Below, piece after piece: positions 1 through 64,000 of a stretch of DNA of 64,000 nucleotides; the first letter of the stretch is position 1; every line of letters starts with the position of its first letter. The stretch is from Streptomyces yatensis (GTDB taxonomy: Bacteria; Actinomycetota; Actinomycetes; Streptomycetales; Streptomycetaceae). The notes under the pieces were generated by a model. That model was not told where the DNA came from. It was given only the letters and a program-made list of their open reading frames with translations, and ran no database searches. Location: positions 496,001 through 560,000 of the forward strand of contig NZ_CP072941.1 in assembly GCF_018069625.1 (NCBI RefSeq), written 5' to 3'. Position numbers and translations under genes: made by a program.

Positions 1-651
1 GACCACGAAGGTGTCGATGTAGCCGTTGTAGTCGCTCTCGCTCGGCGAGATGCCCTCGAGCGGCTCGGGCTCGCTCCACCGGGTGAGCGTGTCGTCGAGC
101 GCGGTGAGGACGTAGGGCTGGAAGTGCCGGTAGGCGGTGGGCCCGGTGGACAGCGAGACGACGATACGGACCTTCCCGTCGGGCGCGTCGGTGAAGAACT
201 CCGGTGCCCAGGTGTTGTTGGCGGCCACGCCGTGGTCGATGTCGGCGAGATGGGTCCAGGTGCGGCGGTCGTCGCTGACGGCGAGGCCGAAGGTGCTGCC
301 GGTCCATCCGGTGGTGTACGCGACGTAGTAGCGGCCGCCGCGGTGGATGACGCTGGGGTCGCGGACGAGACCGGAGGGCGGGGTGTACGCCTTGTCCTGG
401 ACCGACCAGAAGTCGCGCGCGTCGTCGGACCCGTAGACGTACATATTGCTCTCGCCGCTGTTCGTGAAGGCGGTGAACAGATAGCGCGAGACCGTGGTGG
501 ACTGCCGCACGGCGGGTCCGCTCCCGTGGCTCCGGTCGTGCTCCGCGGCGTGCACACGGCTCGCGGTGAGGGGAACCACGAGAGCGAGGGCGGCCAGCAG
601 CGCGAGCAGCGCTGCCGGCGCTCTCCGGGGTCGGGTGGCATGCGGGGGCAT
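1..651 (-). CDS. Secreted GH43-like glycoside hydrolase (3' part cut by window edge)
   Basis: Reading leftward from an ATG at 651 gives 217 residues that run off the window, so only the N-terminal part is present. It starts with a basic n-region and a hydrophobic stretch (roughly residues 10-35, rich in Leu/Ala/Val) that looks like a Sec signal peptide. The mature part has features of five-bladed beta-propeller glycosidases of the GH43 type: an RDPSV segment around Asp98, the usual place of the catalytic base, and a TWAPEFF segment around residues 147-153. A GH43 enzyme would remove arabinose or xylose from plant polysaccharide outside the cell; the exact substrate cannot be told. An AGGAG ribosome site sits 8 nt before the start. 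The nearby GH127 and acetyl-xylan esterase fit the same diet. Confidence 0.8.
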   Translation of the reverse strand, partial: MPPHATRPRRAPAALLALLAALALVVPLTASRVHAAEHDRSHGSGPAVRQSTTVSRYLFTAFTNSGESNMYVYGSDDARDFWSVQDKAYTPPSGLVRDPSVIHRGGRYYVAYTTGWTGSTFGLAVSDDRRTWTHLADIDHGVAANNTWAPEFFTDAPDGKVRIVVSLSTGPTAYRHFQPYVLTALDDTLTRWSEPEPLEGISPSESDYNGYIDTFVV

Positions 652-824
652 CAGAGGGCTCCTGCGATCCGAAGTGATCGAATTTGTTCGGAGATTAAGG
701 GTTCTGATGACTTCCGACAGCCCCTGGAGAGGGTGCGAAAGTTTCGAAAACCGGGGAGCCCTGGAAGACGCGCGATGGGGTGGTGCGGTGAGGTGAGCGG
801 ATCAGCGACGCGGCGAGGGGCGGA

Positions 825-1856
825 TCAGACGAAGGTCTGACGCTGCAGCCAGAGGTCCCTGGCGGTTCCGCTGCCCTGGATGAAGACGTAGAGCAGATTC
901 TCCTCGTTGAGGATGGGGACGCCGACGCCCGCGGAGCCGATGACCCCGCCCAGGGACTGGAAGCCGCTGTAGCTCGTGCCGTTCTCCGTGGTCTGGACGG
1001 CGACCCACAGGGCGTTGTCGGTGGCCTTGATGAACACGTTGACCCGGCCGTCCTGGGCCAGGGCGCAGGTGGGCCGCCAGACGATCTGTGCGCCGAGGCT
1101 CACGGGGGCGCCGAACGTGGTGTAGTCGTCGCTCTGTCCGACGCGCCGGACGGTCCCGTCGGAACCCCGGTAGAAGATCTGCACCCGGCCGGCCGCGTCC
1201 AGGCATACCGACGGGCGGCTGGTCACGTTGGAGGCGTCGAGGGTGAAGGGCCCCCAGACGGCGGCGTTCTCCGTCTGCTGCTGGATGGTGTACAGGGTCT
1301 CGCCCGCACCCTTGACCGCCACCACGATCCGCCCTCCCCCGTCGAGGATGGGCGACGGCGTGGCGAAGATGGCACCGCCCAGCGATGTGGCGGCGGTGTA
1401 GGTCTCGTACTGCAGGTCCTGGTTGCGGAGGTACCACAGGGCGTCGTCGGTGCCGGGGAAGAACACGTAGATGCGGCCGTCGGCGCCGAGCGCCGCGGCC
1501 GGGTCGTCCCCGATGCCGGTGGCCAGGATCTGCGGTGGTCCGTACCCGGAGTTGATGGAGGTCTGGGTGATGACCTCCAGATTGTTGCCCGGGGTGCGGT
1601 AGAAGACCCGGACCTTGCCGTCCTTGCCCCGGATCGGCGCGGGGATGCCGTCGACGGACAGGCCCGCGTATTGCTGCCACGGACCCCAACTGCCGTCGCG
1701 GGCCTCCACCCTGCTCCACAGGACGTTGGACCCGCCCCGGATGAAGACCTGCACCCGGTCGTCGGCGAACGTGACCGGGGCGGGCTCGGAGTGGATGCCG
1801 CCCTGCAGATTGATCCAGGTGCCCCAGACGGTGCCGGGGGTGGTGGAAACGGTCAT
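825..1856 (-). CDS. PLL-like beta-propeller protein (putative carbohydrate-binding)
   Basis: A 343-residue protein built from about seven repeats of 45-50 residues. Each repeat carries a strand pattern such as RVQVFIRG, KVRVFYRT, RIYVFFPG, RVQIFYRG or RVNVFIKA, followed by a 'W/L..V' strand. This is the pattern of PLL/DUF346-type seven-bladed propellers, some of which are fucose-binding lectins. I see no catalytic motif and no signal peptide, so it is either cytoplasmic or leaves by a non-Sec route. The ATG at 1856 was chosen because GGAGG lies 7 nt upstream; an in-frame ATG at 1925 lacks such a site. Function is not assigned beyond a likely sugar-binding propeller. The gene diverges from the MerR-PP2C gene. 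Confidence 0.8.
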   Translation of the reverse strand: MTVSTTPGTVWGTWINLQGGIHSEPAPVTFADDRVQVFIRGGSNVLWSRVEARDGSWGPWQQYAGLSVDGIPAPIRGKDGKVRVFYRTPGNNLEVITQTSINSGYGPPQILATGIGDDPAAALGADGRIYVFFPGTDDALWYLRNQDLQYETYTAATSLGGAIFATPSPILDGGGRIVVAVKGAGETLYTIQQQTENAAVWGPFTLDASNVTSRPSVCLDAAGRVQIFYRGSDGTVRRVGQSDDYTTFGAPVSLGAQIVWRPTCALAQDGRVNVFIKATDNALWVAVQTTENGTSYSGFQSLGGVIGSAGVGVPILNEENLLYVFIQGSGTARDLWLQRQTFV

Positions 1857-1881
1857 GAGAGGACCTCCCTCTTCTCGTGGA

Positions 1882-1910
1882 GCCATGGGACTGCACGGAT
1901 ACACCGTCAA
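1882..1910 (-). promoter_or_regulatory. Candidate sigma-HrdB-type promoter for the beta-propeller gene
   Basis: On the minus strand a TTGACG hexamer (1905-1910) is followed after 17 bp by CATGGC (1882-1887), about 30 nt before the start codon. The -35 is good and the -10 is poor. Called by eye only. Confidence 0.3.
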
Positions 1911-1970
1911 TTCCCGGGAAAGCATGGCGGATACCCGAAGAAAGGAAGATGTACGGATATGACTGATTCA

Positions 1971-2001
1971 TTGTTATGAGAGACTGATGTCAGATTAAAT
2001 A
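1971..2001 (+). promoter_or_regulatory. Candidate promoter with 19-bp spacer upstream of the MerR-PP2C gene
   Basis: TTGTTA (1971-1976) and TAAATA (1996-2001) are separated by 19 bp, in an AT-rich stretch unlike its surroundings. Promoters with 19-20 bp spacers are typical targets of MerR proteins, so autoregulation by the downstream gene is possible. No convincing dyad is seen within the spacer. Confidence 0.3.
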
Positions 2002-2135
2002 CGCTCGTTTGCTGTGGAAATTCATTGTGGAACAGAAGAGATTCTGATCACGGGCCCGCCGTTGACCTTCCCCAAGGGGGAAGCCCGAGCATCGTGGTCG
2101 CCGGGCGAGGTGCCCGGCGGCGAGGAGGGGCGAGC

Positions 2136-3221
2136 ATGGGGCTGCTGACCATCGGTGCGTTCGCGAGGGCATCGCGGCTGTCCCCCAAGGCGCTGCGCCT
2201 GTACGACGAGCTCGGGCTGCTGCCGCCCGCCCGCGTCGATCCGCACTCCGGCTACCGCCTCTACGATCCGGCACAGCTGGAGCGGGCCCGCCTGGTGGCG
2301 TGGCTGAGGCGACTGGGCATGCCGCTCGCCGACATCCGGTCGGTGTGCGAGCTGGGACCGGAAGCCGCCGCGCGGGAGGTGCGCGCGTACTGGGCGCGGG
2401 TCGAGGCCGACACCGCGGCCAGAAGGGACCTGGCCGCCTTCCTCGCCGACCAGCTGTCCGGGAGGGACACCACGATGTCTTCCGACCACCCCACCCTGGG
2501 GATCCGCTACGCCGTACTCTCCGACACCGGCTCGGTCCGGGAGAGCAATGACGACGCCGGGTACGCCGGGCCGCGCCTGCTGGCCGTGGCCGACGGATTC
2601 GGGGGCGGACGGCACGCCGGCGAGGCGGCGATCGAGGCGCTCAAACCGCTGGACGCGGGCGTCCCGGGCGGGGAGTTGCTGAGCGCGCTGGAGGAGGCGG
2701 CGCACCGGGCCCGGGAGTCGGTCTCGGCGCTCGCCGCGTCCGACCCCGCGCTGCGGGATGTCGGCACGACGCTCACCGCGATGGTGTGGTCGGGCTCCCG
2801 GCTGGGTCTGGTCCATATCGGCGACTCGCGCGCCTATCTGCTGCGCGACGCCGAGCTGTTCCAGATCACCCATGACCACACGGTGGTCCAGTCGCTGCTC
2901 GACGAGGGGCGGATCACCCCCGAGGAGGCCGCCTCGCACCCCCAGCGGGCGCTGCTGCTGCGCGCCGTGGGCGGCGGTTCGGCGTTCGAGCCGGACTTCG
3001 CCCTGCGGGACGCCCGCGCCGGGGACCGCTATCTGCTGTGCTCGGACGGGCTGACGGGGGTCGTGCCCGCCGGGGAGATCCGGCGTGTGCTCGCCTCGGA
3101 GGACGATCCGGGCACGGCCGTACGGCAGTTGGTCGCCCTCGCCAACGGCGCGGGTGGGCCCGACAACGTCACCTGCGTGGTGGCCCATGTGGCCGAGCGG
3201 CGGACGCTGACCTCGGCGTAG
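2136..3221 (+). CDS. MerR-type regulator fused to a PP2C protein phosphatase
   Basis: 361 residues. Residues 1-75 are a MerR winged HTH (TIGAFARAS..., then YDELGLL and GYRLYD, the family signatures), followed by a helical segment to about residue 115. From about 128 onward there is a PP2C-type Ser/Thr phosphatase: a GSVRESNDD start motif, AVADGFGGG metal-binding motif, GTTLTAM, HIGDSRAYL, QITHDH, LCSDGL and a GGPDNVT end motif. The Asp residues that hold the two metals in PP2C enzymes are all visible, so the phosphatase is probably active. In MerR proteins the C-terminal half normally senses a ligand, so here the phosphatase may be the sensor or output. The ATG at 2136 has GAGGAGGGG just upstream; an in-frame ATG at 2025 has no ribosome site. 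Confidence 0.88.
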   Translation: MGLLTIGAFARASRLSPKALRLYDELGLLPPARVDPHSGYRLYDPAQLERARLVAWLRRLGMPLADIRSVCELGPEAAAREVRAYWARVEADTAARRDLAAFLADQLSGRDTTMSSDHPTLGIRYAVLSDTGSVRESNDDAGYAGPRLLAVADGFGGGRHAGEAAIEALKPLDAGVPGGELLSALEEAAHRARESVSALAASDPALRDVGTTLTAMVWSGSRLGLVHIGDSRAYLLRDAELFQITHDHTVVQSLLDEGRITPEEAASHPQRALLLRAVGGGSAFEPDFALRDARAGDRYLLCSDGLTGVVPAGEIRRVLASEDDPGTAVRQLVALANGAGGPDNVTCVVAHVAERRTLTSA

Positions 3222-3295
3222 AGCCACCGCCATGACCGTCTCACCCGCCCACCGTGACCGCTTGTTGAACGTTGATGAATGGTGTGCGCAAAGGC

Positions 3296-3325
3296 TTGTC
3301 GGCCGGAAGAACGCCTCCTTATGCT
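3296..3325 (+). promoter_or_regulatory. Candidate promoter for the GH127 gene
   Basis: TTGTCG (3296-3301) and TATGCT (3320-3325) with an 18-bp spacer, about 75 nt before the start codon. It matches the Streptomyces vegetative consensus reasonably well. Confidence 0.35.
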
Positions 3326-3400
3326 CGCGGCGGAAATCGCTTTCCACTCCTGCCGACCGGGAGACAGACATGGCCGGCGGCGCGGCGTAAGGGGCAGAGC

Positions 3401-5413
3401 ATGTCCACAGGTCCGATCCGGCTCTCCCGGGGAGCGCACACCGCGCTCCGCCCGGCCACCGCGGCGCGGATCACCGGAGGATTCTGGGCCGCCAGACGCC
3501 GTGTCAACGCCGAAGTGAGCGTTCCCCAGGGGCCGGACCGGCTGGAGCGGGCGGGCAATCTCGCCAATCTGCGGGCCGCCGCGGGGGCGGCGCCGGCGGA
3601 GTCCGGCTTCCGCGGCGACTTCCCGTTCCAGGACTCCGATGTGCACAAGTGGCTCGAGGCGGCGTCCTGGCAACTGGCGGACGGCGGCGAGGGGCCGGCC
3701 GAGGAGGAACTGGCCCGGCAGGTGGAGCGGCTGGCCGGGCTGGTCGCGGCCGCGCAGGCCGAGGACGGCTATCTGCAGACGTACTACCAGCTGGGGCCGG
3801 ACGCCCGGCGGTGGGCGGAACCGCACTGGGGGCACGAGCTGTACTGCGCGGGCCACCTCCTGCAGGCCGCGGTCGCGCACCACCGGGCCACCGGCGCGAA
3901 CGGACTGCTCGAGGTGGCGGTGCGCTGCGCCGATCTCGTCGACGCCACCTTCGGACCCGGCCGGAACGAGACGGTGTGCGGACATCCGGAGATAGAGACG
4001 GCGCTGGTGGAGCTGTACCGGGAGACCGGTGAGCGGCGCTATCTCGAGCTGGCCGGGTACTTCGTGGACCGGCGCGGGCAGGGCAGCCTCGGCGACGGCC
4101 CGGCGGACGGCTCGCCCGGCCCCCGGCCCGGGGCGCCCTACTGGCAGGACCACATCCCGGTGCGGGAGGCGAGGGCGGTCGCCGGGCATGCGGTGCGCCA
4201 GCTGTATCTCCTGGCCGGGGCCGCGGATGTGGCGGCGGAGACCGGGGACGCGGGGCTGCGGGACGCCCTGGTGCGGCTGTGGGAGGACATGGCCACGACG
4301 AAGACCTATCTGACGGGCGGGGTGGGGTCCCGGCACGAGCTGGAGTCCTTCGGGGACGCGTACGAGCTGCCGCCGGACCGGGCCTACGCGGAGACCTGCG
4401 CGGCCGTCGCCGCCGTCCACTTCGGATGGCGGATGGCGCTGCTGACCGGAGAGGCCCGCTACAGCGATCTGGTGGAGCGGACCCTGTTCAACGGCTTCGC
4501 GTCGGGGGTGTCGATCGACGGTGAGCGCTGGCTCTATGTGAATCCGCTCCAGGTCCGCCAGGATGATGAGAACCGTAAGGACGCCACCGGCGACCGGAGC
4601 GCCCACCGGACGCCGTGGTTCCGGTGTGCCTGCTGTCCGCCCAATGTGATGCGGCTGCTGGCCTCGTTGCCGCACTACATGGCGAGCGGCGACGCGCAGG
4701 GGCTGCAGCTCCACCAGTACGCGTCCGGCTCGTACGAGGCGGGCGGCGGGGCGGTGCGGGTGGGGACCGGGTACCCGTGGGAGGGGCGGATCGCGGTGGT
4801 CGTGGACACGGCGCCGCGGGACACGGACTGGACGCTGTCGCTGCGCATCCCGCACTGGGCGACGGCGTACGAGGCGACGGTCGGCGGGGAGCCGGTGGCC
4901 GAGCGGGCCGAGAACGGCTGGCTGCGGCTGCGGCGCCGCTGGCGGCCCGGCGAGACGGTCGTGCTGAGCCTGTCCCTGGGCCCCCGGCTCACCCGGCCCG
5001 ATCCACGGGCCGACGGGGTGCGCGGCTGTGCCGCGATCGAGCGCGGCCCGCTGGTGTACTGCCTGGAGCAGACCGACCAGCCCGCGGGGCTGCGGCTGGA
5101 CGACATCGCCCTCGACCCGGATGCCACGCCGAGCGCCGAGCACCGGCCGGAGCTGCTGGGCGGGGTGACCGTGATCACCTCCCTGGCGCTGCGCCATGCC
5201 GTCGCGCGCGACGGCTGGTGGCCGTACCGCGACGGCGGCGCGGGCTCCGGCGGCGGCGCGGGCTCTGACGTTGGCGTGCGCCCGGGCGTGGACACGGGTG
5301 GCGCGGAAGCCCTCGATCCGGTCCCGGTGACCGCGATCCCGTACTACGCGTGGGCGAACCGCGGACCCGGCGCGATGCGGGTGTGGACCCCGCTCCAGCC
5401 CCCGGCCGGCTGA
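3401..5413 (+). CDS. GH127 beta-L-arabinofuranosidase (DUF1680)
   Basis: A 670-residue cytoplasmic enzyme (no signal peptide) of the HypBA1 family, which releases L-arabinose from beta-L-arabinofuranosides. The zinc/cysteine centre typical of the family is visible: AETC (Glu331, Cys333) and CACC (Cys409, Cys411, Cys412). By spacing these match Glu338, Cys340 and Cys415/417/418 of the Bifidobacterium enzyme, with Cys411 as likely nucleophile and Glu315 (in ELESF) as likely acid/base. A Gly/Ser-rich insertion near residues 610-635 looks like a loose linker before the last strand block. The ATG at 3401 was chosen because the family's N-terminus begins right there; 43 codons of open frame lie upstream without a ribosome site. 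It probably works on oligosaccharides imported after extracellular attack. Confidence 0.9.
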   Translation: MSTGPIRLSRGAHTALRPATAARITGGFWAARRRVNAEVSVPQGPDRLERAGNLANLRAAAGAAPAESGFRGDFPFQDSDVHKWLEAASWQLADGGEGPAEEELARQVERLAGLVAAAQAEDGYLQTYYQLGPDARRWAEPHWGHELYCAGHLLQAAVAHHRATGANGLLEVAVRCADLVDATFGPGRNETVCGHPEIETALVELYRETGERRYLELAGYFVDRRGQGSLGDGPADGSPGPRPGAPYWQDHIPVREARAVAGHAVRQLYLLAGAADVAAETGDAGLRDALVRLWEDMATTKTYLTGGVGSRHELESFGDAYELPPDRAYAETCAAVAAVHFGWRMALLTGEARYSDLVERTLFNGFASGVSIDGERWLYVNPLQVRQDDENRKDATGDRSAHRTPWFRCACCPPNVMRLLASLPHYMASGDAQGLQLHQYASGSYEAGGGAVRVGTGYPWEGRIAVVVDTAPRDTDWTLSLRIPHWATAYEATVGGEPVAERAENGWLRLRRRWRPGETVVLSLSLGPRLTRPDPRADGVRGCAAIERGPLVYCLEQTDQPAGLRLDDIALDPDATPSAEHRPELLGGVTVITSLALRHAVARDGWWPYRDGGAGSGGGAGSDVGVRPGVDTGGAEALDPVPVTAIPYYAWANRGPGAMRVWTPLQPPAG

Positions 5414-5602
5414 CCTTCGCAGAACCGGGCCCAGGTCCCTGACCTGCCGGTCTTCGGTCCACGCCCTGGCCTGCCGATCCCCACCGGACCCGGGCGTGTC
5501 CCACGCGGTGGCCACCGGAACTCGGCGGACACCCCATGCGTTCAACCGCTCGAGGAACACGCTCGTGTGCCCGAGCGGCACCATGGCAACAGGAGGTGCC
5601 CC

Positions 5603-5833
5603 TTGAGCACCGGATCCACGCCCCGCGGGGACGATGACGCCGACGGCTGGGACGACGTCACCCTCGACGAGGACTTCATACGGGACGCCGAGGTCGCCGA
5701 GCCCGCCGCACGCACCAGGATGCTCACCGCGCGGTGGCGGCGCGGGGCGCCCGAGCCCCAGCCCTGGCGGGCGGACGAGCCACCGGCCGGATGGTTCTGG
5801 AGCAAGCGCCGCAAGCGGCGCCGGCGGCGCTGA
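5603..5833 (+). CDS. Small conserved basic-tailed protein
   Basis: 76 residues with a TTG start, decided by an AGGAGG ribosome site at 5591-5596, 6 nt before it. The N-terminal half is acidic (WDDVTLDEDF, DAEVAEPAAR), the middle carries WRADEPPAGWFW, and the C-terminus is a run of Arg/Lys. I recognise the arrangement from small hypothetical proteins common in Streptomyces, but no function is known to me. The basic tail could bind nucleic acid or membrane. It lies alone between the GH127 gene and the ABC importer. Confidence 0.65.
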   Translation: MSTGSTPRGDDDADGWDDVTLDEDFIRDAEVAEPAARTRMLTARWRRGAPEPQPWRADEPPAGWFWSKRRKRRRRR

Positions 5834-5860
5834 CCTCGCCTCTCCGTTATCCGGTCGCAA

Positions 5861-5889
5861 TTGCGCGCGTAAAGACACCGCGGCATATC
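5861..5889 (+). promoter_or_regulatory. Candidate promoter of the amino-acid ABC importer operon
   Basis: TTGCGC (5861-5866) and CATATC (5884-5889) separated by 17 bp, about 75 nt upstream of the first importer gene. Moderate match. Confidence 0.3.
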
Positions 5890-5962
5890 CGGTGGGAGGA
5901 TTCGGGCCGACTCACTGATCATGAGGTCCGTGGTCGTCCGCCGACCCTGTCCCGGAGGTGCC

Positions 5963-6757
5963 GTGTCCGCTCGCTCCGCCTTGCCCGTCATAGCCGTCGC
6001 CGCCGTATCCGCCCTCCTGGCCGGGTGCACCAGCACCAAGTCGTCCGGGTCCGGCGGCGACGACATCAGCCTGGTGAATTCCGGCAAGCTCACGACCTGC
6101 ACGCATCTGCCCTATCCACCCTTCCAGTCCAAGCAGGGCAAGAAGATCGTCGGCTTCGATGTGGACATGGTCGACCTCGTGGCCTCGGCGCTCGATGTGA
6201 AGCAGGAGATCGTGGACACGCCCTTCGAGGGCATCCAGTCCGGGGAGGACCTCAACACCAACCAGTGCGACGTAGCCGCCGCCGGGATGACCATCACCGA
6301 CGTACGCGAGAAGAACCTGGACTTCTCCGCCCCGTATTTCGAGGCCACGCAGGCGCTGCTCACCACCAAGGGCAAGCCCTACAAGTCCCTCGCCGACCTC
6401 AAGGGCAAGAAGCTCGCGGTCCAGCAGGGGACCACCGGTGAGAGCTACGCCCAGAAGCACGCCAAGGGCGCCAAGCTGGTCCAGTTCGAGGATCTCGCGC
6501 TGCTGCTGACCGCCGTCAAGACCGGGCAGACCGACGCCGGCATCAACGACAACGGTGTGCTCTACGACTACGTCAAGGACAACGCCGACACCGCGGTGAC
6601 GGCCGAGTTCGACACCGGCGAGCAGTACGGCATCGCCGTGCGGACCGGCAATGACGCACTGCGCAAGAAGATCGACGCGGTGCTGAAGGACGCCCGGGCG
6701 GACGGCTCCTACGACCGTATCTACAAGAAGTGGTTCGGCACCGCGCCCAAGAAGTGA
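5963..6757 (+). CDS. Polar amino-acid ABC transporter, substrate-binding lipoprotein
   Basis: 264 residues from a GTG at 5963, which follows GGAGG by 4 nt. A hydrophobic leader ends in the lipobox LLAGC with Cys22 as the lipid-anchored residue. The rest is a family-3 solute-binding protein: YPPFQ near the mature N-terminus, GFDVDMVD, TPFEGIQSGEDLN, CDVAAAGMTIT and REKNLDFSAPYF, the classic segments of glutamine/polar amino-acid binders. It captures the ligand outside the membrane and hands it to the permease that follows 41 bp downstream. An ATG at 5921 would add 14 residues before the signal peptide and has no well-placed ribosome site. The ligand is unknown. Confidence 0.9.
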   Translation: MSARSALPVIAVAAVSALLAGCTSTKSSGSGGDDISLVNSGKLTTCTHLPYPPFQSKQGKKIVGFDVDMVDLVASALDVKQEIVDTPFEGIQSGEDLNTNQCDVAAAGMTITDVREKNLDFSAPYFEATQALLTTKGKPYKSLADLKGKKLAVQQGTTGESYAQKHAKGAKLVQFEDLALLLTAVKTGQTDAGINDNGVLYDYVKDNADTAVTAEFDTGEQYGIAVRTGNDALRKKIDAVLKDARADGSYDRIYKKWFGTAPKK

Positions 6758-6798
6758 CGCCCGCTGACGGCCATCGGAGCTGAGGAGTCCGCACACTT

Positions 6799-7584
6799 AT
6801 GGCAATGACCCGCCGGCAGCGGGCGCGGGCGATACGAGCGGTGCAGTACGCCGTGCTCATCGTCCTGCTGCTCGCCATCGTCCTGGCCGCGGACTGGGGT
6901 GAACTGCGGCGCGCCTTCTTCGACGCCGAGGTCGCCCGGTCCCTGTTCCCCGACATCATCACCACCGCCCTGGTCAACACCGTCGTCTACACCCTGCTCG
7001 GCTTCGGCTTCGGCCTGGTCCTCGGGGTGGTGCTGGCACTGATGCGGCTCTCGCAGGTGCCGCCGTACCGCTGGCTGGCGGTCGCCTACATCGAGTTCTT
7101 CCGCGGAGTGCCCGCACTGCTGGTGTTCATCGCGCTGGGCTTCGGGGTGCCGCTGGCCTTCCAGGTGGCGCTGGACCGGCACGTCACGGTGATGCTGGCG
7201 CTGGGGCTCGTCGGAGCCGCCTATATCGCGGAGACGATGCGGGCGGGCATCCAGGCGGTGCCCAAGGGGCAGATGGAGGCGGCCCGTTCGCTGGGCATGT
7301 CCCACAGCCGGGCCATGGCCTCGATCATCATCCCGCAGGCGTTCCGGATCGTCCTGCCGCCGCTCACCAATGAACTGGTGCTGCTGACCAAGGACTCCTC
7401 CCTGGTCTATCTGCTGGGACTCTCCCTGGACCAGTACGAGCTGTCGAAGTTCGGCCGGGACGCGCTGAATCAGCACCGCAGCCTCACCCCGATCCTGGTC
7501 GCCGGGGTGTGCTACCTGATCATCACCGTGCCGCTCGGCCATCTGGTGCGCCGGCTCGAGGCCCGTTCGGCGAAGGCGAGGTGA
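6799..7584 (+). CDS. Polar amino-acid ABC transporter permease
   Basis: 261 residues with about five hydrophobic segments: one near 17-32, then clusters near 50-80, 95-120, 130-150 and a last one near 235-250. The EAA loop that docks on the ATPase is clear ([14 protein letters not shown], near 165-180), followed by [13 protein letters not shown] and LTKDSSL, typical of the His/Glu/Gln permease family. A single permease gene implies a homodimeric channel. AGGAG precedes the ATG. The last codons overlap or abut the ATPase gene, so the three genes are one operon. Confidence 0.93.
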
Positions 7585-7589
7585 CCGGC

Positions 7590-8426
7590 GTGAAGGAGAC
7601 GACGGTGGCGAAGGAGACCGGCGAGGCGGACGGCATCGCCATCCAGGTGGCGGGGCTGCACAAGTCCTTCGGCGCGCTGGAGGTGCTCAAGGGCATCGAT
7701 CTCACCGTCCGGCGGGGCGAGGTGGTCTGTGTCATCGGCCCGTCGGGATCCGGCAAGTCGACGCTGCTGCGCTGTGTGAACCTCCTGGAGGAGCCGACCT
7801 CGGGCTCGGTCACCGTGGCGGGGACCGAGGTCACCGACCCGGACGTGGACATCGACCGGGTGCGGCGGCGGATCGGCATGGTGTTCCAGGCGTTCAACCT
7901 CTTTCCGCATCTGACCGCCCTGGAGAACCTCACCATCGCCCAGCGGCGGGTGCTGCGCCGCGACAAGGCGGAGGCGGTACGGATCGGGAGGGACACTCTG
8001 CGCCGGGTCGGTCTGAGCGACAAGGAGTCGGCCTATCCGGCCCAGCTGTCGGGTGGACAGCAGCAGCGGGTGGCCATCGCCCGGGCGCTGTCCATGGAGC
8101 CGGAGTTGATGCTCTTCGACGAGCCGACCTCGGCGCTCGATCCGGAACTGGTCGGCGATGTGCTCGCCGTGATGCGCGCCCTGGCGGACGAGGGGATGAC
8201 GATGCTGGTCGTCACCCATGAGATGAGCTTCGCACGGGAGGTCGCCGACCGGGTCGTGTTCATGGACGACGGGGTGATCGTGGAGGAGGGCGGACCGGAG
8301 CAGGTCGTCTCCGATCCGGTCCATCCCCGCACCCGGGCCTTTCTCACCCGGGTGCTCAACCCGGCCGCGGCACGGGTCGGGGAGGTGCCGGACACGGGCC
8401 CGCACGGAGCGCGGATCGACCGCTGA
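7590..8426 (+). CDS. Polar amino-acid ABC transporter ATPase
   Basis: 278 residues. All ABC motifs are intact: Walker [11 protein letters not shown]-loop [10 protein letters not shown], signature LSGGQQQR, Walker [13 protein letters not shown] and switch His in VTHE. The pattern is that of the GlnQ/HisP class. The GTG at 7590 has GAGGTGA 6 nt upstream; an in-frame GTG at 7581 would overlap the permease stop (GTGA) and is an equally possible coupled start. The final codons form the left arm of a hairpin with the repeat array that begins at the stop codon. Confidence 0.93.
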
Positions 8427-8439
8427 ACTCCGTGCGGGC
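8398..8439 (+). terminator. Hairpin spanning the stop codon of the ABC ATPase gene
   Basis: A perfect 12-bp inverted repeat: gcccgcacggag at 8398-8409 pairs with ctccgtgcgggc at 8428-8439, with an 18-nt loop that contains the TGA. There is no T tract, which is usual for GC-rich actinobacterial terminators. It lies between convergent genes. Confidence 0.5.
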
Positions 8440-8537
8440 GGTTGAACTCGGTGCGGGCGGCTGAACTCCGTGCGGGCGGTTGAACTCGGTGCGGGCGGCT
8501 GAGCTCCGTGCGAGCAGCTGAGCTTCCTACGGGAGCG
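8424..8537. repeat. 19-bp tandem repeat array, six units
   Basis: Six contiguous 19-bp units: 8424-8442, 8443-8461, 8462-8480, 8481-8499, 8500-8518 and 8519-8537. Unit 1 is tgaactccgtgcgggcggt; units 1 and 3 are identical, as are 2 and 4, so the first four form two copies of a 38-bp dimer. Units 5 and 6 are diverged. The array fills the space between the convergent ATPase and SGNH genes. Confidence 0.9.
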
Positions 8538-8548
8538 GGTCCGTGTGG

Positions 8549-9793
8549 TCAGTGGGCGGGGCGCAGGTCGCGCAGGTCGATCGCGTCGGCCATGGCCCGC
8601 AGTCCCGCGTCGTTGAAGTGGAGATGGTCGCCAGAGTCGTAGGCGGGCAGTGAATGGTCCGGGGCGGCGGGGTCGCGGACGGCGGCGTCGAAGTCCGCCA
8701 CCCCGTCGAACAGGCCGCCGTCCCTGATGAAGGCGTTGACGGACTGCCGCACCGCCTCGCGCGCCGCGGTGTAGTTGCCGTTGCCGCCGAACGGGGTGAT
8801 GGTGCCGCCGATGACGCGGATGCCACGGGCGTGGGCCCGTTCCACGATCCGGCGGTACGCGTCCTCGAACGCGGCGGGATCGGTCTGATTGGGATTGCCC
8901 TTGATGTCGTTGATGCCCTCCATCAGGACCACGGCACGCACCCCGGAGCGGGAGAAGACATCCGCGTCCAGCCGGGACAGGGCACTGGGCCCGGTGCCGT
9001 CCAGCAGAACGCGGTTGCCCGCGATCCCGGCGTTCAGCACCCCCAGCCGGCGCTGCGGGGGCAGCGCGCGCAGCCGGGCCGCGAGCCGATCCGGCCAGCG
9101 GCGGTTGGCGCTCGACGTCGATCCGGAGCCGTCGGTGATGGAGTCGCCGAGGGCGACCACGCTGCCCGCGGCGGGGGCGCCGAGCACATCCACACCCGTC
9201 ACGTAGTACCAGGAGCCGGTGGTGGCGGTGTACGCGGCGCCGCTCTCCTGCGCGGTGTGGTCGCCGTCCGGCGCCAGGAACGAGGTCTGCAGGGCGGAGT
9301 GGTGGTAGGTCGCCGGGCCCGAGTCGACCGGCGTGTAGAGGGTGATCAGCAGGTTGACGTCCGGGGCCACCCGCAGCGGCACCGGATCGCTGACCGCGTC
9401 CTGACCGGCCGGAACGGTGACCGAGGCCGCGTGGCGGAAGGTGGCCGTGCGCATGGTCCCGGCCCGGGCGGCCGCGCTCTTGGGCGCTCCGCTCTCCTGC
9501 AACGCGACGGTGACGGAGGTGAGTTGGAGGGGCGCGGTGCCCAGGCGGTTGGTCACCCGGACGCGGACGGCGTGGCCGCCGACGCTGGTGTGCACCACAT
9601 TGCGGATCGACTGACCGGGCAGAGCGGGGACCGTCCCGGACGCCGCGGCCTCCCAGGTGCCGGTCCAGCCGTGGCCGGGGGCGGGTGTGGAGGCCGGGTG
9701 GGAGGTGGCGGCCCAGGCGGGCCCCTGCAGTGGCAGGAGGGCGAGGACCAACGCGGCCAACAGGCCGCGCAGAACGTGCCGGATCGTGACCAT
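8549..9793 (-). CDS. Secreted SGNH/GDSL-family esterase
   Basis: 414 residues. Residues 1-29 are a signal peptide (hydrophobic run, ending near AWA). About 170 residues of beta-rich N-terminal domain follow, then an SGNH hydrolase domain: block I ALGDSITDG with nucleophile Ser218, the Gly block in NAGIAGNR, the Asn block in EGINDIKGN and the catalytic Asp/His pair in DHLHFND near the end. Extracellular enzymes of this layout are carbohydrate or lipid esterases; which one cannot be told. GGAAGG lies 8 nt before the ATG. It converges with the importer operon and diverges from the LacI gene. Confidence 0.9.
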   Translation of the reverse strand: MVTIRHVLRGLLAALVLALLPLQGPAWAATSHPASTPAPGHGWTGTWEAAASGTVPALPGQSIRNVVHTSVGGHAVRVRVTNRLGTAPLQLTSVTVALQESGAPKSAAARAGTMRTATFRHAASVTVPAGQDAVSDPVPLRVAPDVNLLITLYTPVDSGPATYHHSALQTSFLAPDGDHTAQESGAAYTATTGSWYYVTGVDVLGAPAAGSVVALGDSITDGSGSTSSANRRWPDRLAARLRALPPQRRLGVLNAGIAGNRVLLDGTGPSALSRLDADVFSRSGVRAVVLMEGINDIKGNPNQTDPAAFEDAYRRIVERAHARGIRVIGGTITPFGGNGNYTAAREAVRQSVNAFIRDGGLFDGVADFDAAVRDPAAPDHSLPAYDSGDHLHFNDAGLRAMADAIDLRDLRPAH

Positions 9794-10172
9794 GACGTGC
9801 TGCCTTCCAGAGCGACGGAACTGGAGACGAGCGAGCTGGACCGAACGCGGCCGTGCGGATGACGGCCGAGGAGGAGCACGAGCGCGACGTAGACAACCAA
9901 GAAGACATCGGAGGTGTCAAGGGATACGGCAAGAGATGAGCGCGGCCCTCATGGATCCCGCCCACATAGACCCGATGAATACAGCTGCCGCTTCGGAAGC
10001 CGTCGAGATGGTGCGGGGAGCCGGCAACGTTTCGGCGGGCGGCGGCGACAAGGAGGCATGGGGCGTCCCCCTCGACTCCCGGGTCTTCCCGGCGACTTGA
10101 GGCGGCCTTAGGGTAGAAACCGATTGCTGCCCGGTCAGGGTTCCACGTGGGCGGTTAGGGAAGGGAGTCTCG
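9794..10172. promoter_or_regulatory. Divergent intergenic region between SGNH esterase and LacI repressor
   Basis: 379 bp without a credible gene. It must hold the promoters of both flanking genes, but I see no pair of hexamers with proper spacing. A near-palindromic caacgttt around 10025-10032 resembles the CG-centred operators that LacI-family proteins use, and is the only operator-like site I noticed. Confidence 0.35.
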
Positions 10173-11216
10173 ATGGCTCGTTCCTCGGGATCGACGGGGC
10201 CCACGCTGGCAGTCGTCGCCCGTGAGGCGGGTGTGTCGGTGCCGACCGCTTCGAAGGTGGTCAACGGCCGGGAGGACGTGGCCCCCGAGACCCGTCGCCG
10301 GGTCACCGAGGTCCTGGACCGCCTGGGGTACATCCGCAGACCGCGCTGTGAGACGCCCAGACCGGCCGCGATGGTCGACCTGGTGGTGCACTCACTCGAC
10401 GGCGCCTGGTCGGGGGCGGTGCTGCACGGCGCGGCGGAGGCCGCGCACGAGGCGGGACTCGAGGTGGTGGTCTCGGCCGCGGCCACCCGTGGCCGGGGCG
10501 GCCCGGGCGAGCACGGCTGGCCGGACAAGCTGTACGCCCGGGGCAGCTCCGGTGTGCTGTTCCATCTCACGGAGCTCGCGCCCGCCCAGTACTCCTGGCT
10601 CGATGAGCACCGGATCCCGTTCGTGATGCTCGACCCCGCGCATGACCCGCCGCCCGGGGTGCCGTCCGTGGCGGCCGCCAACTGGCAGGGCGGGATGGCC
10701 GCGACCGAGCACCTCATCGAGCTGGGGCACCGCCGGATCGCGGTGCTCGGCGGCCCGGGGCGGGCGGTGCGCGACGGCGGCCGGGTCGCCGGGTACCGGT
10801 CGGCGATGGCCGCTGCCGGGCTGCCGGTGCCGTCCGCGTATGTGCGCTACGGCGACATCAGCGAGGCCGGGGCGCGCCACCGGATGGCCGAGCTGCTGGA
10901 TCTGCCCGGGCCGCCCACGGCCGTCTTCGTCTGCTCCGATCAGATGGTGCCGGGTGTGTACCAGGCGGCCGGGGAACGGGGGCTGAGGGTGCCGCGGGAC
11001 ATCAGCGTCGTGGGCTTCGACGATCTGCCACAGGCCCGCTGGATCACGCCCGCGCTGACGACGGTCCGTCAGCCGCTGTCGGAGATGGCGGCCGCGGCGC
11101 TGCGCACGCTGCTACGGCTGATGACCGGCGAAATACCGGAGGCGATCCGGACCGAGCTGTCCACCCGGCTCATGGTCCGGTCCAGTACCGCGCCCCCACT
11201 CCGCGCTCTCTTATGA
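10173..11216 (+). CDS. LacI-family transcriptional repressor
   Basis: 347 residues. The N-terminal HTH (TLAVVAREAGVSVPTASKVV then NGREDVAPETRRRV and LDRLGYI, residues 11-54) is canonical LacI, including the hinge region. The remainder is a periplasmic-binding-protein-like sugar sensor with AATEHLIELGHRRIAVLGG, RVAGYRSAM, AVFVCSDQM and ISVVGFDDLPQARWITPALTTVRQP, all family landmarks. AAGGGAG precedes the ATG. The next gene is an acetyl-xylan esterase and the divergent neighbour is a secreted esterase, so a hemicellulose-derived sugar is the likely inducer (inference). Confidence 0.93.
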   Translation: MARSSGSTGPTLAVVAREAGVSVPTASKVVNGREDVAPETRRRVTEVLDRLGYIRRPRCETPRPAAMVDLVVHSLDGAWSGAVLHGAAEAAHEAGLEVVVSAAATRGRGGPGEHGWPDKLYARGSSGVLFHLTELAPAQYSWLDEHRIPFVMLDPAHDPPPGVPSVAAANWQGGMAATEHLIELGHRRIAVLGGPGRAVRDGGRVAGYRSAMAAAGLPVPSAYVRYGDISEAGARHRMAELLDLPGPPTAVFVCSDQMVPGVYQAAGERGLRVPRDISVVGFDDLPQARWITPALTTVRQPLSEMAAAALRTLLRLMTGEIPEAIRTELSTRLMVRSSTAPPLRALL

Positions 11217-11254
11217 CCGAGGACTCGAACACTGCACGGCTGCCCGGACGGACC

Positions 11255-11288
11255 CATATCACCAGTGCCCTCCCTCACACCTGATATG
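11255..11288. promoter_or_regulatory. Imperfect dyad upstream of the acetyl-xylan esterase gene
   Basis: catatca at 11255-11261 is mirrored by tgatatg at 11282-11288 with 20 bp between, about 100 nt before the esterase start. It could be a regulator site or a weak stop for the LacI transcript. Confidence 0.25.
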
Positions 11289-11389
11289 CCATCCTTCACC
11301 CCACCGCCCACCGGTCCCGCCCGTCCGGGTCTGCGACCCGTATCGCCCCAGTTCATCGCCGCACCGATCGCTACGGAGGTCCGCCCACC

Positions 11390-12358
11390 GTGTTCATCGA
11401 CCTGCCCCTGGAGCAGCTGCGCACCTACCGGCCCCCGCTGCCCGAGCCGGACGGCTTCGACGCCTTCTGGACGCGGACCCTCGCCGAGGCCCGCGCCTGT
11501 GAGCTGAACGCGGTGTTCACCGAGGAGGACACCGGGCTGACCCGAGTGCGGACCTACGACGTGGAGTTCTCCGGCTTCGGCGGGCACCGGATACGCGGCT
11601 GGCTGCTGGCCCCGCGGGAGGTGGCGGGCCCGCTGCCGTGCGTGGTGCAGTACCTCGGCTACAACGGCGGCCGGGGGCTGCCGCACAACTGGCTGCTGTG
11701 GCCGTCGGTGGGCTACGCGGTCTTCGTGATGGACAGCCGGGGCCAGGGATGGGTCCAGCACTCGCCCGGCGTCACCCCCGACCCGGTCGGCGGCACCGGG
11801 CCCGAGACACCGGGCAAGATGACCCAGGGCGTCCTCTCCCCTGACGACTACTACTACCGCCGGCTGTACACGGACGCGGTACGGGCGGTGGAGGCCGCCC
11901 GTGAGCATCCGCTGGTGGATTCCGCGCGGATCGTGGTCAGCGGCGGCAGTCAGGGCGGTGCGCTGGCCCTGGCGGCGGCCGGGCTGGTGCCGGATCTGAC
12001 GGCGGCCCTGGTGGATGTGCCGTTCATGACCCACATCCGGCGCGCGGTCGAGATCACCGACGCGGACCCCTACGGTGAACTGGCCCGCTTCTGCGCCGGA
12101 CAGCGCCATCTGGCCGAGCGGGTGTTCGCCACGCTCGACCACTTCGACGGGCTCAACTTCGCGGCCCGCGCCAACGCGCCGGCCCTCTTCTCGACCGCCC
12201 TGCGCGACGAGATCACCCCGACCTCCTGCGGTTTCGCCGCCCATCACCACTACGCCGGTGAGAAGGACCTCAAGGTGTGGTCCTTCAACGGCCACGAGGG
12301 CGGGGGCACGCATCAGCAGGCCGAGCAGATCGGCTTTCTGCGGGAGCTGCTGGGCTGA
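11390..12358 (+). CDS. CE7 acetyl-xylan esterase / cephalosporin-C deacetylase family
   Basis: 322 residues from a GTG at 11390 with GGAGG just upstream. The carbohydrate esterase family 7 motifs are present: RGQG, GGSQGG with nucleophile Ser187, Asp273 in RDEITPT and His302 in GHEGGG. This spacing is almost the same as the Ser188/Asp274/His303 triad known for the Thermotoga maritima member. There is no signal peptide, so it removes acetyl groups from short xylo-oligosaccharides inside the cell. It sits just downstream of the LacI gene on the same strand and is probably under that repressor's control. Confidence 0.93.
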   Translation: MFIDLPLEQLRTYRPPLPEPDGFDAFWTRTLAEARACELNAVFTEEDTGLTRVRTYDVEFSGFGGHRIRGWLLAPREVAGPLPCVVQYLGYNGGRGLPHNWLLWPSVGYAVFVMDSRGQGWVQHSPGVTPDPVGGTGPETPGKMTQGVLSPDDYYYRRLYTDAVRAVEAAREHPLVDSARIVVSGGSQGGALALAAAGLVPDLTAALVDVPFMTHIRRAVEITDADPYGELARFCAGQRHLAERVFATLDHFDGLNFAARANAPALFSTALRDEITPTSCGFAAHHHYAGEKDLKVWSFNGHEGGGTHQQAEQIGFLRELLG

Positions 12359-12435
12359 ACCCGGCGTGCCGGGCGGCGTTCGGCCGCCGCCCGGCACGGG
12401 GTAGACAGGGGCTACCCGCACCGAAGGAGCCGCCC

Positions 12436-13575
12436 GTGCCCGCGCAGCCGCTGGAAGGCATCACCGTCGTCGCCCTGGAGCAGGCCGTCGCCGCCCCGTT
12501 CGCCACCCGCCAGCTCGCCGATCTGGGAGCCAGGGTCATCAAGGTGGAGCGGCCCGGGCGCGGTGACTTCGCCCGTGACTACGACCGCGAGGTCAAGGGC
12601 GCGTCGGCCTACTTCGTCTGGATCAACCGCGGTAAGGAGAGCGTCGTCCTGGACATCAAGGACGACGCCGACCGGGCGCTGCTCGATGCGATGCTCGCCC
12701 GCGCCGATGTCTTCCTGCACAATCTGGCGCCCGGCGCCGTGGACCGGCTGGGCCTGGGCGCGCGGACGCTGCGGGCCGCCCATCCCCGCCTGATCACCTG
12801 CGCCATCTCCGGCTACGGGGACAGCGGCCCGTACCGCGAGAAGAAGGCGTACGACCTGCTCATCCAGTGCGAGGCGGGGCTGCTGTCGATCACCGGCAGC
12901 CCGGAGGCCCCGGCCCGCCCCGGGATCTCGATCGCCGATATCGCGGGCGGGATGTACGCCTACACCGGCATCCTCACCGCGCTCTACGAGCGGGAGCGCA
13001 CCGGTGCGGGGACGGACTTGAGTGTGAGCCTGCTCGACGCGCTGGGCGAGTGGATGGGGCACCCCTATTTCGCCCAGGCGTACGGCGGTGCCGGGGTCGT
13101 CCGCAGCGGCGCCCGCCACCCGTCGATCTCGCCGTACGGCGCCTACCGCTGTGGGGACGGCGCTCAGGTGTTCCTGAGTGTGCAGAGCGATCGTGAATGG
13201 GCCGCCCTGTGCGAGCGGGTGCTCCGCCGCCCGGAGCTGATCCGCGATCCGCGGTTCGCGGACAATCCCCTGCGGCGCACCCATGACGAGGAGCTGACGG
13301 CCGAGTTGGAGTCGTGCTTCGCGGAGCACACCGCCGAGGAGCTGATCGCGCTGCTGGACGGGGCGGGCATCGCCAATGCCCGGCTGCGCGACATCGCGGA
13401 GTTCGGTGCCCACCCCCAGTTCGACGCACGCGACCGCTGGGGCGAGTTCGGCTCCCCGGTCGGGCCGCTGCGCGGTCTGCTGCCGCCGGTGGAGGTGGCG
13501 GGCCGCAGGGCGCCGATGCGGCCGGTGCCGGGGCTCGGCGAGCACACGGAGGCGGTGCGGGCCGAGTTCTCCTGA
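12436..13575 (+). CDS. CaiB/BaiF family III CoA-transferase
   Basis: 379 residues from a GTG at 12436, placed 6 nt after AAGGAG. Family III CoA-transferase features are clear: the N-terminal LEGITVVALEQAVAAPFATRQLADLGARVIKVE segment, WINRGKESVVLD, the conserved catalytic Asp140 in KKAYDLLIQ, GYG, and the C-terminal APMRPVPGLGEHT. These enzymes move CoA between carboxylic acids through an aspartyl-CoA intermediate. Substrate unknown; neighbours give no clear pathway. Its start lies 77 bp after the esterase gene, so the two may be cotranscribed. Confidence 0.92.
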   Translation: MPAQPLEGITVVALEQAVAAPFATRQLADLGARVIKVERPGRGDFARDYDREVKGASAYFVWINRGKESVVLDIKDDADRALLDAMLARADVFLHNLAPGAVDRLGLGARTLRAAHPRLITCAISGYGDSGPYREKKAYDLLIQCEAGLLSITGSPEAPARPGISIADIAGGMYAYTGILTALYERERTGAGTDLSVSLLDALGEWMGHPYFAQAYGGAGVVRSGARHPSISPYGAYRCGDGAQVFLSVQSDREWAALCERVLRRPELIRDPRFADNPLRRTHDEELTAELESCFAEHTAEELIALLDGAGIANARLRDIAEFGAHPQFDARDRWGEFGSPVGPLRGLLPPVEVAGRRAPMRPVPGLGEHTEAVRAEFS

Positions 13576-13785
13576 GCCGGCCCGGCGGGGACCGGCCGCC
13601 GCGCGTGGTGTGGCCGGGTGGCCGGCACCGGGCTGATCTGCGGTTTCCCGCAGGGCGAGCGCTGCGGAGAACACCACCGGGTTGGGCGGCAATCCTCATG
13701 TCTTCGCTGGTCGGCGGTTTCTAGATTGACAGGCGTCGGGGCCGCGAAGCGCTCCGGCGCCTGACCGCCATGTTGGAGACCACGC

Positions 13786-14442
13786 ATGCACTTGATGACC
13801 CTGGCTCTGCCCCAGGAGCCCTCGGACGGCATCGCCGGCTGGGCCGCGGACCTCGTGGACGCGATGGGCGGGCCGGGAGCCGGTCTGGCCATCGCGCTGG
13901 AGAACCTCTTCCCGCCGCTGCCCAGTGAGGTGATCCTGCCCCTGACCGGGTTCGCGGCCGGGCAGGGGGTGATCAGCCTGGCCTCGGCGCTGTTCTGGAC
14001 CACGCTCGGTTCGGTGGTGGGCGCGCTGGTGCTGTACTGGATCGGCATGCTCGTCGGCCGCAAGCGCATGCACGCCATCTGGGCGAAGCTGCCGCTGGTG
14101 AAGACGTCCGACCTGGATCGTACGGAGCAGTGGTTCGAGCGGCACGGCACCAAGGCGGTCTTCATCGGCCGTATGGTGCCGATCTTCCGGAGCCTCATCT
14201 CCATTCCGGCGGGGGTCGAGCGGATGCCGCTGCCGGTCTTCGCCCTGCTGACCACGCTGGGCAGCCTGGTCTGGAACACGGTGCTGGTGATGGCCGGCTA
14301 CTGGCTGGGCGATCAGTGGGACGAGGTGGAGACCTACGTCGGTGTCCTCTCCAAGGTCGTGCTGGTCGCGGTGGTGGTGGCCATCGTGGTCTACGTGGTC
14401 GTGCGCTTCCGCGGCCGCGGCAGGCAGCGCCCCGCTTCATGA
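13786..14442 (+). CDS. DedA-family membrane protein
   Basis: 218 residues with several hydrophobic segments (near 30-75, 80-95, 145-175 and 185-210). The DedA/VTT signatures are visible: ENLFPPLPSEVILP early on and GRMVPIFRSLISIPAG in the middle, the latter holding the conserved Arg. DedA proteins are scramblases or flippases that handle phospholipids or undecaprenyl phosphate. That last role is of interest because amphomycin-class lipopeptides bind undecaprenyl phosphate, but DedA genes are common in Streptomyces and the link is only a thought. Weak GGAG precedes the ATG. Confidence 0.9.
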   Translation: MHLMTLALPQEPSDGIAGWAADLVDAMGGPGAGLAIALENLFPPLPSEVILPLTGFAAGQGVISLASALFWTTLGSVVGALVLYWIGMLVGRKRMHAIWAKLPLVKTSDLDRTEQWFERHGTKAVFIGRMVPIFRSLISIPAGVERMPLPVFALLTTLGSLVWNTVLVMAGYWLGDQWDEVETYVGVLSKVVLVAVVVAIVVYVVVRFRGRGRQRPAS

Positions 14443-14497
14443 GCCACCACGCGTCCCCCGGCCCCTCCGCTGTGCTCGCGCCGCAGCCCGGGCGATC

Positions 14498-14526
14498 TTG
14501 CCCGGGCTGTGCGGCCGGGCTAGGCT
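14498..14526 (+). promoter_or_regulatory. Promoter for a leaderless histidine kinase transcript
   Basis: TTGCCC (14498-14503), 17-bp spacer, TAGGCT (14521-14526), then 8 nt to a GTG at 14535. Transcription would begin at or next to that GTG, the usual layout of leaderless mRNAs in Streptomyces. Confidence 0.5.
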
Positions 14527-14534
14527 TGGCCCCC

Positions 14535-15755
14535 GTGCAGGGGGATTTGCCGAATTTCGCCACCCATCACCTGTTTCTCGGCTCGCCCGGTCAGAACGAC
14601 GGCGGCAGGGGGGCGGCGGAATCCTCGTGGCCGCGCAAGATTCCGGGAGCACTCCTCGGCTGCTGCACGGCCCTGATCGGACTTGTCTACTTGCTGATCG
14701 CCGGCACGGCCATGGCCCCGTTTCTGTTATGGCCGCGCACCCGGCCCGGCGCCCTGGCCGCGCTCGCCTCCGGGGCCCGTCGGCTCGCGGGGCTGGACCG
14801 GGCGCGCCGCTTCGTCTTCTTCGGCGATCGTTTCCCCGAGCACTACAAGTCGTCCGACCAGAAGGTCCTGCGCTATCTGGCGATCCGCAGCTACACGGGG
14901 GTGCTGTGCACCATCGTCGTGGGACTGCTGGGGTTCGGTGTCATCCTCGCCGCGGTGCTGGCCATGCAACTGGTCCAGGGCCATCTCGATCTGCAGGAAC
15001 TCCTCACCCAGGCCCTGCTCGGCGGGGTGCTGCTGTTCCTGGACGTGCAGGGCATCTACTCCCTCGCGGCGCTGGACGCCCGGCTGGCCCGTGAGTGCTT
15101 CGGGCCGTCGGAGCGGGAGTTGCTGCGGCAGCGCATCGACGAGCTGGCCACCAGCCGGGCAGCGGTCCTCCAGGCCGTCGACGCCGAGCGCCGTCGCATC
15201 GAGCGCGATCTCCACGACGGCATCCAGCAGCGCCTGGTGGCACTCGCCATGCTGCTCGGCCGGGCGCGCCGCAGCCGGGGCCGCAACCCCGAGCAGGTGG
15301 ACGCGCTGCTGCACCAGGCCCACCAGGAGTCCCAGGAGGTCATCACCGAACTCCGGGAGGCGACCTGGCGGATCTATCCCTCCGCCCTGGACAGCCTGGG
15401 GCTGAAGGAGGCGCTCAGCGGGGTCTCCGAGCGGTGCTCCCTACCCATCCGCATGGAGTTCGAGGTCGACCGTGTGCTGCCACAGACGGTGGAGACCGCG
15501 GCGTACTTCGTGGTGTCGGAGTGCGTGACCAACGCCGCCAAGCACTCCGGCGCCACGGCCGTCGCCATCCGGCTCGCGCTGCACGGGGCGGTGCTGGTGG
15601 TCCGGGTCGAGGACAATGGCACCGGCGGAGCCGATCCGGCGGGCAGCGGCCTCACCGGACTGCGCAGCCGGGTGAGCGCGCTCGACGGTCTGCTGCACAT
15701 CGACAGCCCCCTCGGGGGACCCACGACCATTACCGCGGAGCTTCCATGCGCGTGA
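14535..15755 (+). CDS. NarL/DesK-type sensor histidine kinase
   Basis: 406 residues from the leaderless GTG at 14535; an ATG at 14439 overlapping the DedA stop is in frame but has no ribosome site. Hydrophobic segments lie near residues 35-65, 110-140 and 150-175, then a HisKA_3 dimerisation helix with the phospho-accepting His227 in ERDLHDGIQQR, and an HATPase domain (NAAKHSG N-box, VEDNGTGG, GSGLTGLRSRV). The membrane part may sense envelope stress. It overlaps the response regulator gene by 10 nt, so the pair is cotranscribed. It lies at the cluster border and could control it (inference). Confidence 0.92.
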   Translation: MQGDLPNFATHHLFLGSPGQNDGGRGAAESSWPRKIPGALLGCCTALIGLVYLLIAGTAMAPFLLWPRTRPGALAALASGARRLAGLDRARRFVFFGDRFPEHYKSSDQKVLRYLAIRSYTGVLCTIVVGLLGFGVILAAVLAMQLVQGHLDLQELLTQALLGGVLLFLDVQGIYSLAALDARLARECFGPSERELLRQRIDELATSRAAVLQAVDAERRRIERDLHDGIQQRLVALAMLLGRARRSRGRNPEQVDALLHQAHQESQEVITELREATWRIYPSALDSLGLKEALSGVSERCSLPIRMEFEVDRVLPQTVETAAYFVVSECVTNAAKHSGATAVAIRLALHGAVLVVRVEDNGTGGADPAGSGLTGLRSRVSALDGLLHIDSPLGGPTTITAELPCA

Positions 15756-16390
15756 TCCTCGCCGAGGACTCGACCTTGCTACGGGAAGGACTGGTACGTC
15801 TGCTGGTCGAGGAGGGCCATGAGGTCGTCGCCGCGGTGGGTGACGCGGTGTCCCTCATGAAGGAGGTCGAGGAGCGGATGCCCGACATGGTCGTCGTCGA
15901 CATCCGGATGCCGCCGACGCACACCGACGACGGGCTGCGGGCCGCCCTGGAGATCCGTAAGCGCTGGCCCCGGATAAGCCTGCTCGTGCTGTCACAGCAC
16001 GTGGAGCGCAACTACGCGGCCCAGCTCCTGGCGTCCAACGCGGAGCGGGTCGGCTATCTCCTGAAGGACCGGGTCGCCCAGGTCGAGGAGTTCCTGGACG
16101 CGCTGGAGCGGATCCACGCGGGTGGCGCGGCCATCGACCCGGAGGTCGTGCGGCAGTTGGTCATCCGCACCACGCACGGTGACCCGCTCGCCCGGCTCAC
16201 CCCGCGCGAGCGCAGTGTTCTGGAGACGCTGGCGCAGGGCCACACCAACACGGCCATCGCGCAGAAACTGCATATCTCGCTGAGCTCGGTGGAGAAGAAC
16301 CTCAACACGATCTTCGACAAGCTCGACCTGTCGCACACCGCCGGCTACAGCCGGCGGATCCTGGCGGTCCTGCGGTATCTGGAGTCCTGA
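15746..16390 (+). CDS. NarL/LuxR-family response regulator
   Basis: 214 residues. The receiver domain has the acidic pair near Glu7/Asp8, phosphorylation site Asp52 in VVVDIRMPP, a Ser/Thr around LLVLSQH and Lys in YLLKDRV. The C-terminal LuxR HTH reads LTPRERSVLETLAQGHTNTAIAQKL (about residues 150-174) and continues with SLSSVEKNL. Partner of the kinase just upstream. Transcription ends in a strong hairpin 36 nt after the stop. Confidence 0.94.
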   Translation: MRVILAEDSTLLREGLVRLLVEEGHEVVAAVGDAVSLMKEVEERMPDMVVVDIRMPPTHTDDGLRAALEIRKRWPRISLLVLSQHVERNYAAQLLASNAERVGYLLKDRVAQVEEFLDALERIHAGGAAIDPEVVRQLVIRTTHGDPLARLTPRERSVLETLAQGHTNTAIAQKLHISLSSVEKNLNTIFDKLDLSHTAGYSRRILAVLRYLES

Positions 16391-16425
16391 GGCGCGCGAC
16401 GGGCGGGGGCATGGCCACCGAGGTG

Positions 16426-16455
16426 CTCGACGACGTGCTCCCCCACGTCGTCGAG
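16426..16455. terminator. Strong hairpin between response regulator and lysine cyclodeaminase
   Basis: A perfect 12-bp stem, ctcgacgacgtg (16426-16437) with cacgtcgtcgag (16444-16455), around a 6-nt loop. It lies between convergent genes and would stop transcription from both sides. Confidence 0.6.
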
Positions 16456-16479
16456 ATCCTCTGGGCGTCCAAGACGCCA

Positions 16480-16521
16480 CCGGGCTGTCCGGGGCCCCAC
16501 GTCCGGGCGGGCACAGCCCGG
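16480..16521. terminator. Second hairpin next to the lysine cyclodeaminase stop
   Basis: ccgggctgt (16480-16488) pairs with acagcccgg (16513-16521) around a 24-nt loop that can itself fold. It is placed to terminate the minus-strand cyclodeaminase transcript. Confidence 0.4.
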
Positions 16522-16526
16522 TGCGG

Positions 16527-17555
16527 TCACTGGAAGGAGTACGGGTTGAGCGCGTCCTCCGGCAGGTGTTCCAGCTGCATCCGGTCGCCGATGCCGGCCT
16601 CCTCGGCGAGTTCGAGGAGCACGTCGAAGGCGACGTGATCCTCCAGGGCGAATCCGGTCGAGTCGAAGACGGTCAGCTGCTCCCGCCGCCCCTCGGCGAG
16701 CGCCGGGTCGGCGCACAGGGCGGGCAGCTCCGGGCCCAGCTCGCTCTGGTCGAGCTGCTGGCACTCCCCCTCGCGCAGCGCCTGCCCCTGGTGGTCGGGG
16801 GTGACGAAGGCGGCCTTCAGCACGGACAGCGGCACCTCGTACTTGCCGATCAGGTCGGCGCCTATGGCGTTGATGTGGACGTGCGGGCGCAGCCGCTCGC
16901 CGTGGAGGACCGGGCCGTCCCCGACGCCGACCGAGGTGACGGTGCAGATGATGTCCGATGCCGCCTCGATCTCCGCGACGGATGCCACCTCCACGTCGAT
17001 ACCGAGGAATTCCGCGCGCTCGGCGAAGGACTCGGCGTGGGCGGGCTCGATGTCGTGGACGAGGATCCGGTCCAGCGGAAAGACCCGGCTCAGGGCGTGG
17101 GCCTGGGTCACCGCCTGGGCGCCGGCGCCCACCAGGCCGAGGACCCGGCTGTCGGGGCGGGCGAGCAGCCGGCTCGCGATGGCGGACGCGGCGCCGGTGC
17201 GGACGGCCGTGGGCAGGATCCCGTCACCGACGGCCAGCAGACGGCCGGTCACGTCGTCGTAGCGGGCCATCGTGCCGATGATGGTGGGCAGCTGGTGGGT
17301 GGACGGATTCGTGGGGGTGTACGCCACGGTCTTGATGGTGATCGAGTCGCCGGGCTGGTGGTGCGGCATCCATTCGAGGACGGCGGTGTTCTGAGGACCG
17401 CGCAGGAATCCGTCCCGCGCCGGGGTGATGCCCCATCGGCTTTCCGCACGGAACGCCTCGTCGAGCCGGTCGATCATCCGGTCCATGAAAAGGTCTAATC
17501 CCTTTCCCTGGACGATCTTGGCAACATGCTGCCGAGTGAGGACCGTGGTTTCCAT
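16527..17555 (-). CDS. pip: Lysine cyclodeaminase (pipecolate synthase), ornithine cyclodeaminase family
   Basis: 342 residues from the ATG at 17555 (AAGGGGA 5 nt upstream). The protein has the ornithine cyclodeaminase/mu-crystallin fold: a substrate region with PTIIGTMARYDD and a Rossmann nucleotide site VGAGAQAVTQAHALSR, then TVTSV, NAIGAD and VFDSTGFALEDHVAFDVLL. From memory these segments resemble RapL/FkbL, which turn L-lysine into L-pipecolate for rapamycin and FK506, more than the proline-forming or SbnB-type members. NRPS module 3 has a pipecolate-like pocket, which gives the gene a clear task: supplying Pip3. The symbol follows the friulimicin cluster name and is tentative. It is transcribed away from the MMPL gene. 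Confidence 0.85.
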   Translation of the reverse strand: METTVLTRQHVAKIVQGKGLDLFMDRMIDRLDEAFRAESRWGITPARDGFLRGPQNTAVLEWMPHHQPGDSITIKTVAYTPTNPSTHQLPTIIGTMARYDDVTGRLLAVGDGILPTAVRTGAASAIASRLLARPDSRVLGLVGAGAQAVTQAHALSRVFPLDRILVHDIEPAHAESFAERAEFLGIDVEVASVAEIEAASDIICTVTSVGVGDGPVLHGERLRPHVHINAIGADLIGKYEVPLSVLKAAFVTPDHQGQALREGECQQLDQSELGPELPALCADPALAEGRREQLTVFDSTGFALEDHVAFDVLLELAEEAGIGDRMQLEHLPEDALNPYSFQ

Positions 17556-17860
17556 TGTTTCCCCTTGATTCGCATCACGGTGCGGCATTTACCTGCCAAT
17601 GGAATTCTTACTCCATCGGAAAGGACGAACCGGAATATGAAACTAATGGCTGCAGTTTCCTCCGGTCAAGCTTTCGCCTGGGCGAGTACGGTTTTCCGCA
17701 ACTGTCACCCTGCGGAGAACCGCAGGGTGACAGTTGCGGGAAACAATGGCTACCGAGGCGGTTTACCCCGTGTCGACGTCCGGGACATGGAACTAGCGTT
17801 TTAGCGTCATAAGCCCGGCAGCCGCCACAACGGTTCGGCACCATTGGGAGGACGCAGACA
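17556..17860. promoter_or_regulatory. Divergent promoter region between pip and the MMPL exporter
   Basis: 305 bp, AT-richer than its surroundings, without a gene. It holds the long perfect palindrome at 17692-17743 and a short direct repeat tagcgt at 17794-17799 and 17802-17807, close before the MMPL gene. GGGAGG at about 17847-17852 is the ribosome site of the exporter. Both promoters must lie here, so these repeats are prime operator candidates. Confidence 0.5.
17692..17743. repeat. Perfect 19-bp inverted repeat with 6-bp loop, extendable to 23 bp
   Basis: ccgcaactgtcaccctgcg (17696-17714) is the exact reverse complement of 17721-17739, with gagaac between. Outside the stem TTTT and GAAA add a G-T wobble and three A-T pairs. 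It sits midway between divergent genes, where a terminator is not expected. Confidence 0.9.
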
Positions 17861-20125
17861 GTGCGAAAGAAACCGGCGACGTTACGGGTTGCCCGATGGA
17901 GTGCCACACATCCGTGGTCCGCGATCGGACTGTGGGTCGTGTTCGTCGTCCTGTGCCTCTTCCTCGGCGGCGCCGCCGGCACCAACAAGCTCGACTCCGA
18001 GGAGTCCGGGGTCCGGGAGTCGGGCCGGGCGGGCAAGATCGCTTCTTCCGGGGACTTCACCAAGAGGCCCGAGGAGAACGTGCTCATCACCGCCGAGTCA
18101 GGCGGGAAGCTGGACCGGCAGGCGGCGCAGCGGGCGGCCAAGGACATCACCGGCCGGATGAAGGCGCTGCCCGAGGTGCGGAGCGTCGGTGCGCCGGTTC
18201 CCGCGCCGAACGGCAAGGCCCTGCTCGTACCGGTGACGATGAACGGTGACGAGGACGACGCCATCAACCGGGTCCGCCCGCTGCTCGATGTGAGCGCCGA
18301 GGCCGACCGCACCCACGACGGGCTCAAGATCGAGCAGGTGGGCACGGGTTCGACGGCGAAGGGCATGTCGGACACCATCGGCAAGGACTTCAGGCGGGCC
18401 GAGCTGATCAGCGTTCCGCTGACCCTGCTGATCCTGCTGGTGGTCTTCGGCGCGATCATCGCCGCCGGAGTGCCCGTGCTGCTCGCCCTGTCCTGTGTGG
18501 TCACCGCGATGGGGCTGTCGACCCTGGCGTCGCATGTGCTGCCGGAGACCAGCGCGGTGAGCAATGTCATTCTGCTCATGGGCATGGCCGTCGGCGTCGA
18601 CTACTCGCTCTTCTACCTCAAGCGGGAGCGGGAGGAGCGCCGTAAGGGAAAGTCCCACCTCGACGCCATCGACATCGCCGCGGAGACATCGGGACATACG
18701 GTCGTGGTGTCCGGCACCACGGTGATCGTGGCGATGGCCGGGCTCTATCTGGCCCAGGAGGCCACCTTCGCCTCCCTGGCCACCGGTTCCATCATCGTCG
18801 TGGCGGTCGCGGTCCTCGGCTCGGTGACCGTGCTGCCCGCCCTCCTCGCCAAGCTGGGCCGTTGGGTGGACCGTCCCCGGGTGCCGTTCCTGTGGCGGCT
18901 GACGATGCGCTCCGGCGAATCGCGGGTGTGGCCGGTGCTGCTGCGCCCGGCGCTGCTCAAGCCGGCGCTCACGCTCGTGGTGTCCATCGGCGCGCTGCTG
19001 CTGCTCGCCCTGCCCGCCCTGGACATGAAGCTCAAGCAGCCCGGCCAGGACGACCTGTCCCGGGACATCCCGGTCGTGCAGGCGACCGACCGGCTCACCG
19101 ACGCCTTCCCGAGCGAGGGCACCGTGCACAAGGTGGCGGTACGGGCTCCTGCCGACGAAGCCGGCCAGGTCAAGGCCGCGCTGCGGGGGCTGATCGAACG
19201 CACCGAGGGCAACAGCCTCTTCGCCCACGACCAGACGCCGGTGATCCGCGAGTCCGGGGACCACCGGGTGCACACCGTCGAGGTGGGCACGCCGTATCCG
19301 CCGAAGAACCCCAAGGCCACCGAGTCGCTGAAGGTGCTGCGCGGGTGGGTGCCCCAGGCGCTGGACGAGGTCCCGGACGCCGAGAGCGGCGTCGGCGGCG
19401 CGGTGGCCCAGGGCACCGACTTCACGGACCATCTGGAGGAGCGCATGCCCTGGGTGGTGGGCTTCGTGCTGCTGCTGACCTTCGGCACCATGGCGGTGAT
19501 CTTTCGCTCTCTGGCCGTGGCGCTGTCGGCGGTGCTGCTGAACCTGCTCTCCGCGGCCGCCTCGTTCGGTGTCCTGGTGGCGGTCTTCCAGCACACCTGG
19601 GCGGAGGGTCTGCTCGACTTCGACAGCTCGGGCACGGTGGTGTCCTGGCTCCCGCTCTTCCTGTTCGTGGTGCTCTTCGGACTGTCCATGGACTACCACG
19701 TGTTCGTGGTCAGCCGGATCCGGGAGATGGCGGTGGCGGGCGCGTCCGTGAGGGACTCGGTGCGTGAGGGCATCGTGCGCTCGGCGGGCGTCGTGACCAG
19801 TGCCGCGATCGTCATGGTGGCGGTGTTCTCGATCTTCGGCACGCTCAACGCGGTCGAGTTCAAGCAGCTGGGCGTGGGACTCGCGGCAGCGATCATGCTG
19901 GACGCCGTGGTCATCCGGATCTTCGTGCTGCCGGCGCTGATGACGGCGCTGGGCCGGTGGAACTGGTGGCCCGGCGGCATGTCCGGGACCGGCCAGGAGA
20001 CGTCCGCCGTAGCGGCCCCGGCCGAGGGCGGGACCGGTGCGCCGACGGGCCGGCCGGCCCCGTACGCGCAGTCCCCCGTGCCCCGGACGGACCAGGCACC
20101 GTCGCCCGGCCACCCGCGGCGGTAG
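17861..20125 (+). CDS. MMPL/RND-family exporter
   Basis: 754 residues from a GTG with GGAGG 8 nt upstream. Layout is the actinobacterial MMPL type: one N-terminal helix (20-40), a large extracytoplasmic loop (40-185), a block of about five helices (185-345, with GVDYSLFYLKRERE), another single helix near 370-390, a second loop, and a second block (525-700, with GLSMDYHVFVVSRIRE). The paired GxDY/MDYH motifs are the proton-relay positions of the family. A Pro/Gly-rich tail of about 45 residues follows. MMPL proteins export lipids and lipopeptides, so this is the best candidate in the window for product export or self-protection. It faces the operon's end across a terminator. Confidence 0.92.
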   Translation: MRKKPATLRVARWSATHPWSAIGLWVVFVVLCLFLGGAAGTNKLDSEESGVRESGRAGKIASSGDFTKRPEENVLITAESGGKLDRQAAQRAAKDITGRMKALPEVRSVGAPVPAPNGKALLVPVTMNGDEDDAINRVRPLLDVSAEADRTHDGLKIEQVGTGSTAKGMSDTIGKDFRRAELISVPLTLLILLVVFGAIIAAGVPVLLALSCVVTAMGLSTLASHVLPETSAVSNVILLMGMAVGVDYSLFYLKREREERRKGKSHLDAIDIAAETSGHTVVVSGTTVIVAMAGLYLAQEATFASLATGSIIVVAVAVLGSVTVLPALLAKLGRWVDRPRVPFLWRLTMRSGESRVWPVLLRPALLKPALTLVVSIGALLLLALPALDMKLKQPGQDDLSRDIPVVQATDRLTDAFPSEGTVHKVAVRAPADEAGQVKAALRGLIERTEGNSLFAHDQTPVIRESGDHRVHTVEVGTPYPPKNPKATESLKVLRGWVPQALDEVPDAESGVGGAVAQGTDFTDHLEERMPWVVGFVLLLTFGTMAVIFRSLAVALSAVLLNLLSAAASFGVLVAVFQHTWAEGLLDFDSSGTVVSWLPLFLFVVLFGLSMDYHVFVVSRIREMAVAGASVRDSVREGIVRSAGVVTSAAIVMVAVFSIFGTLNAVEFKQLGVGLAAAIMLDAVVIRIFVLPALMTALGRWNWWPGGMSGTGQETSAVAAPAEGGTGAPTGRPAPYAQSPVPRTDQAPSPGHPRR

Positions 20126-20146
20126 CGGCCGGGCAACCCCCGTGAC

Positions 20147-20193
20147 GAGGGGGGAGGGCCGTCCGGTACCCCCGGCCGGGCGCCTCCCCCCTC
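20147..20193 (+). terminator. Terminator between MMPL exporter and NRPS operon end
   Basis: An 11-bp stem (20147-20157 with 20183-20193, purine-rich left arm gaggggggagg) with a GC-rich loop, followed on the + strand by tctttctcg. It lies between convergent genes. Confidence 0.55.
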
Positions 20194-20226
20194 TTTCTCG
20201 TTCCCGTGCCACTCGCCGCCCCGTGG

Positions 20227-21039
20227 TCAGCGCGCGGCCGCCCCGGTGAGGAACTCCACCATCACCTTGTTCACCGTCGCGGGGTCCTCCAGATAGCCGT
20301 AGTGCCCACAGCCCTCGATGAGTTCGTACTCGGCTCCCGGGATGGCGTCGGCGACCTCGCGCGCCAGGTGGGCGGGGGTGATCAGGTCGTCCGCGAAGGC
20401 GATGACCTGGCAGGGGACGGGGATGCCCCGGTATGCCTCGAGCCGGTGGTCCAGCGTGCTCAAGTCCATCTGCGCGCGCTGTCCGGGGCCGGCCGCGGGC
20501 GACAGCTCGAACAGATCGAGCCAGTCGGCCATCGCCTCGCCGTCGTCGAGGGTGCGCGGGGACAGCGACTTCAGGGCCCGGACCACGGCGGCGTACCGGG
20601 GCGGGAGCTCCACCCCGGCGTCGTGCAGCTCGATCTCGGCACGCGTGATCGCGGCGCGCAGCATATCGGTGCGGCCCCGGGTGGCGATGAGGACGGCCCG
20701 GCGCACGAGATCGGGCCGGGACAGGGCGAGTTCCTGCGTGATGAAGGCGCCCAGGGACGTGCCGACGACCCGGCAGGGACCGATCCCGAGGTGCTCGATG
20801 AGCGCCGCCACATCGCCGACCATGTCCTGGAGGGTGAACCCCTCAGGGCACTCCGAGGTCGGCGGTATGCCACGGTTGTCGAGGGTGATCACGCGGAATC
20901 CGGCGGCGGTGAGGGCGGGCACCTGGTGCAGTTGCCACACGGTGCCGCCGGCGCCGGTCCCCTGGATCATCACGACCGGCTCGCCCTCGCCGGCTTCCTC
21001 GTAGTGGAGCTGTATTCCGTTGACGTGAACGACCGGCAT
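20227..21039 (-). CDS. Alpha/beta hydrolase at the end of the lipopeptide operon
   Basis: 270 residues from the ATG at 21039, preceded by a strong GGAGGAG; upstream in-frame starts to 21141 lack a ribosome site. The fold is a classic alpha/beta hydrolase: oxyanion region VMIQGTGAGG, nucleophile Ser95 in GTSLGAF, acid Asp in AFADDLITP and His in GCGHYGY. Its place after the MbtH gene points to a role tied to the NRPS. It could be a proofreading (type II) thioesterase, an editing hydrolase or a hydrolase acting on the product; the sequence does not decide. Not of the typical short TEII length motif set, so no symbol is given. Confidence 0.85.
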   Translation of the reverse strand: MPVVHVNGIQLHYEEAGEGEPVVMIQGTGAGGTVWQLHQVPALTAAGFRVITLDNRGIPPTSECPEGFTLQDMVGDVAALIEHLGIGPCRVVGTSLGAFITQELALSRPDLVRRAVLIATRGRTDMLRAAITRAEIELHDAGVELPPRYAAVVRALKSLSPRTLDDGEAMADWLDLFELSPAAGPGQRAQMDLSTLDHRLEAYRGIPVPCQVIAFADDLITPAHLAREVADAIPGAEYELIEGCGHYGYLEDPATVNKVMVEFLTGAAAR

Positions 21040-21162
21040 CTCGCTCCTCCATCCTCCTTGGTACGACGGGTGTACGGGCATGGGTGTGGCCCGCCCTTCG
21101 GGTTCGACGCGTCGGAGGCGTCCCGGCGGGGCGGGCCACACGGCGGTCCGGCGGGCGCGGCC

Positions 21163-21387
21163 TCAGGCCGCGTCGGCGCCTTCCATGGCCTTGATCAGGC
21201 TCGTGGGGCGCATATCGGTCCAGTGGGCGTTCACGTATTCAAGCGCCGCGTCCCGCGTGGCGTCGGTCAGGACCGTGCGCCAGCCCTGAGGAACCTCGAC
21301 GAACGCCGGCCACAAGGAGTGCTGCCCCTCATCGTTGACGAGCACGAGATACGTGCCCTCGGGGTCCTCGAAGGGGTTGGTGCTCAT
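21163..21387 (-). CDS. MbtH-like NRPS chaperone
   Basis: 74 residues with the family's fixed positions: [24 protein letters not shown], then VPQGW and a C-terminal [15 protein letters not shown] block (here [12 protein letters not shown]). MbtH-like proteins bind the adenylation domains of their cognate NRPS and are often needed for folding and activity. AAGGAG precedes the ATG. It follows NRPS-3 by 57 bp in the same operon and probably serves all ten intact A domains. Confidence 0.97.
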
Positions 21388-21444
21388 GAGATCGCTCCTT
21401 CTCGAAGAAATTCTTTCACTTGACGCTTGACGTACATTCACGGC

Positions 21445-24400
21445 TCACAGCCGGTCGGCGAGAAATCGTCCGATACGCGCCGCGTGACGGGCGTCGGTCA
21501 TCAGATCTCCGTGGTTCGAGTCTATGGGGCATATCTCGATCGAACCGCCTGTCAGTGGTTGCCACAAGTTGACATCCAAGAAGGTTTCCCGGCCGGCGGG
21601 TTTGCGCTCCGCGGAGATGAAAAGCATGTCCCCGTCGAAGAACTGGGGCACATAGGACCGCATGATCCGGACATTGTTCACGTAGACGTCCTTGAGTGCC
21701 AGCACGTCCTGGTCCTCGAGGTGGTCGAGGTGGGCCATGGGGTGATTTCCCCCTTGCAGGAATTCCCGGAAGCGCAGCAGAACTCCCTCCTGGTCTGCTA
21801 CGAGCTCGGCCATGTCGACGGTGAACCCCATGGCCTGCAGGTTGTTGGCGACGACTTCGTGCTCCACCGGCTCCGAGTGGTCGCTGTGCTCCCCCGGCGG
21901 GTAGGAGTCGAGCACCGCGAGCATCCCGACCTCCTCGCCCGCCGCGCGTATCCGGACGGCCAGCGCCTGCGCGGTCAGTCCGCCGAAGGACCAGCCGGCG
22001 AGCCGGTAGGGGCCGTGCGGCTGCACGGAGCGGATCCGCTCGAAATAGTCCTCGACCATCTCCTCCATGGACGCCGGGAGCGGTCCGGTGCCGTCGAGGC
22101 CGCGGGCCTGGACGCCATAGACCGGCACATCGGCGCCGAGATGGCGGACGAGTCCCGAGTAGCACCAGCTGAAGCCGCCTCCCGGGTGCAGGAAGAACAG
22201 CGGGGCGGCCGAACCGCGGGCGCGCAGGGGCAGCAGCATCCCGGTCGAGTCGCCCTCCACAGCCGCCTCGCCCGTCAGCAGTCGGGCGAGCGCCGCCGGT
22301 GACGGGGCGTCGAAGACCGCGCGCACCGGCAGGTCGCCGCCCATCTCGTCGCGGATCCGGCCGACCAGCCGGGCGGCGAGGAAGGAGTGGCCGCCGAGGT
22401 CGAAGAACTCGTCGTCGGCTCCGACCTCCGCCACACCCAGGATCTCGGAGAACAGGGCGCACAGCGCGCGCTCCTCGGGCGTCCTCGGCACGCCCGACGC
22501 CGTATCGCCCCGGTACTCGGGCGCCGGCAGCGCGGCCCGGTCCAGCTTGCCGTTGGGCGTCAGCGGCAGCGCGTCCAGGGTGACGAACGCGGCGGGCACC
22601 ATATGGTCGGGCAGGTGCCGTGCGGCGTGCTCGCGCACCCGGCGCGGTCCGGAGTCGGCGCCGTGCGCCGCGACCACGTAGGCGACGAGGCGCCGGTCCC
22701 CCGGCCGGTCCTCCCGCACGACCACGGCCGCCCGCGCCACCTGAGGGGCGGTGGTGAGCACCGCCTCGATCTCACCCGGTTCGATGCGGAACCCGCGGAT
22801 CTTGACCTGGGTGTCGGTGCGCCCCAAGTACGTCAGCTGCCCGTCGCGGGTGAGGCGGGCCAGGTCGCCGGTGCGGTACATCCGGGCGCCGGGCGGGCCG
22901 TAGGGATCGGCGACGAACCGCTCCGCGGTGCGGTCGGGGCGGGCGATGTAGCCGCGGGCCAGGGCGGCGCCGGTGATGTAGAGCTCGCCGGGGACGCCCG
23001 GCGGCACGGGGTTGAGCCAGGGGTCGAGCAGCCGCACGGCGGTGTTGTCGACGGGCCGCCCGATGGGGGCGGGGCCGGGCGTCCACGCGTCGGTGTCGGC
23101 CGGGAGCGGGCAGGCCGTCACCACGTGGGTCTCGGCGGGCCCGTAGTGGTTGTGCAGCCGCACGCCCGGGCGGTCGGCGCAGAACGTGCGGATGGCGCCG
23201 TGCGGGGTCAGCGCCTCCCCGGCCTGGACCAGGTCGGTGAGGTCCGGCAGCTCCAGACCCTGGGCGGTGGCGGCCTCGCACACCGCGTCGATGACCAGGT
23301 TGGGCGCGTACAGCTCCTTCACGCCCGCGTCGCGCAGCCACCGGGCGAGGCGAGCCGGGTCGCGGCGGGCGTCCTCGGGGCAGACCAGGAGGGTCTTGCC
23401 GTGCAGCAGGGCGGAGAGGATCTCCTGGACGGAGACGTCGAAGCTGACGGCGGTGAACTGCGCCACCCGGGTGCCCGGTCCGCCCGGCAGCTGTGCCTGG
23501 TGCCAGTCCAGCAGGTTGGCGAGGGCGCCCGCGGGCATGACCACGCCCTTGGGGCGGCCGGTGGAGCCCGAGGTGTAGATGGTGTACGCCGGGTGGGAGG
23601 GGTGGAGGCACCTCACGCGCTCGTCGTCGGTGACGTCGGCCGCGGGATACCCGGCGAGTGTCTCCGTTGCCTTCGGGTCGTCGGTGGCGATCGTGCGGCC
23701 GGCGAGAGCTTCCGGAAGTGCCGCGGCCAGTTCGGCGGTGGTCAGCACGAGGGCGGGGCGGGCGTCCTCGAGCATGAACGCGACGCGGGCCGCCGGGTAT
23801 TCGGGGTCGACGGGCAGATATCCGGCCCCGGCCTTGAGGACCGCCATGAGGGCGGTGACCAGCTCGGCCGACCGGGGCATGGCGACCGCGACCAGGTCCT
23901 CGGGGCCCACTCCGCGGTCGATGAGCAGCCGTGCGAGGCGGTTGGCACGCGCGTTGAGTTCCGTATAGCCGACCGCGCCGGCCGCGGTCTCCACGGCCAC
24001 GCCGTGCGGATTGCGGGCGACGGCCGTCTCGAACCGCTCGGACAGCGAGGCGGCGCGCGCGGGGCGGGCCGTACCACTGCCGCCGCTCAGCGCCGCGGCC
24101 CGCTCGCCCTCGTCGAGGAGCGGCACCTCGCCGAGTCGCGCCTGGGGATTGGCGGTCATGGCCGTCAGCAGCCGCAGGAGGCGCGCGACGATCCGCTCCC
24201 CCGTGTCGCGCTCGAAGAGGTCGGTGCTGAATTCGAGGCCCGCGCTCAGCCCGTCCACGCTGCCGTCGGGGGCGTGCCGTTCGGCGAAGGACAGCAGCAG
24301 GTCGAATTTGGCCGTACCGGTGTCGGAGGCCACGCGCTCGACGGTCAGGCCCGGCGCCCCCACGCCGTCCTCGGGGGCCGCCGTGTCCGACGGCGACTGC

Positions 24401-25499
24401 CGCTGCTCGGTGTTGTTGAAGGTGAGCATGGTCTGGAACACCGGGTGCCGGGACTGCGAGCGCCTGGGGTTGAGCGCCTCCACCAGCCGTTCGAAGGGCA
24501 GGTCCTGATGGGCGTAGGCCGCCAGGTCCGTGTCGCGGACGCGGGCGATCAGCTCACGGAAGGTGGGGTTGCCCGAGGTGTCGGTGCGCAGCACCAGCGT
24601 GTTGACGAAGAAGCCGACGAGGTCCTCGAGGGCGTCGTCGGTGCGGCCGGCCACCGGGGTGCCCAGCGGGATGTCGGTGCCCGCCCCGAGCCGGGTGAGC
24701 AGTGCGGCGACCGCGGCCTGGACCACCATGAACGGGCTGGCCTTGGTGGCCCGGGCCAGCGCGCGGACCTGCTCGTAGAGCGGTCCGGGCACCTGGTAGG
24801 GGATGCGTTCGCCGCGGTGGCCGGAGGTGGCGGGGCGCGGCCGGTCGGCGGGCAGCGTGAGTTCGTCCGGCAGTCCGGCCAGGGCCCCCTTCCAGTAGGC
24901 GAGTTGCCGGGCGATCAGGCTCTCGTCGTCGTCCTCCGAGCCGAGCACCTCGTGCTGCCACAGGCTGTAGTCGGCGTACTGGACGGGCAGCGGCTGCCAG
25001 GCGGGGGCGGTGCCGACGCGTCGCGCGGCGTAGGCGGCGACGATGTCGCGGGCGAGCAGCGGCACCGACCAGCCGTCGCCCGCGATGTGGTGGACCAGGA
25101 GCAGCAGCACATGTTCCCGCTCTCCGGTCTCGAACAGCCAGACCCGCAGCGGGAGTTCCCCGGACAGGTCGAAGGCGTGCCCGACGGCGGCGGCGATCTC
25201 CCGCTCCAGACGGTCCGGCGCCACGTCGGGGACGACGGTCAGCGCGGTCCGGGCCTCCGGGCCGGGCAGCACGACCTGGTACGGCCCCTCGGCGTCCTCG
25301 GCGAAGACCGTGCGCAGCGACTCGTGGCGCTCGGCGACGTCCACGAGCGCGTCCCGCAGCGCCGTGCGGTCCAGTTCGCCGGTGAGCCTCAGGGCGAAGG
25401 GGATGTTGTACGTCGGCGAGGGGCCCTCGAAGCGGTGCAGGAACCACAGCCGGCGCTGGGCGAAGGAGGCCGGGACGCGGTCGGGGCGCGGCTCGGCGG
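21445..25499 (-). other. NRPS module 11 (C-A-T-TE), predicted Pro
   Basis: Approximate borders. Pocket D V Q Y V A H V V (position 278 is the least certain), essentially the DVQ-x-IAHVV proline code. Condensation motif HHIAGDGWS intact. The TE follows from about 22260 downward. Confidence 0.85.
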
Positions 25500-28400
25500 G
25501 CCGCAGCGCGGGCCGGGCCGATCCGGCGGTGTCGAGGGCGCGGGCGAGCCCGGCCACGGTGGGCGTGTCGAACAGCCGGCGCACCGCCACCTCGGCACCG
25601 AGCACCGAACGGATGCGCCCGGCGAGCCGGGTGGCGAGCAGCGAGTGTCCCCCGGCGTCGAAGAAGTTGTCGTCGATGCCGACCGACGGCAGGCCGAGGA
25701 CCTCCGCGAAGAGGCCGCACAGGATTTCCTCCTGGGGGCTGCGCGGGGCACGGCGCGCCCCGGTGGCCGGGCCGGTGTCGGGCAGCGGCAGGGCCTTGCG
25801 GTCCACCTTGCCGTTGCCGGTCAGCGGCAGCGCGTCCAGGACGACGAACCCGGCGGGCACCATGTAGTCGGGGAGTTCGGCGGCCAGGTGTGCCCGCAGG
25901 TCCTCCGGGGACGGGGTGGTGCCGCGCTCGGCGACGAGGTGGGCGACCAGGCGCTTGTCGCCGGGGCGGGGCTCCTGCACGGTGACGACGGTCTGGGCGA
26001 CGTCGGGGTGGCTGCCCAGCAGTGCCTCGATCTCACCGAGTTCGATGCGGAAGCCGCGCAGCTTCACCTGCTCGTCCGCGCGCCCGACGTATTCGAGGAC
26101 GCCTTCGGCATTCCAGCGCACCAGGTCGCCGGTGCGGTACATGCGGGTGCCCGGCGGGCCGTAGGGGTCGGCGACGAAGCGTTCCGCGGTGATCCCGGGG
26201 CGCCGCCAGTAGCCGCGGGCCAGCCCGGCCCCGGCGATGTGCAGCTCGCCCGCCGTGCCCGGTGGCACGGGGCGCAGCCCGGTGTCGAGGACCATCAGCC
26301 GGGTGTTGTCCAGGGGGCTGCCGATGGGGACGGAGGCCGGGACCTCCGGTCCCCGGGGAAGCCGGTGGCGCACCGCGAACGTGGTCGTCTCGGTGGGCCC
26401 GTACACGTCGATGACGGTGGTGTCGGGGCAGGCCCGCATCACCCGGCGGATGGACGCGGCGGGGACCGCCTCGCCGCCGGTCCACACCTCGTGGAGGCCC
26501 GCGAAGTGTTCGGGGGCCTCGTCGGCGACGAGCTGGAAGAGACCGGTGGTCAGGAACAGCCCGGTGATCTCGTGCTCGGCGAGCAGCTTGCCGAGCCGCT
26601 CGGCGTCCAGGTCGCCGGGCGGGGCGACGACGGCGGTGCCGCCGGTCAGCAGCGGCACCCACATCTCGTAGGTGGAGGCGTCGAAGGCGTGCGGCGAGTG
26701 GACCAGGATCCGGGTGTGGGCGCCGTTCGCGAATGAGCGGTCATGGGCGAGTTCGAGCACATGGCGGTGGGTGGCGGCGACGCCCTTGGGTGTTCCGGTG
26801 GAGCCGGAGGTGTGGCTGATGTAGGCGATCTGGCCGGGGTGGACACGTGGCAGTGGCTCTCCGGGTACGGGATCGGGCCGCGTCCCGGTGCCGTCGTCCA
26901 CGACGACCACGGGGGGTCCCAGTTCCGCGGCGCGGTCGGCGTTCGCCCGGTCGGTCAGCACCAGACGGACACCGGCCAGGCCGGTGAGCAGACGCAGCCG
27001 GTCGGCAGGGTCGCGCTGCCGCAGCGGGACGTACGCGCCACCCGCCTTGAGGATGCCCAGCGCGGACACGATGACGTCCGCCGAGCGCTCCATGAGCAGC
27101 GCCACCGGGGTTTCCGGCACCACTCCGAGCCGGGTCAGGCGGTGTGCCAGCGCGTCGGAGCGGGTGTCGAGCGCGGCGTAGTCGAGCGCGTCGGTGCCGG
27201 TGCGCACGGCGGTGGCGTGCGGGGTGCGGGCGGCCTGGGCGCGGAACGCCTCCGGCAGGCTGAGGTCCCGGATGTCGGTGTCCGCGCCGTGGCCCAGTTC
27301 GAGGACGGTGCGGTGTTCCTCCCCGGAGAGCAGCTCGAGCCGGCCGACGGGCCGCAGCGGATCGGTGGCGACCGAGGTCAGGACACGGACCACCCGGTCC
27401 AGGACGGCGCGGGCCGATGTCTCGGGGATCAGGTCGGGCTGGTGGTCCAGGCGCAGCCGCAGCAGGCCGCCACGGCCGACCGCGACGAGCGCCAGCGGAT
27501 AGTGCGCGGCGTCGCGGTTGCGGGCGCCGGCGACGGTCAGGCCGTTCGTCCCGCCGGGCTTGTCGTTCCCGGCCGTGAGGTCCACCGGGTAGTTCTCGAA
27601 CACCATGGTGGTGTCGAAGAGTTCACCGGCTCCGGCGAGCCGCCGCACCTCGGCGAGGTCGATCTGCTGGTGGGCCTGGAGCCGGGTCTGCTCGTCCTGG
27701 ACCCGGCGCACCAGGTCCACCAGCGGCTCGCCGGCCCGCAGCCGTACCCGCACCGGCAGGGTGTTGATGAACAGGCCCACCATTGTCTCGACCCCGGCGA
27801 GCTCGGGCGGGCGTCCGGAGACGGTGGCGCCGAACACCACGTCGTCCCGCCGGGTCAGCCCGCCGAGGACGACCGCCCAGGCGCCCTGCACCAGCGAGTT
27901 GAGGGTCAGCGCACGCTCCCGCGCCAGGGCGGAGAGCGCTTCATACACGGCGGGTTCGAGCTCGGTGTCCAGGCGTCCCGGGACGACGGCGGGCCGGTCG
28001 CCGCTCCGGGGCGCGACGAGGGTGGGGCCGTCGATTCCGGCGAGCGCCTCGCGCCACGCGGCCACGGCGGCGTCCCGGTCCTGGGCGGCGAGCCAGTGCA
28101 GATAGTCGCGGAAGGGCCGGACCCGTGGCAGCCCGCTGTCGTCGCCGCGGGCCGCGTACAGCGCGAGGAGTTCGCGCAGCAGCATCGGGCGTGACCAGCC
28201 GTCCAGCAGGATGTGGTGGTTGGTCAGGACGAAGCGGTGCCGGCGGTCGCCGAGCCGCAGCAGGGTGAACCGCATCAGCGGCGGCTTGTCGAGGTCGAAC
28301 CGGCGTCGCCGGTCCGCCTCCAGCACCCGGTCCGCCGCCGCGGTGCGCTCGTCCTCCGTCAGCTCGGCGAAATCTAGATCCTCCCAGGGCAGGGGGACCT

Positions 28401-28650
28401 CGTGCGGAATGAACTGCACGGGGCGCCGCAGGCCCGCGTAGCGGAAGCCCGCGCGCAGATTGGCGTGGCGCCGCAGCAGGGTGCGGCACGCGGCGCGCAG
28501 CGCCTCGGGGTCGAGGTCGCCCTCCAGGTCCATGGTGTCCTGCACGACATAGACGTCCGGCGCCGCCTCGTCGTACACGCTGTGGAAGAGCAAGCCTTCC
28601 TGCAGCGGGGCCAGCGGCAGGATGTCCTGCAGTCCGGACTGCGTCGCCAT
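21445..28650 (-). CDS. NRPS-3: modules 10 and 11 with thioesterase (C-A-T-C-A-T-TE)
   Basis: 2,401 residues. It begins directly with a DCL-type condensation domain ([16 protein letters not shown] at the N-terminus, [10 protein letters not shown] active site), as expected for accepting a chain that ends in a D residue from NRPS-2. Module 10 has a Val/Ile pocket and module 11 a Pro pocket. The carrier domains carry GGHSLLATR and GGHSFLAAR. The last 270 residues are a type I thioesterase with nucleophile Ser2221 in GWSFGG and a late His in NHGDLM; it should cyclise or release the peptide after Pro11. The ATG at 28650 overlaps the NRPS-2 stop codon by one base (TGATG), so translation is coupled. 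Confidence 0.96.
25500..28650 (-). other. NRPS module 10 (C-A-T), predicted Val or Ile
   Basis: Approximate borders. Pocket residues read by alignment to GrsA: D A Y F W G V T F, of the branched-chain class close to DAYWWGGTF (Val). Ile, found at this position in laspartomycin, fits equally well. Confidence 0.7.
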
Positions 28651-31600
28651 CACATGGTCCTCCAGTCGTCTTCCAGCAACTCGATCTCGTCCTGGCTCAG
28701 CAGGCTCAGGGAAACGTCCGAGACGGTGAGCCCGCCCGCGTCGGGGCGCTCCGCGTGCTCGGTGAGGGCCGTCAGGGCCTGGAACCACAGGTCTGCCAAG
28801 GTGCCGACCTCGGTCCGGTCGAGGATGCCCTCGGCCCAGGTCCAGGTGGCGGCCAGTTCGGGGCCACGCGGCCCGTCGTCGGTTCGGGCGTTGAGCTCCA
28901 GGGGGTGGGCGAGCGGCACCCGCGGGTCGGTGCCGCCGATGCCGGCGGCGCTGGCGAGCACGGTCCAGTCCGGGACCGTGGCGCTGCCCGCCTCCTCGGC
29001 GTCCGCCACCTGGAAGCGCCCGAGGTAGTTGAACGCCACCCGCGGCTCGGGCAGGCCGGTGAACCCCGGTGCGGTGTCCGGGTTCAGATGCCGGGCCAGG
29101 CCGTAGCCGATGCCCTTGTCGGGCACGGCCCGCAGCTGCTCCTTGATCCGCTTGACGGCCTCGCCCGCGGCCGGGCCGCCCGCGAACGCGTCGGTGAGAT
29201 CCACCGCGCCGGGGTCGATCCGTACGGGATACAGGCTGGTGAACCAGCCCACGGTGCGGGACAGGTCCACGGCGCCCACGACGTCCTCCTCGCGCCCATG
29301 GCCCTCCAGGTCGAGGAGGGTCCCGGCCGCACCCGGGCGCCAGGCGTCCCGGCCGCCGCGCCAGCGCGCCCAGGCCAGCGCGAACGCGGTCAGCAGCACG
29401 TCGTTGACCTCGGCGGTGAACACCGACGGCACCCGGGTGAGCAGCTTCTCGGTGACCGCGACCGGCAGGGTGACCGTCAGATGCGCCGCGCTCCCGTACG
29501 TGTCCCGGGCCGGGTCCAGTGCCCGGTTGCCCAGGAGCGGGTCCCTGGGCCGCAGCACCTCCTGCCACCAGGCGGCCTCCGCCGCCCGCGCGGGCCGGGC
29601 CGCCGCCTCGGTGAGGCGCTGCGCCCAGCGGCGCAGGGAGGTGCCCACGGGCTGGAGTTCCGGCTCCCGCCCGGCGCTCACCGCGCGGTACGCCTCCGCC
29701 AGGTCGGGTACCAGGATGCGCCAGGACACCCCGTCGACCACCAGGTGGTGGATGAGGAGGAGCAGCAGGCCCGGGGTGTCCGCGCCGCGGTCGAACCAGA
29801 CCACCTGGACGAGCCGTCCCGCATCCAGGTCAAGGCGCTCCCGGGCGGCTTCGGTCTCCCGCCGCACCAGGTCCCGCTGGGCCTGCTCGTCGAGCCCGGC
29901 GGCGGCCACCCGGTGGACCAGGGAGGCGGCGTCGACCGCGCCCGGTTCGCGGATCTCCAGCCGCCGTTCGGGAGCGGCGGTGAGCCGGGCCCGCAGGGCG
30001 CCGTGGTGGTCGAGCACCGACCGCACCGCGGACCGCAGATGCTCGTCGCGGAGGGCGGCGGGCACCTGGACGAGCCGCGACTGGTTGAACTGGTCGGCCG
30101 GGCCGCCCCGTTCGAGGAACCAGCGCATGATCGGGGTCAGCGGTACCTCGCCGACGTCCACTCCCGGCTCCTCCGCGGCCACCCGGACGGTCTCCGTGGC
30201 GATGTCGGCGAGCGCGGCGACCGTGCGGTGTTCGAAGACGTCGCGCACCGCGAGTTCGAGTCCGGCCCGGCGGGCGCGGCTGACGAGCTGGATGGACATG
30301 ATGCTGTCGCCGCCGAGGTCGAAGAACCCGTCGTCGATGCCGACCCCGTCCAGCCCCAGCACCTCGGCGAACAGCCCGCACAGCGTCTTCTCCCGCTCGG
30401 TGCGCGGGCCCCGCCGGTCGGCCTCCGGCGTCCCGCCGTACACGGGCGCGGGCAGGGCCCGCCGGTCCAGCTTCCCGTTCAGGGTGAGCGGAAGCGCCTC
30501 CAGGACGACCACGGCCGAGGGCACCATGTGCTCGGGCAGGGCGGTGGCGAGGTGGGCGCGCAGCGCGTCGGGCCCGGGAGCCGGGCCGGCGCCGGCGGTC
30601 GGCACGGCATAGGCCACCAGACGTTTGTCGCCCGGCCGGTCCTCGCGCAGGATCACCGCGGCCTGGGAGACCGCGGGGTGTGCTTCGAGCGCCGCCTCGA
30701 TCTCGCCGAGCTCGATGCGGAAGCCGCGCAGCTTGACCTGGTCGTCGACGCGGCCGTGGTACTCCAGGCGCCCGTCGGCCAGCCGGCGCCCGGTGTCCCC
30801 GGTGCGGTACATGCGGCCCTCGCCGAACGGGTTGGCCACGAAGCGTTCGGCGGTCAGCCCGGGGCGGCCGAGATAGCCACGGGCCAGACCGGCACCGACG
30901 ACGTACAACTCCCCGACGACGCCGCTGGGCACCGGCCGGAGCCTCTCGTCCAGCACATACACGCCGAGATCCGGGATCGGTTCGCCGATCACCGACCCGG
31001 ACGAGGCCGCGACGACCGCCTCGTCGAGCGCGACATGCGTGACGTGCACGGTGGTCTCCGTGATGCCGTACATGTTCACCAGGGACGGGGCGTCATCGGG
31101 ATGCCGGGCGTACCAGTCGGCCAGCCGGCCCAGCTCCAGCGCCTCGCCGCCGAAGACGACATGGCGCAGCCGAAGCCGCGCGGCGGTCTCGGGATCGTCC
31201 CGGTCGGCCGCCATGAGCTGGTAGAACGCCGACGGGGTCTGGTTCAGCACGGTGACCCGCTCATCCGCCAGCAGTGTCAGGAACCGCTCCGGGGTCCGGC
31301 TGGTCTCGTAGGAGACGACGACCAGGCGTCCGCCGTGCAGCAGCGGTCCCCACAGCTCCCAGACGGAGAAGTCGAAGGCGTAGGAGTGGAACAGCGTCCA
31401 TACGTCGTCGGGGCCGAAGCCGAACCAGTGGCCGGTCGCGTCCATCAGGCGTATCGCGTTGCCGTGCGGCACCTCCACACCCTTGGGCCGTCCCGTGGAT
31501 CCCGAGGTGTAGATGACGTACGCGGTGTCCAGCGGCGAGAGTGCCACCTCCGGGTCGCCGGCCTGGTACCGCTCGGATTCGGCGAGCACATCGGGCGTCA

Positions 31601-33339
31601 CGGTGAGGATCGGCCGGGCGTCGTCGACCATGTACGCGATGCGGTCGGCCGGGTAGGCCGGGTCGATGGGCACATACGCCGCGCCCGACTTCAGCACGCC
31701 GAGGACCGCGACGACCAGTTCCTCGGTGCGGGGCATGCTTAAGCCCACATACCGCCGCGGCCCCGCTCCCCGCTCGCGCAGCAGATGGGCCAGCCGGTTC
31801 GCCCGCGCGTTGACCTCGGAGTAGCTGAGGGACGTGGTCTCGTAGGTCACCGCGATCGCGTCCGGAGTGGCGGCCACCTGCCGCTCGAACCGGGACACGA
31901 TCGTCTCGTCGGGGGCGGAGGTGTGCCGCGGCGGTGCGGTCAGCTCTCGCCGCTCGACCGGGTCGAGGATCTGGAGGTCCTGGATCCGGGCGGCCGGGTG
32001 GGCCGCCACCTGTTCCAGCACCCGGACGAAGCGGTCGACGATGCTCTGTGCGGTGGCCCGGTCGAACAGGTCCGTGCTGAAGTCCAGCGCACAGCCCAGC
32101 CCGGCCCCGGCGGTCCCGGCCGTCTCGGCGATCTCGAAGGAGAGGTCGAACTTGGCCGAGGGCGACCCGAGCGGCCGCCCGGTGACGGTGAGCCCCGTCT
32201 GCGCGGTGAGGGGCCGAGCGGCGTTGTTCAGGTTGAGGACGGTCTGGAAGAGCGGGTGCCGGGCCAGTGAACGCTCCGGGTTGACCACCTCGACCAGCCG
32301 CTCGAAGGGCAGGTCCTGATGCGCGTACGCCTCCAGGTCGCGCGCCCGGACACGTTCGACCAGCTCGGTGAAGGTGGGGTTGCCGGAGGTGTCGGCGCGC
32401 AGCACCAGCGCGTTGACGAAGAACCCGACGAGGTCGTCCAGCGCGTCATCGGTACGGCCCGCGACAGGTGTGCCGATGGGGATGTCGCTGCCCGCGCCGA
32501 GCCGGGTCAGGAGGGTCGCCAGGGCCGCCTGCAGGACCATGTAGAGGCTCGCGCGATGCTCACCGGCGACCCGTACCAGCCGCTCGTACAGGCCCTGCGG
32601 CAGCTCGAACCCGACCCGGTCGCCCCGGTAGGAGGCGGCCGCGGGACGTGGCCGGTCGAAGGGCAGGGCCAGTTCCTCGGGGAGTCCTTCCAGCGCGCGG
32701 GTCCAGTAGGCGAGCTGGCGCGAGATCTCGCTGTCCGGGTCGGACTCGTCGCCGAGGAGGTCACGCTGCCAGAGGCTGTAGTCCGCGTACTGCACCGGCA
32801 GCGGCTCCCAGGCGGGGGCGTGGCCGGTCGTCGCGCGGGCCGCGTACGCCGCCGTCAGGTCACGCACCAGGACACCGCGCGACCAGGCGTCGCTCGCGAT
32901 GTGATGCGTCAGCAGGAGCAGGGCCGAACGGTCGGTTTCCGCACCGTCGGAGTCCGCGACGGCGGGCAGCCGGAACAGCGAGGCGCGGATCGGCATCTCG
33001 GTGGACAGGTCGAAGGCGTATGCGGCGGCCTCACGCAGCAGCCGGTCGACGGACGCCTCGTCGGCCACCTCCTCCACGGCCAGCGGCACCCGCGCCTGTT
33101 CCGGTGCGAGGACCACCTGATAGGCGCCACCACCCGTGTCGTCGGCGAAGACCGTGCGCAGGCTCTCGTGGCGTACGACCAGGTCGGCCAGGGCCTGACG
33201 CAGCGCGTCCTGGTCCAGCGGGCCGGTCAGGTCGAGGGAGATGACCATGTTGTAGGCGTCGCTCGGCCCCTCCAGGTGCTGGAGGAACCACAGGCGTTGC
33301 TGCGCGTGGGACAGCGGCACCCGGGCGGGCCGCTTGACG
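28650..33339 (-). other. NRPS module 9 (C-A-T-E), predicted D-Thr or D-allo-Thr
   Basis: Approximate borders; E domain about 28680-30190. Pocket D F W N V G M V H, the threonine code. The E domain inverts the alpha carbon, giving D-allo-Thr from L-Thr, as found at position 9 of laspartomycin. Confidence 0.9.
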
Positions 33340-36300
33340 CTCACCACCCGGCCTCGTACCGCGGCGGACTCGTCGAGCCCCGCGGCGAGCTCGGCCACGG
33401 TGGGTGCCTCGAAGACGCGGCGTACGGCCAGTTCGGTGTCCAGGACGGTACGGATCCGGCTGACCAGCTTGGTCGCCAGGAGCGAGTGGCCGCCGAGGTG
33501 GAAGAAGTCGTCGTCGACGGTGACCGATTCCACGCCCAGGACCTCGGCGAACAGGCCGCACAGGATCTCCTCGCGCGGCGAGCGCGGCGCCCGGCCGGTG
33601 GCGGTCTCGGGGCCGTAGTCGGGCGCGGGCAGCGCACGGCGGTTCAGCTTGCCGTTCGCGGTGAGCGGGAAGGCGTCCAGCGTCACAAACGCCGACGGCA
33701 CCATGTAGCCGGGCAGTTGGGCGGCCACGTGCTCGCGCAGGGCCAGGGGCTCCGGTCCGCCCGCCGCGGAGGGGATGACATAGGCGACGAGCCGCTTGTC
33801 GCCGGGCCGGTCCTCACGGACCAGAACGGCGGCCTGCGCCACGCCGTCGTGCCCGGCCAGCACCGCCTCGATCTCACCCAGCTCGATCCGGAAACCACGC
33901 AGCTTGACCTGGTCGTCGACCCGGGACAGATACTCCAGCTCACCCACGGCGGTCCAGCGCACCAGGTCACCCGTGCGATACATCCGGCCACCGCCGGTGC
34001 GGTCGAACGGATCGGCCACGAAGCGTTCAGCGGTCAGTCCCGAGCGTCCGTGATAGCCACGGACCACGCCCTCGCCGGCGATGTACAGCTCGCCCGGCAC
34101 TCCGGCCGGGACCGGCCGCAGCCCGTCGTCCAGCACATACACCTGGGTATTGGCGATCGGCCGCCCGATTCGGGGCGCCCGCGCGGTGTCCGGGGTGACC
34201 GGCCAGGCCGTCGACCAGATCGTGGTCTCGGTGGGGCCGTACATGTTGGTCACCGACTCGGCCCGCTCGGCCAAGGCCACCGCCAGATCGGCGGGCAGCG
34301 CCTCGCCACCGACGAGGACCCGCACCCCCGTCAGCACGGCCGGGTCCTCGGCCAGCACCGCCCGCCACAGGCTGGGGGTCGCCTGCATCGCCGAAATCCG
34401 CTCGTGGGTGACGAGCGCGCACAGCATCACCGGATCCCGCACCGCATCCCGCTCGGCCACCACCACCGCCGCACCGCTGAGCAGCGGTACGAACAGCTCC
34501 AGGCCCGCGATGTCGAACCCGACGGTGGTGACGGCCAGCAACCGGTCCGCGCCGGTGAGCTGGAACCCCTCGGCCATCGCCACCACGAAATTGGCCAGCG
34601 GCCCCTGTGGCACCACCACACCCTTCGGCCGACCCGTCGAACCCGACGTGTAAATGACATACGCCGCATGCGAGAGCGCGAGGGGAGCGGTCCGCCGCTC
34701 CCCCACCGTCCGGGAGAGTTCCTCGGCGGTCCCGGGCGCGTCCAGCAGCACGCGGGGGATGTCCACGTCCGGCAGTACGGACACCAACTCGCCTGCGGTC
34801 AGGATGAGTTCGGGGGTGGCGTCCTGGAGCATGTAGGCGAGCCGGTCGGCCGGGTACTCCGTGTCCAGCGGCAGGTACGCCGCTCCGGCCTTCCACACCG
34901 CCAGCAGCGCCACCAGCAGCTCCACCGACCGGGGCAACGCCACCGCGACGAACGTCTCGGGCCGCACCCCGCGGTCGGCCAGCAGCCGTGCGAGACGATC
35001 GGCCCGGGCGTCCAGCTCGCCGTAGGACAGGGACATCCCGCCGGCGGCCACGGCTACCGCATCCGGCGTCCGGGCCGCCCGCTCCTCGAACAGCTCCACT
35101 ACGGACCGACCCGGCACCTCGCACGCCGTGTCGTTCCAGTCCCACACCACCGACCGCGCCTCGGCCTCGTCCAGCAGGTCGATCCGGTCGAGCGGGACGT
35201 CCGGGGCGTCGACCATGCCCCGCAGCACACGCAGGTAGCGCCTGCCGAGCGTTTCGACCGTGTCCCGGTCGAAGAGGTCGGTGCTGTACTCCAGCACTCC
35301 TCGCAGCCCGCCGGCGCCGTGCGGCTGCTCGGTGAAGGCGAAGGAGAGGTCGAACTTGCCCACGCCGGTGTCCGCCGCCACCGGCGATACGGTGAGGTCG
35401 GGGATATCGGCGACGGCCTGGTCGGTGGCCGCCGTGTCGGTGTTGTTGAACGCCAGGAGCACCTGGAAGAGCGGGTGGCGGGCCAGCGAGCGCTCGGGGT
35501 TGAGCACCTCGACCAGCCGTTCGAAGGGCAGGTCCTGATGGGCGTAGGCGGCCAGGTTCCGCGTACGGACGCGCTCGATCAGCGCGCGGGCCGTGGGACG
35601 TCCCGAGGTGTCGGCGCGCAGCACCAGTGTGTTGATGAAGACGCCGACCAGGTCGTCGAGCGAGGTGTCGGTGCGGCCGGCGATCGGGGTGCCGATGGGG
35701 ATGTCGGTGCCCGCGCCGAGCCGGGTCAGCAGCGCCGCGAGCCCCGCTTGCACCACCATGAACGGGCTCGACTGCGTGTCCCGCGCGAACGCGACCACCT
35801 TGTCGTAGAGCGGGGCCGGAATCTCGAACGGGATGCGGTCCCCACGGTAGGAGGCGACGGACGGCCGCGGCCGGTCGTACGGCAGCTCCAGCTGATCCGG
35901 GAGCCCCGCCAGCGCGGAGGTCCAGTAGCCGAGCTGACGCGAGATCTCACTGTCCGGGTCGGACTCGTCGCCGAGGACGTCACGCTGCCAGAGGCTGTAG
36001 TCCGCGTACTGGACCGGCAGCGGCTCCCAGGCGGGGGCACGGCCGGTCGTCGCTCGGGCCGCGTACGCCGCCGTCAGGTCCTGCGCCAGCGGGGCGCGCG
36101 ACCACGCGTCACTGACGATGTGGTGCAGGACCAACAGGAGAATGTGTTCATCAGCGCCTTCGAGTGCGAACAGCGTTGCCCTCAGCGGTAGTTCGCCCGA
36201 ATCCGCCGACAGGTCGAAGCCGCGACGCGCGGCATCGCGCAGCTCCCGTTCGACATGCGCCCGGTCCGTCGCCACCGTCGTCCACTCGGGCTCGGCCTCG

Positions 36301-39300
36301 CCCAGCGGGCGAACGACCTGGTAGGCGCCGCCGGCGTCCTCGGTGAAGACGGTGCGCAGGCTCTCGTGGCGGGCGACCACGTCGCCCAGGGCCAGGCGCA
36401 GCGCCTCCCGGTCCAGCGGGCCGGTCAGCCGGAGCGCGATCGGGACGTTGTAGGTGGCGCTGGGGCCCTCGAACTGGTTGAGGAACCAGAGGCGTTGCTG
36501 GGCATAGGAGAGCGGGATGCGGTCCGGGCGCGGATCGGCCGCGGTCACGCGGCGGCGCAGTGCGTCGGTCGCCAGGGCGGTGGAGATGCCGGCGACGGTG
36601 GGGGTCTCGAAGAGCTGCCGGATGGGCAGTTCGGCGTCCATGACGCTACGGATCCGGCTGACCAGCTTCGTCGCGAGCAGGGAGTGGCCGCCGAGGCGGA
36701 AGAAGTCGTCGTCGATGGTGACCGACTCCACGCCCAGCACCTCGGCGAACAGACCACACAGGATCTCCTCGCGCGGCGAACGCGGGGCGCGGCCTTCCGT
36801 ACCCTCCGGCCCGTAGTCGGGCGCGGGCAGGGCACGACGGTCCAGCTTCCCGTTCGGCGTCAACGGAAGCTCGGGAAGGGTGACGAACGCGGAGGGCACC
36901 ATGTAGTCCGGCAGCAGGGCTGCGGCATGGTCCCGCAGGACCGCATCGGAAACGTGGGAACCCACCACCACATAGGCCACCAGACGCTGATCCCCGACCC
37001 GGTCCTCCCGCACCACCACCGCGGCCTGGGCGACCTCACCATGCGAAGCGAGCACGGCCTGGATCTCGCCCAGCTCGATACGGAAGCCCCGCACCTTGAC
37101 CTGGTCATCGACCCGGCCCACGTACACCAGCTGGCCATCGGCGTTCCAGCGCGCCACATCACCCGTGCGATACATCCGCGCACCAGCAGGGCCGTACGGA
37201 TCGGCGGTGAACCGCTCCGCCGTCAGATCCGCACGACGCCAATACCCCCGCGCCAGCACCACACCGGCGATGTACAGCTCACCCGCCACCCCCGGCGGCA
37301 CCGGACGCAACGACGCGTCCAGCACATAGGCACGGGTGTTCCAGAACGGCCGCCCGATCGGCACCGCACCTCTCACAACTTCCTGACCACGCTCGATGCG
37401 GTAGTCCGCGCAGTTGACCGTGGCCTCGGTGGGACCGTACGCATTGACCACCGCCACATCCGGATGCGCGGCCCGCCACGAGGCCAGCGCCTCACCGACC
37501 AGCGCCTCACCACCGGTGATCAACGTCCCCGACGGCGACACCTCCTCGGGCAGCGCTTCCAGCAGCCCCAGGTGGGAGGGGGTGACCTTCATGAACGACG
37601 GACGGCCAGCATCCGCTGCCCGCTCATCAAGCTCACCCAGCACCACCCGGCCACCGCTCACCAGCGGGGTGTACAACGCCGTCACCGTCAGGTCGAACGC
37701 CACCGACGAATGCAGCAACGCCGTACCCGACGCATCCGGATACACCTCCCGCGCCCGCTCCAGATACGCCCCCACCGAACGATGCTCGACCACCACACCC
37801 TTCGGCCGACCCGTCGAACCCGACGTATAAATCACATACGCCGGATGCGACAGCTCCGGGGCGTCTTCAACCGGCGTGTCCGCACACTCGTCAGCCGCCG
37901 CGAGGGCCGCGACATCGTCGATGACCAGCACCGGCCGTGCGTCGGACAGGATGTGGGCCTTGCGCTCCGCCGGATACTCCGGATCCACCGGCACATACGC
38001 ACCACCCGCCTTCAGCACACCCAGCAGCGCCACCACCAGCTCCACCGACCGGGGCAGCACCACCGCCACAAACGACTCCGGCCCCACCCCCTGACCCACC
38101 AACCACCGCGCCACCCGGTTCGACCACGCGTCCAACTCCCGGTACGACAGGCCACGATCCCCGGCGACAACAGCCACCGCATCCGGCGTCCGCTCCGCCT
38201 GCTCCGCGAAGAGCACGGGCAACGACACACCCCGCACACCCCGCGACTCGCCATTCCACTCGACCAGCACCCGCTCCCGCTCCGCCGCGGACAGCAGCTC
38301 CACATCACCGATGCGGCGGTCGGGATCCTCGGCGAGCGCGGTCAGAACACGCACGAATCGCTCCGCGATGCGCTGCGCGGTGGCCCGGTCGAACAGATCC
38401 GTGCTGAAGTCCAACGCCCCCTCCAGCACCACACCGCCATCCGCCGCACCACGGCGCTCCACAAGCCGGAACGACAGATCGAACTTCGCCGCCGCCGCTG
38501 CCACCGGCTCATCCGTGACCGACAGACCCGGCAACGAAGCGACAGCCGACGCCCCGCCCTGCTCCGTGTTGTTCAACGTCAACATCGTCTGGAACAAGGG
38601 ATGCCGCGACAGCGAACGCTCCGGGTTGACCACCTCCACCAACCGCTCGAACGGCAGATCCTGATAGGCATACGCCTCGAGGTCCTTACCGCGGACGCGG
38701 TCGAGCAGTTCGGCGAAGGTGGGATCGCCCGAGGTGTCGGTTCGGAGCACCAGGGTGTTCACGAAGAACCCGACCAGATCGTCCAGCGCGTCATCCGTGC
38801 GCCCGGCGATGGCCGTGCCCAGCGGGATGTCCGTGCCCGCGCCCAGCCGCGTCAGCAGTGTCGACAGGGCCGTCTGTACCACCATGAACAGGCTGGCCCG
38901 ACGCTCGCGGGCGACCCGCGTCAGCCCTTCGTGCAGGCCGGACGGTACCTCGAAGGTGATCCGGTCACCCTCGTACGAGGATGTCGCCGGCCGCGACCGG
39001 TCGAAGGGCAGCGACAACTCCTCCGGGAGGTCCGCCAACGCCTCCTTCCAGTACGCCAACTGGCGGTTGATCTCGCTGTCGGCGTCGTCCTCCGCGCCCA
39101 GCATCTCGCGCTGCCAGATGCTGTAGTCCGCGTACTGCACCGGCAGCGGCTCCCACCCAGGGGCGTCACCGGTGGTGACGCGGGTCGCGTACGCCGCCGT
39201 CAGATCACGGGCCAGCGGACCCATCGACCAGGCGTCACTCGCGATGTGGTGCGCCACGAGCAGCAGCACCCGCTCGTCATCGCCGAGCTGGAACAGCCAG

Positions 39301-42300
39301 GCGCGCAACGGCACGTCGTTCGTGAGGTCGAAGGGGGTCCGTATCGCATGACGCAGTTCTTCGTGGAGCGCTTCCCTGTCGGTCGCGGCCACCGTCAGCT
39401 CTACGTCCGCGGTGTGCAGGACCGTTTGGTACGGGCCGTCGGCGTCCTCGGCGAACACCGTGCGCAGGCTCTCGTGCCGGGCCACCACATCACCCAGCGC
39501 CGACCGCAACGCACCCTCGTCCAGGGCGCCACTCAGCCGCAGCGCCACCGGAATGTTGTACGTCGCACTCGGCCCCTCGAACTGGTGGAGGAACCACAAC
39601 CGCTGCTGGGCCAGCGACAACGGCAACCGCGCCGGACGTGGCACCACCGCCCGCACCGCGGACCGCACCACCGCCGACGCATCCAATACAGCCGCGAGCT
39701 CGGCAACCGTGGGCGCCTCGAAGACACGGCGTACGGCCAGTTCGGTGTCCAGGACGGTACGGATGCGGCTGACCAGCTTGGTCGCGAGCAGGGAGTGGCC
39801 GCCGAGGTGGAAGAAGTCGTCATCGATCGTGATGGTCTCCACGCCCAGGACCTCGGCGAACAGGCCGCACAGGATCTCCTCGCGCGGCGAGCGCGCGGCA
39901 CGGCCTCCCATGCCCTCCGGGCCGTAGTCGGGCGCGGGCAGGGCACGGCGGTTCAGCTTGCCGTTCGCCGTCAGCGGGAAGGCATCGAGGGTGACGAACG
40001 CGGACGGCACCATGTAGCCGGGCAGCTGGGCCGCCACGTGTTCGCGCACATCAGCGCTGATCACGCCGCCGTTCGCCGTCGCCGGGACGACATAGGCCAC
40101 GAGGCGCTTGTCACCGGGCCGGTCCTCACGCACCAGGACGGCGGCCTGCCCGACCTGGTCATGTCCGGCCAGCACCGCCTCGATCTCGCCCAGCTCGATC
40201 CGGAAACCACGCAGCTTGACCTGGTCGTCGACCCGCGACAGATACTCCAGCTCGCCGTCGGCGGTCCACCGCACCAGATCACCCGTGCGATACATCTGCC
40301 CACCCGCCGAACCACCGAACGGGTCGGCGACGAAGCGTTCCGAGGTCAGGGCGGGACGCCCGTGATAGCCACGGACCACACCCTCACCCGCGATATACAG
40401 CTCACCCGGCACCCCGACCGGGACCGGCCGCAGCCCGCCGTCCAGCACATACACCTGGGTATTGGTGATCGGCCGCCCGATGCGCGGGCTACTCGCCCGC
40501 TCGGGGGTGACCGGCCACGCCGTCGACCAGATCGTGGTCTCCGTCGGGCCGTACATGTTCGTCACCGACGCGGCCCGACCGGCCAGCGCCACGGCCAGAT
40601 CGGCGGGCAGCGCCTCGCCACCCACCAGCACCCGCACACCGCTCAGCACGGCCGGGTCCTCGGCCAGCACCGCCCGCCACAGACTCGGCGTCGCCTGCAT
40701 CACCGACACCCGCTCGGCCGACACCAGCGCACACAACGCCACCGGATCGCGCACCACATCCCGCTCGGCCACCACCACCGCCGCGCCGGACAGCAGGGGC
40801 ACGAACAGCTCCAGCCCCGCGATGTCGAAACCCACCGTGGTCACCGCCAGCAAACGGTCCCCATCCGAAAGCTGGAACCGGTCGGTCATCGACACCAGGA
40901 AGTTCACCAACGGCCCCTGTGGCACCACCACACCCTTGGGCCGCCCCGTCGAACCCGACGTATAGATCACATACGCGGAGGTGTCGGGAGCCGTGGCCGG
41001 CCGCTTCGCCACCTCTCCCCCGGCAACCTCCTCCACGATATGAGGCGCATCCAGCAGCACACGCGGCACATCCACATCCGGCAGCACGCCCGTGAGCTCA
41101 CCCGTGGTGAGTACAAGGGCCGGTGCGGCGTCCCGCAGCATGTACGCCAGCCGGTCCGCCGGATACTCGGTGTCCAGCGGGAGATAGGCCGCCCCCGCCT
41201 TCCACACCGCCAGCAACGCCACCACCAGATCCACCGACCTCGGCAACGCCACCGCGACAAAACACTCCGGACCCACCCCACGACCCACCAGCAACCGCGC
41301 CAAACGGCCGGCACGGGCATCCAACTCGCGGTACGACAGCGACACACCACCCGCCACCACCGCCACCGCATCCGGCGTCCGCGCCACCCGCTCCTCGAAC
41401 AGCACCACCACCGAACGACCCGGCACCTCACCCGCCGTGTCATTCCAATCCACCAGCACCGACCGCGCCTCGGCCTCGTCCAGCACGTCGACACGGGACA
41501 CCGGGGCGGTCGGCTCGGCCACGGCCTCGGTCAGGAGCCGGAGAAGTCGCTCGGTGAACGTCTGGGCCGTCGCGCGGTCGAACAGGTCCGTGCTGTACTC
41601 CAGGACGCCGTTGAGCGCACGCACCTGACCGTCCTCGCCATGGCTCTCGGTGAAGCCGAAGGCGAGGTCGAACTTGGCCACCGACGTCTCGACCTGCTGT
41701 CGGTCGGCGGTGAGCCCCGGAAGACCGTCCAGCGAGTCCAATGCCCCTTGGTAGTCGGTGTTGTTGAGGGTCAGCAGCACCTGGAAGAGCGGGTGGCGGG
41801 CGAGCGAGCGCTCGGGGTTGAGCACCTCGACCAGCCGCTCGAAGGGCAGGTCCTGATGGGCGTAGGCGCTGAGGTTCGTCTCACGGACGCGGTGGAGGAG
41901 TGCGGTGAAGCTCGGGTTTCCCGAGGTGTCCGTGCGCAGCACCAGTGTGTTCAGGAAGACGCCGACCAGCTCGTCGAGCGAGGTGTCGGTGCGGCCGGCG
42001 ATCGGTGTGCCGATGGCGATGTCCGTGCCCGCGCCAAGCCGCGTGAGGAGGGCGGCGAGGGCTGCCTGAAGCACCATGAAGGGGCTGGCCTGCGCCTCCC
42101 CGGCCACCTCGCTGATCCGCGCGTACAGCTCCGGGGAGACCTGGAAGGGGACGCGGTCTCCGCGGTAGGAGGCGACGGACGGCCGCGGCCGGTCGTACGG
42201 CAGCTCCAGCTGGTCCGGGAGGCCCGCCAGGGCCGTGGTCCAGTAGCCGAGCTGACGCGAGATCTCGCTGTCCGGATCGGACTCGTCGCCGAGGACATCG

Positions 42301-45300
42301 CGCTGCCAGAGGCTGTAGTCCGCGTACTGGACCGGCAGCGGCTCACGCACGGGAGCCTTACCGGTAGTGACACGGGCCGCGTACGCCGCCACCATGTCAC
42401 GCGCCAGCGGGGCGCGCGACCACGCGTCGCTGACGATGTGGTGGGTCAGGGCGAGCAACACATGCTCGTCCTCCGCGACCGCGAACAGAACGGCGCGGAA
42501 GGGGGTTTCGGCCGCGAGGTCGAAGGGACGGGCGGCCGCGACGGCCAGGTCCTCGTCCAGCCGCCGCTCGTCCGTCTCCACGACCGGAAGCTCCGTACGG
42601 ACTTCGTCGGCGGTCAGGACGATCTGCCGGGAGCCGTCGGCGTCCTCGGTGAAGACGGTGCGCAGGCTCTCGTGGCGGGCCACCACATCACCCAGGGCCA
42701 GGCGCAGCGCCTCCCGGTCCAGCGGGCCGGTCAGCCGCAGCGCGACCGGGGCGTTGTACGTGGCGCTGGGGCCCTCGAACTGATGGAGGAACCACAGGCG
42801 CTGCTGGGCATACGACAACGGGATCCGCTCGGGGCGCGGATCGGCCACGGTCACACGCCGGCGCACCACGTCGGTGGCCAGGGCGGCGTACATGCCCGCG
42901 ACCGTGGGTGTCTCGAAGAGCTGCCGGATGGGCAGCTCGGCGTCCATGACGCTTCGGATCCGGCTGACCAGCCGCGTGGCCAGCAGCGAGTGGCCACCGA
43001 GGCGGAAGAAGTCGTCGTCGATGGTGACCGACTCCACGCCCAGCACCTCGGCGAACAGACCACACAGGATCTCCTCGCGCGGCGAACGCGGCGCCCGGCC
43101 GGTGGCGGTCTCCGGCCCGTAGTCGGGCGCGGGCAGCGCCCGCCGGTCCAGCTTCCCGTTCGTCGTCAGCGGCAGCGCGGAGAGCGTGACGAATGCCGAC
43201 GGCACCATGTACTCCGGCAGCGACCCGGCGGCGTGCTCCCGCAGGGCCGCATCGGAAACGTGGGAATCCGCCACCACATAGGCGACCAGCCGCTGGTCCC
43301 CGGCCCGGTCCTCCCGCACGATCACCGCGGCCTGAGCCACCTCGGGGTGACCACGCAGCACGGCCTGGATCTCGCCCAGCTCAATGCGGAAGCCCCGCAC
43401 CTTGACCTGGTCATCGACCCGGCCCACGTACACCAGCTGGCCATCGGCGTTCCAGCGCGCCACATCACCCGTGCGATACATCCGCGCGCCCACAGGGCCG
43501 TACGGATCGGCGGTAAAGCGCTCGGCGGTCAGATCGGCACGCCCCAAGTAGCCGCGCGCCAGCACCACTCCCGCGATGTAGAGCTCACCCGCCACTCCCG
43601 GCGGCACCGGACGCAGCCCCGCGTCCAGCACATAGGCACGGGTGTTCCAGAACGGCCGCCCGATCGGCACCGCACCCCCGGCGACCATCTGCCCCGGTTC
43701 GATCCGGAAGTCGGTGCAGTTGACCGTCGCCTCCGTCGGACCGTACGCATTGACCACCGCCACATCCGGATGCGCGGCCCGCCACGACGCCAGCGCCTCA
43801 CCGACCAACGCCTCACCACCGGTGATCAACGTCCCCGACGGCGACACCTCCTCGGGCAGCGCCTCCAACAACCCCAGGTGGGAGGGAGTGACCTTCATAA
43901 ACGACGGCTGATCGACACCGGCCACCCGCTCATCGAGATCCGCCAGCACCACCCGGCCACCGCTCACCAGCGGGGTGTACAGCGCCGTCACCGTCAGGTC
44001 GAACGCCACCGAAGAGTGCAACAGGGCCGTACCCGACGCATCCGGATACACCTCCCGCGCCCGCTCCAGATACGCCCCCACCGAACGGTGCTCGACCACC
44101 ACACCCTTCGGCCGCCCCGTCGAACCCGACGTATAGATCACATAGGCCGGAAGCGACAGCTCCCGCACCGCTTCCACCGGGTCATCCGCGTACGCGTCGG
44201 CCGCCGCGAGATCCGTGATGTCATCGATCACCAGCACCGGCCGCGCATCGCCCAGGATGTGGGCCTTGCGCTCCGCCGGATACTCCGGATCCACCGGCAC
44301 ATACGCGCCACCCGCCTTCACCACACCCAGCAGCGCCACAACCAACTCCACCGACCGCGGCAGCACCACACCCACGAACCGCTCGGCCCCGACCCCCTGC
44401 CCCATCAACCACCGGGCCACCCGATTCGACCACGCGTCCAACTCCGCGTACGACACCTCGCGCCCGTCGCACACCACCGCCACCGCATCCGGTGTCCGCG
44501 CCGCCTGCTCCGCGAACAACACGGGCAACGACACACCCCGCACACCCCGCGACTCACCGTTCCATTCGACCAGCACCCGCTCCCGCTCCACCGCGGACAG
44601 CAGCTCCACATCACCGATGCGACGCTCGGGGTCCTCGGCGAGCGCGGTAAGAACACGCACAAAACGCTCCGCGATGCGCTGAGCCGTGGTGCGGTCGAAC
44701 ATGTCGGTGCTGAAGTCCAGAGCCCCCTCCAGCACCACACCCCCGTCCGCACCATCGGCCCGCCGCTCACCCAGCCGGAAGGACAGGTCGACCTTCGCCC
44801 CGCCCACGGCCACCGGTTCGTTCGCCACCGTCAGACCCGGCAGCGAGGCCACCGCGGTTTCCGCGCCCTGCTCGGTGTTGTTCAGTGTGAGCATCGTCTG
44901 GAAGAGCGGATGCCGGGACAGCGAACGCTCCGGGTTGACCACCTCGACCAGCCGCTCGAAGGGCAGGTCCTGGTATGCGTACGCCTCCAGATCCCGCGCC
45001 CGCACCCGTTCGATCAGCTCCGTGAAGGTCGGGTCGCCGGAGGTGTCCGTCCGCAGCACCAGCGTGTTCACGAAGAAGCCGACCAGGTCGTCCAGCGCGT
45101 CATCGGTGCGGCCGGCCACGGGGGTGCCGAGGGGGATGTCGGTCCCCGCGCCCAGGCGTGTGAGCAGCGTGGACAGCGCCACCTGCACCACCATGAACAG
45201 GCTGGCCCGGCGCTCGCGGGCGATCCGCGTCAGCTTCTCGCGCAGCTCCGGAGCGAGGTCGAGGGTGACGGTGCCGCCGTGGTAGGTGGCGGCCGCCGGT

Positions 45301-48300
45301 CGGGGGCGGTCGAACGGCAGCGGCAGCTCTTCCGGAAGGTCGGCCAACGCGGTCTTCCAGTAGGCCAGTTGGCGGGTGATCTCACTGTCGGGTTCGTCCT
45401 CGGCGCCGAGCACCTCGCGCTGCCAGATGCTGTAGTCCGCGTACTGGACCGGCAGCGGCTCCCAGCCGGGAGCTCCGCCGGAGCCGACCCGTGCCGCATA
45501 CGCACCGGTCAGATCGCGGGCCAGCGGGCCCATCGACCACGCGTCGCTCGCGATGTGATGCGCGATGACCAGCAGGACGTACGCGTCGTCGCCCAGCTCG
45601 AACAGCCAGACCCGCAGCGGTCCTTCCGTCCGCAGGTCGAAGGCGTGGCGGGCCGCGCCGAGGAGTTCGGTGCGCAGCCGGGTCTCGTCGGTCCGTACCA
45701 CGGTGAGCCCGACCGCTTCGGCGTCCCGGACCACCTGGTACGGACCGTCGGCGTCCTCGGCGAACACCGTGCGCAGGCTCTCGTGCCGGGCCACCACATC
45801 GCCCAGGGCCAGCCGCAGCGCACCCTCGTCCAGCTCACCGCTCAGCCGCAGCGCCACCGGAATGTTGTACGTGGCACTCGGCCCCTCGAACTGGTGCAGG
45901 AACCACAACCGCTGCTGGGCCAGCGACAGCGGCAGCCGCGCCGGGCGCGGTTCCACCGCCCGCAGGGGCGAGCGCACCGCGGCGGACGCGTCCAGCACGG
46001 TCGCGAGGTCGGCGGCGGTGGGGGCCTCGAAGACCCGCCGCACCGCCAGTTCGACGTCCAGGACCGAGCGGATCCGGCTGACCAGCTTGGTGGCCAGCAG
46101 CGAATGGCCACCGAGGCCGAAGAAGTCGTCGTCGATGGTGACCGACTCCAGGCCCAGCACCTCGGCGAAGAGACCGCACAGGATCTCCTCGCGCGGCGAG
46201 CGCGGGGCCCGGCCGCCCGTCGAGCCCGGTCCGTAGTCGGGCGCGGGCAGGGCACGCCGGTCCAGCTTCCCGTTCGGCGTCAGCGGGAAGGCGTCCAGCG
46301 TCATGAACGCGGAGGGCACCATGTAGTCGGGGAGCCGCTCGGCCATATGCCGGCGCAGCTCGGCGACGCTCGGCACACCGCCATCCGCCGCCGGGACGAG
46401 ATAGGCGACCAGCCGCTTGTCGCCGGGCCGGTCCTCGCGCACCAGGACGGCGGCCTGGGCCACGCTGTCATGCCCGGCCAGCACCGTCTCGATCTCGCCC
46501 AGCTCGATCCGGAAACCACGCAGCTTGACCTGGTCGTCGACCCGGGACAGATACTCCAGCTCACCCACGGCGGTCCACCGCACCAGGTCACCCGTGCGAT
46601 ACATCCGCCCACCGCCGCTGCGGTCGAACGGGTCGGCGACGAACCGCTCGGACGTCAGCCCCGAGCGTCCGTGATAGCCACGGACCACACCCTCACCCGC
46701 GATATACAGCTCACCCGGCACCCCGACCGGGACCGGCCGCAGCCCGCCGTCCAGCACATAGACCTGAGTGTTGGCGATCGGCCGCCCGATGCGCGGGCTG
46801 CTCGCCCGCTCGGGGGCGACCTGCCACGCCGTCGACCAGATCGTGGTCTCCGTCGGACCGTACAGATTCGTCACCGACTCAGCCCGACCGGCCAGCGCCA
46901 CGGCCAGATCGGCGGGCAGCGCCTCGCCACCCACCAGCACCCGCACACCGCTCAGCACGGCCGGGTCCTCGGCCAGCACCGCCCGCCACAGACTCGGCGT
47001 CGCCTGCATCACCGACACCCGCTCGGCCGACACCAGCGCACACAACGCCACCGGATCGCGCACCACATCCCGCTCGGCCACCACCACCGCGGCGCCGGAC
47101 AGCAGGGGCACGAACAGCTCCAGCCCCGCGATGTCGAAGCCCACCGTGGTCACCGCCAGCAAACGGTCCCCATCCGAAAGCCCGAACCGCCCGGCCATGG
47201 CCACCGCAAAGTTCGCCAGCGGCCCCTGTGGCACCACCACACCCTTGGGCCGCCCCGTCGAACCCGACGTATAGATCACATACGCCGCATGCGACAGGGC
47301 CCGAGGAGCGGTCCGCCCCTCCCCCGCCGTCCGGGAAAGCTCCTCGGCGGTCTCGGGCGCATCCAGCAGCACACGCGGCACATCCACATCCGGCAACACA
47401 CCCGCCAGCTCACCCGTGGTGAGCACAAGGGCCGGTGAGGCGTCCCGCAGCATGTACGCCAGCCGGTCCGCCGGATACTCGGTGTCCAACGGGAGATACG
47501 CCGCCCCCGCCTTCCACACCGCCAGCAACGCCACCACCAGATCCACCGACCTCGGCAACGCCACCGCGACAAAACACTCCGGACCCACCCCACGACCCAC
47601 CAGCAACCGCGCCAAACGGCCGGCACGGACATCCAACTCGCGATACGACAGCGACACACCACCCGCCACCACCGCCACCGCATCCGGCGTCCGCTCCACC
47701 CGCTCCTCGAACAGCACCACCACCGAACGACCCGGCACCTCACCCGCCGTGTCATTCCAATCCACCAGCACCGACCGCGCCTCGGCCTCGCCCAGCACAT
47801 CGATGCGGCCGACCGGCAGCTCGGGCTGGGCGACGAGGGCGTGCAGGATCCGCACAAAGCGGTCCAGGACGCGCTGGGCGGCGGTTTCGTCGAAGATGTC
47901 GGGCCGGTAGTTGAGCCTGAACAGCATGGTGTCGCGGGCGGAGCCGACCAGCATCAGCGGGTAGTGGGTGGCTTCGCGGTCCTTGCCGGGGACGAGGCGG
48001 ACGGCGGCGGCGATGCCCTCATCGGCGGTGGTGTCGCGGTCGACGGGATAGTTCTGGAACACCATGGAGGTGTCGAAGAGCTCGCCGTGGCCCACCGCGC
48101 GCTGGATCTCGGCGAGTTCGAGGTGCTGGTGCGGCGTGAGGCGGGTCTGCTCGGCCTGGACGCGGGTGAGGAGTTCGGCGAACGGTTCGGCGGCTCGCAG
48201 CCGGATCCGGGTGGGCAGGGTGTTGATGAAGAGGCCCACCATCCGTTCGACGCCGTCGATCTGCGGCGGGCGCCCGGAGACGGTGGTGCCGAAGACGATG

Positions 48301-49109
48301 TCGTCGCGTCCGGTGTGCCGGCCGAGGGTGAGCGCCCAGGCGGTCTGTACGACGGTGTTGAGGGTGACGCCGCGGCTCCGGGCGATCTCGGTGAGGGCGG
48401 CGGTGTCGGATCGGGAGAAGGAGGCGAGGACCTCGGCGGACGCGACCGTGGTGCGGGCGATTCCGGGGGCCACCGGGCTGGGTTCGGCGAGGTCGGCGAA
48501 TGCCTCGCGCCAGGCGGTGCGGGCCGCCTCGCGATCCTGTGCCGCCAGCCAGCCGAGGTAATCGCGGTAGGGGCGTACGCGGGGCATGGCGCCGTCGTCG
48601 CCGTGGGCGTCGTAGAGCGCACACAGTTCGCCCATGAGGACGGGCAGCGACCAGCCGTCCAGCACCAGGTGGTGGTTGGTCAGCACCAGGCGGTGGAGCG
48701 AGGCGCCGAGCCGCAGGAGCGTGAAGCGCAGCAGCGGGGGCCGGGTCACGTCGATCCGGGTACTCCGGTCGGCGGCCATGGCCTCGGCCGCGGCCGCGGT
48801 CCGCTCGTCCTCGGGCACCGCGGTCAGGTCGGTCTCGGTCCAGGGCAGCGGCACGGTGCGCATCACCACTTGCGCCCAGTCGCCGTTCTTGCGCTGGCGG
48901 AAGGCGGCGCGCAGGGTGGCGTGGCGGGCCAGCAGGGCCTCGGCGGCGGTGCGCAGGGTGGCCGTGTCCAGCGGGCCCTCGATGTCGAAGGCCGCCTGGA
49001 CGACGTAGGGGTCGAGTTCGCCCTGGTCGTAAACGCTGTGGAAGAGCAGGCCCTCGTGGAGCGGGGCCAGCGGCAGGATGTCCTCGATCTTCCGCGGGGT
49101 GCGACTCAC
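28650..49109 (-). CDS. NRPS-2: modules 4-9 ending in an epimerase domain (6 x C-A-T, E)
   Basis: 6,819 residues from a GTG at 49109 that overlaps the NRPS-1 stop by 4 nt (GTGA). Six C-A-T modules are followed by an E domain. The first condensation domain is DCL type ([26 protein letters not shown] start), fitting a D-Pip donor from NRPS-1. Pockets give Gly, Asp, Gly, Asp, Gly, Thr. Carrier motifs are [10 protein letters not shown], but GGDSIMSIQ in module 9, the form usual before an E domain. The E domain has [10 protein letters not shown], so Thr9 becomes a D residue. Asp5-Gly6-Asp7-Gly8 is the Asp-X-Asp-Gly calcium motif of this lipopeptide class. Codon use is uniform, but modules 4-8 are internally repeated almost word for word. 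Confidence 0.97.
33340..36544 (-). other. NRPS module 8 (C-A-T), predicted Gly
   Basis: Approximate borders. Pocket D I L Q L G M I W. Condensation motif HHIVSDAWS. Third copy of the Gly module, about 6.31 kb from module 6. Confidence 0.88.
36545..39649 (-). other. NRPS module 7 (C-A-T), predicted Asp
   Basis: Approximate borders. Pocket D L T K I G A V N. Condensation motif HHIASDAWS. Shares long identical stretches with module 1 of NRPS-1 at a fixed offset of 19,388 bp. Confidence 0.88.
39650..42849 (-). other. NRPS module 6 (C-A-T), predicted Gly
   Basis: Approximate borders. Pocket D I L Q L G M I W. Condensation motif HHIVSDAWS. The A domain is nearly identical in DNA to that of module 4, about 6.31 kb away. 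Confidence 0.88.
42850..45964 (-). other. NRPS module 5 (C-A-T), predicted Asp
   Basis: Approximate borders. Pocket D L T K I G A V N, the Asp code of calcium-dependent lipopeptides (DLTKLGAVN type). Condensation motif HHIASDAWS. Confidence 0.88.
45965..49109 (-). other. NRPS module 4 (C-A-T), predicted Gly
   Basis: Approximate borders. Pocket D I L Q L G L I W, the established glycine code. The acceptor is Gly rather than methyl-Asp, which separates this system from friulimicin and amphomycin and groups it with laspartomycin/glycinocin. Confidence 0.9.
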
Positions 49110-52100
49110 TTGCGGGCCTCTTCTTCGTCTTCAGGAGCGTGTACGTCGTCGTATGCGGCCGGCTCTTCGTCGTCCGGCATGTCGTCGAAAAGGTCGCCGA
49201 GTTCGTCCTCGAACGCCTCGATCTCGTCCTGGGTGATCGAGGACAGGGAGACGTCGGAGGGGGTGAGCCCTCCGGCTTCGGGGTTCTCGGCGTGGGCCAC
49301 GAGGGCTTGGAGTGCCCGGAACCACAGGTCGGCCAGTGCGCGGACCTCGTCCTCGTCGAGGATCCCCCCGGCCCAGCTCCAGTAGGCGACGAGTTGCGAG
49401 CCCTGGGGGCCGTCGTGGGTACGGGCGTTGAGCTCCAGGGCGTGGGCGAGCGGCAGGTGGGGCGGGTCGCCGGCGACGCCGTCGATGCCGATGAGCGGGG
49501 TCCAGTCGGCGTTCTGGCCGGCGGCCGCGGTGGAGAAACGCCCCAGGTAGTTGAAGGCGACCTGAGGGTCCCGCAGCCCCGCGAATCCCTCTGCCGTGGC
49601 GGGGTTGAGATGGCGGACGAGGCCGTAGCCCATGCCCTTGTCCGGCACCGCCCTCAGCTGTTCCTTGACGCGTTTGAGGATGTCTCCGGCGCTCCGCCCG
49701 CCCGCGAACGCCTCGGCGAGGTCGGCGGCGCCCGTCTCCAGGCGCACGGGGTAGAGGTTGGTGAACCAGCCGACGGTGCGGGACAGGTCGGCGCCGCGCA
49801 CCAGGTGTTCCTCGCGGCCGTGCCCCTCCAGGTCGAGGAGGAGGCCGGGGTCCCCGCGCCACTGTTCCCACGCCAGGGTGAACGCGGTCAGCAGAACGTC
49901 GTTGACCTCGGCGTTGAACGCGGCGGGCACTCGGGTCAGCACGGCTTCGGTGACGTTCACCGGCAGGGTGACGCTGATCCGGCCGGCGGCCGCGGTCGTG
50001 TCCCGGGCGGGGTCCAGGGCCCGGCGGCCGAGCCCGCGGTCCTCCTTGCGGAGCGTTTCCTGCCACCAGGCGGCGTCGGCGACCCAGGTGGGCGCGGCCG
50101 CTTCCTCGGTCAGCCGCTGGGCCCAGCGGCGCAGCGAGGTGCCCACGGGCTGGAGTTCGGGGGTGCGGCCGGCGGCGATGGCTTCGTGGGCCTCGGCGAG
50201 GTCGGGTACGAGGATGCGCCAGGACACCCCGTCGACGACCAGGTGGTGGACGAGGAGGAGCAGGAGGCCCGGTGTGTCCGCGCCGCGGTCGAACCACACG
50301 GCCTGGACGACCGTGCCCCGGTCCAGGTCGAGCCGGTCCCTGGCGCTCTCGCCCTCCGCCCGTACCAGAGCGGCGAGGGCGTGTTCGTCGAGGGGCGTGC
50401 CGTTCTGTCCCTCGGCCGTCACCCGGCGCACCAGCGGCGCGGCGTCGACCGTGCCGGGTTCCCGTATCTCCATGCGGCGTCCGGGGCCGGCGGTGAGCCT
50501 TGCCCGCAGGGCGTCGTGGTGGTCCAGGAGCGCCTGGAGGGCCTGGGTGAGGGTGTCGAGGCGCAGCGCCGCCGGGGTCTGGAGGACGACGGACATGTTG
50601 AATCCGTCCAGGTCCTCGCCGCGCCGCAGCAGCCAGTGGGCGATCGGGGTGAGGGGCACCTCGCCGATGCCGGCGCCCGGCTCCTCGGCGACGGCTTCCT
50701 CCACCTCCGTGACGACGTCGGCGAGGGCCGCCACGGTGCGGTGCTCGAAGATGTCGCGGACGGAGAGTTCGAGTCCGGCGCGCCGGGCCCGGCCGACGAG
50801 CTGGATGGACATGATGCTGTCGCCGCCGAGGTCGAAGAAGCCCTCGTCGATGCCGACCGCGTCGAGCCCCAGCACTTCGGCGTACAGCCCGCACAGGGTC
50901 TTCTCCCGCTCGGTGCGCGGGCCCCGGCCCGTGCCGTCGCGGTCGGTGGCGGGGGCGGGGAGCGCGCGCCGGTCGAGCTTTCCGTTGGCGGTGAGGGGCA
51001 GTTCGGACAGGACCGTCACGGCCGAGGGGACCATGTAGTGCGGCAGGTGCTGTTCGAGGTGGCCGCGCAGGGTGGGTACGAGGTCGGCTTCGTCGTGGGT
51101 GCCTTCCGGTACGACGTAGGCGACCAGCCGGGTCGTCCCGGGGGTGTCCTCGCGGGTGACGACGACCGCGGTGTCGACGCTCGGATGGTCGCCGAGCACG
51201 GCCTCGACCTCGCCGGGTTCGACGCGGAAGCCGCCGATCTTCACCTGGTCGTCGACGCGGCCGAGGAACTCCAGTTGCCCCAGGCGGTTCCAGCAGACGA
51301 TGTCACCGGTGCGGTACATCCGGGAGCCGGGGGCGCCGAACGGAGTGGCGACGAAGCGTTCCGCGGTGCGGCCGGGCCGGTTCAGGTAGCCGCGGGCGAT
51401 CTGGGCGCCGGCGATGTAGAGCTCCCCGCGCACACCGGGTGGCACCGGCCGCAGGTGTGCGTCGAGCACATGGACCTGGGCGTTCCACAGTGGCTGGCCG
51501 ATGGACGCGGACGAGGGCCACTCGTCGGTGTCCTCGGGGAGGGTGGTGGAGGTGGCCGCGTGGGTCTCGGCCGGGCCGTAGATGTTGTGCGCCATGTGGC
51601 GCCAGTCGCCGGCGCAGAACCGGCGGAGTTCGCCGCTGAGCCGGAACTGCTCGCCGCCCTGGAAGATGTCGGTGAGCGAGTCCAGTGGTTCGCCGCGGTC
51701 CTCGGCGGCCGCGAGCACCGCGTCGATCATCAAGGTGGGCGCGAACAGCTCATTGACACCGTGGCGGGCGATCCAGTCGACCAGTTCGTAGGCGTCGCGC
51801 CGGACGTGTTCCTCGGGCAGGACGAGTGTTTTGCCCGCCACCAGCGCCTGCAGGATCTCCTGTACCGCGAAGTCGAAGGCGACGGCGAGGAACTGGGCGG
51901 TGCGGGTGCCGACGCCGCCGCTGTAGGTGTCGGTGTGCCAGGCGAGCAGGTTCATCAGCGACGCCATCGGCATCACCACACCCTTGGGGGTCCCGGTGGA
52001 GCCCGAGGTGTAGACGATGTACGCCGGATGGCGCGGGTCGAGCGGGCGGGCGCGGTCGTCGTCCGTGAGGTCGGTGGCCGGGGCGTCGGCGAGCGCCCGT

Positions 52101-53929
52101 ACGGTCGCCGGGTCGTCCAGGACGAGGCAGCGGGCCGGTCCGGTGCCCAGGAGGGGGCGGGTGGCCGCGTCGGTGATCAGGGCGCGGGGTGCGCAGTCCT
52201 CGACGATGGCGCGCAGCCGCTGCTCGGGGGCCGAGGTGTCGAGGGTGAGGTAGGCGGCGCCCGTCTTGAGGACGGCGACCAGGGAGACGATCATCTCCGC
52301 CGACCGGGGCAGGGCGATGGCCACGATGTCCTCGCCGCCGATGCCCTCGGCGGCCATGAGCCGGGCCAGCCGGTTGGCCCGGGCGTTGAGCTCCTCGTAG
52401 GACAGGGTGGTGTCCTCGGAGATCAGCGCGGTGGCTCGGGGCTCCTGGGCGCTCTGCCGCTCGAACAGGACGGGCACGGTGTGTGGCGGCACCTCGTGCG
52501 AGGTTCCGTTCCACTCATGCAGGATGTGCCGGGTTTCGGCACGCGTCAGAATGTCGAGCCCGCCGATGGGCATGTCCGGGTCGGCCACCACGCCTTCGAG
52601 CACCCGCAGCAGCCGCGCGGCGAAGCCGTTGGCGGTCTCCCGGTCGAAGAGGTCGGCGTTGTACTCGACTGCCGCGTGCATACCGGTCGGCTCGCCCGTG
52701 GGCCCGTAGGTCTGGTCGAAGAAGAACGCGAGGTCGAACTTGGCGCGTCCGGTCTCCTGGGCCCGTACGTCCATGGTCAGGCCCGGCAGCCTCAGCACGT
52801 CGAGGGCGTCCTGGTTGTTGTCGAAGCCGAGCAGTACCTGGAACAGGGGGTGGCGGGCGAGCGAGCGGACGGGGCTCAGCACCTCGACGAGCCGTTCGAA
52901 CGGCAGGTCCTGATGGGCGTAGGCGCCGAGGTTGGTCTCGCGGACCCGGCCGACGAGTTGGGTGAAGGCGGGGTTGCCGGAGGTGTCGGTGCGCAGCACC
53001 AGCGTGTTGACGAAGAATCCGACCAGGTCCTCCACGGCGGCGTCGGTGCGCCCCGCGATGGGGCTGCCGATCGGCACGTCGGTACCGGCCCCGAGCCGGG
53101 TCAGCAGCGTCGCCAGGGCGGCCTGCACCACCATGAACAGGCTCGACCGGGTGTCGCGCGCCAGATCCGCCAAACCCGCGTGAAGCTCCGCGGGGACCTC
53201 GAAACCGACCCGCCCGCCCTGGTGGGACTGGCGCGGCGGCCGGGGCCGGTCGGTGGGCAGCTCCAGTTCCGCGGGGAGATCCGCGAGGGCCTGCTTCCAG
53301 TGGGCGAGTTGGCGTGAGATCTCGCTGTCGGGGTCGTCCTCGGCACCGAGTACCTGTCGCTGCCACAGGGTGTAGTCGGCGTACTGCACCGGCAGCGGCT
53401 CCCACCGCGGGGCCTCGCCCGTTTCGACGCGCGCCGTGTACGCGGACGACAGATCGCGGGCCAGCGGGCCGAGCGACCAGCCGTCGCCCGCGATGTGGTG
53501 GAGCGCCAGGACGAGGACGCGCTCTCCGGTGTGGGTGGTGAACAGCCAGCCGCGGACGGGCAGTTCGCCGGTGAGGTCGAACGGGTGGGAGGCCGCGGCC
53601 CGCACCCTGTCCTCCAGTTCCTCGGGGGCGACCGTCTCCTCGATCAGCTCCGGTCGTGCCTGCGAGGCGGGCAGGATGACCTGCCGTGCGCCGGTACCTT
53701 CCTCCGTCTCCTGCGCGAAGAGCGTGCGCAGGCTCTCGTGGCGCGCGACGACGTCGCCGAGGGCCAGGCGCAGCGCGGTGCGGTCCAGGGTGCCGACGAG
53801 CCGCAGGGTGACCGGGATGTTGTAGGTGGCGCTGGGGCCCTCCAGGTTGTGCAGGAACCACAGCCGCTGCTGTGCGTACGACAGCGGAAGGCGGGGCGGG
53901 CGCGGGGCGGGGGTCACGGGAGGCCGGGC
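49106..53929 (-). other. NRPS module 3 (C-A-T-E), predicted D-pipecolate
   Basis: Approximate borders; E domain about 49200-50760. Pocket D F Q F F G I A A (278 uncertain), closest to the DFQLLGVAV code linked with pipecolate in the rapamycin/FK506 enzymes and related to proline codes DVQ-. The lysine cyclodeaminase gene supports pipecolate over proline. Confidence 0.75.
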
Positions 53930-56900
53930 GCCGGACGCCTCGTCGATCACCGCGGACAGTCCCGCGACGGTCGGGTTCTCGAAGAGCCGGCGGATGGAGA
54001 TCTCCACGCCGAGCACCGAGCGTACGCGGCTGAGCAGCCGTACGGCGGAGAGGGAATGGCCGCCACTGGCGAAGAAGTCGTCGTCGATGCCCACGGAGGG
54101 GACGCCCAGCAGCTCGGCGAAGAGGGTGCACAGGATCTGTTCCCGCGGGCTGCGCGGCGCCCGGGACGGCTCGGTCCGCCGGTCGTCGGGTTCGGCGGCC
54201 TCGTCCGGCCGCTCGGCGGGGGTCTCGACCAGCCGCAGCTCCCCGTCGTGGGACCAGCGGGCCACCCGGCCGGTGGGGTGCAGCGCGCTGCCCTGGTCGA
54301 AGGGGCACGGGAGCGGCCGGTCGGAGTCGGCGGTATCGGTGCCGTCTCCGGCGCCCGGGGCCGGGCTCCGGTGCGCCACGTACAGCGTTCCGGGAACACC
54401 GGGAGCCACCGGGCGGAGGCTCTCGTCCAGTACGTAGGCCCGCGTGCCGCTCACCCCGTCGGGCAGTTCCACCTGTGACAGCACGGCGGCCACACCCGGG
54501 CGGCGGATGTCGCTCCACTCCTCGAGGACGGCCGTCCGCTCGGCCGCGTCGAGGATCTCCGCCTCGAAGACCCGCCGATCCGGCTCCCCGGCCATGGCGG
54601 CCAGCAGCCGCAGGTAGCGCTCCCGGAGGGAGCGGGCCGTGCCCGGCTCGAAGAGTTCGGCGCTGAACTCCAGGTCGGCGGCGATGCCCGCGGGCCTGCC
54701 CGCGTCGTCGAACCGCTCGGTCAGCTCGAAGTTGAGGTCGAACTTGGTGTCCTCGATCGGCAGCCGCTCCAGCTCCACGGCGAGCCGCGGCAGCCGGGCG
54801 ACCTCGGCGACCGTGGCCCGGGGGTCGGTGTGGTGGAGCGAGAGCGACACCTGGAAGAGCGGGTGCCGGGAGAGCGAGCGCTCCGGATTGAGCACCTCCA
54901 CCAGCCGCTCGAACGGCAGGTCCTGATGGGCGTACGCCGCCAGGCTCCGCTCCCGGACCCGCTCGATCAGCTCGTGGAACGTGGGATCGCCCGAGGTGTC
55001 CGTGCGCAGCACCAGCGTATTGGCGAAGAACCCGACCAGCTCCTCGACCGCCGTGTCGGTGCGGCCGGCGATCGGTGTGCCGATGGGGATGTCGGTGCCC
55101 GCGCCGAGCCGGGTCAGCAGTGCCGCGAGCCCCGCCTGCAACACCATGAACAGGCTGGAGCGGGTCTCGCGGGCCAGCCCGTAGAGCGCCTGGTGGAGTT
55201 CGGCCGGGATGCGGAAGGAGTCCTGGCCGCCGCGCTGCGTCAGCTCGGCGGTGCGCGCCCGGTCGGCGGGCAGCGCGAGCTCGTCCGGGAGGCCGGCCAG
55301 CGCGGTGGTCCAGTAGGCGAGCTGGCGGGAGAGCTCGCTGGCCGGATCGTCCTCCCGTCCCAGGACCGCCCGCTGCCAGAGGCTGTAGTCGGCGTATTGC
55401 ACCGGCAACGGCTCCCACCGCGGGGCGTCGCCCGTTTCGACGCGCGCCGTGTACGCCGTGGCCACGTCCCGCGCCAGCGGCCGCATCGACCAGCCGTCGC
55501 CCGCGATGTGGTGCAGGAGGAGCAGCAGTACGTGCTCGTCCGGCCCCAGCTCGAACAGGGTGACCCGCAGCGGAGGTTCATGGGCCAGATCGAAGACGTA
55601 CCGGGCCTCGGCCATGAGCTCGGCCGCGAGCCGGGTCTCGTCCACCGTCCGCACGCCGGGCTCGACCGCGGCGTGCGACGGGTCCAGGACGATCTGCGTG
55701 AAGCCCTCTTCGTCCTCGGCGAAGACGGTGCGCAGGCTCTCGTGGCGCGCCACCACGTCGCCCAGGGCCAGCCGCAGCGCCTCCCGGTCCAGCGGGCCGG
55801 TCAGCCGGAGCGCGCCGGGCGCGTTGTAGGCGGTGCTGCCGTCGCCCAGCAGGTCCAGGAAGCGGAGGCGGGCCTGCGCGTACGAGACGGGGACACGGGA
55901 CGGGCGCGCGGTCGCGGTCAGGGCGGGACGGGCGGCGGCGGTGCCGAGGGCCGTCCGGTCCAGGGTGGCGGAGATGCCCGCGACGGTGGGGGTCTCGAAG
56001 AGCTGCCGGATGGGCAGCTCGGCGTCCATGACGCTACGGATCCGGCTGACCAGCTTCGTCGCCAGCAGGGAGTGGCCGCCGAGGCGGAAGAAGTCGTCGT
56101 CGATGGTGACCGACTCCACGCCCAGCACCTCGGCGAACAGACCACAAAGGATCTCCTCGCGCGGCGAACGCGGGGTGCGGCCTTCCGTACCCTCCGGCCC
56201 GTAGTCGGGCGCGGGCAGGGCACGACGGTCCAGCTTCCCGTTCGGCGTCAACGGAAGCTCGGGAAGGGTGACGAACGCGGAGGGCACCATGTAGTCCGGC
56301 AGCAGGGCTGCGGCATGGTCCCGCAGGACCGCATCGGAAACGTGGGAACCCACCACCACATAGGCCACCAGACGCTGATCCCCGGCCCGGTCCTCCCGCA
56401 CCACCACAGCCGTCTGCGCAACGTCGGGGTGACCGCTGATGACGGCCTGGATCTCGCCCAGCTCGATACGGAAGCCCCGCACCTTGACCTGGTCATCGAC
56501 CCGGCCCACGTACACCAACTGGCCATCGGCGTTCCACCGCGCCACATCACCCGTCCGATACATCCGCGCACCCGCAGGACCGTACGGATCGGCGGTGAAC
56601 CGCTCCGCCGTCAGATCCGTACGACGCCAATACCCCCGCGCCAGCACCACACCGGCGATGTACAGCTCACCCGCCACTCCCGGCGGCACCGGACGCAACG
56701 ACGCGTCCAGCACATAGGCACGGGTGTTCCAGAACGGCCGCCCGATCGGCACCGCACCCCCGGCAACCATCTGCCCCGGTTCGATCCGGAAGTCGGTGCA
56801 GTTGACCGTCGCCTCCGTCGGACCGTACGCATTGACCACCGCCACATCCGGATGCGCGGCCCGCCACGAGGCCAGCGCCTCACCCACCAGCGCCTCACCA

Positions 56901-59035
56901 CCGGTGATCAACGTCCCCGACGGCGACACCTCCTCGGGCAGCGCTTCCAACAGCCCCAGGTGGGAGGGGGTGACCTTCATAAACGACGGACGACCAGCAT
57001 CCCCAGCCCGCTCATCAAGCTCACCCAGCACCACTCGGCCACCGCTCACCAGCGGGGTGTACAACGCCGTCACCGTCAGATCGAAGGCCACCGAAGAGTG
57101 CAACAGGGCCGGACCCGACGCATCCGGATACACCTCCCGCGCCCGCTCCAGATACGCCCCCACCGAACGGTGCTCGACCACCACACCCTTCGGCCGCCCC
57201 GTCGAACCCGACGTGTAAATCACATACGCGGAGGTGTTGAGATCGGTGATCGCCTGCACGCGCTCATCCGGATACGCGTCAGCCGCCGCGAGCGCCGCCA
57301 CATCGTCGATCACCAGCACCGGCCGTGCGTCGCCCAGGATGTGCGCTGTCCGCTCGGCCGGGTACTCCGGATCCACCGGCACATACGCACCACCCGCCTT
57401 CACCACACCCAGCAGCGCCACCACCAGCTCCACCGACCGGGGCAGCACCACCGCCACAAACGACTCCGGCCCCACCCCCTGACCCACCAACCACCGCGCC
57501 ACCCGGTTCGACCACGCGTCCAGCTCGGAGTAGGTCAACCGGACCTCGTCACACACCACCGCCACCGCGTCCGGTGTCCGTTCCACCTGCTCCCCGAAGA
57601 GCACGGGCAACGACACACCTCGCACACCGCGCGACTCACCATTCCACTCGACCAGCACCCGCTCCCGCTCCACCGCGTCGAGCAACTCCACGTCACCGAT
57701 CCGGCGGTCGGGCTGTTCCGCGACCCACTCCAGCACCCGCACCAGCCGTTCCTGGTGGGCGGCGATCTCTCGTTCGTCGTAGAGGGCAGGGTCGGCGTCG
57801 AACTCCACGCGGATGCCCGTGCCGGAGCCTGCCGCGCCATAGAAGTTGATCTTCAAGTCGTTGACGGGCCCGGTGGACAGCGGGTGGGGGGTGGCCGGGC
57901 TGTCGCCGAAGAGGAGCTCGTCGACGTAGGCCACCACATTGATCGTCGGGCCGAGGCGGGCCTGGCGGCCGCCTGAGAGCCCGAGTTCCCTGACGAGTTC
58001 CTCGCCCCGGAACCGCTGGTGCCTGATGACCTCGGCCAGCGAGCGGGACACCGACGCGACCAGCTCCGTGAACGTGGTCCCCGGGGTGGCGGCCACGCGA
58101 ATGGGCAGGACGTTGACCATCGCGCTCGGCGTGTTCAGGGACACCCGGCCGGTGCGGCCCGCCAGCGGCAGCGAGAAGGTGAGGTCCGTCCGGCCGGTCA
58201 GGCGGTGATAGAGGACGGCGGTGGCCGCGATGGCGACGGCCGGCCACTGCGCGCGGAGCCGACCGCCCAGCGCGGTCAGCCGATCGGCCAGGGTGGTCGG
58301 CAGGGTGACGATGCGACGCAGACCGCTGTGGGTGCTGCCGGCGGAACGTCCCGCGAGCGCCACCGGGTCAGGCATCTCCTCGAACAGGTCGAGCCAGTAG
58401 GCCCGGTCCTGGGCATAGCGGCGCGAGCCCGGATAACCGGCCTCCTCGGCGATCACCCGGTCGAGGGTGGCGAAGCCGGTCGCGGGCGGCTCGGTACCGG
58501 TGATCAGGGCGGTGTAGAGGGCCGCGACCCGCGCACCGTACACGGACTGGCCGAACGCGTCGAGGACGGCGTGGTGGTAGCGGTGGAAGTAGAAGGACCG
58601 GTCGTCGGCCAGGAGCAGGAGGGTCTGATCGCTCAGGGGGCCGCGGCCGAGGTCGAAGGGCTCGAGCATCTCCGCGTTCATCCACGCGTGCGCCGCGGCC
58701 TCCGGATCCGCCGCGTCGCGCAGGTCGCGCACGCGCAGGGACGTCGGCTCGGCGGGCGCGACGAGCTGGCACAGCCGGGTGTCGTCGGTGCGGCCGGGGT
58801 CCTGGGTGTGGTCGGTGTCCTCGATGTCCTCGGCGAGGTACGACCGCAGCGCCTCGGTCTCGTCGACGGCCCGCCGTACCGCCTCGTGGAGGACGTCCGT
58901 GTCGATCGGACCGTCGATCTCCAGATAGGCGCCGCAGTTGTAGAGGGGACTGTCCGGCTGCAGTTGCTGGGCGACCCACATGCCCAACTGGGCGGCGCTT
59001 ACGGGTCGTCGGAGCGTACGGGCGGCGTCGGACAT
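49106..59035 (-). CDS. NRPS-1: lipo-initiating modules 1-3 with A-less module 2 (C-A-T-C-[A remnant]-T-C-A-T-E)
   Basis: 3,309 residues. It opens with a starter condensation domain of distinct sequence (active-site HHAVLDAFG), which should join the acyl chain from the ACP to residue 1. Module 1 has an Asp pocket. Module 2 has a complete C domain (HHIAGDGWS) and carrier (GGHSLSAVR), but only about 118 residues where an A domain of about 500 belongs. Module 3 has a pipecolate/proline-type pocket and ends in an E domain ([10 protein letters not shown]), giving a D residue; its carrier reads [11 protein letters not shown]-terminal acidic tail ([14 protein letters not shown]) may dock on NRPS-2. 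The ATG at 59035 has only a weak AGAGGA upstream. Confidence 0.96.
53930..55969 (-). other. NRPS module 2 (C-[decayed A]-T), substrate must come in trans
   Basis: Approximate borders. The C domain ends near 54525 and the carrier starts near 54165, leaving about 355 bp. Two scraps of A domain remain: [24 protein letters not shown] (in two pieces of a motif, the strand around core A6) and [18 protein letters not shown] (core A7). Cores A1-A5 and A8-A10 are gone, yet the frame is open throughout. Confidence 0.9.
54165..54525 (-). other. Adenylation-domain remnant inside NRPS-1
   Basis: In-frame residue of a deleted A domain between C2 and T2. Aligning to the intact Asp modules, the A6 piece (54370-54460) and the A7 piece (54220-54300) are recognisable, joined by a Gly/Asp/Pro-rich stretch. 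It holds no ATP-binding or substrate-pocket residue, so it cannot activate an amino acid. Confidence 0.9.
55970..59035 (-). other. NRPS module 1 (starter C-A-T), predicted Asp
   Basis: Approximate borders. Pocket D L T K I G A V N (Asp). The starter C domain carries HHAVLDAFG, departing from HHxxxDG after the Asp, which fits an unusual donor such as acyl-ACP. Confidence 0.85.
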
Positions 59036-59116
59036 GACGGAGCGGTCCTCTCGGTTCTGCGGAGTGGCGGACTGCGCGGGATGGGGGGCGGTGGCGGATG
59101 CGGCGGGGTGTGCCCG

Positions 59117-59389
59117 TCAGGCGTACTGGGCCAGCTCTTTGACGAGGGCCTCGCTGAGTGCGTCGATGGTCGGGTTGTCCCACAGGAGCGTCGGGTCGAG
59201 GGAGACGTCGTAATGGTCCTCGAGCTCTCCGGCGACGGACAGGACGTACAGCGAGTCGAGTCCGTAGTCGGAGAGCCGCACGCTGGTGTCGATGGTGTCG
59301 GCGGGCCGTTCCAGGTGGGAGGCGATGCAGTTGGTCAGCCACTCCCGCAGGCTCTCGACGGTGTGCTGCTCGGCGTGGGGGTCGGACAT
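59117..59389 (-). CDS. Acyl carrier protein for the lipid starter
   Basis: 90 residues, one carrier domain. The phosphopantetheine site is Ser46 in DYGLDSLYV. GAGGAG precedes the ATG. It lies between the dehydrogenase-like gene and NRPS-1. By analogy with DptF in daptomycin, it receives the fatty acid from the acyl-AMP ligase and presents it to the starter C domain; here it probably also holds the chain while it is desaturated. Confidence 0.95.
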   Translation of the reverse strand: MSDPHAEQHTVESLREWLTNCIASHLERPADTIDTSVRLSDYGLDSLYVLSVAGELEDHYDVSLDPTLLWDNPTIDALSEALVKELAQYA

Positions 59390-59431
59390 GGGTGTCTCCT
59401 CTGCGGGGGTGGCCGTGAGCGGGCGCGGCGG

Positions 59432-60367
59432 TCAGGGACGGTCGGGGAGGGGGCGTTCGGCCAGGTCGAAGGAGTGGCCGGTGTCGTAGCGGCGGTCGAG
59501 TTCCGCGTACAGGCGCTCCAGGGCGGCCTGCGACGGCCGCGGTGTCCCACGCCCAGGTGTGCTGCGTGCGGCACGTGTGATGAGTGCGTGGCCGGGCGCC
59601 GCGGCGAGCAGTTCGGGGTCGCACAGCGCGGTGACGGCCGGTGCGGTGGTGAGGTCCGCGGCGGTCATGCCGCTGAGCGGAGCGGCGGCATCGGCGGGAT
59701 TCGGCGGCCGGCCCAATGGGCCGTCCGCCGCGAAGAGCGCGCTCTGCATCTCGTTCAGCAGCAACTGGAAGGCGGGGTGTTCGCCCTCCCTGATGTAGAA
59801 GCGCGACCCCATGGCCAGCGAGAGGCGGTCCATCGCGTCCTGGAGCACACGCGGTACGAGGAATCGGACCACTCGGTCGTGGGCGCCCGGCCGGGCGGGG
59901 AAGGCATCGGTGTTTCGTACGGCGAGTGTGGTCAGCGTGTCGCACAGCAGCAGGTCGGCGCAGGCTCCCGCGAGCACCGCGCGCAGCTGCGGGATGTCGA
60001 TGGCCGCCGCTCCGTACAGGCGCCGGGCCCGCAGGTGGCGCAGCGTCATGCGCAGGCCGGAGTCCAGTGTGCCGACGGCGGCCGCCCCTGTCGTCACGGT
60101 GCCGCTCCCCCGCTGGGCCCCACCGCCGGAGCGGGTCAGCAAGGGCGATCTGCGGTACCCGGCGCGCAGGGCGTGCATCAGCGACTCCGAGTCCACATCG
60201 CCGCCACCAATGCCGTCCACGCGGAAGGGCTTACCGGCCGGCGGCTGTCCGGCCTCCCGTGCATTGAGGATCGCCTGGAAGCCGTTGGGGTTGGTGGTGT
60301 CGTAGGGGTCGCCCAGGCGCTCTTCCACGGTGGCGGCGAGGGCGATGGGGCCGGTGGCGGTGGTCAC
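59432..60367 (-). CDS. Short acyl-CoA dehydrogenase-like protein, partner subunit
   Basis: 311 residues from a GTG at 60367 that overlaps the upstream dehydrogenase stop by 4 nt (GTGA). The N-terminus (EERLGDPYDTTNPNGFQAIL) resembles the start of acyl-CoA dehydrogenases, and the second half (residues about 105-230, LRHLRARRLYGAAAIDIPQLR...) resembles their C-terminal helical bundle. The middle beta domain is nearly absent, so alone it should not bind FAD well. The likely reading is a heteromeric dehydrogenase with the full-length protein upstream, like known alpha2-beta2 FadE pairs in mycobacteria. Some lipopeptide clusters with unsaturated tails carry two such genes. Confidence 0.75.
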   Translation of the reverse strand: MTTATGPIALAATVEERLGDPYDTTNPNGFQAILNAREAGQPPAGKPFRVDGIGGGDVDSESLMHALRAGYRRSPLLTRSGGGAQRGSGTVTTGAAAVGTLDSGLRMTLRHLRARRLYGAAAIDIPQLRAVLAGACADLLLCDTLTTLAVRNTDAFPARPGAHDRVVRFLVPRVLQDAMDRLSLAMGSRFYIREGEHPAFQLLLNEMQSALFAADGPLGRPPNPADAAAPLSGMTAADLTTAPAVTALCDPELLAAAPGHALITRAARSTPGRGTPRPSQAALERLYAELDRRYDTGHSFDLAERPLPDRP

Positions 60368-62130
60368 GAGGCGGCCCCCTCCTGGGAGCTGGTGGGCTCC
60401 ACGTGGTCGAGGAGCGAGTGGAAGGGGGCGGACGGGCGGGCGAGGACCGCTTCCGCGAGGTCGTCGAAGACGGTGCGGTCGGCGTCGTCGACGGGCTCCT
60501 CCAGATCGGTGAGCGCCTTGACGAGACAGGCGAGCAGGGCGGTCTCCGGGAGGGGGCCCTGGGCGCGGGCGGCGGCGCGCAGCCACAGGTGGAGCGCCGA
60601 GGCCGCCGCGAAGCACGACTCGAACCGCTCGGCGAACCGGAACGCGTGGCCGGGGACGGCGCGGGGCGAGAACCGGATCGCCGCCAGGTCCTGGTGGAGC
60701 CGGTCGGACACCTCCAGGAGCCGCCCGGCCAGGGTGGTGAGCGCCGTGGAGGCATGGCCGCGGGCGGCCAGGTCGCGCAGTTCGCCGACCGCGGCCGGCA
60801 GGCCGGCCACGACGGAGCAGCCGCCGCTGGAGACCAGGCCGAACGCGCCGGGCCGCATCGGCCGCAGGGGGGCGTGCGGATCCGTGGCCTCGGCGAGGCC
60901 CTCCGCGTCCCAGCGGCCCTTCGCGTAGCCGCGGGCGATGCGGGGGAACTGCTCGATGAGGGCACTGCGGTTGACCAGGCTGCTGCCGTCGAAGATGCCG
61001 ATGATGCGGTGGTCGCGTTCCACCTTGGCGAATCCGGTGTGCGGGTCGTCGGCGCGGAGCAGTCCGTACGGGCCGAGGAGCTGCAGCAGGCGCGCGATGA
61101 GGGTGTCGACCTCGGCGGGCACATAGGCCTTCGTGGCGGCGGAGATGACGCTCATCTCGCCGGCGAGCGCGTGCGGGGAGCGCGCCGCCACCACGCCGGT
61201 GGCGTCGGCGAGCAGCAGGCCCGCGGCGGCCTCGCCCAGCTCCCGCCGCACATACGGGTCCCGTGCGAGCCCTCCGCCGTCCTGGGCCACGAACTCGGCG
61301 GCCAGGGCGAGTGCGTGGTCTCCCGCGCCCAGTGACATCGCGGCGCAGCCGGTCCGGGACAGATGCAGCGCCTTGAGGATGATCTCGATGCCCCCACCGA
61401 CCCGCCCGATGAGCGCGTCCTCGGGCAGTGGCGTGTCGTGGAAGGCGATGCCGCTGATGTCCGCGCCCCGGATGCCGTAGGTGGGCACTTTGGGCAGATG
61501 GGTGAAGCACTCCGGGGCGAGGCGGGACTTGTCCGCGAGGAAGAGGCTGAAGCCGCGCGGTCCGCCGTTGTCGTCGGTGCGGGCGAGGACGGTGACCAGG
61601 CCGGCCCGGGTGGCGGAGTTGATCAGCCACTTCTCGCCGGACAGCAGCCAGCCGCCGTCCGGGGCGGGCCTGGCGGTCAGCTCACCGGCCATCAGGTCGC
61701 TGCCGTGGTGGCGTTCGGTCAGGGCGCAGGAGACGGTCGTTCCCTCCGCTATCCGCTCTCCCAGCCGGCGGGCGGCCTCCGGCTCTCCCGCGACCCAGGT
61801 GGCGGCGGCCCCGAGATAGGTCTTCCCGTGCGAGGCGGCCACGGTCAGGTCGATCCGGGACACGGCCCGCAGCAGTCGCATGACGACGTCGAAGCTCTCC
61901 AGCGCGCCGCCGTGTTCGGCCGGTACGTAGTAGCGCCGCAGTCCGAACGCGTCCAGCGCCTGGCATGCCTCGGCGGGAAACGCCTCCGTCCGGTCGAGTT
62001 CGGCGAGCGCTTCGGATGAGAAGGGCTGCCCGGGCCCGGTGAGCTCGCCGAGCAGGCGGGTGAGCCGCTCGACGGGCGCGGCGGAGGGGTTCTGGGTCGG
62101 GGAGGCGGTGGTCGGGGAGGCGGTGGTCAT
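60364..62130 (-). CDS. Acyl-CoA (acyl-ACP) dehydrogenase for the lipid tail
   Basis: 588 residues from an ATG at 62130 overlapping the FAAL stop by 4 nt (ATGA). N-terminal helical domain to about residue 130, beta domain with CALTERHHGSDL and GEKWLINSA (FAD/substrate segments), then the C-terminal helical domain with the flavin-side segment IIGIFDGSSLVNRSAL. About 190 extra C-terminal residues go beyond the usual length of about 390 and resemble the tails of larger bacterial members. It should introduce the 2,3 double bond known in laspartomycin-type acyl chains, most likely on the ACP-bound acid. Confidence 0.88.
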   Translation of the reverse strand: MTTASPTTASPTQNPSAAPVERLTRLLGELTGPGQPFSSEALAELDRTEAFPAEACQALDAFGLRRYYVPAEHGGALESFDVVMRLLRAVSRIDLTVAASHGKTYLGAAATWVAGEPEAARRLGERIAEGTTVSCALTERHHGSDLMAGELTARPAPDGGWLLSGEKWLINSATRAGLVTVLARTDDNGGPRGFSLFLADKSRLAPECFTHLPKVPTYGIRGADISGIAFHDTPLPEDALIGRVGGGIEIILKALHLSRTGCAAMSLGAGDHALALAAEFVAQDGGGLARDPYVRRELGEAAAGLLLADATGVVAARSPHALAGEMSVISAATKAYVPAEVDTLIARLLQLLGPYGLLRADDPHTGFAKVERDHRIIGIFDGSSLVNRSALIEQFPRIARGYAKGRWDAEGLAEATDPHAPLRPMRPGAFGLVSSGGCSVVAGLPAAVGELRDLAARGHASTALTTLAGRLLEVSDRLHQDLAAIRFSPRAVPGHAFRFAERFESCFAAASALHLWLRAAARAQGPLPETALLACLVKALTDLEEPVDDADRTVFDDLAEAVLARPSAPFHSLLDHVEPTSSQEGAAS

Positions 62131-63902
62131 ACGGCGGCCTCCTGGGGCTCGGGTAAGGGGCGCAGCAGGCTCTGCTCGTAGACCGCGTAGGTGGGCCGCA
62201 GCTCGCCGGCGCGGAACAGCTCGCGCATCGCGGACCGCTGGATCTTGCCGCTGGTGGTGCGGCGTACTCCGCCGGGGCGCAGCAGCAGGACCGCGCCGAC
62301 GGGGGCGCCGAATTCGCGGGCGACGGTGAGCCGCATCTCGGCGGCGAGTTCGCTCAGCCGTTCCTCGTCCTTGATGCCGCGCACCTCGTGGGTGACCACG
62401 AGGACGTCGTCGCCCTGCGGGCCCTCGCCGGGTACGGCGAAGCAGGCGCCGACGAGGTTGCCCAGTTCGGGCCACTGGGTGCGCAGTTCCTGCTCGATGT
62501 CCTGCGGATAGAGGTTGCGGCCGCGCAGGTTGAGGACGTCCTTGATGCGGCCGGTGATGTGGAGTTCGCCCTCGTAGAGGACTCCGAGGTCTCCGGTGCG
62601 CAGCCAGTCGGTGTCGCCGTCCGCGGTGGTGGCGTGGAACTCGGCCTCGTTGGTGGCCTCGCGGTTCCAGTAGCCGTGGCCGACGATGTCACCGCGGATC
62701 CAGATCTCGCCGACGTCGCCATCGGGCAGGACCTGCCGGGTGTCGGGTTCGACGATGCGCACCTCGGCGCCGAGCGGCGGGCCGCAGCCGACGACGGCGC
62801 GGGCGGGCTCGTCGGGGGCCGCGGGCCGGAACTCGTGGCGTTCCAGGAGTTCGGCGGAGACATGGCGCACGCGGGGGGCGGTGCCGGCGGCCCCGGCGAT
62901 GAAGAGGGTCGCCTCGGCCATGCCGTAGCAGGGGGTCAGGGCGTCGGCGCGCAGGCCGTGGGCGGTGAAGCGGCGCTGGAATCGTTCGAGCACGGCGGCG
63001 CGTACGGGTTCGGAGCCGTCCAGCGCGTGCCGCCAGCGGGACAGGTCCAGGCCCTCGCTCTGGGCGTCGGTGACCCGTCGGCTGCACAGGTCGTAGGCGA
63101 AGTCCGGTGCCGCGGAGGCCTCGATGCCAAAGCGGTCGACCATGTGCAGCCACAGGTGGGGGCGTTTGAGGAAGGTGGTGGGGCTCATCAGGACGGTGGT
63201 CGACCCGAGCAGCAGCGGCGGGAGGATCGAGCCCATCAGCCCCATGTCGTGGAAGTGCGGGATCCACCCGCCGATGGGGGTGGTCTCGTTCAGTTCCAGC
63301 GAGTCGGCGAGGTTGGCGGTGTTGTGCAGCACATTGCCATGGCTGATCATCACGCCCTTGGGGTCGCCGGTGGAGCCGGAGGTGTACTGGAGCACGGCGA
63401 GCGTGTCGTGTCCGGCGGGCGCCATCGTCCATGCGTCGGGATCGGCGGCCTCGCCGTCATCGGTGACCAGGAGGGGAAGGGTGTCGAGCCCCTCCTCGGC
63501 GGCCCATGCCTCGATGTCGGCGCGGGTGGCGGTGTCGGTGAGGATCGCCACGGCGCCCGCGTCGTCCGCGATGCGCCTGACCCGGTAGCGCTCGTGCCGG
63601 TACCGGCCGGGCAGGGACGAGGGAACCGCGACGGCGCCGGCGTACAGGCAGCCGAGGAAGGCGATGAGGAAGGCCGGCCCGGCGGGGTACAGCAGGACGA
63701 CGCGGCCCCCCGGCGGGACATGGGCGCGGAGCCGTACGGCGACGCTCCTGGCCTGTGCGTCGAGTTCCGCATAGGTGAGCCGTTGCGCTCCGTCGGCGCG
63801 CAGCGGGTCCGTCACGAATACGGCCGCCGTCTTTTCCGGACGGTTTTCCGCATGCTCCCGGAGCACTGCGTCAACGGTGGGGGCGGTGACGATTCCCGCC
63901 AT
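62127..63902 (-). CDS. Fatty acyl-AMP ligase (FAAL), lipopeptide starter enzyme
   Basis: 591 residues. ANL-superfamily motifs: YTSGSTGDPKGVM, GGWIPHFHDMGLMG, SPTTFLKRPHLWL followed by APDFAYDLC (a FAAL hallmark), CYGMAEATLFI, TDWLRTGDLG, GRIKDVLNLRGRNLYPQDIE. Such enzymes activate a fatty acid as acyl-AMP and pass it to an ACP rather than to CoA, as DptE does for daptomycin. The ATG at 63902 gives the usual N-terminus; an in-frame GTG at 63959, three or so bases after a possible transcription start, would add 19 residues and cannot be excluded. First gene of the operon seen here. Confidence 0.93.
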   Translation of the reverse strand: MAGIVTAPTVDAVLREHAENRPEKTAAVFVTDPLRADGAQRLTYAELDAQARSVAVRLRAHVPPGGRVVLLYPAGPAFLIAFLGCLYAGAVAVPSSLPGRYRHERYRVRRIADDAGAVAILTDTATRADIEAWAAEEGLDTLPLLVTDDGEAADPDAWTMAPAGHDTLAVLQYTSGSTGDPKGVMISHGNVLHNTANLADSLELNETTPIGGWIPHFHDMGLMGSILPPLLLGSTTVLMSPTTFLKRPHLWLHMVDRFGIEASAAPDFAYDLCSRRVTDAQSEGLDLSRWRHALDGSEPVRAAVLERFQRRFTAHGLRADALTPCYGMAEATLFIAGAAGTAPRVRHVSAELLERHEFRPAAPDEPARAVVGCGPPLGAEVRIVEPDTRQVLPDGDVGEIWIRGDIVGHGYWNREATNEAEFHATTADGDTDWLRTGDLGVLYEGELHITGRIKDVLNLRGRNLYPQDIEQELRTQWPELGNLVGACFAVPGEGPQGDDVLVVTHEVRGIKDEERLSELAAEMRLTVAREFGAPVGAVLLLRPGGVRRTTSGKIQRSAMRELFRAGELRPTYAVYEQSLLRPLPEPQEAAV

Positions 63903-63968
63903 ATCCGAGGCCCTGCCCTTCGTGTCCGCGAACTGAGTTTCCAGATGCCGATCCGGCACCGTTGTGCA

Positions 63969-63997
63969 TTTCTACCGAGGGGCCGCAATCGGGGAAA
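63969..63997 (-). promoter_or_regulatory. Candidate promoter of the lipopeptide operon
   Basis: On the minus strand TTTCCC (63992-63997), 17-bp spacer, TAGAAA (63969-63974). Transcription would start near 63962, just ahead of the GTG at 63959. If real, about 43.7 kb down to the hydrolase gene would be one transcript. Confidence 0.35.
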
Positions 63998-64000
63998 GGC

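Follow-up and report, generated by a model that had tools for sequence, protein, structure and literature searches.

The closest described systems are those of laspartomycin and friulimicin, for which, as for malacidin, a synthetase with the domain order CAT-CT-CATE and an A-T-TE protein acting in trans have been published. Products of this type contain one exocyclic and ten ring residues (both from the accessible part of PMC9113097). The cis-to-trans arrangement in the LpmB/PstB family is therefore already in print, where Streptomyces malaysiensis also appears as a predicted glycinocin producer. Other routes to a charged carrier are described in the available parts of further sources. During capreomycin biosynthesis, L-Dap is charged directly onto the T domain of an A-less module by the A domain of another module (PMC12400406). 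PacP is an A-T-TE0 protein with spontaneous transfer to another T domain, and in the case of LgnA a type II TE transfers Thr to the T domain of a C-T module (PMC8748450).

In this study, we examined a window of 64,000 nucleotides (G000:C1:496001-560000) that lies in a 10.36-Mb genome assembled as a single contig; "the window" always means this whole stretch. We consider it highly probable that it encodes a line of the laspartomycin/glycinocin type, in which module 2 lost its A domain after a trans-acting A-T-TE protein had taken over position 2.

Domain architecture and the A-domain remnant of module 2

Module 2 is part of an LpmB/PstB-type synthetase of 3309 amino acids with the order CAT-CT-CATE, encoded by an open frame at 49106..59035 on the minus strand, as are all other window features given below. 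By Pfam, this frame has four stretches of the condensation type, three carrier stretches and two each of AMP-binding and AMP-binding_C. With an HMM set made from the domains of the window itself, it reads C-A-T-C-(A fragment)-T-C-A-T-E, the last C-like match being taken as a putative E domain. C2 (54524..55894, placed by HMM and motif) carries an intact HHIAGDG motif and T2 (53945..54136), the proposed acceptor for the trans-supplied amino acid, an intact GGHS motif, which agrees with the initial annotation, where both had been described as functional in appearance. The intact A1 (56234..57598) and A3 (50978..52465) domains served as controls for the remnant.

The same HMM set revealed a PstC/LpmC-type synthetase with six modules and six A domains (28650..49109) and a PstD/LpmD-type synthetase with two modules and two A domains in the order CAT-CAT (21445..29568). 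Furthermore, an acyl-CoA dehydrogenase, a feature used to judge membership of this cluster type, is present in the open frame 60364..62475. An AMP-binding protein of 610 amino acids (62127..63959) is, from its position, probably a fatty acyl-AMP ligase (FAAL). The open frame 21163..21441 was putatively assigned to an MbtH-like protein by a search for a motif typical of such proteins.

The three synthetases hold 2 + 6 + 2 = 10 cis A domains for 11 modules, and one trans A domain (see below) raises the total to 11, which agrees with the 11 residues of products of this type. This count bears on the alternative that module 2, being without an A domain, is dead and skipped. We regard skipping as very improbable and rejected it, since the A-domain total matches an 11-residue product and since the active-site motifs of C2 and T2 are kept in all ten PstBs checked, with mean identities of 79% for C2 and 85% for T2. 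A tree of C1, C2 and C3 from these ten PstBs, the members from A. friuliensis included, resolved the three positions as separate groups (support 100/100 for C1, a moderate 85/78 for C2, 95/92 for C3). Since the C2 of A. friuliensis falls among the other C2s, the module 2s are most likely orthologous.

Between C2 and T2 lies a gap of 129 residues (54137..54523), somewhat longer than the roughly 118 residues first estimated, which was characterized by HMM and PDB matches. It matches an A-domain HMM, built from the window's 11 AMP-binding domains (10 NRPS A domains and one FAAL-like), at profile positions 305-393 of 486 with 34.8 bits. When the gap alone was searched with filters off, the score was 41.2 bits versus 5.0 bits for the best shuffle (2000 made, 1367 reported); with the frame open from end to end, the original description of A2 as an in-frame remnant holds. 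The Pfam AMP-binding profile gave a marginal match to the gap (E 0.0066, below its cut-off). Against A domains in the PDB, E values went down to 5e-10 for the gap and to 5e-26 for a profile of 18 remnants.

Alignment with the intact A domains, together with constraint and a predicted model, placed the A6 hairpin of the lost domain at 54371..54448 and the A7 hairpin at 54224..54286. The homology to A6 and A7 had been recognized correctly in the initial annotation; what were called two scraps are, rather than unrelated pieces, one colinear A6-A8 block, in which a loop of variable length stands in for the segment joining the two hairpins in intact domains. A1-A5 and A9-A10 are absent from module 2, and the parts that bind ATP and substrate are indeed missing. 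That sequence is missing to either side of the block is compatible with the suggested deletion in at least two steps, though it is no proof of it. The predicted model of C2-remnant-T2 is of middling quality (mean pLDDT 70.7), and some C-A structures align with it to about residue 565 at an rmsd of 3.7 or more, giving weak evidence that the block may be seated as in an intact module.

The proposed A-T-TE partner and possible routes of loading

The initial annotation had called for a separate loading enzyme and proposed to look for it first in the 30 kb beyond position 64000. At a distance of 2.2 kb from the end of the window, a candidate gene (G000:C1:562231-565497, minus strand; L001:3231-6497) encodes 1088 amino acids with AMP-binding, AMP-binding_C, carrier and thioesterase matches; loading of T2 by this protein is predicted. 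It is 90% identical to a protein of S. malaysiensis, 70% to LpmA (aligned over 86%) and 58% to PstA of A. friuliensis, and it groups with LpmA and PstA in a tree. Upstream on the same strand are genes for a PLP-dependent enzyme, whose resemblance to SbnA falls short of the curated cut-off, and for an argininosuccinate-lyase-like enzyme. The frame L001:6497-9103, also upstream, has ATP-grasp and L-amino-acid-ligase matches; an overlapping frame of 449 amino acids (L001:6534-7883) showed no family match and is probably not the gene at this place. The laspartomycin cluster reportedly contains dabA, dabB and dabC genes, going by the abstract of Wang et al. (2011).

In a one-genome-per-species collection, 454 relatives of the partner gene were confirmed, of which the best 80 were taken as loci for comparison. 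PALP and lyase genes lie upstream of the A-T-TE gene in 24 of the 30 loci among these best 80 that have no Pls/PosA-like neighbour. At nine specificity positions, placed by motif according to the GrsA numbering, 107 of 117 aligned relatives share the letters DIWQSTADD, and two acidic residues among them would suit a diamino acid. Seven strains or species were recovered both with the partner relatives and in a separate protein search using only the remnant as query, namely S. malaysiensis, S. lincolnensis, S. muensis, S. cyaneochromogenes, NPDC093568, Je 1-332 and, putatively, 1331.2. This overlap lends some independent support to the pairing.

According to the explanation that we favour, an A-T-TE protein related to LpmA and PstA would have taken over activation of the position-2 residue, and module 2 would then have lost its own A domain. 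The residue would most likely be a 2,3-diamino acid made by the PLP-dependent enzyme and the lyase that are encoded immediately upstream of the partner; for a product of this type, Dap or Dab would be expected at position 2. C2 and T2 would still work, and the A6-A7 block would be the eroding remainder of the old A domain, not needed for loading. Both the loading of T2 by the partner and this order of events are what we infer from the locus and its relatives. A stand-alone A frame (L002:3649-6528) was also considered as the loader and set aside; it has the Pfam AMP-binding domain and its C-terminal domain only, with no T or TE, and appears less plausible in this role than the A-T-TE protein.

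Alternatively, the A domain of another module could act twice, serving module 2 in a trans-iterative manner, as CmnA-A1 does when it loads CmnI, also an A-less module with L-Dap, in capreomycin biosynthesis (PMC12400406, as far as accessible). We think this improbable here, since the cluster contains a dedicated A-T-TE protein with conserved specificity letters and the published proposal names A-T-TE relatives.

The TE domain of the partner bears on how trans loading by the A-T-TE protein might proceed. Among the 117 aligned relatives (four shorter proteins of 121 were left out of the alignment), the nucleophile is Cys in 93, Gly in 14, Ser in 8, Asp in one and a gap in one. The window's partner has a Ser in GHSTG, and thus differs from a Cys-type shuttle. 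Ser is found throughout its clade, the sister clade (LpmA and S. cyaneochromogenes) has no nucleophile, and the two together form one clade (100/100) among proteins with mostly Cys or Gly. The motifs with the lost nucleophile are GQGTG and SQDSD in S. cyaneochromogenes and in LpmA as deposited, with 942 amino acids (L006; P0126, P0157). Much of the partner family could plausibly use its TE as a shuttle; for the window's clade such a shuttle is not supported and would not be needed, and direct charging or unaided transfer would fit better. T2 may be charged directly by the A domain of the partner, or the amino acid may pass via the partner's own T domain to T2, with or without help of the TE. 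Biochemical work on PstA or LpmA was not found in the accessible passages.

Residues 1-230 of the partner hold two weak, colinear condensation-domain matches, to profile positions 215-273 (11.0 bits) and 400-455 (3.3 bits) of 457, the second of which reaches 14.8 bits in one relative. Such matches were seen in 12 of 13 relatives tested, the window's protein included (E up to 1), and are absent in P0226. Solved C-A structures align continuously with the partner from residue 164. The partner would thus appear to derive from a C-A-T-TE module whose C domain has lost its N-terminal half, and the eroded C-terminal half at its start would be a relic reciprocal to the A stub of PstB. In S. lasiicapitis, the C-T module of a different synthetase (L128:4648-8310, minus strand, with L129:2-8659, plus strand) carries a more complete A6-A8 block. 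In its vicinity lie the gene for an A-T protein with two PstA-like C fragments (216-268 and 405-454; 7.3 and 14.3 bits) and a separate TE gene, and this locus is possibly a second instance of a cis-to-trans switch.

At 50 of the 80 A-T-TE loci (best 80 of 454), namely L027, L029-L032, L036-L053, L055-L072 and L074-L082, the A-T-TE gene adjoins a gene for a protein similar to that of L029 (E 1e-50 or better), the Pls/PosA family having been assigned by HMM for L029 alone. This neighbour has a carrier and no A match in 45 of the 50 cases and an A domain in two (L060, L078), and no carrier was found in three. The TE nucleophile is Ser at all 50 of these loci versus Cys at 18 of the 30 others among the best 80. 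Together, the two proteins seem to form a poly-amino-acid synthetase that is split and receives its units in trans. A link to the S. albulus synthetase for poly-Dap as a further A-T-TE protein was dropped, as it has no traditional TE according to the accessible part of PMC4668381.

Occurrence in other genomes and stages of loss

A junction query of 211 residues was run against the genomes of 24 partner-bearing loci; as these had been picked via the partner gene, the pairing of junction and partner is circular in this set. An LpmB/PstB-type junction was the best match in 13 of the 24 genomes, with 61-90% identity (in one over part of the query only), and the C2 domains of these 13 are 73-96% identical to that of the window. 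Four further C-T modules with an A6-A8 block belong to other or unplaced synthetases (L096, L097, L098, L107). Furthermore, 392 evenly sampled genomes from the genus, the own genome included, were searched at a threshold of E 1e-38 or better. Junction matches were obtained in 12 genomes, seven of them PstB-type, with the own genome among the seven. Ten loci re-read from this sample, five PstB-type and five from other synthetases, all have C-T junctions of 105-134 residues with an A-HMM match. The five PstB-type junctions, like L137, are identical to ones from the earlier searches and therefore extend the count without new sequences.

These results speak to a possible artefact, namely an assembly collapse that deleted about 1.2 kb between near-identical A domains, for which the many similar A domains of the genome would offer the opportunity. 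The initial annotation had named such a misassembly as the finding that would overturn its claim. The junction occurs in independent assemblies, in the 13 genomes reached via the partner gene and, counting the own genome, in seven of the even sample, and the remnant is of different length and sequence in different species, a pattern that a collapse would not produce. We consequently rejected a collapse as next to impossible.

Across 31 PstB-type entries, made up of 18 proteins and 13 genome loci with several entries standing for the same gene, the C2-T2 gap measures 105-142 residues. Most of the window's close relatives have 128-134 residues here, P0248 having 116, and most amphomycin-like and S. 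pilosus-like entries have 115-123, with 129-142 in three. The shortest gap among these stub-bearing entries, 105 residues, is that of S. cyaneochromogenes, where the loop is lost. A. friuliensis (G054, assigned by 100% identity to its PstA) and a relative, G066, have C-T junctions of 27 and 25 residues, respectively, and neither has an A match. The comparison of homologous clusters, proposed at the outset, thus yields orthologous junctions at different stages, one without a remnant, and supports the idea of a fossil of a switch from cis to trans loading. The PstB junctions are graded states and not an ordered series, since the Actinoplanes branch is sister to the Streptomyces branch. As the friulimicin producer has a 27-residue junction and no stub, trans loading does not need the stub, and the remnant is, to judge from these sequences, dispensable for this architecture.

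Mean identity across the ten PstBs is 69% for the A6 hairpin and 66% for the A7 hairpin, whereas the loop reaches 49% with 36% gaps and the two linkers reach 54% and 58%. The same hairpins in the intact domains reach 85% and 92% in A1 and 86% and 81% in A3. For the A6/A7 hairpins, dN/dS was 0.13/0.04 in the amphomycin-like clade, 0.27/0.61 in the window's clade and 0.46/0.43 in a third clade, each value resting on few sites and the three clades being small; the A7 hairpin of the window's clade (0.61) shows no clear constraint. The stub appears relaxed but not free of constraint. The slower evolution of the hairpins relative to loop and linkers goes beyond what an idle relic would require and counts against our favoured explanation.

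The A6-A8 block in other modules and comparison with known systems

In fold and extent, the remnant corresponds to a 77-residue piece of an A domain whose crystal structure was solved together with an MbtH-like protein (6eby). The position that likely makes the MbtH contact, inferred via spacing from the accessible part of PMC7593251, is Ala in all ten intact NRPS A domains of the window (seven by script, three by eye). The window's remnant has Pro there, as do 24 of the 27 distinct PstB junctions; in the other three, the motif is deleted or could not be aligned. This Pro weakens the case for MbtH docking in PstB.

The remnant might instead be retained for a job in the A-less module, such as docking of an MbtH-like protein or capping of C2. 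Its match to the isolated fragment bound to FscK in 6eby would fit such a role, as would the conservation of the A6/A7 hairpins over the gapped loop in the ten PstBs and the survival of the A6-A8 block in A-less modules of other synthetases. We nevertheless consider retention for a job unlikely, given that A. friuliensis and G066 have no remnant, that the contact alanine is replaced, deleted or unalignable in the PstB junctions, and that hairpin identity stays below that of the intact A1/A3 hairpins (0.81-0.92).

To describe A-less modules more broadly, 234 proteins, a pool drawn by similarity to the window and no survey, were examined with domain HMMs. A C-T junction of less than 330 residues was present in 46 of them. 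The A6-A8 block is kept in 25 of the 46 by script, and P0247 was added as a 26th by eye; 20 have a short clean junction, including seven that keep the A7 strands and the C-terminal subdomain in a C-T module (P0053, P0065, P0069, P0073, P0074, P0082 and P0113). Each of these seven proteins also holds another C-T module without a remnant. P0004, P0005 and P0056 (S. decoyicus, S. gilvosporeus and S. stramineus) contain two A-less modules each, both with the A6-A8 block. Fuller blocks were found in L144 (102 bits), whose module retains both alanines, and in L098 (91 bits).

In a tree of 99 C domains, made by a quick method with 21 of 96 inner branches open and long branches flagged, the PstB C2s adjoin the PstB C3s. 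For most of the other C-T modules, the C domain groups with those of its own synthetase family, L098 being an exception. This tree does not support a single origin of all block-bearing C-T modules and suggests that the A domain was lost repeatedly, although gene conversion among neighbouring C domains could mimic such a tree and hide common descent. A tentative and on balance doubtful idea is that, in actinobacterial C-T modules, the A6-A8 block is a retained, self-folding MbtH-interface piece, serving as a cap or as a docking site for a trans A-T(-TE) protein or MbtH; its use in PstB would be waning, and the friulimicin branch would have dropped it.

A search of the open-licence library for A domains described as remnant, truncated or vestigial brought up no title or abstract that treats an A6-A8 block. 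Our searches of the open-licence literature likewise yielded no account of the stages of loss, of the match between the stub and the MbtH-interface fragment, of the recurrence of the stub or of the altered nucleophile. The graded orthologous junctions, from 142 to about 25 residues, show what an NRPS module can lose and yet persist, and they bear on the engineering of trans-loaded modules. The recurrence of the subdomain and the change from Cys to Ser or none raise the questions of whether the stub has any role and whether a TE is needed for charging T2.

Among known systems, LpmB with LpmA and PstB with PstA show the same CAT-CT-CATE architecture with a trans A-T-TE protein, LpmB being compared by its published description (PMC9113097, in part). 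The window's C2 groups with that of A. friuliensis; the junction there, at 27 residues, has no remnant, and PstA has a Cys nucleophile where the window's partner has Ser. With regard to the stub, 6eby consists of the interface-forming fragment of FscH and the MbtH-like FscK, whereas the PstB remnants have the likely MbtH-contact alanine replaced. CmnA-A1/CmnI of capreomycin likewise involves an A-less module whose T domain is charged with L-Dap in trans (PMC12400406, accessible part); there the A domain comes from another module without a dedicated A-T-TE protein, whereas the window's line has one. PacP of pacidamycin and LgnA/LgnB/LgnD of legonmycin, likened here by description (PMC8748450, accessible part), are similar in using an A-T-TE0 protein or an A-T protein plus TEII for transfer.
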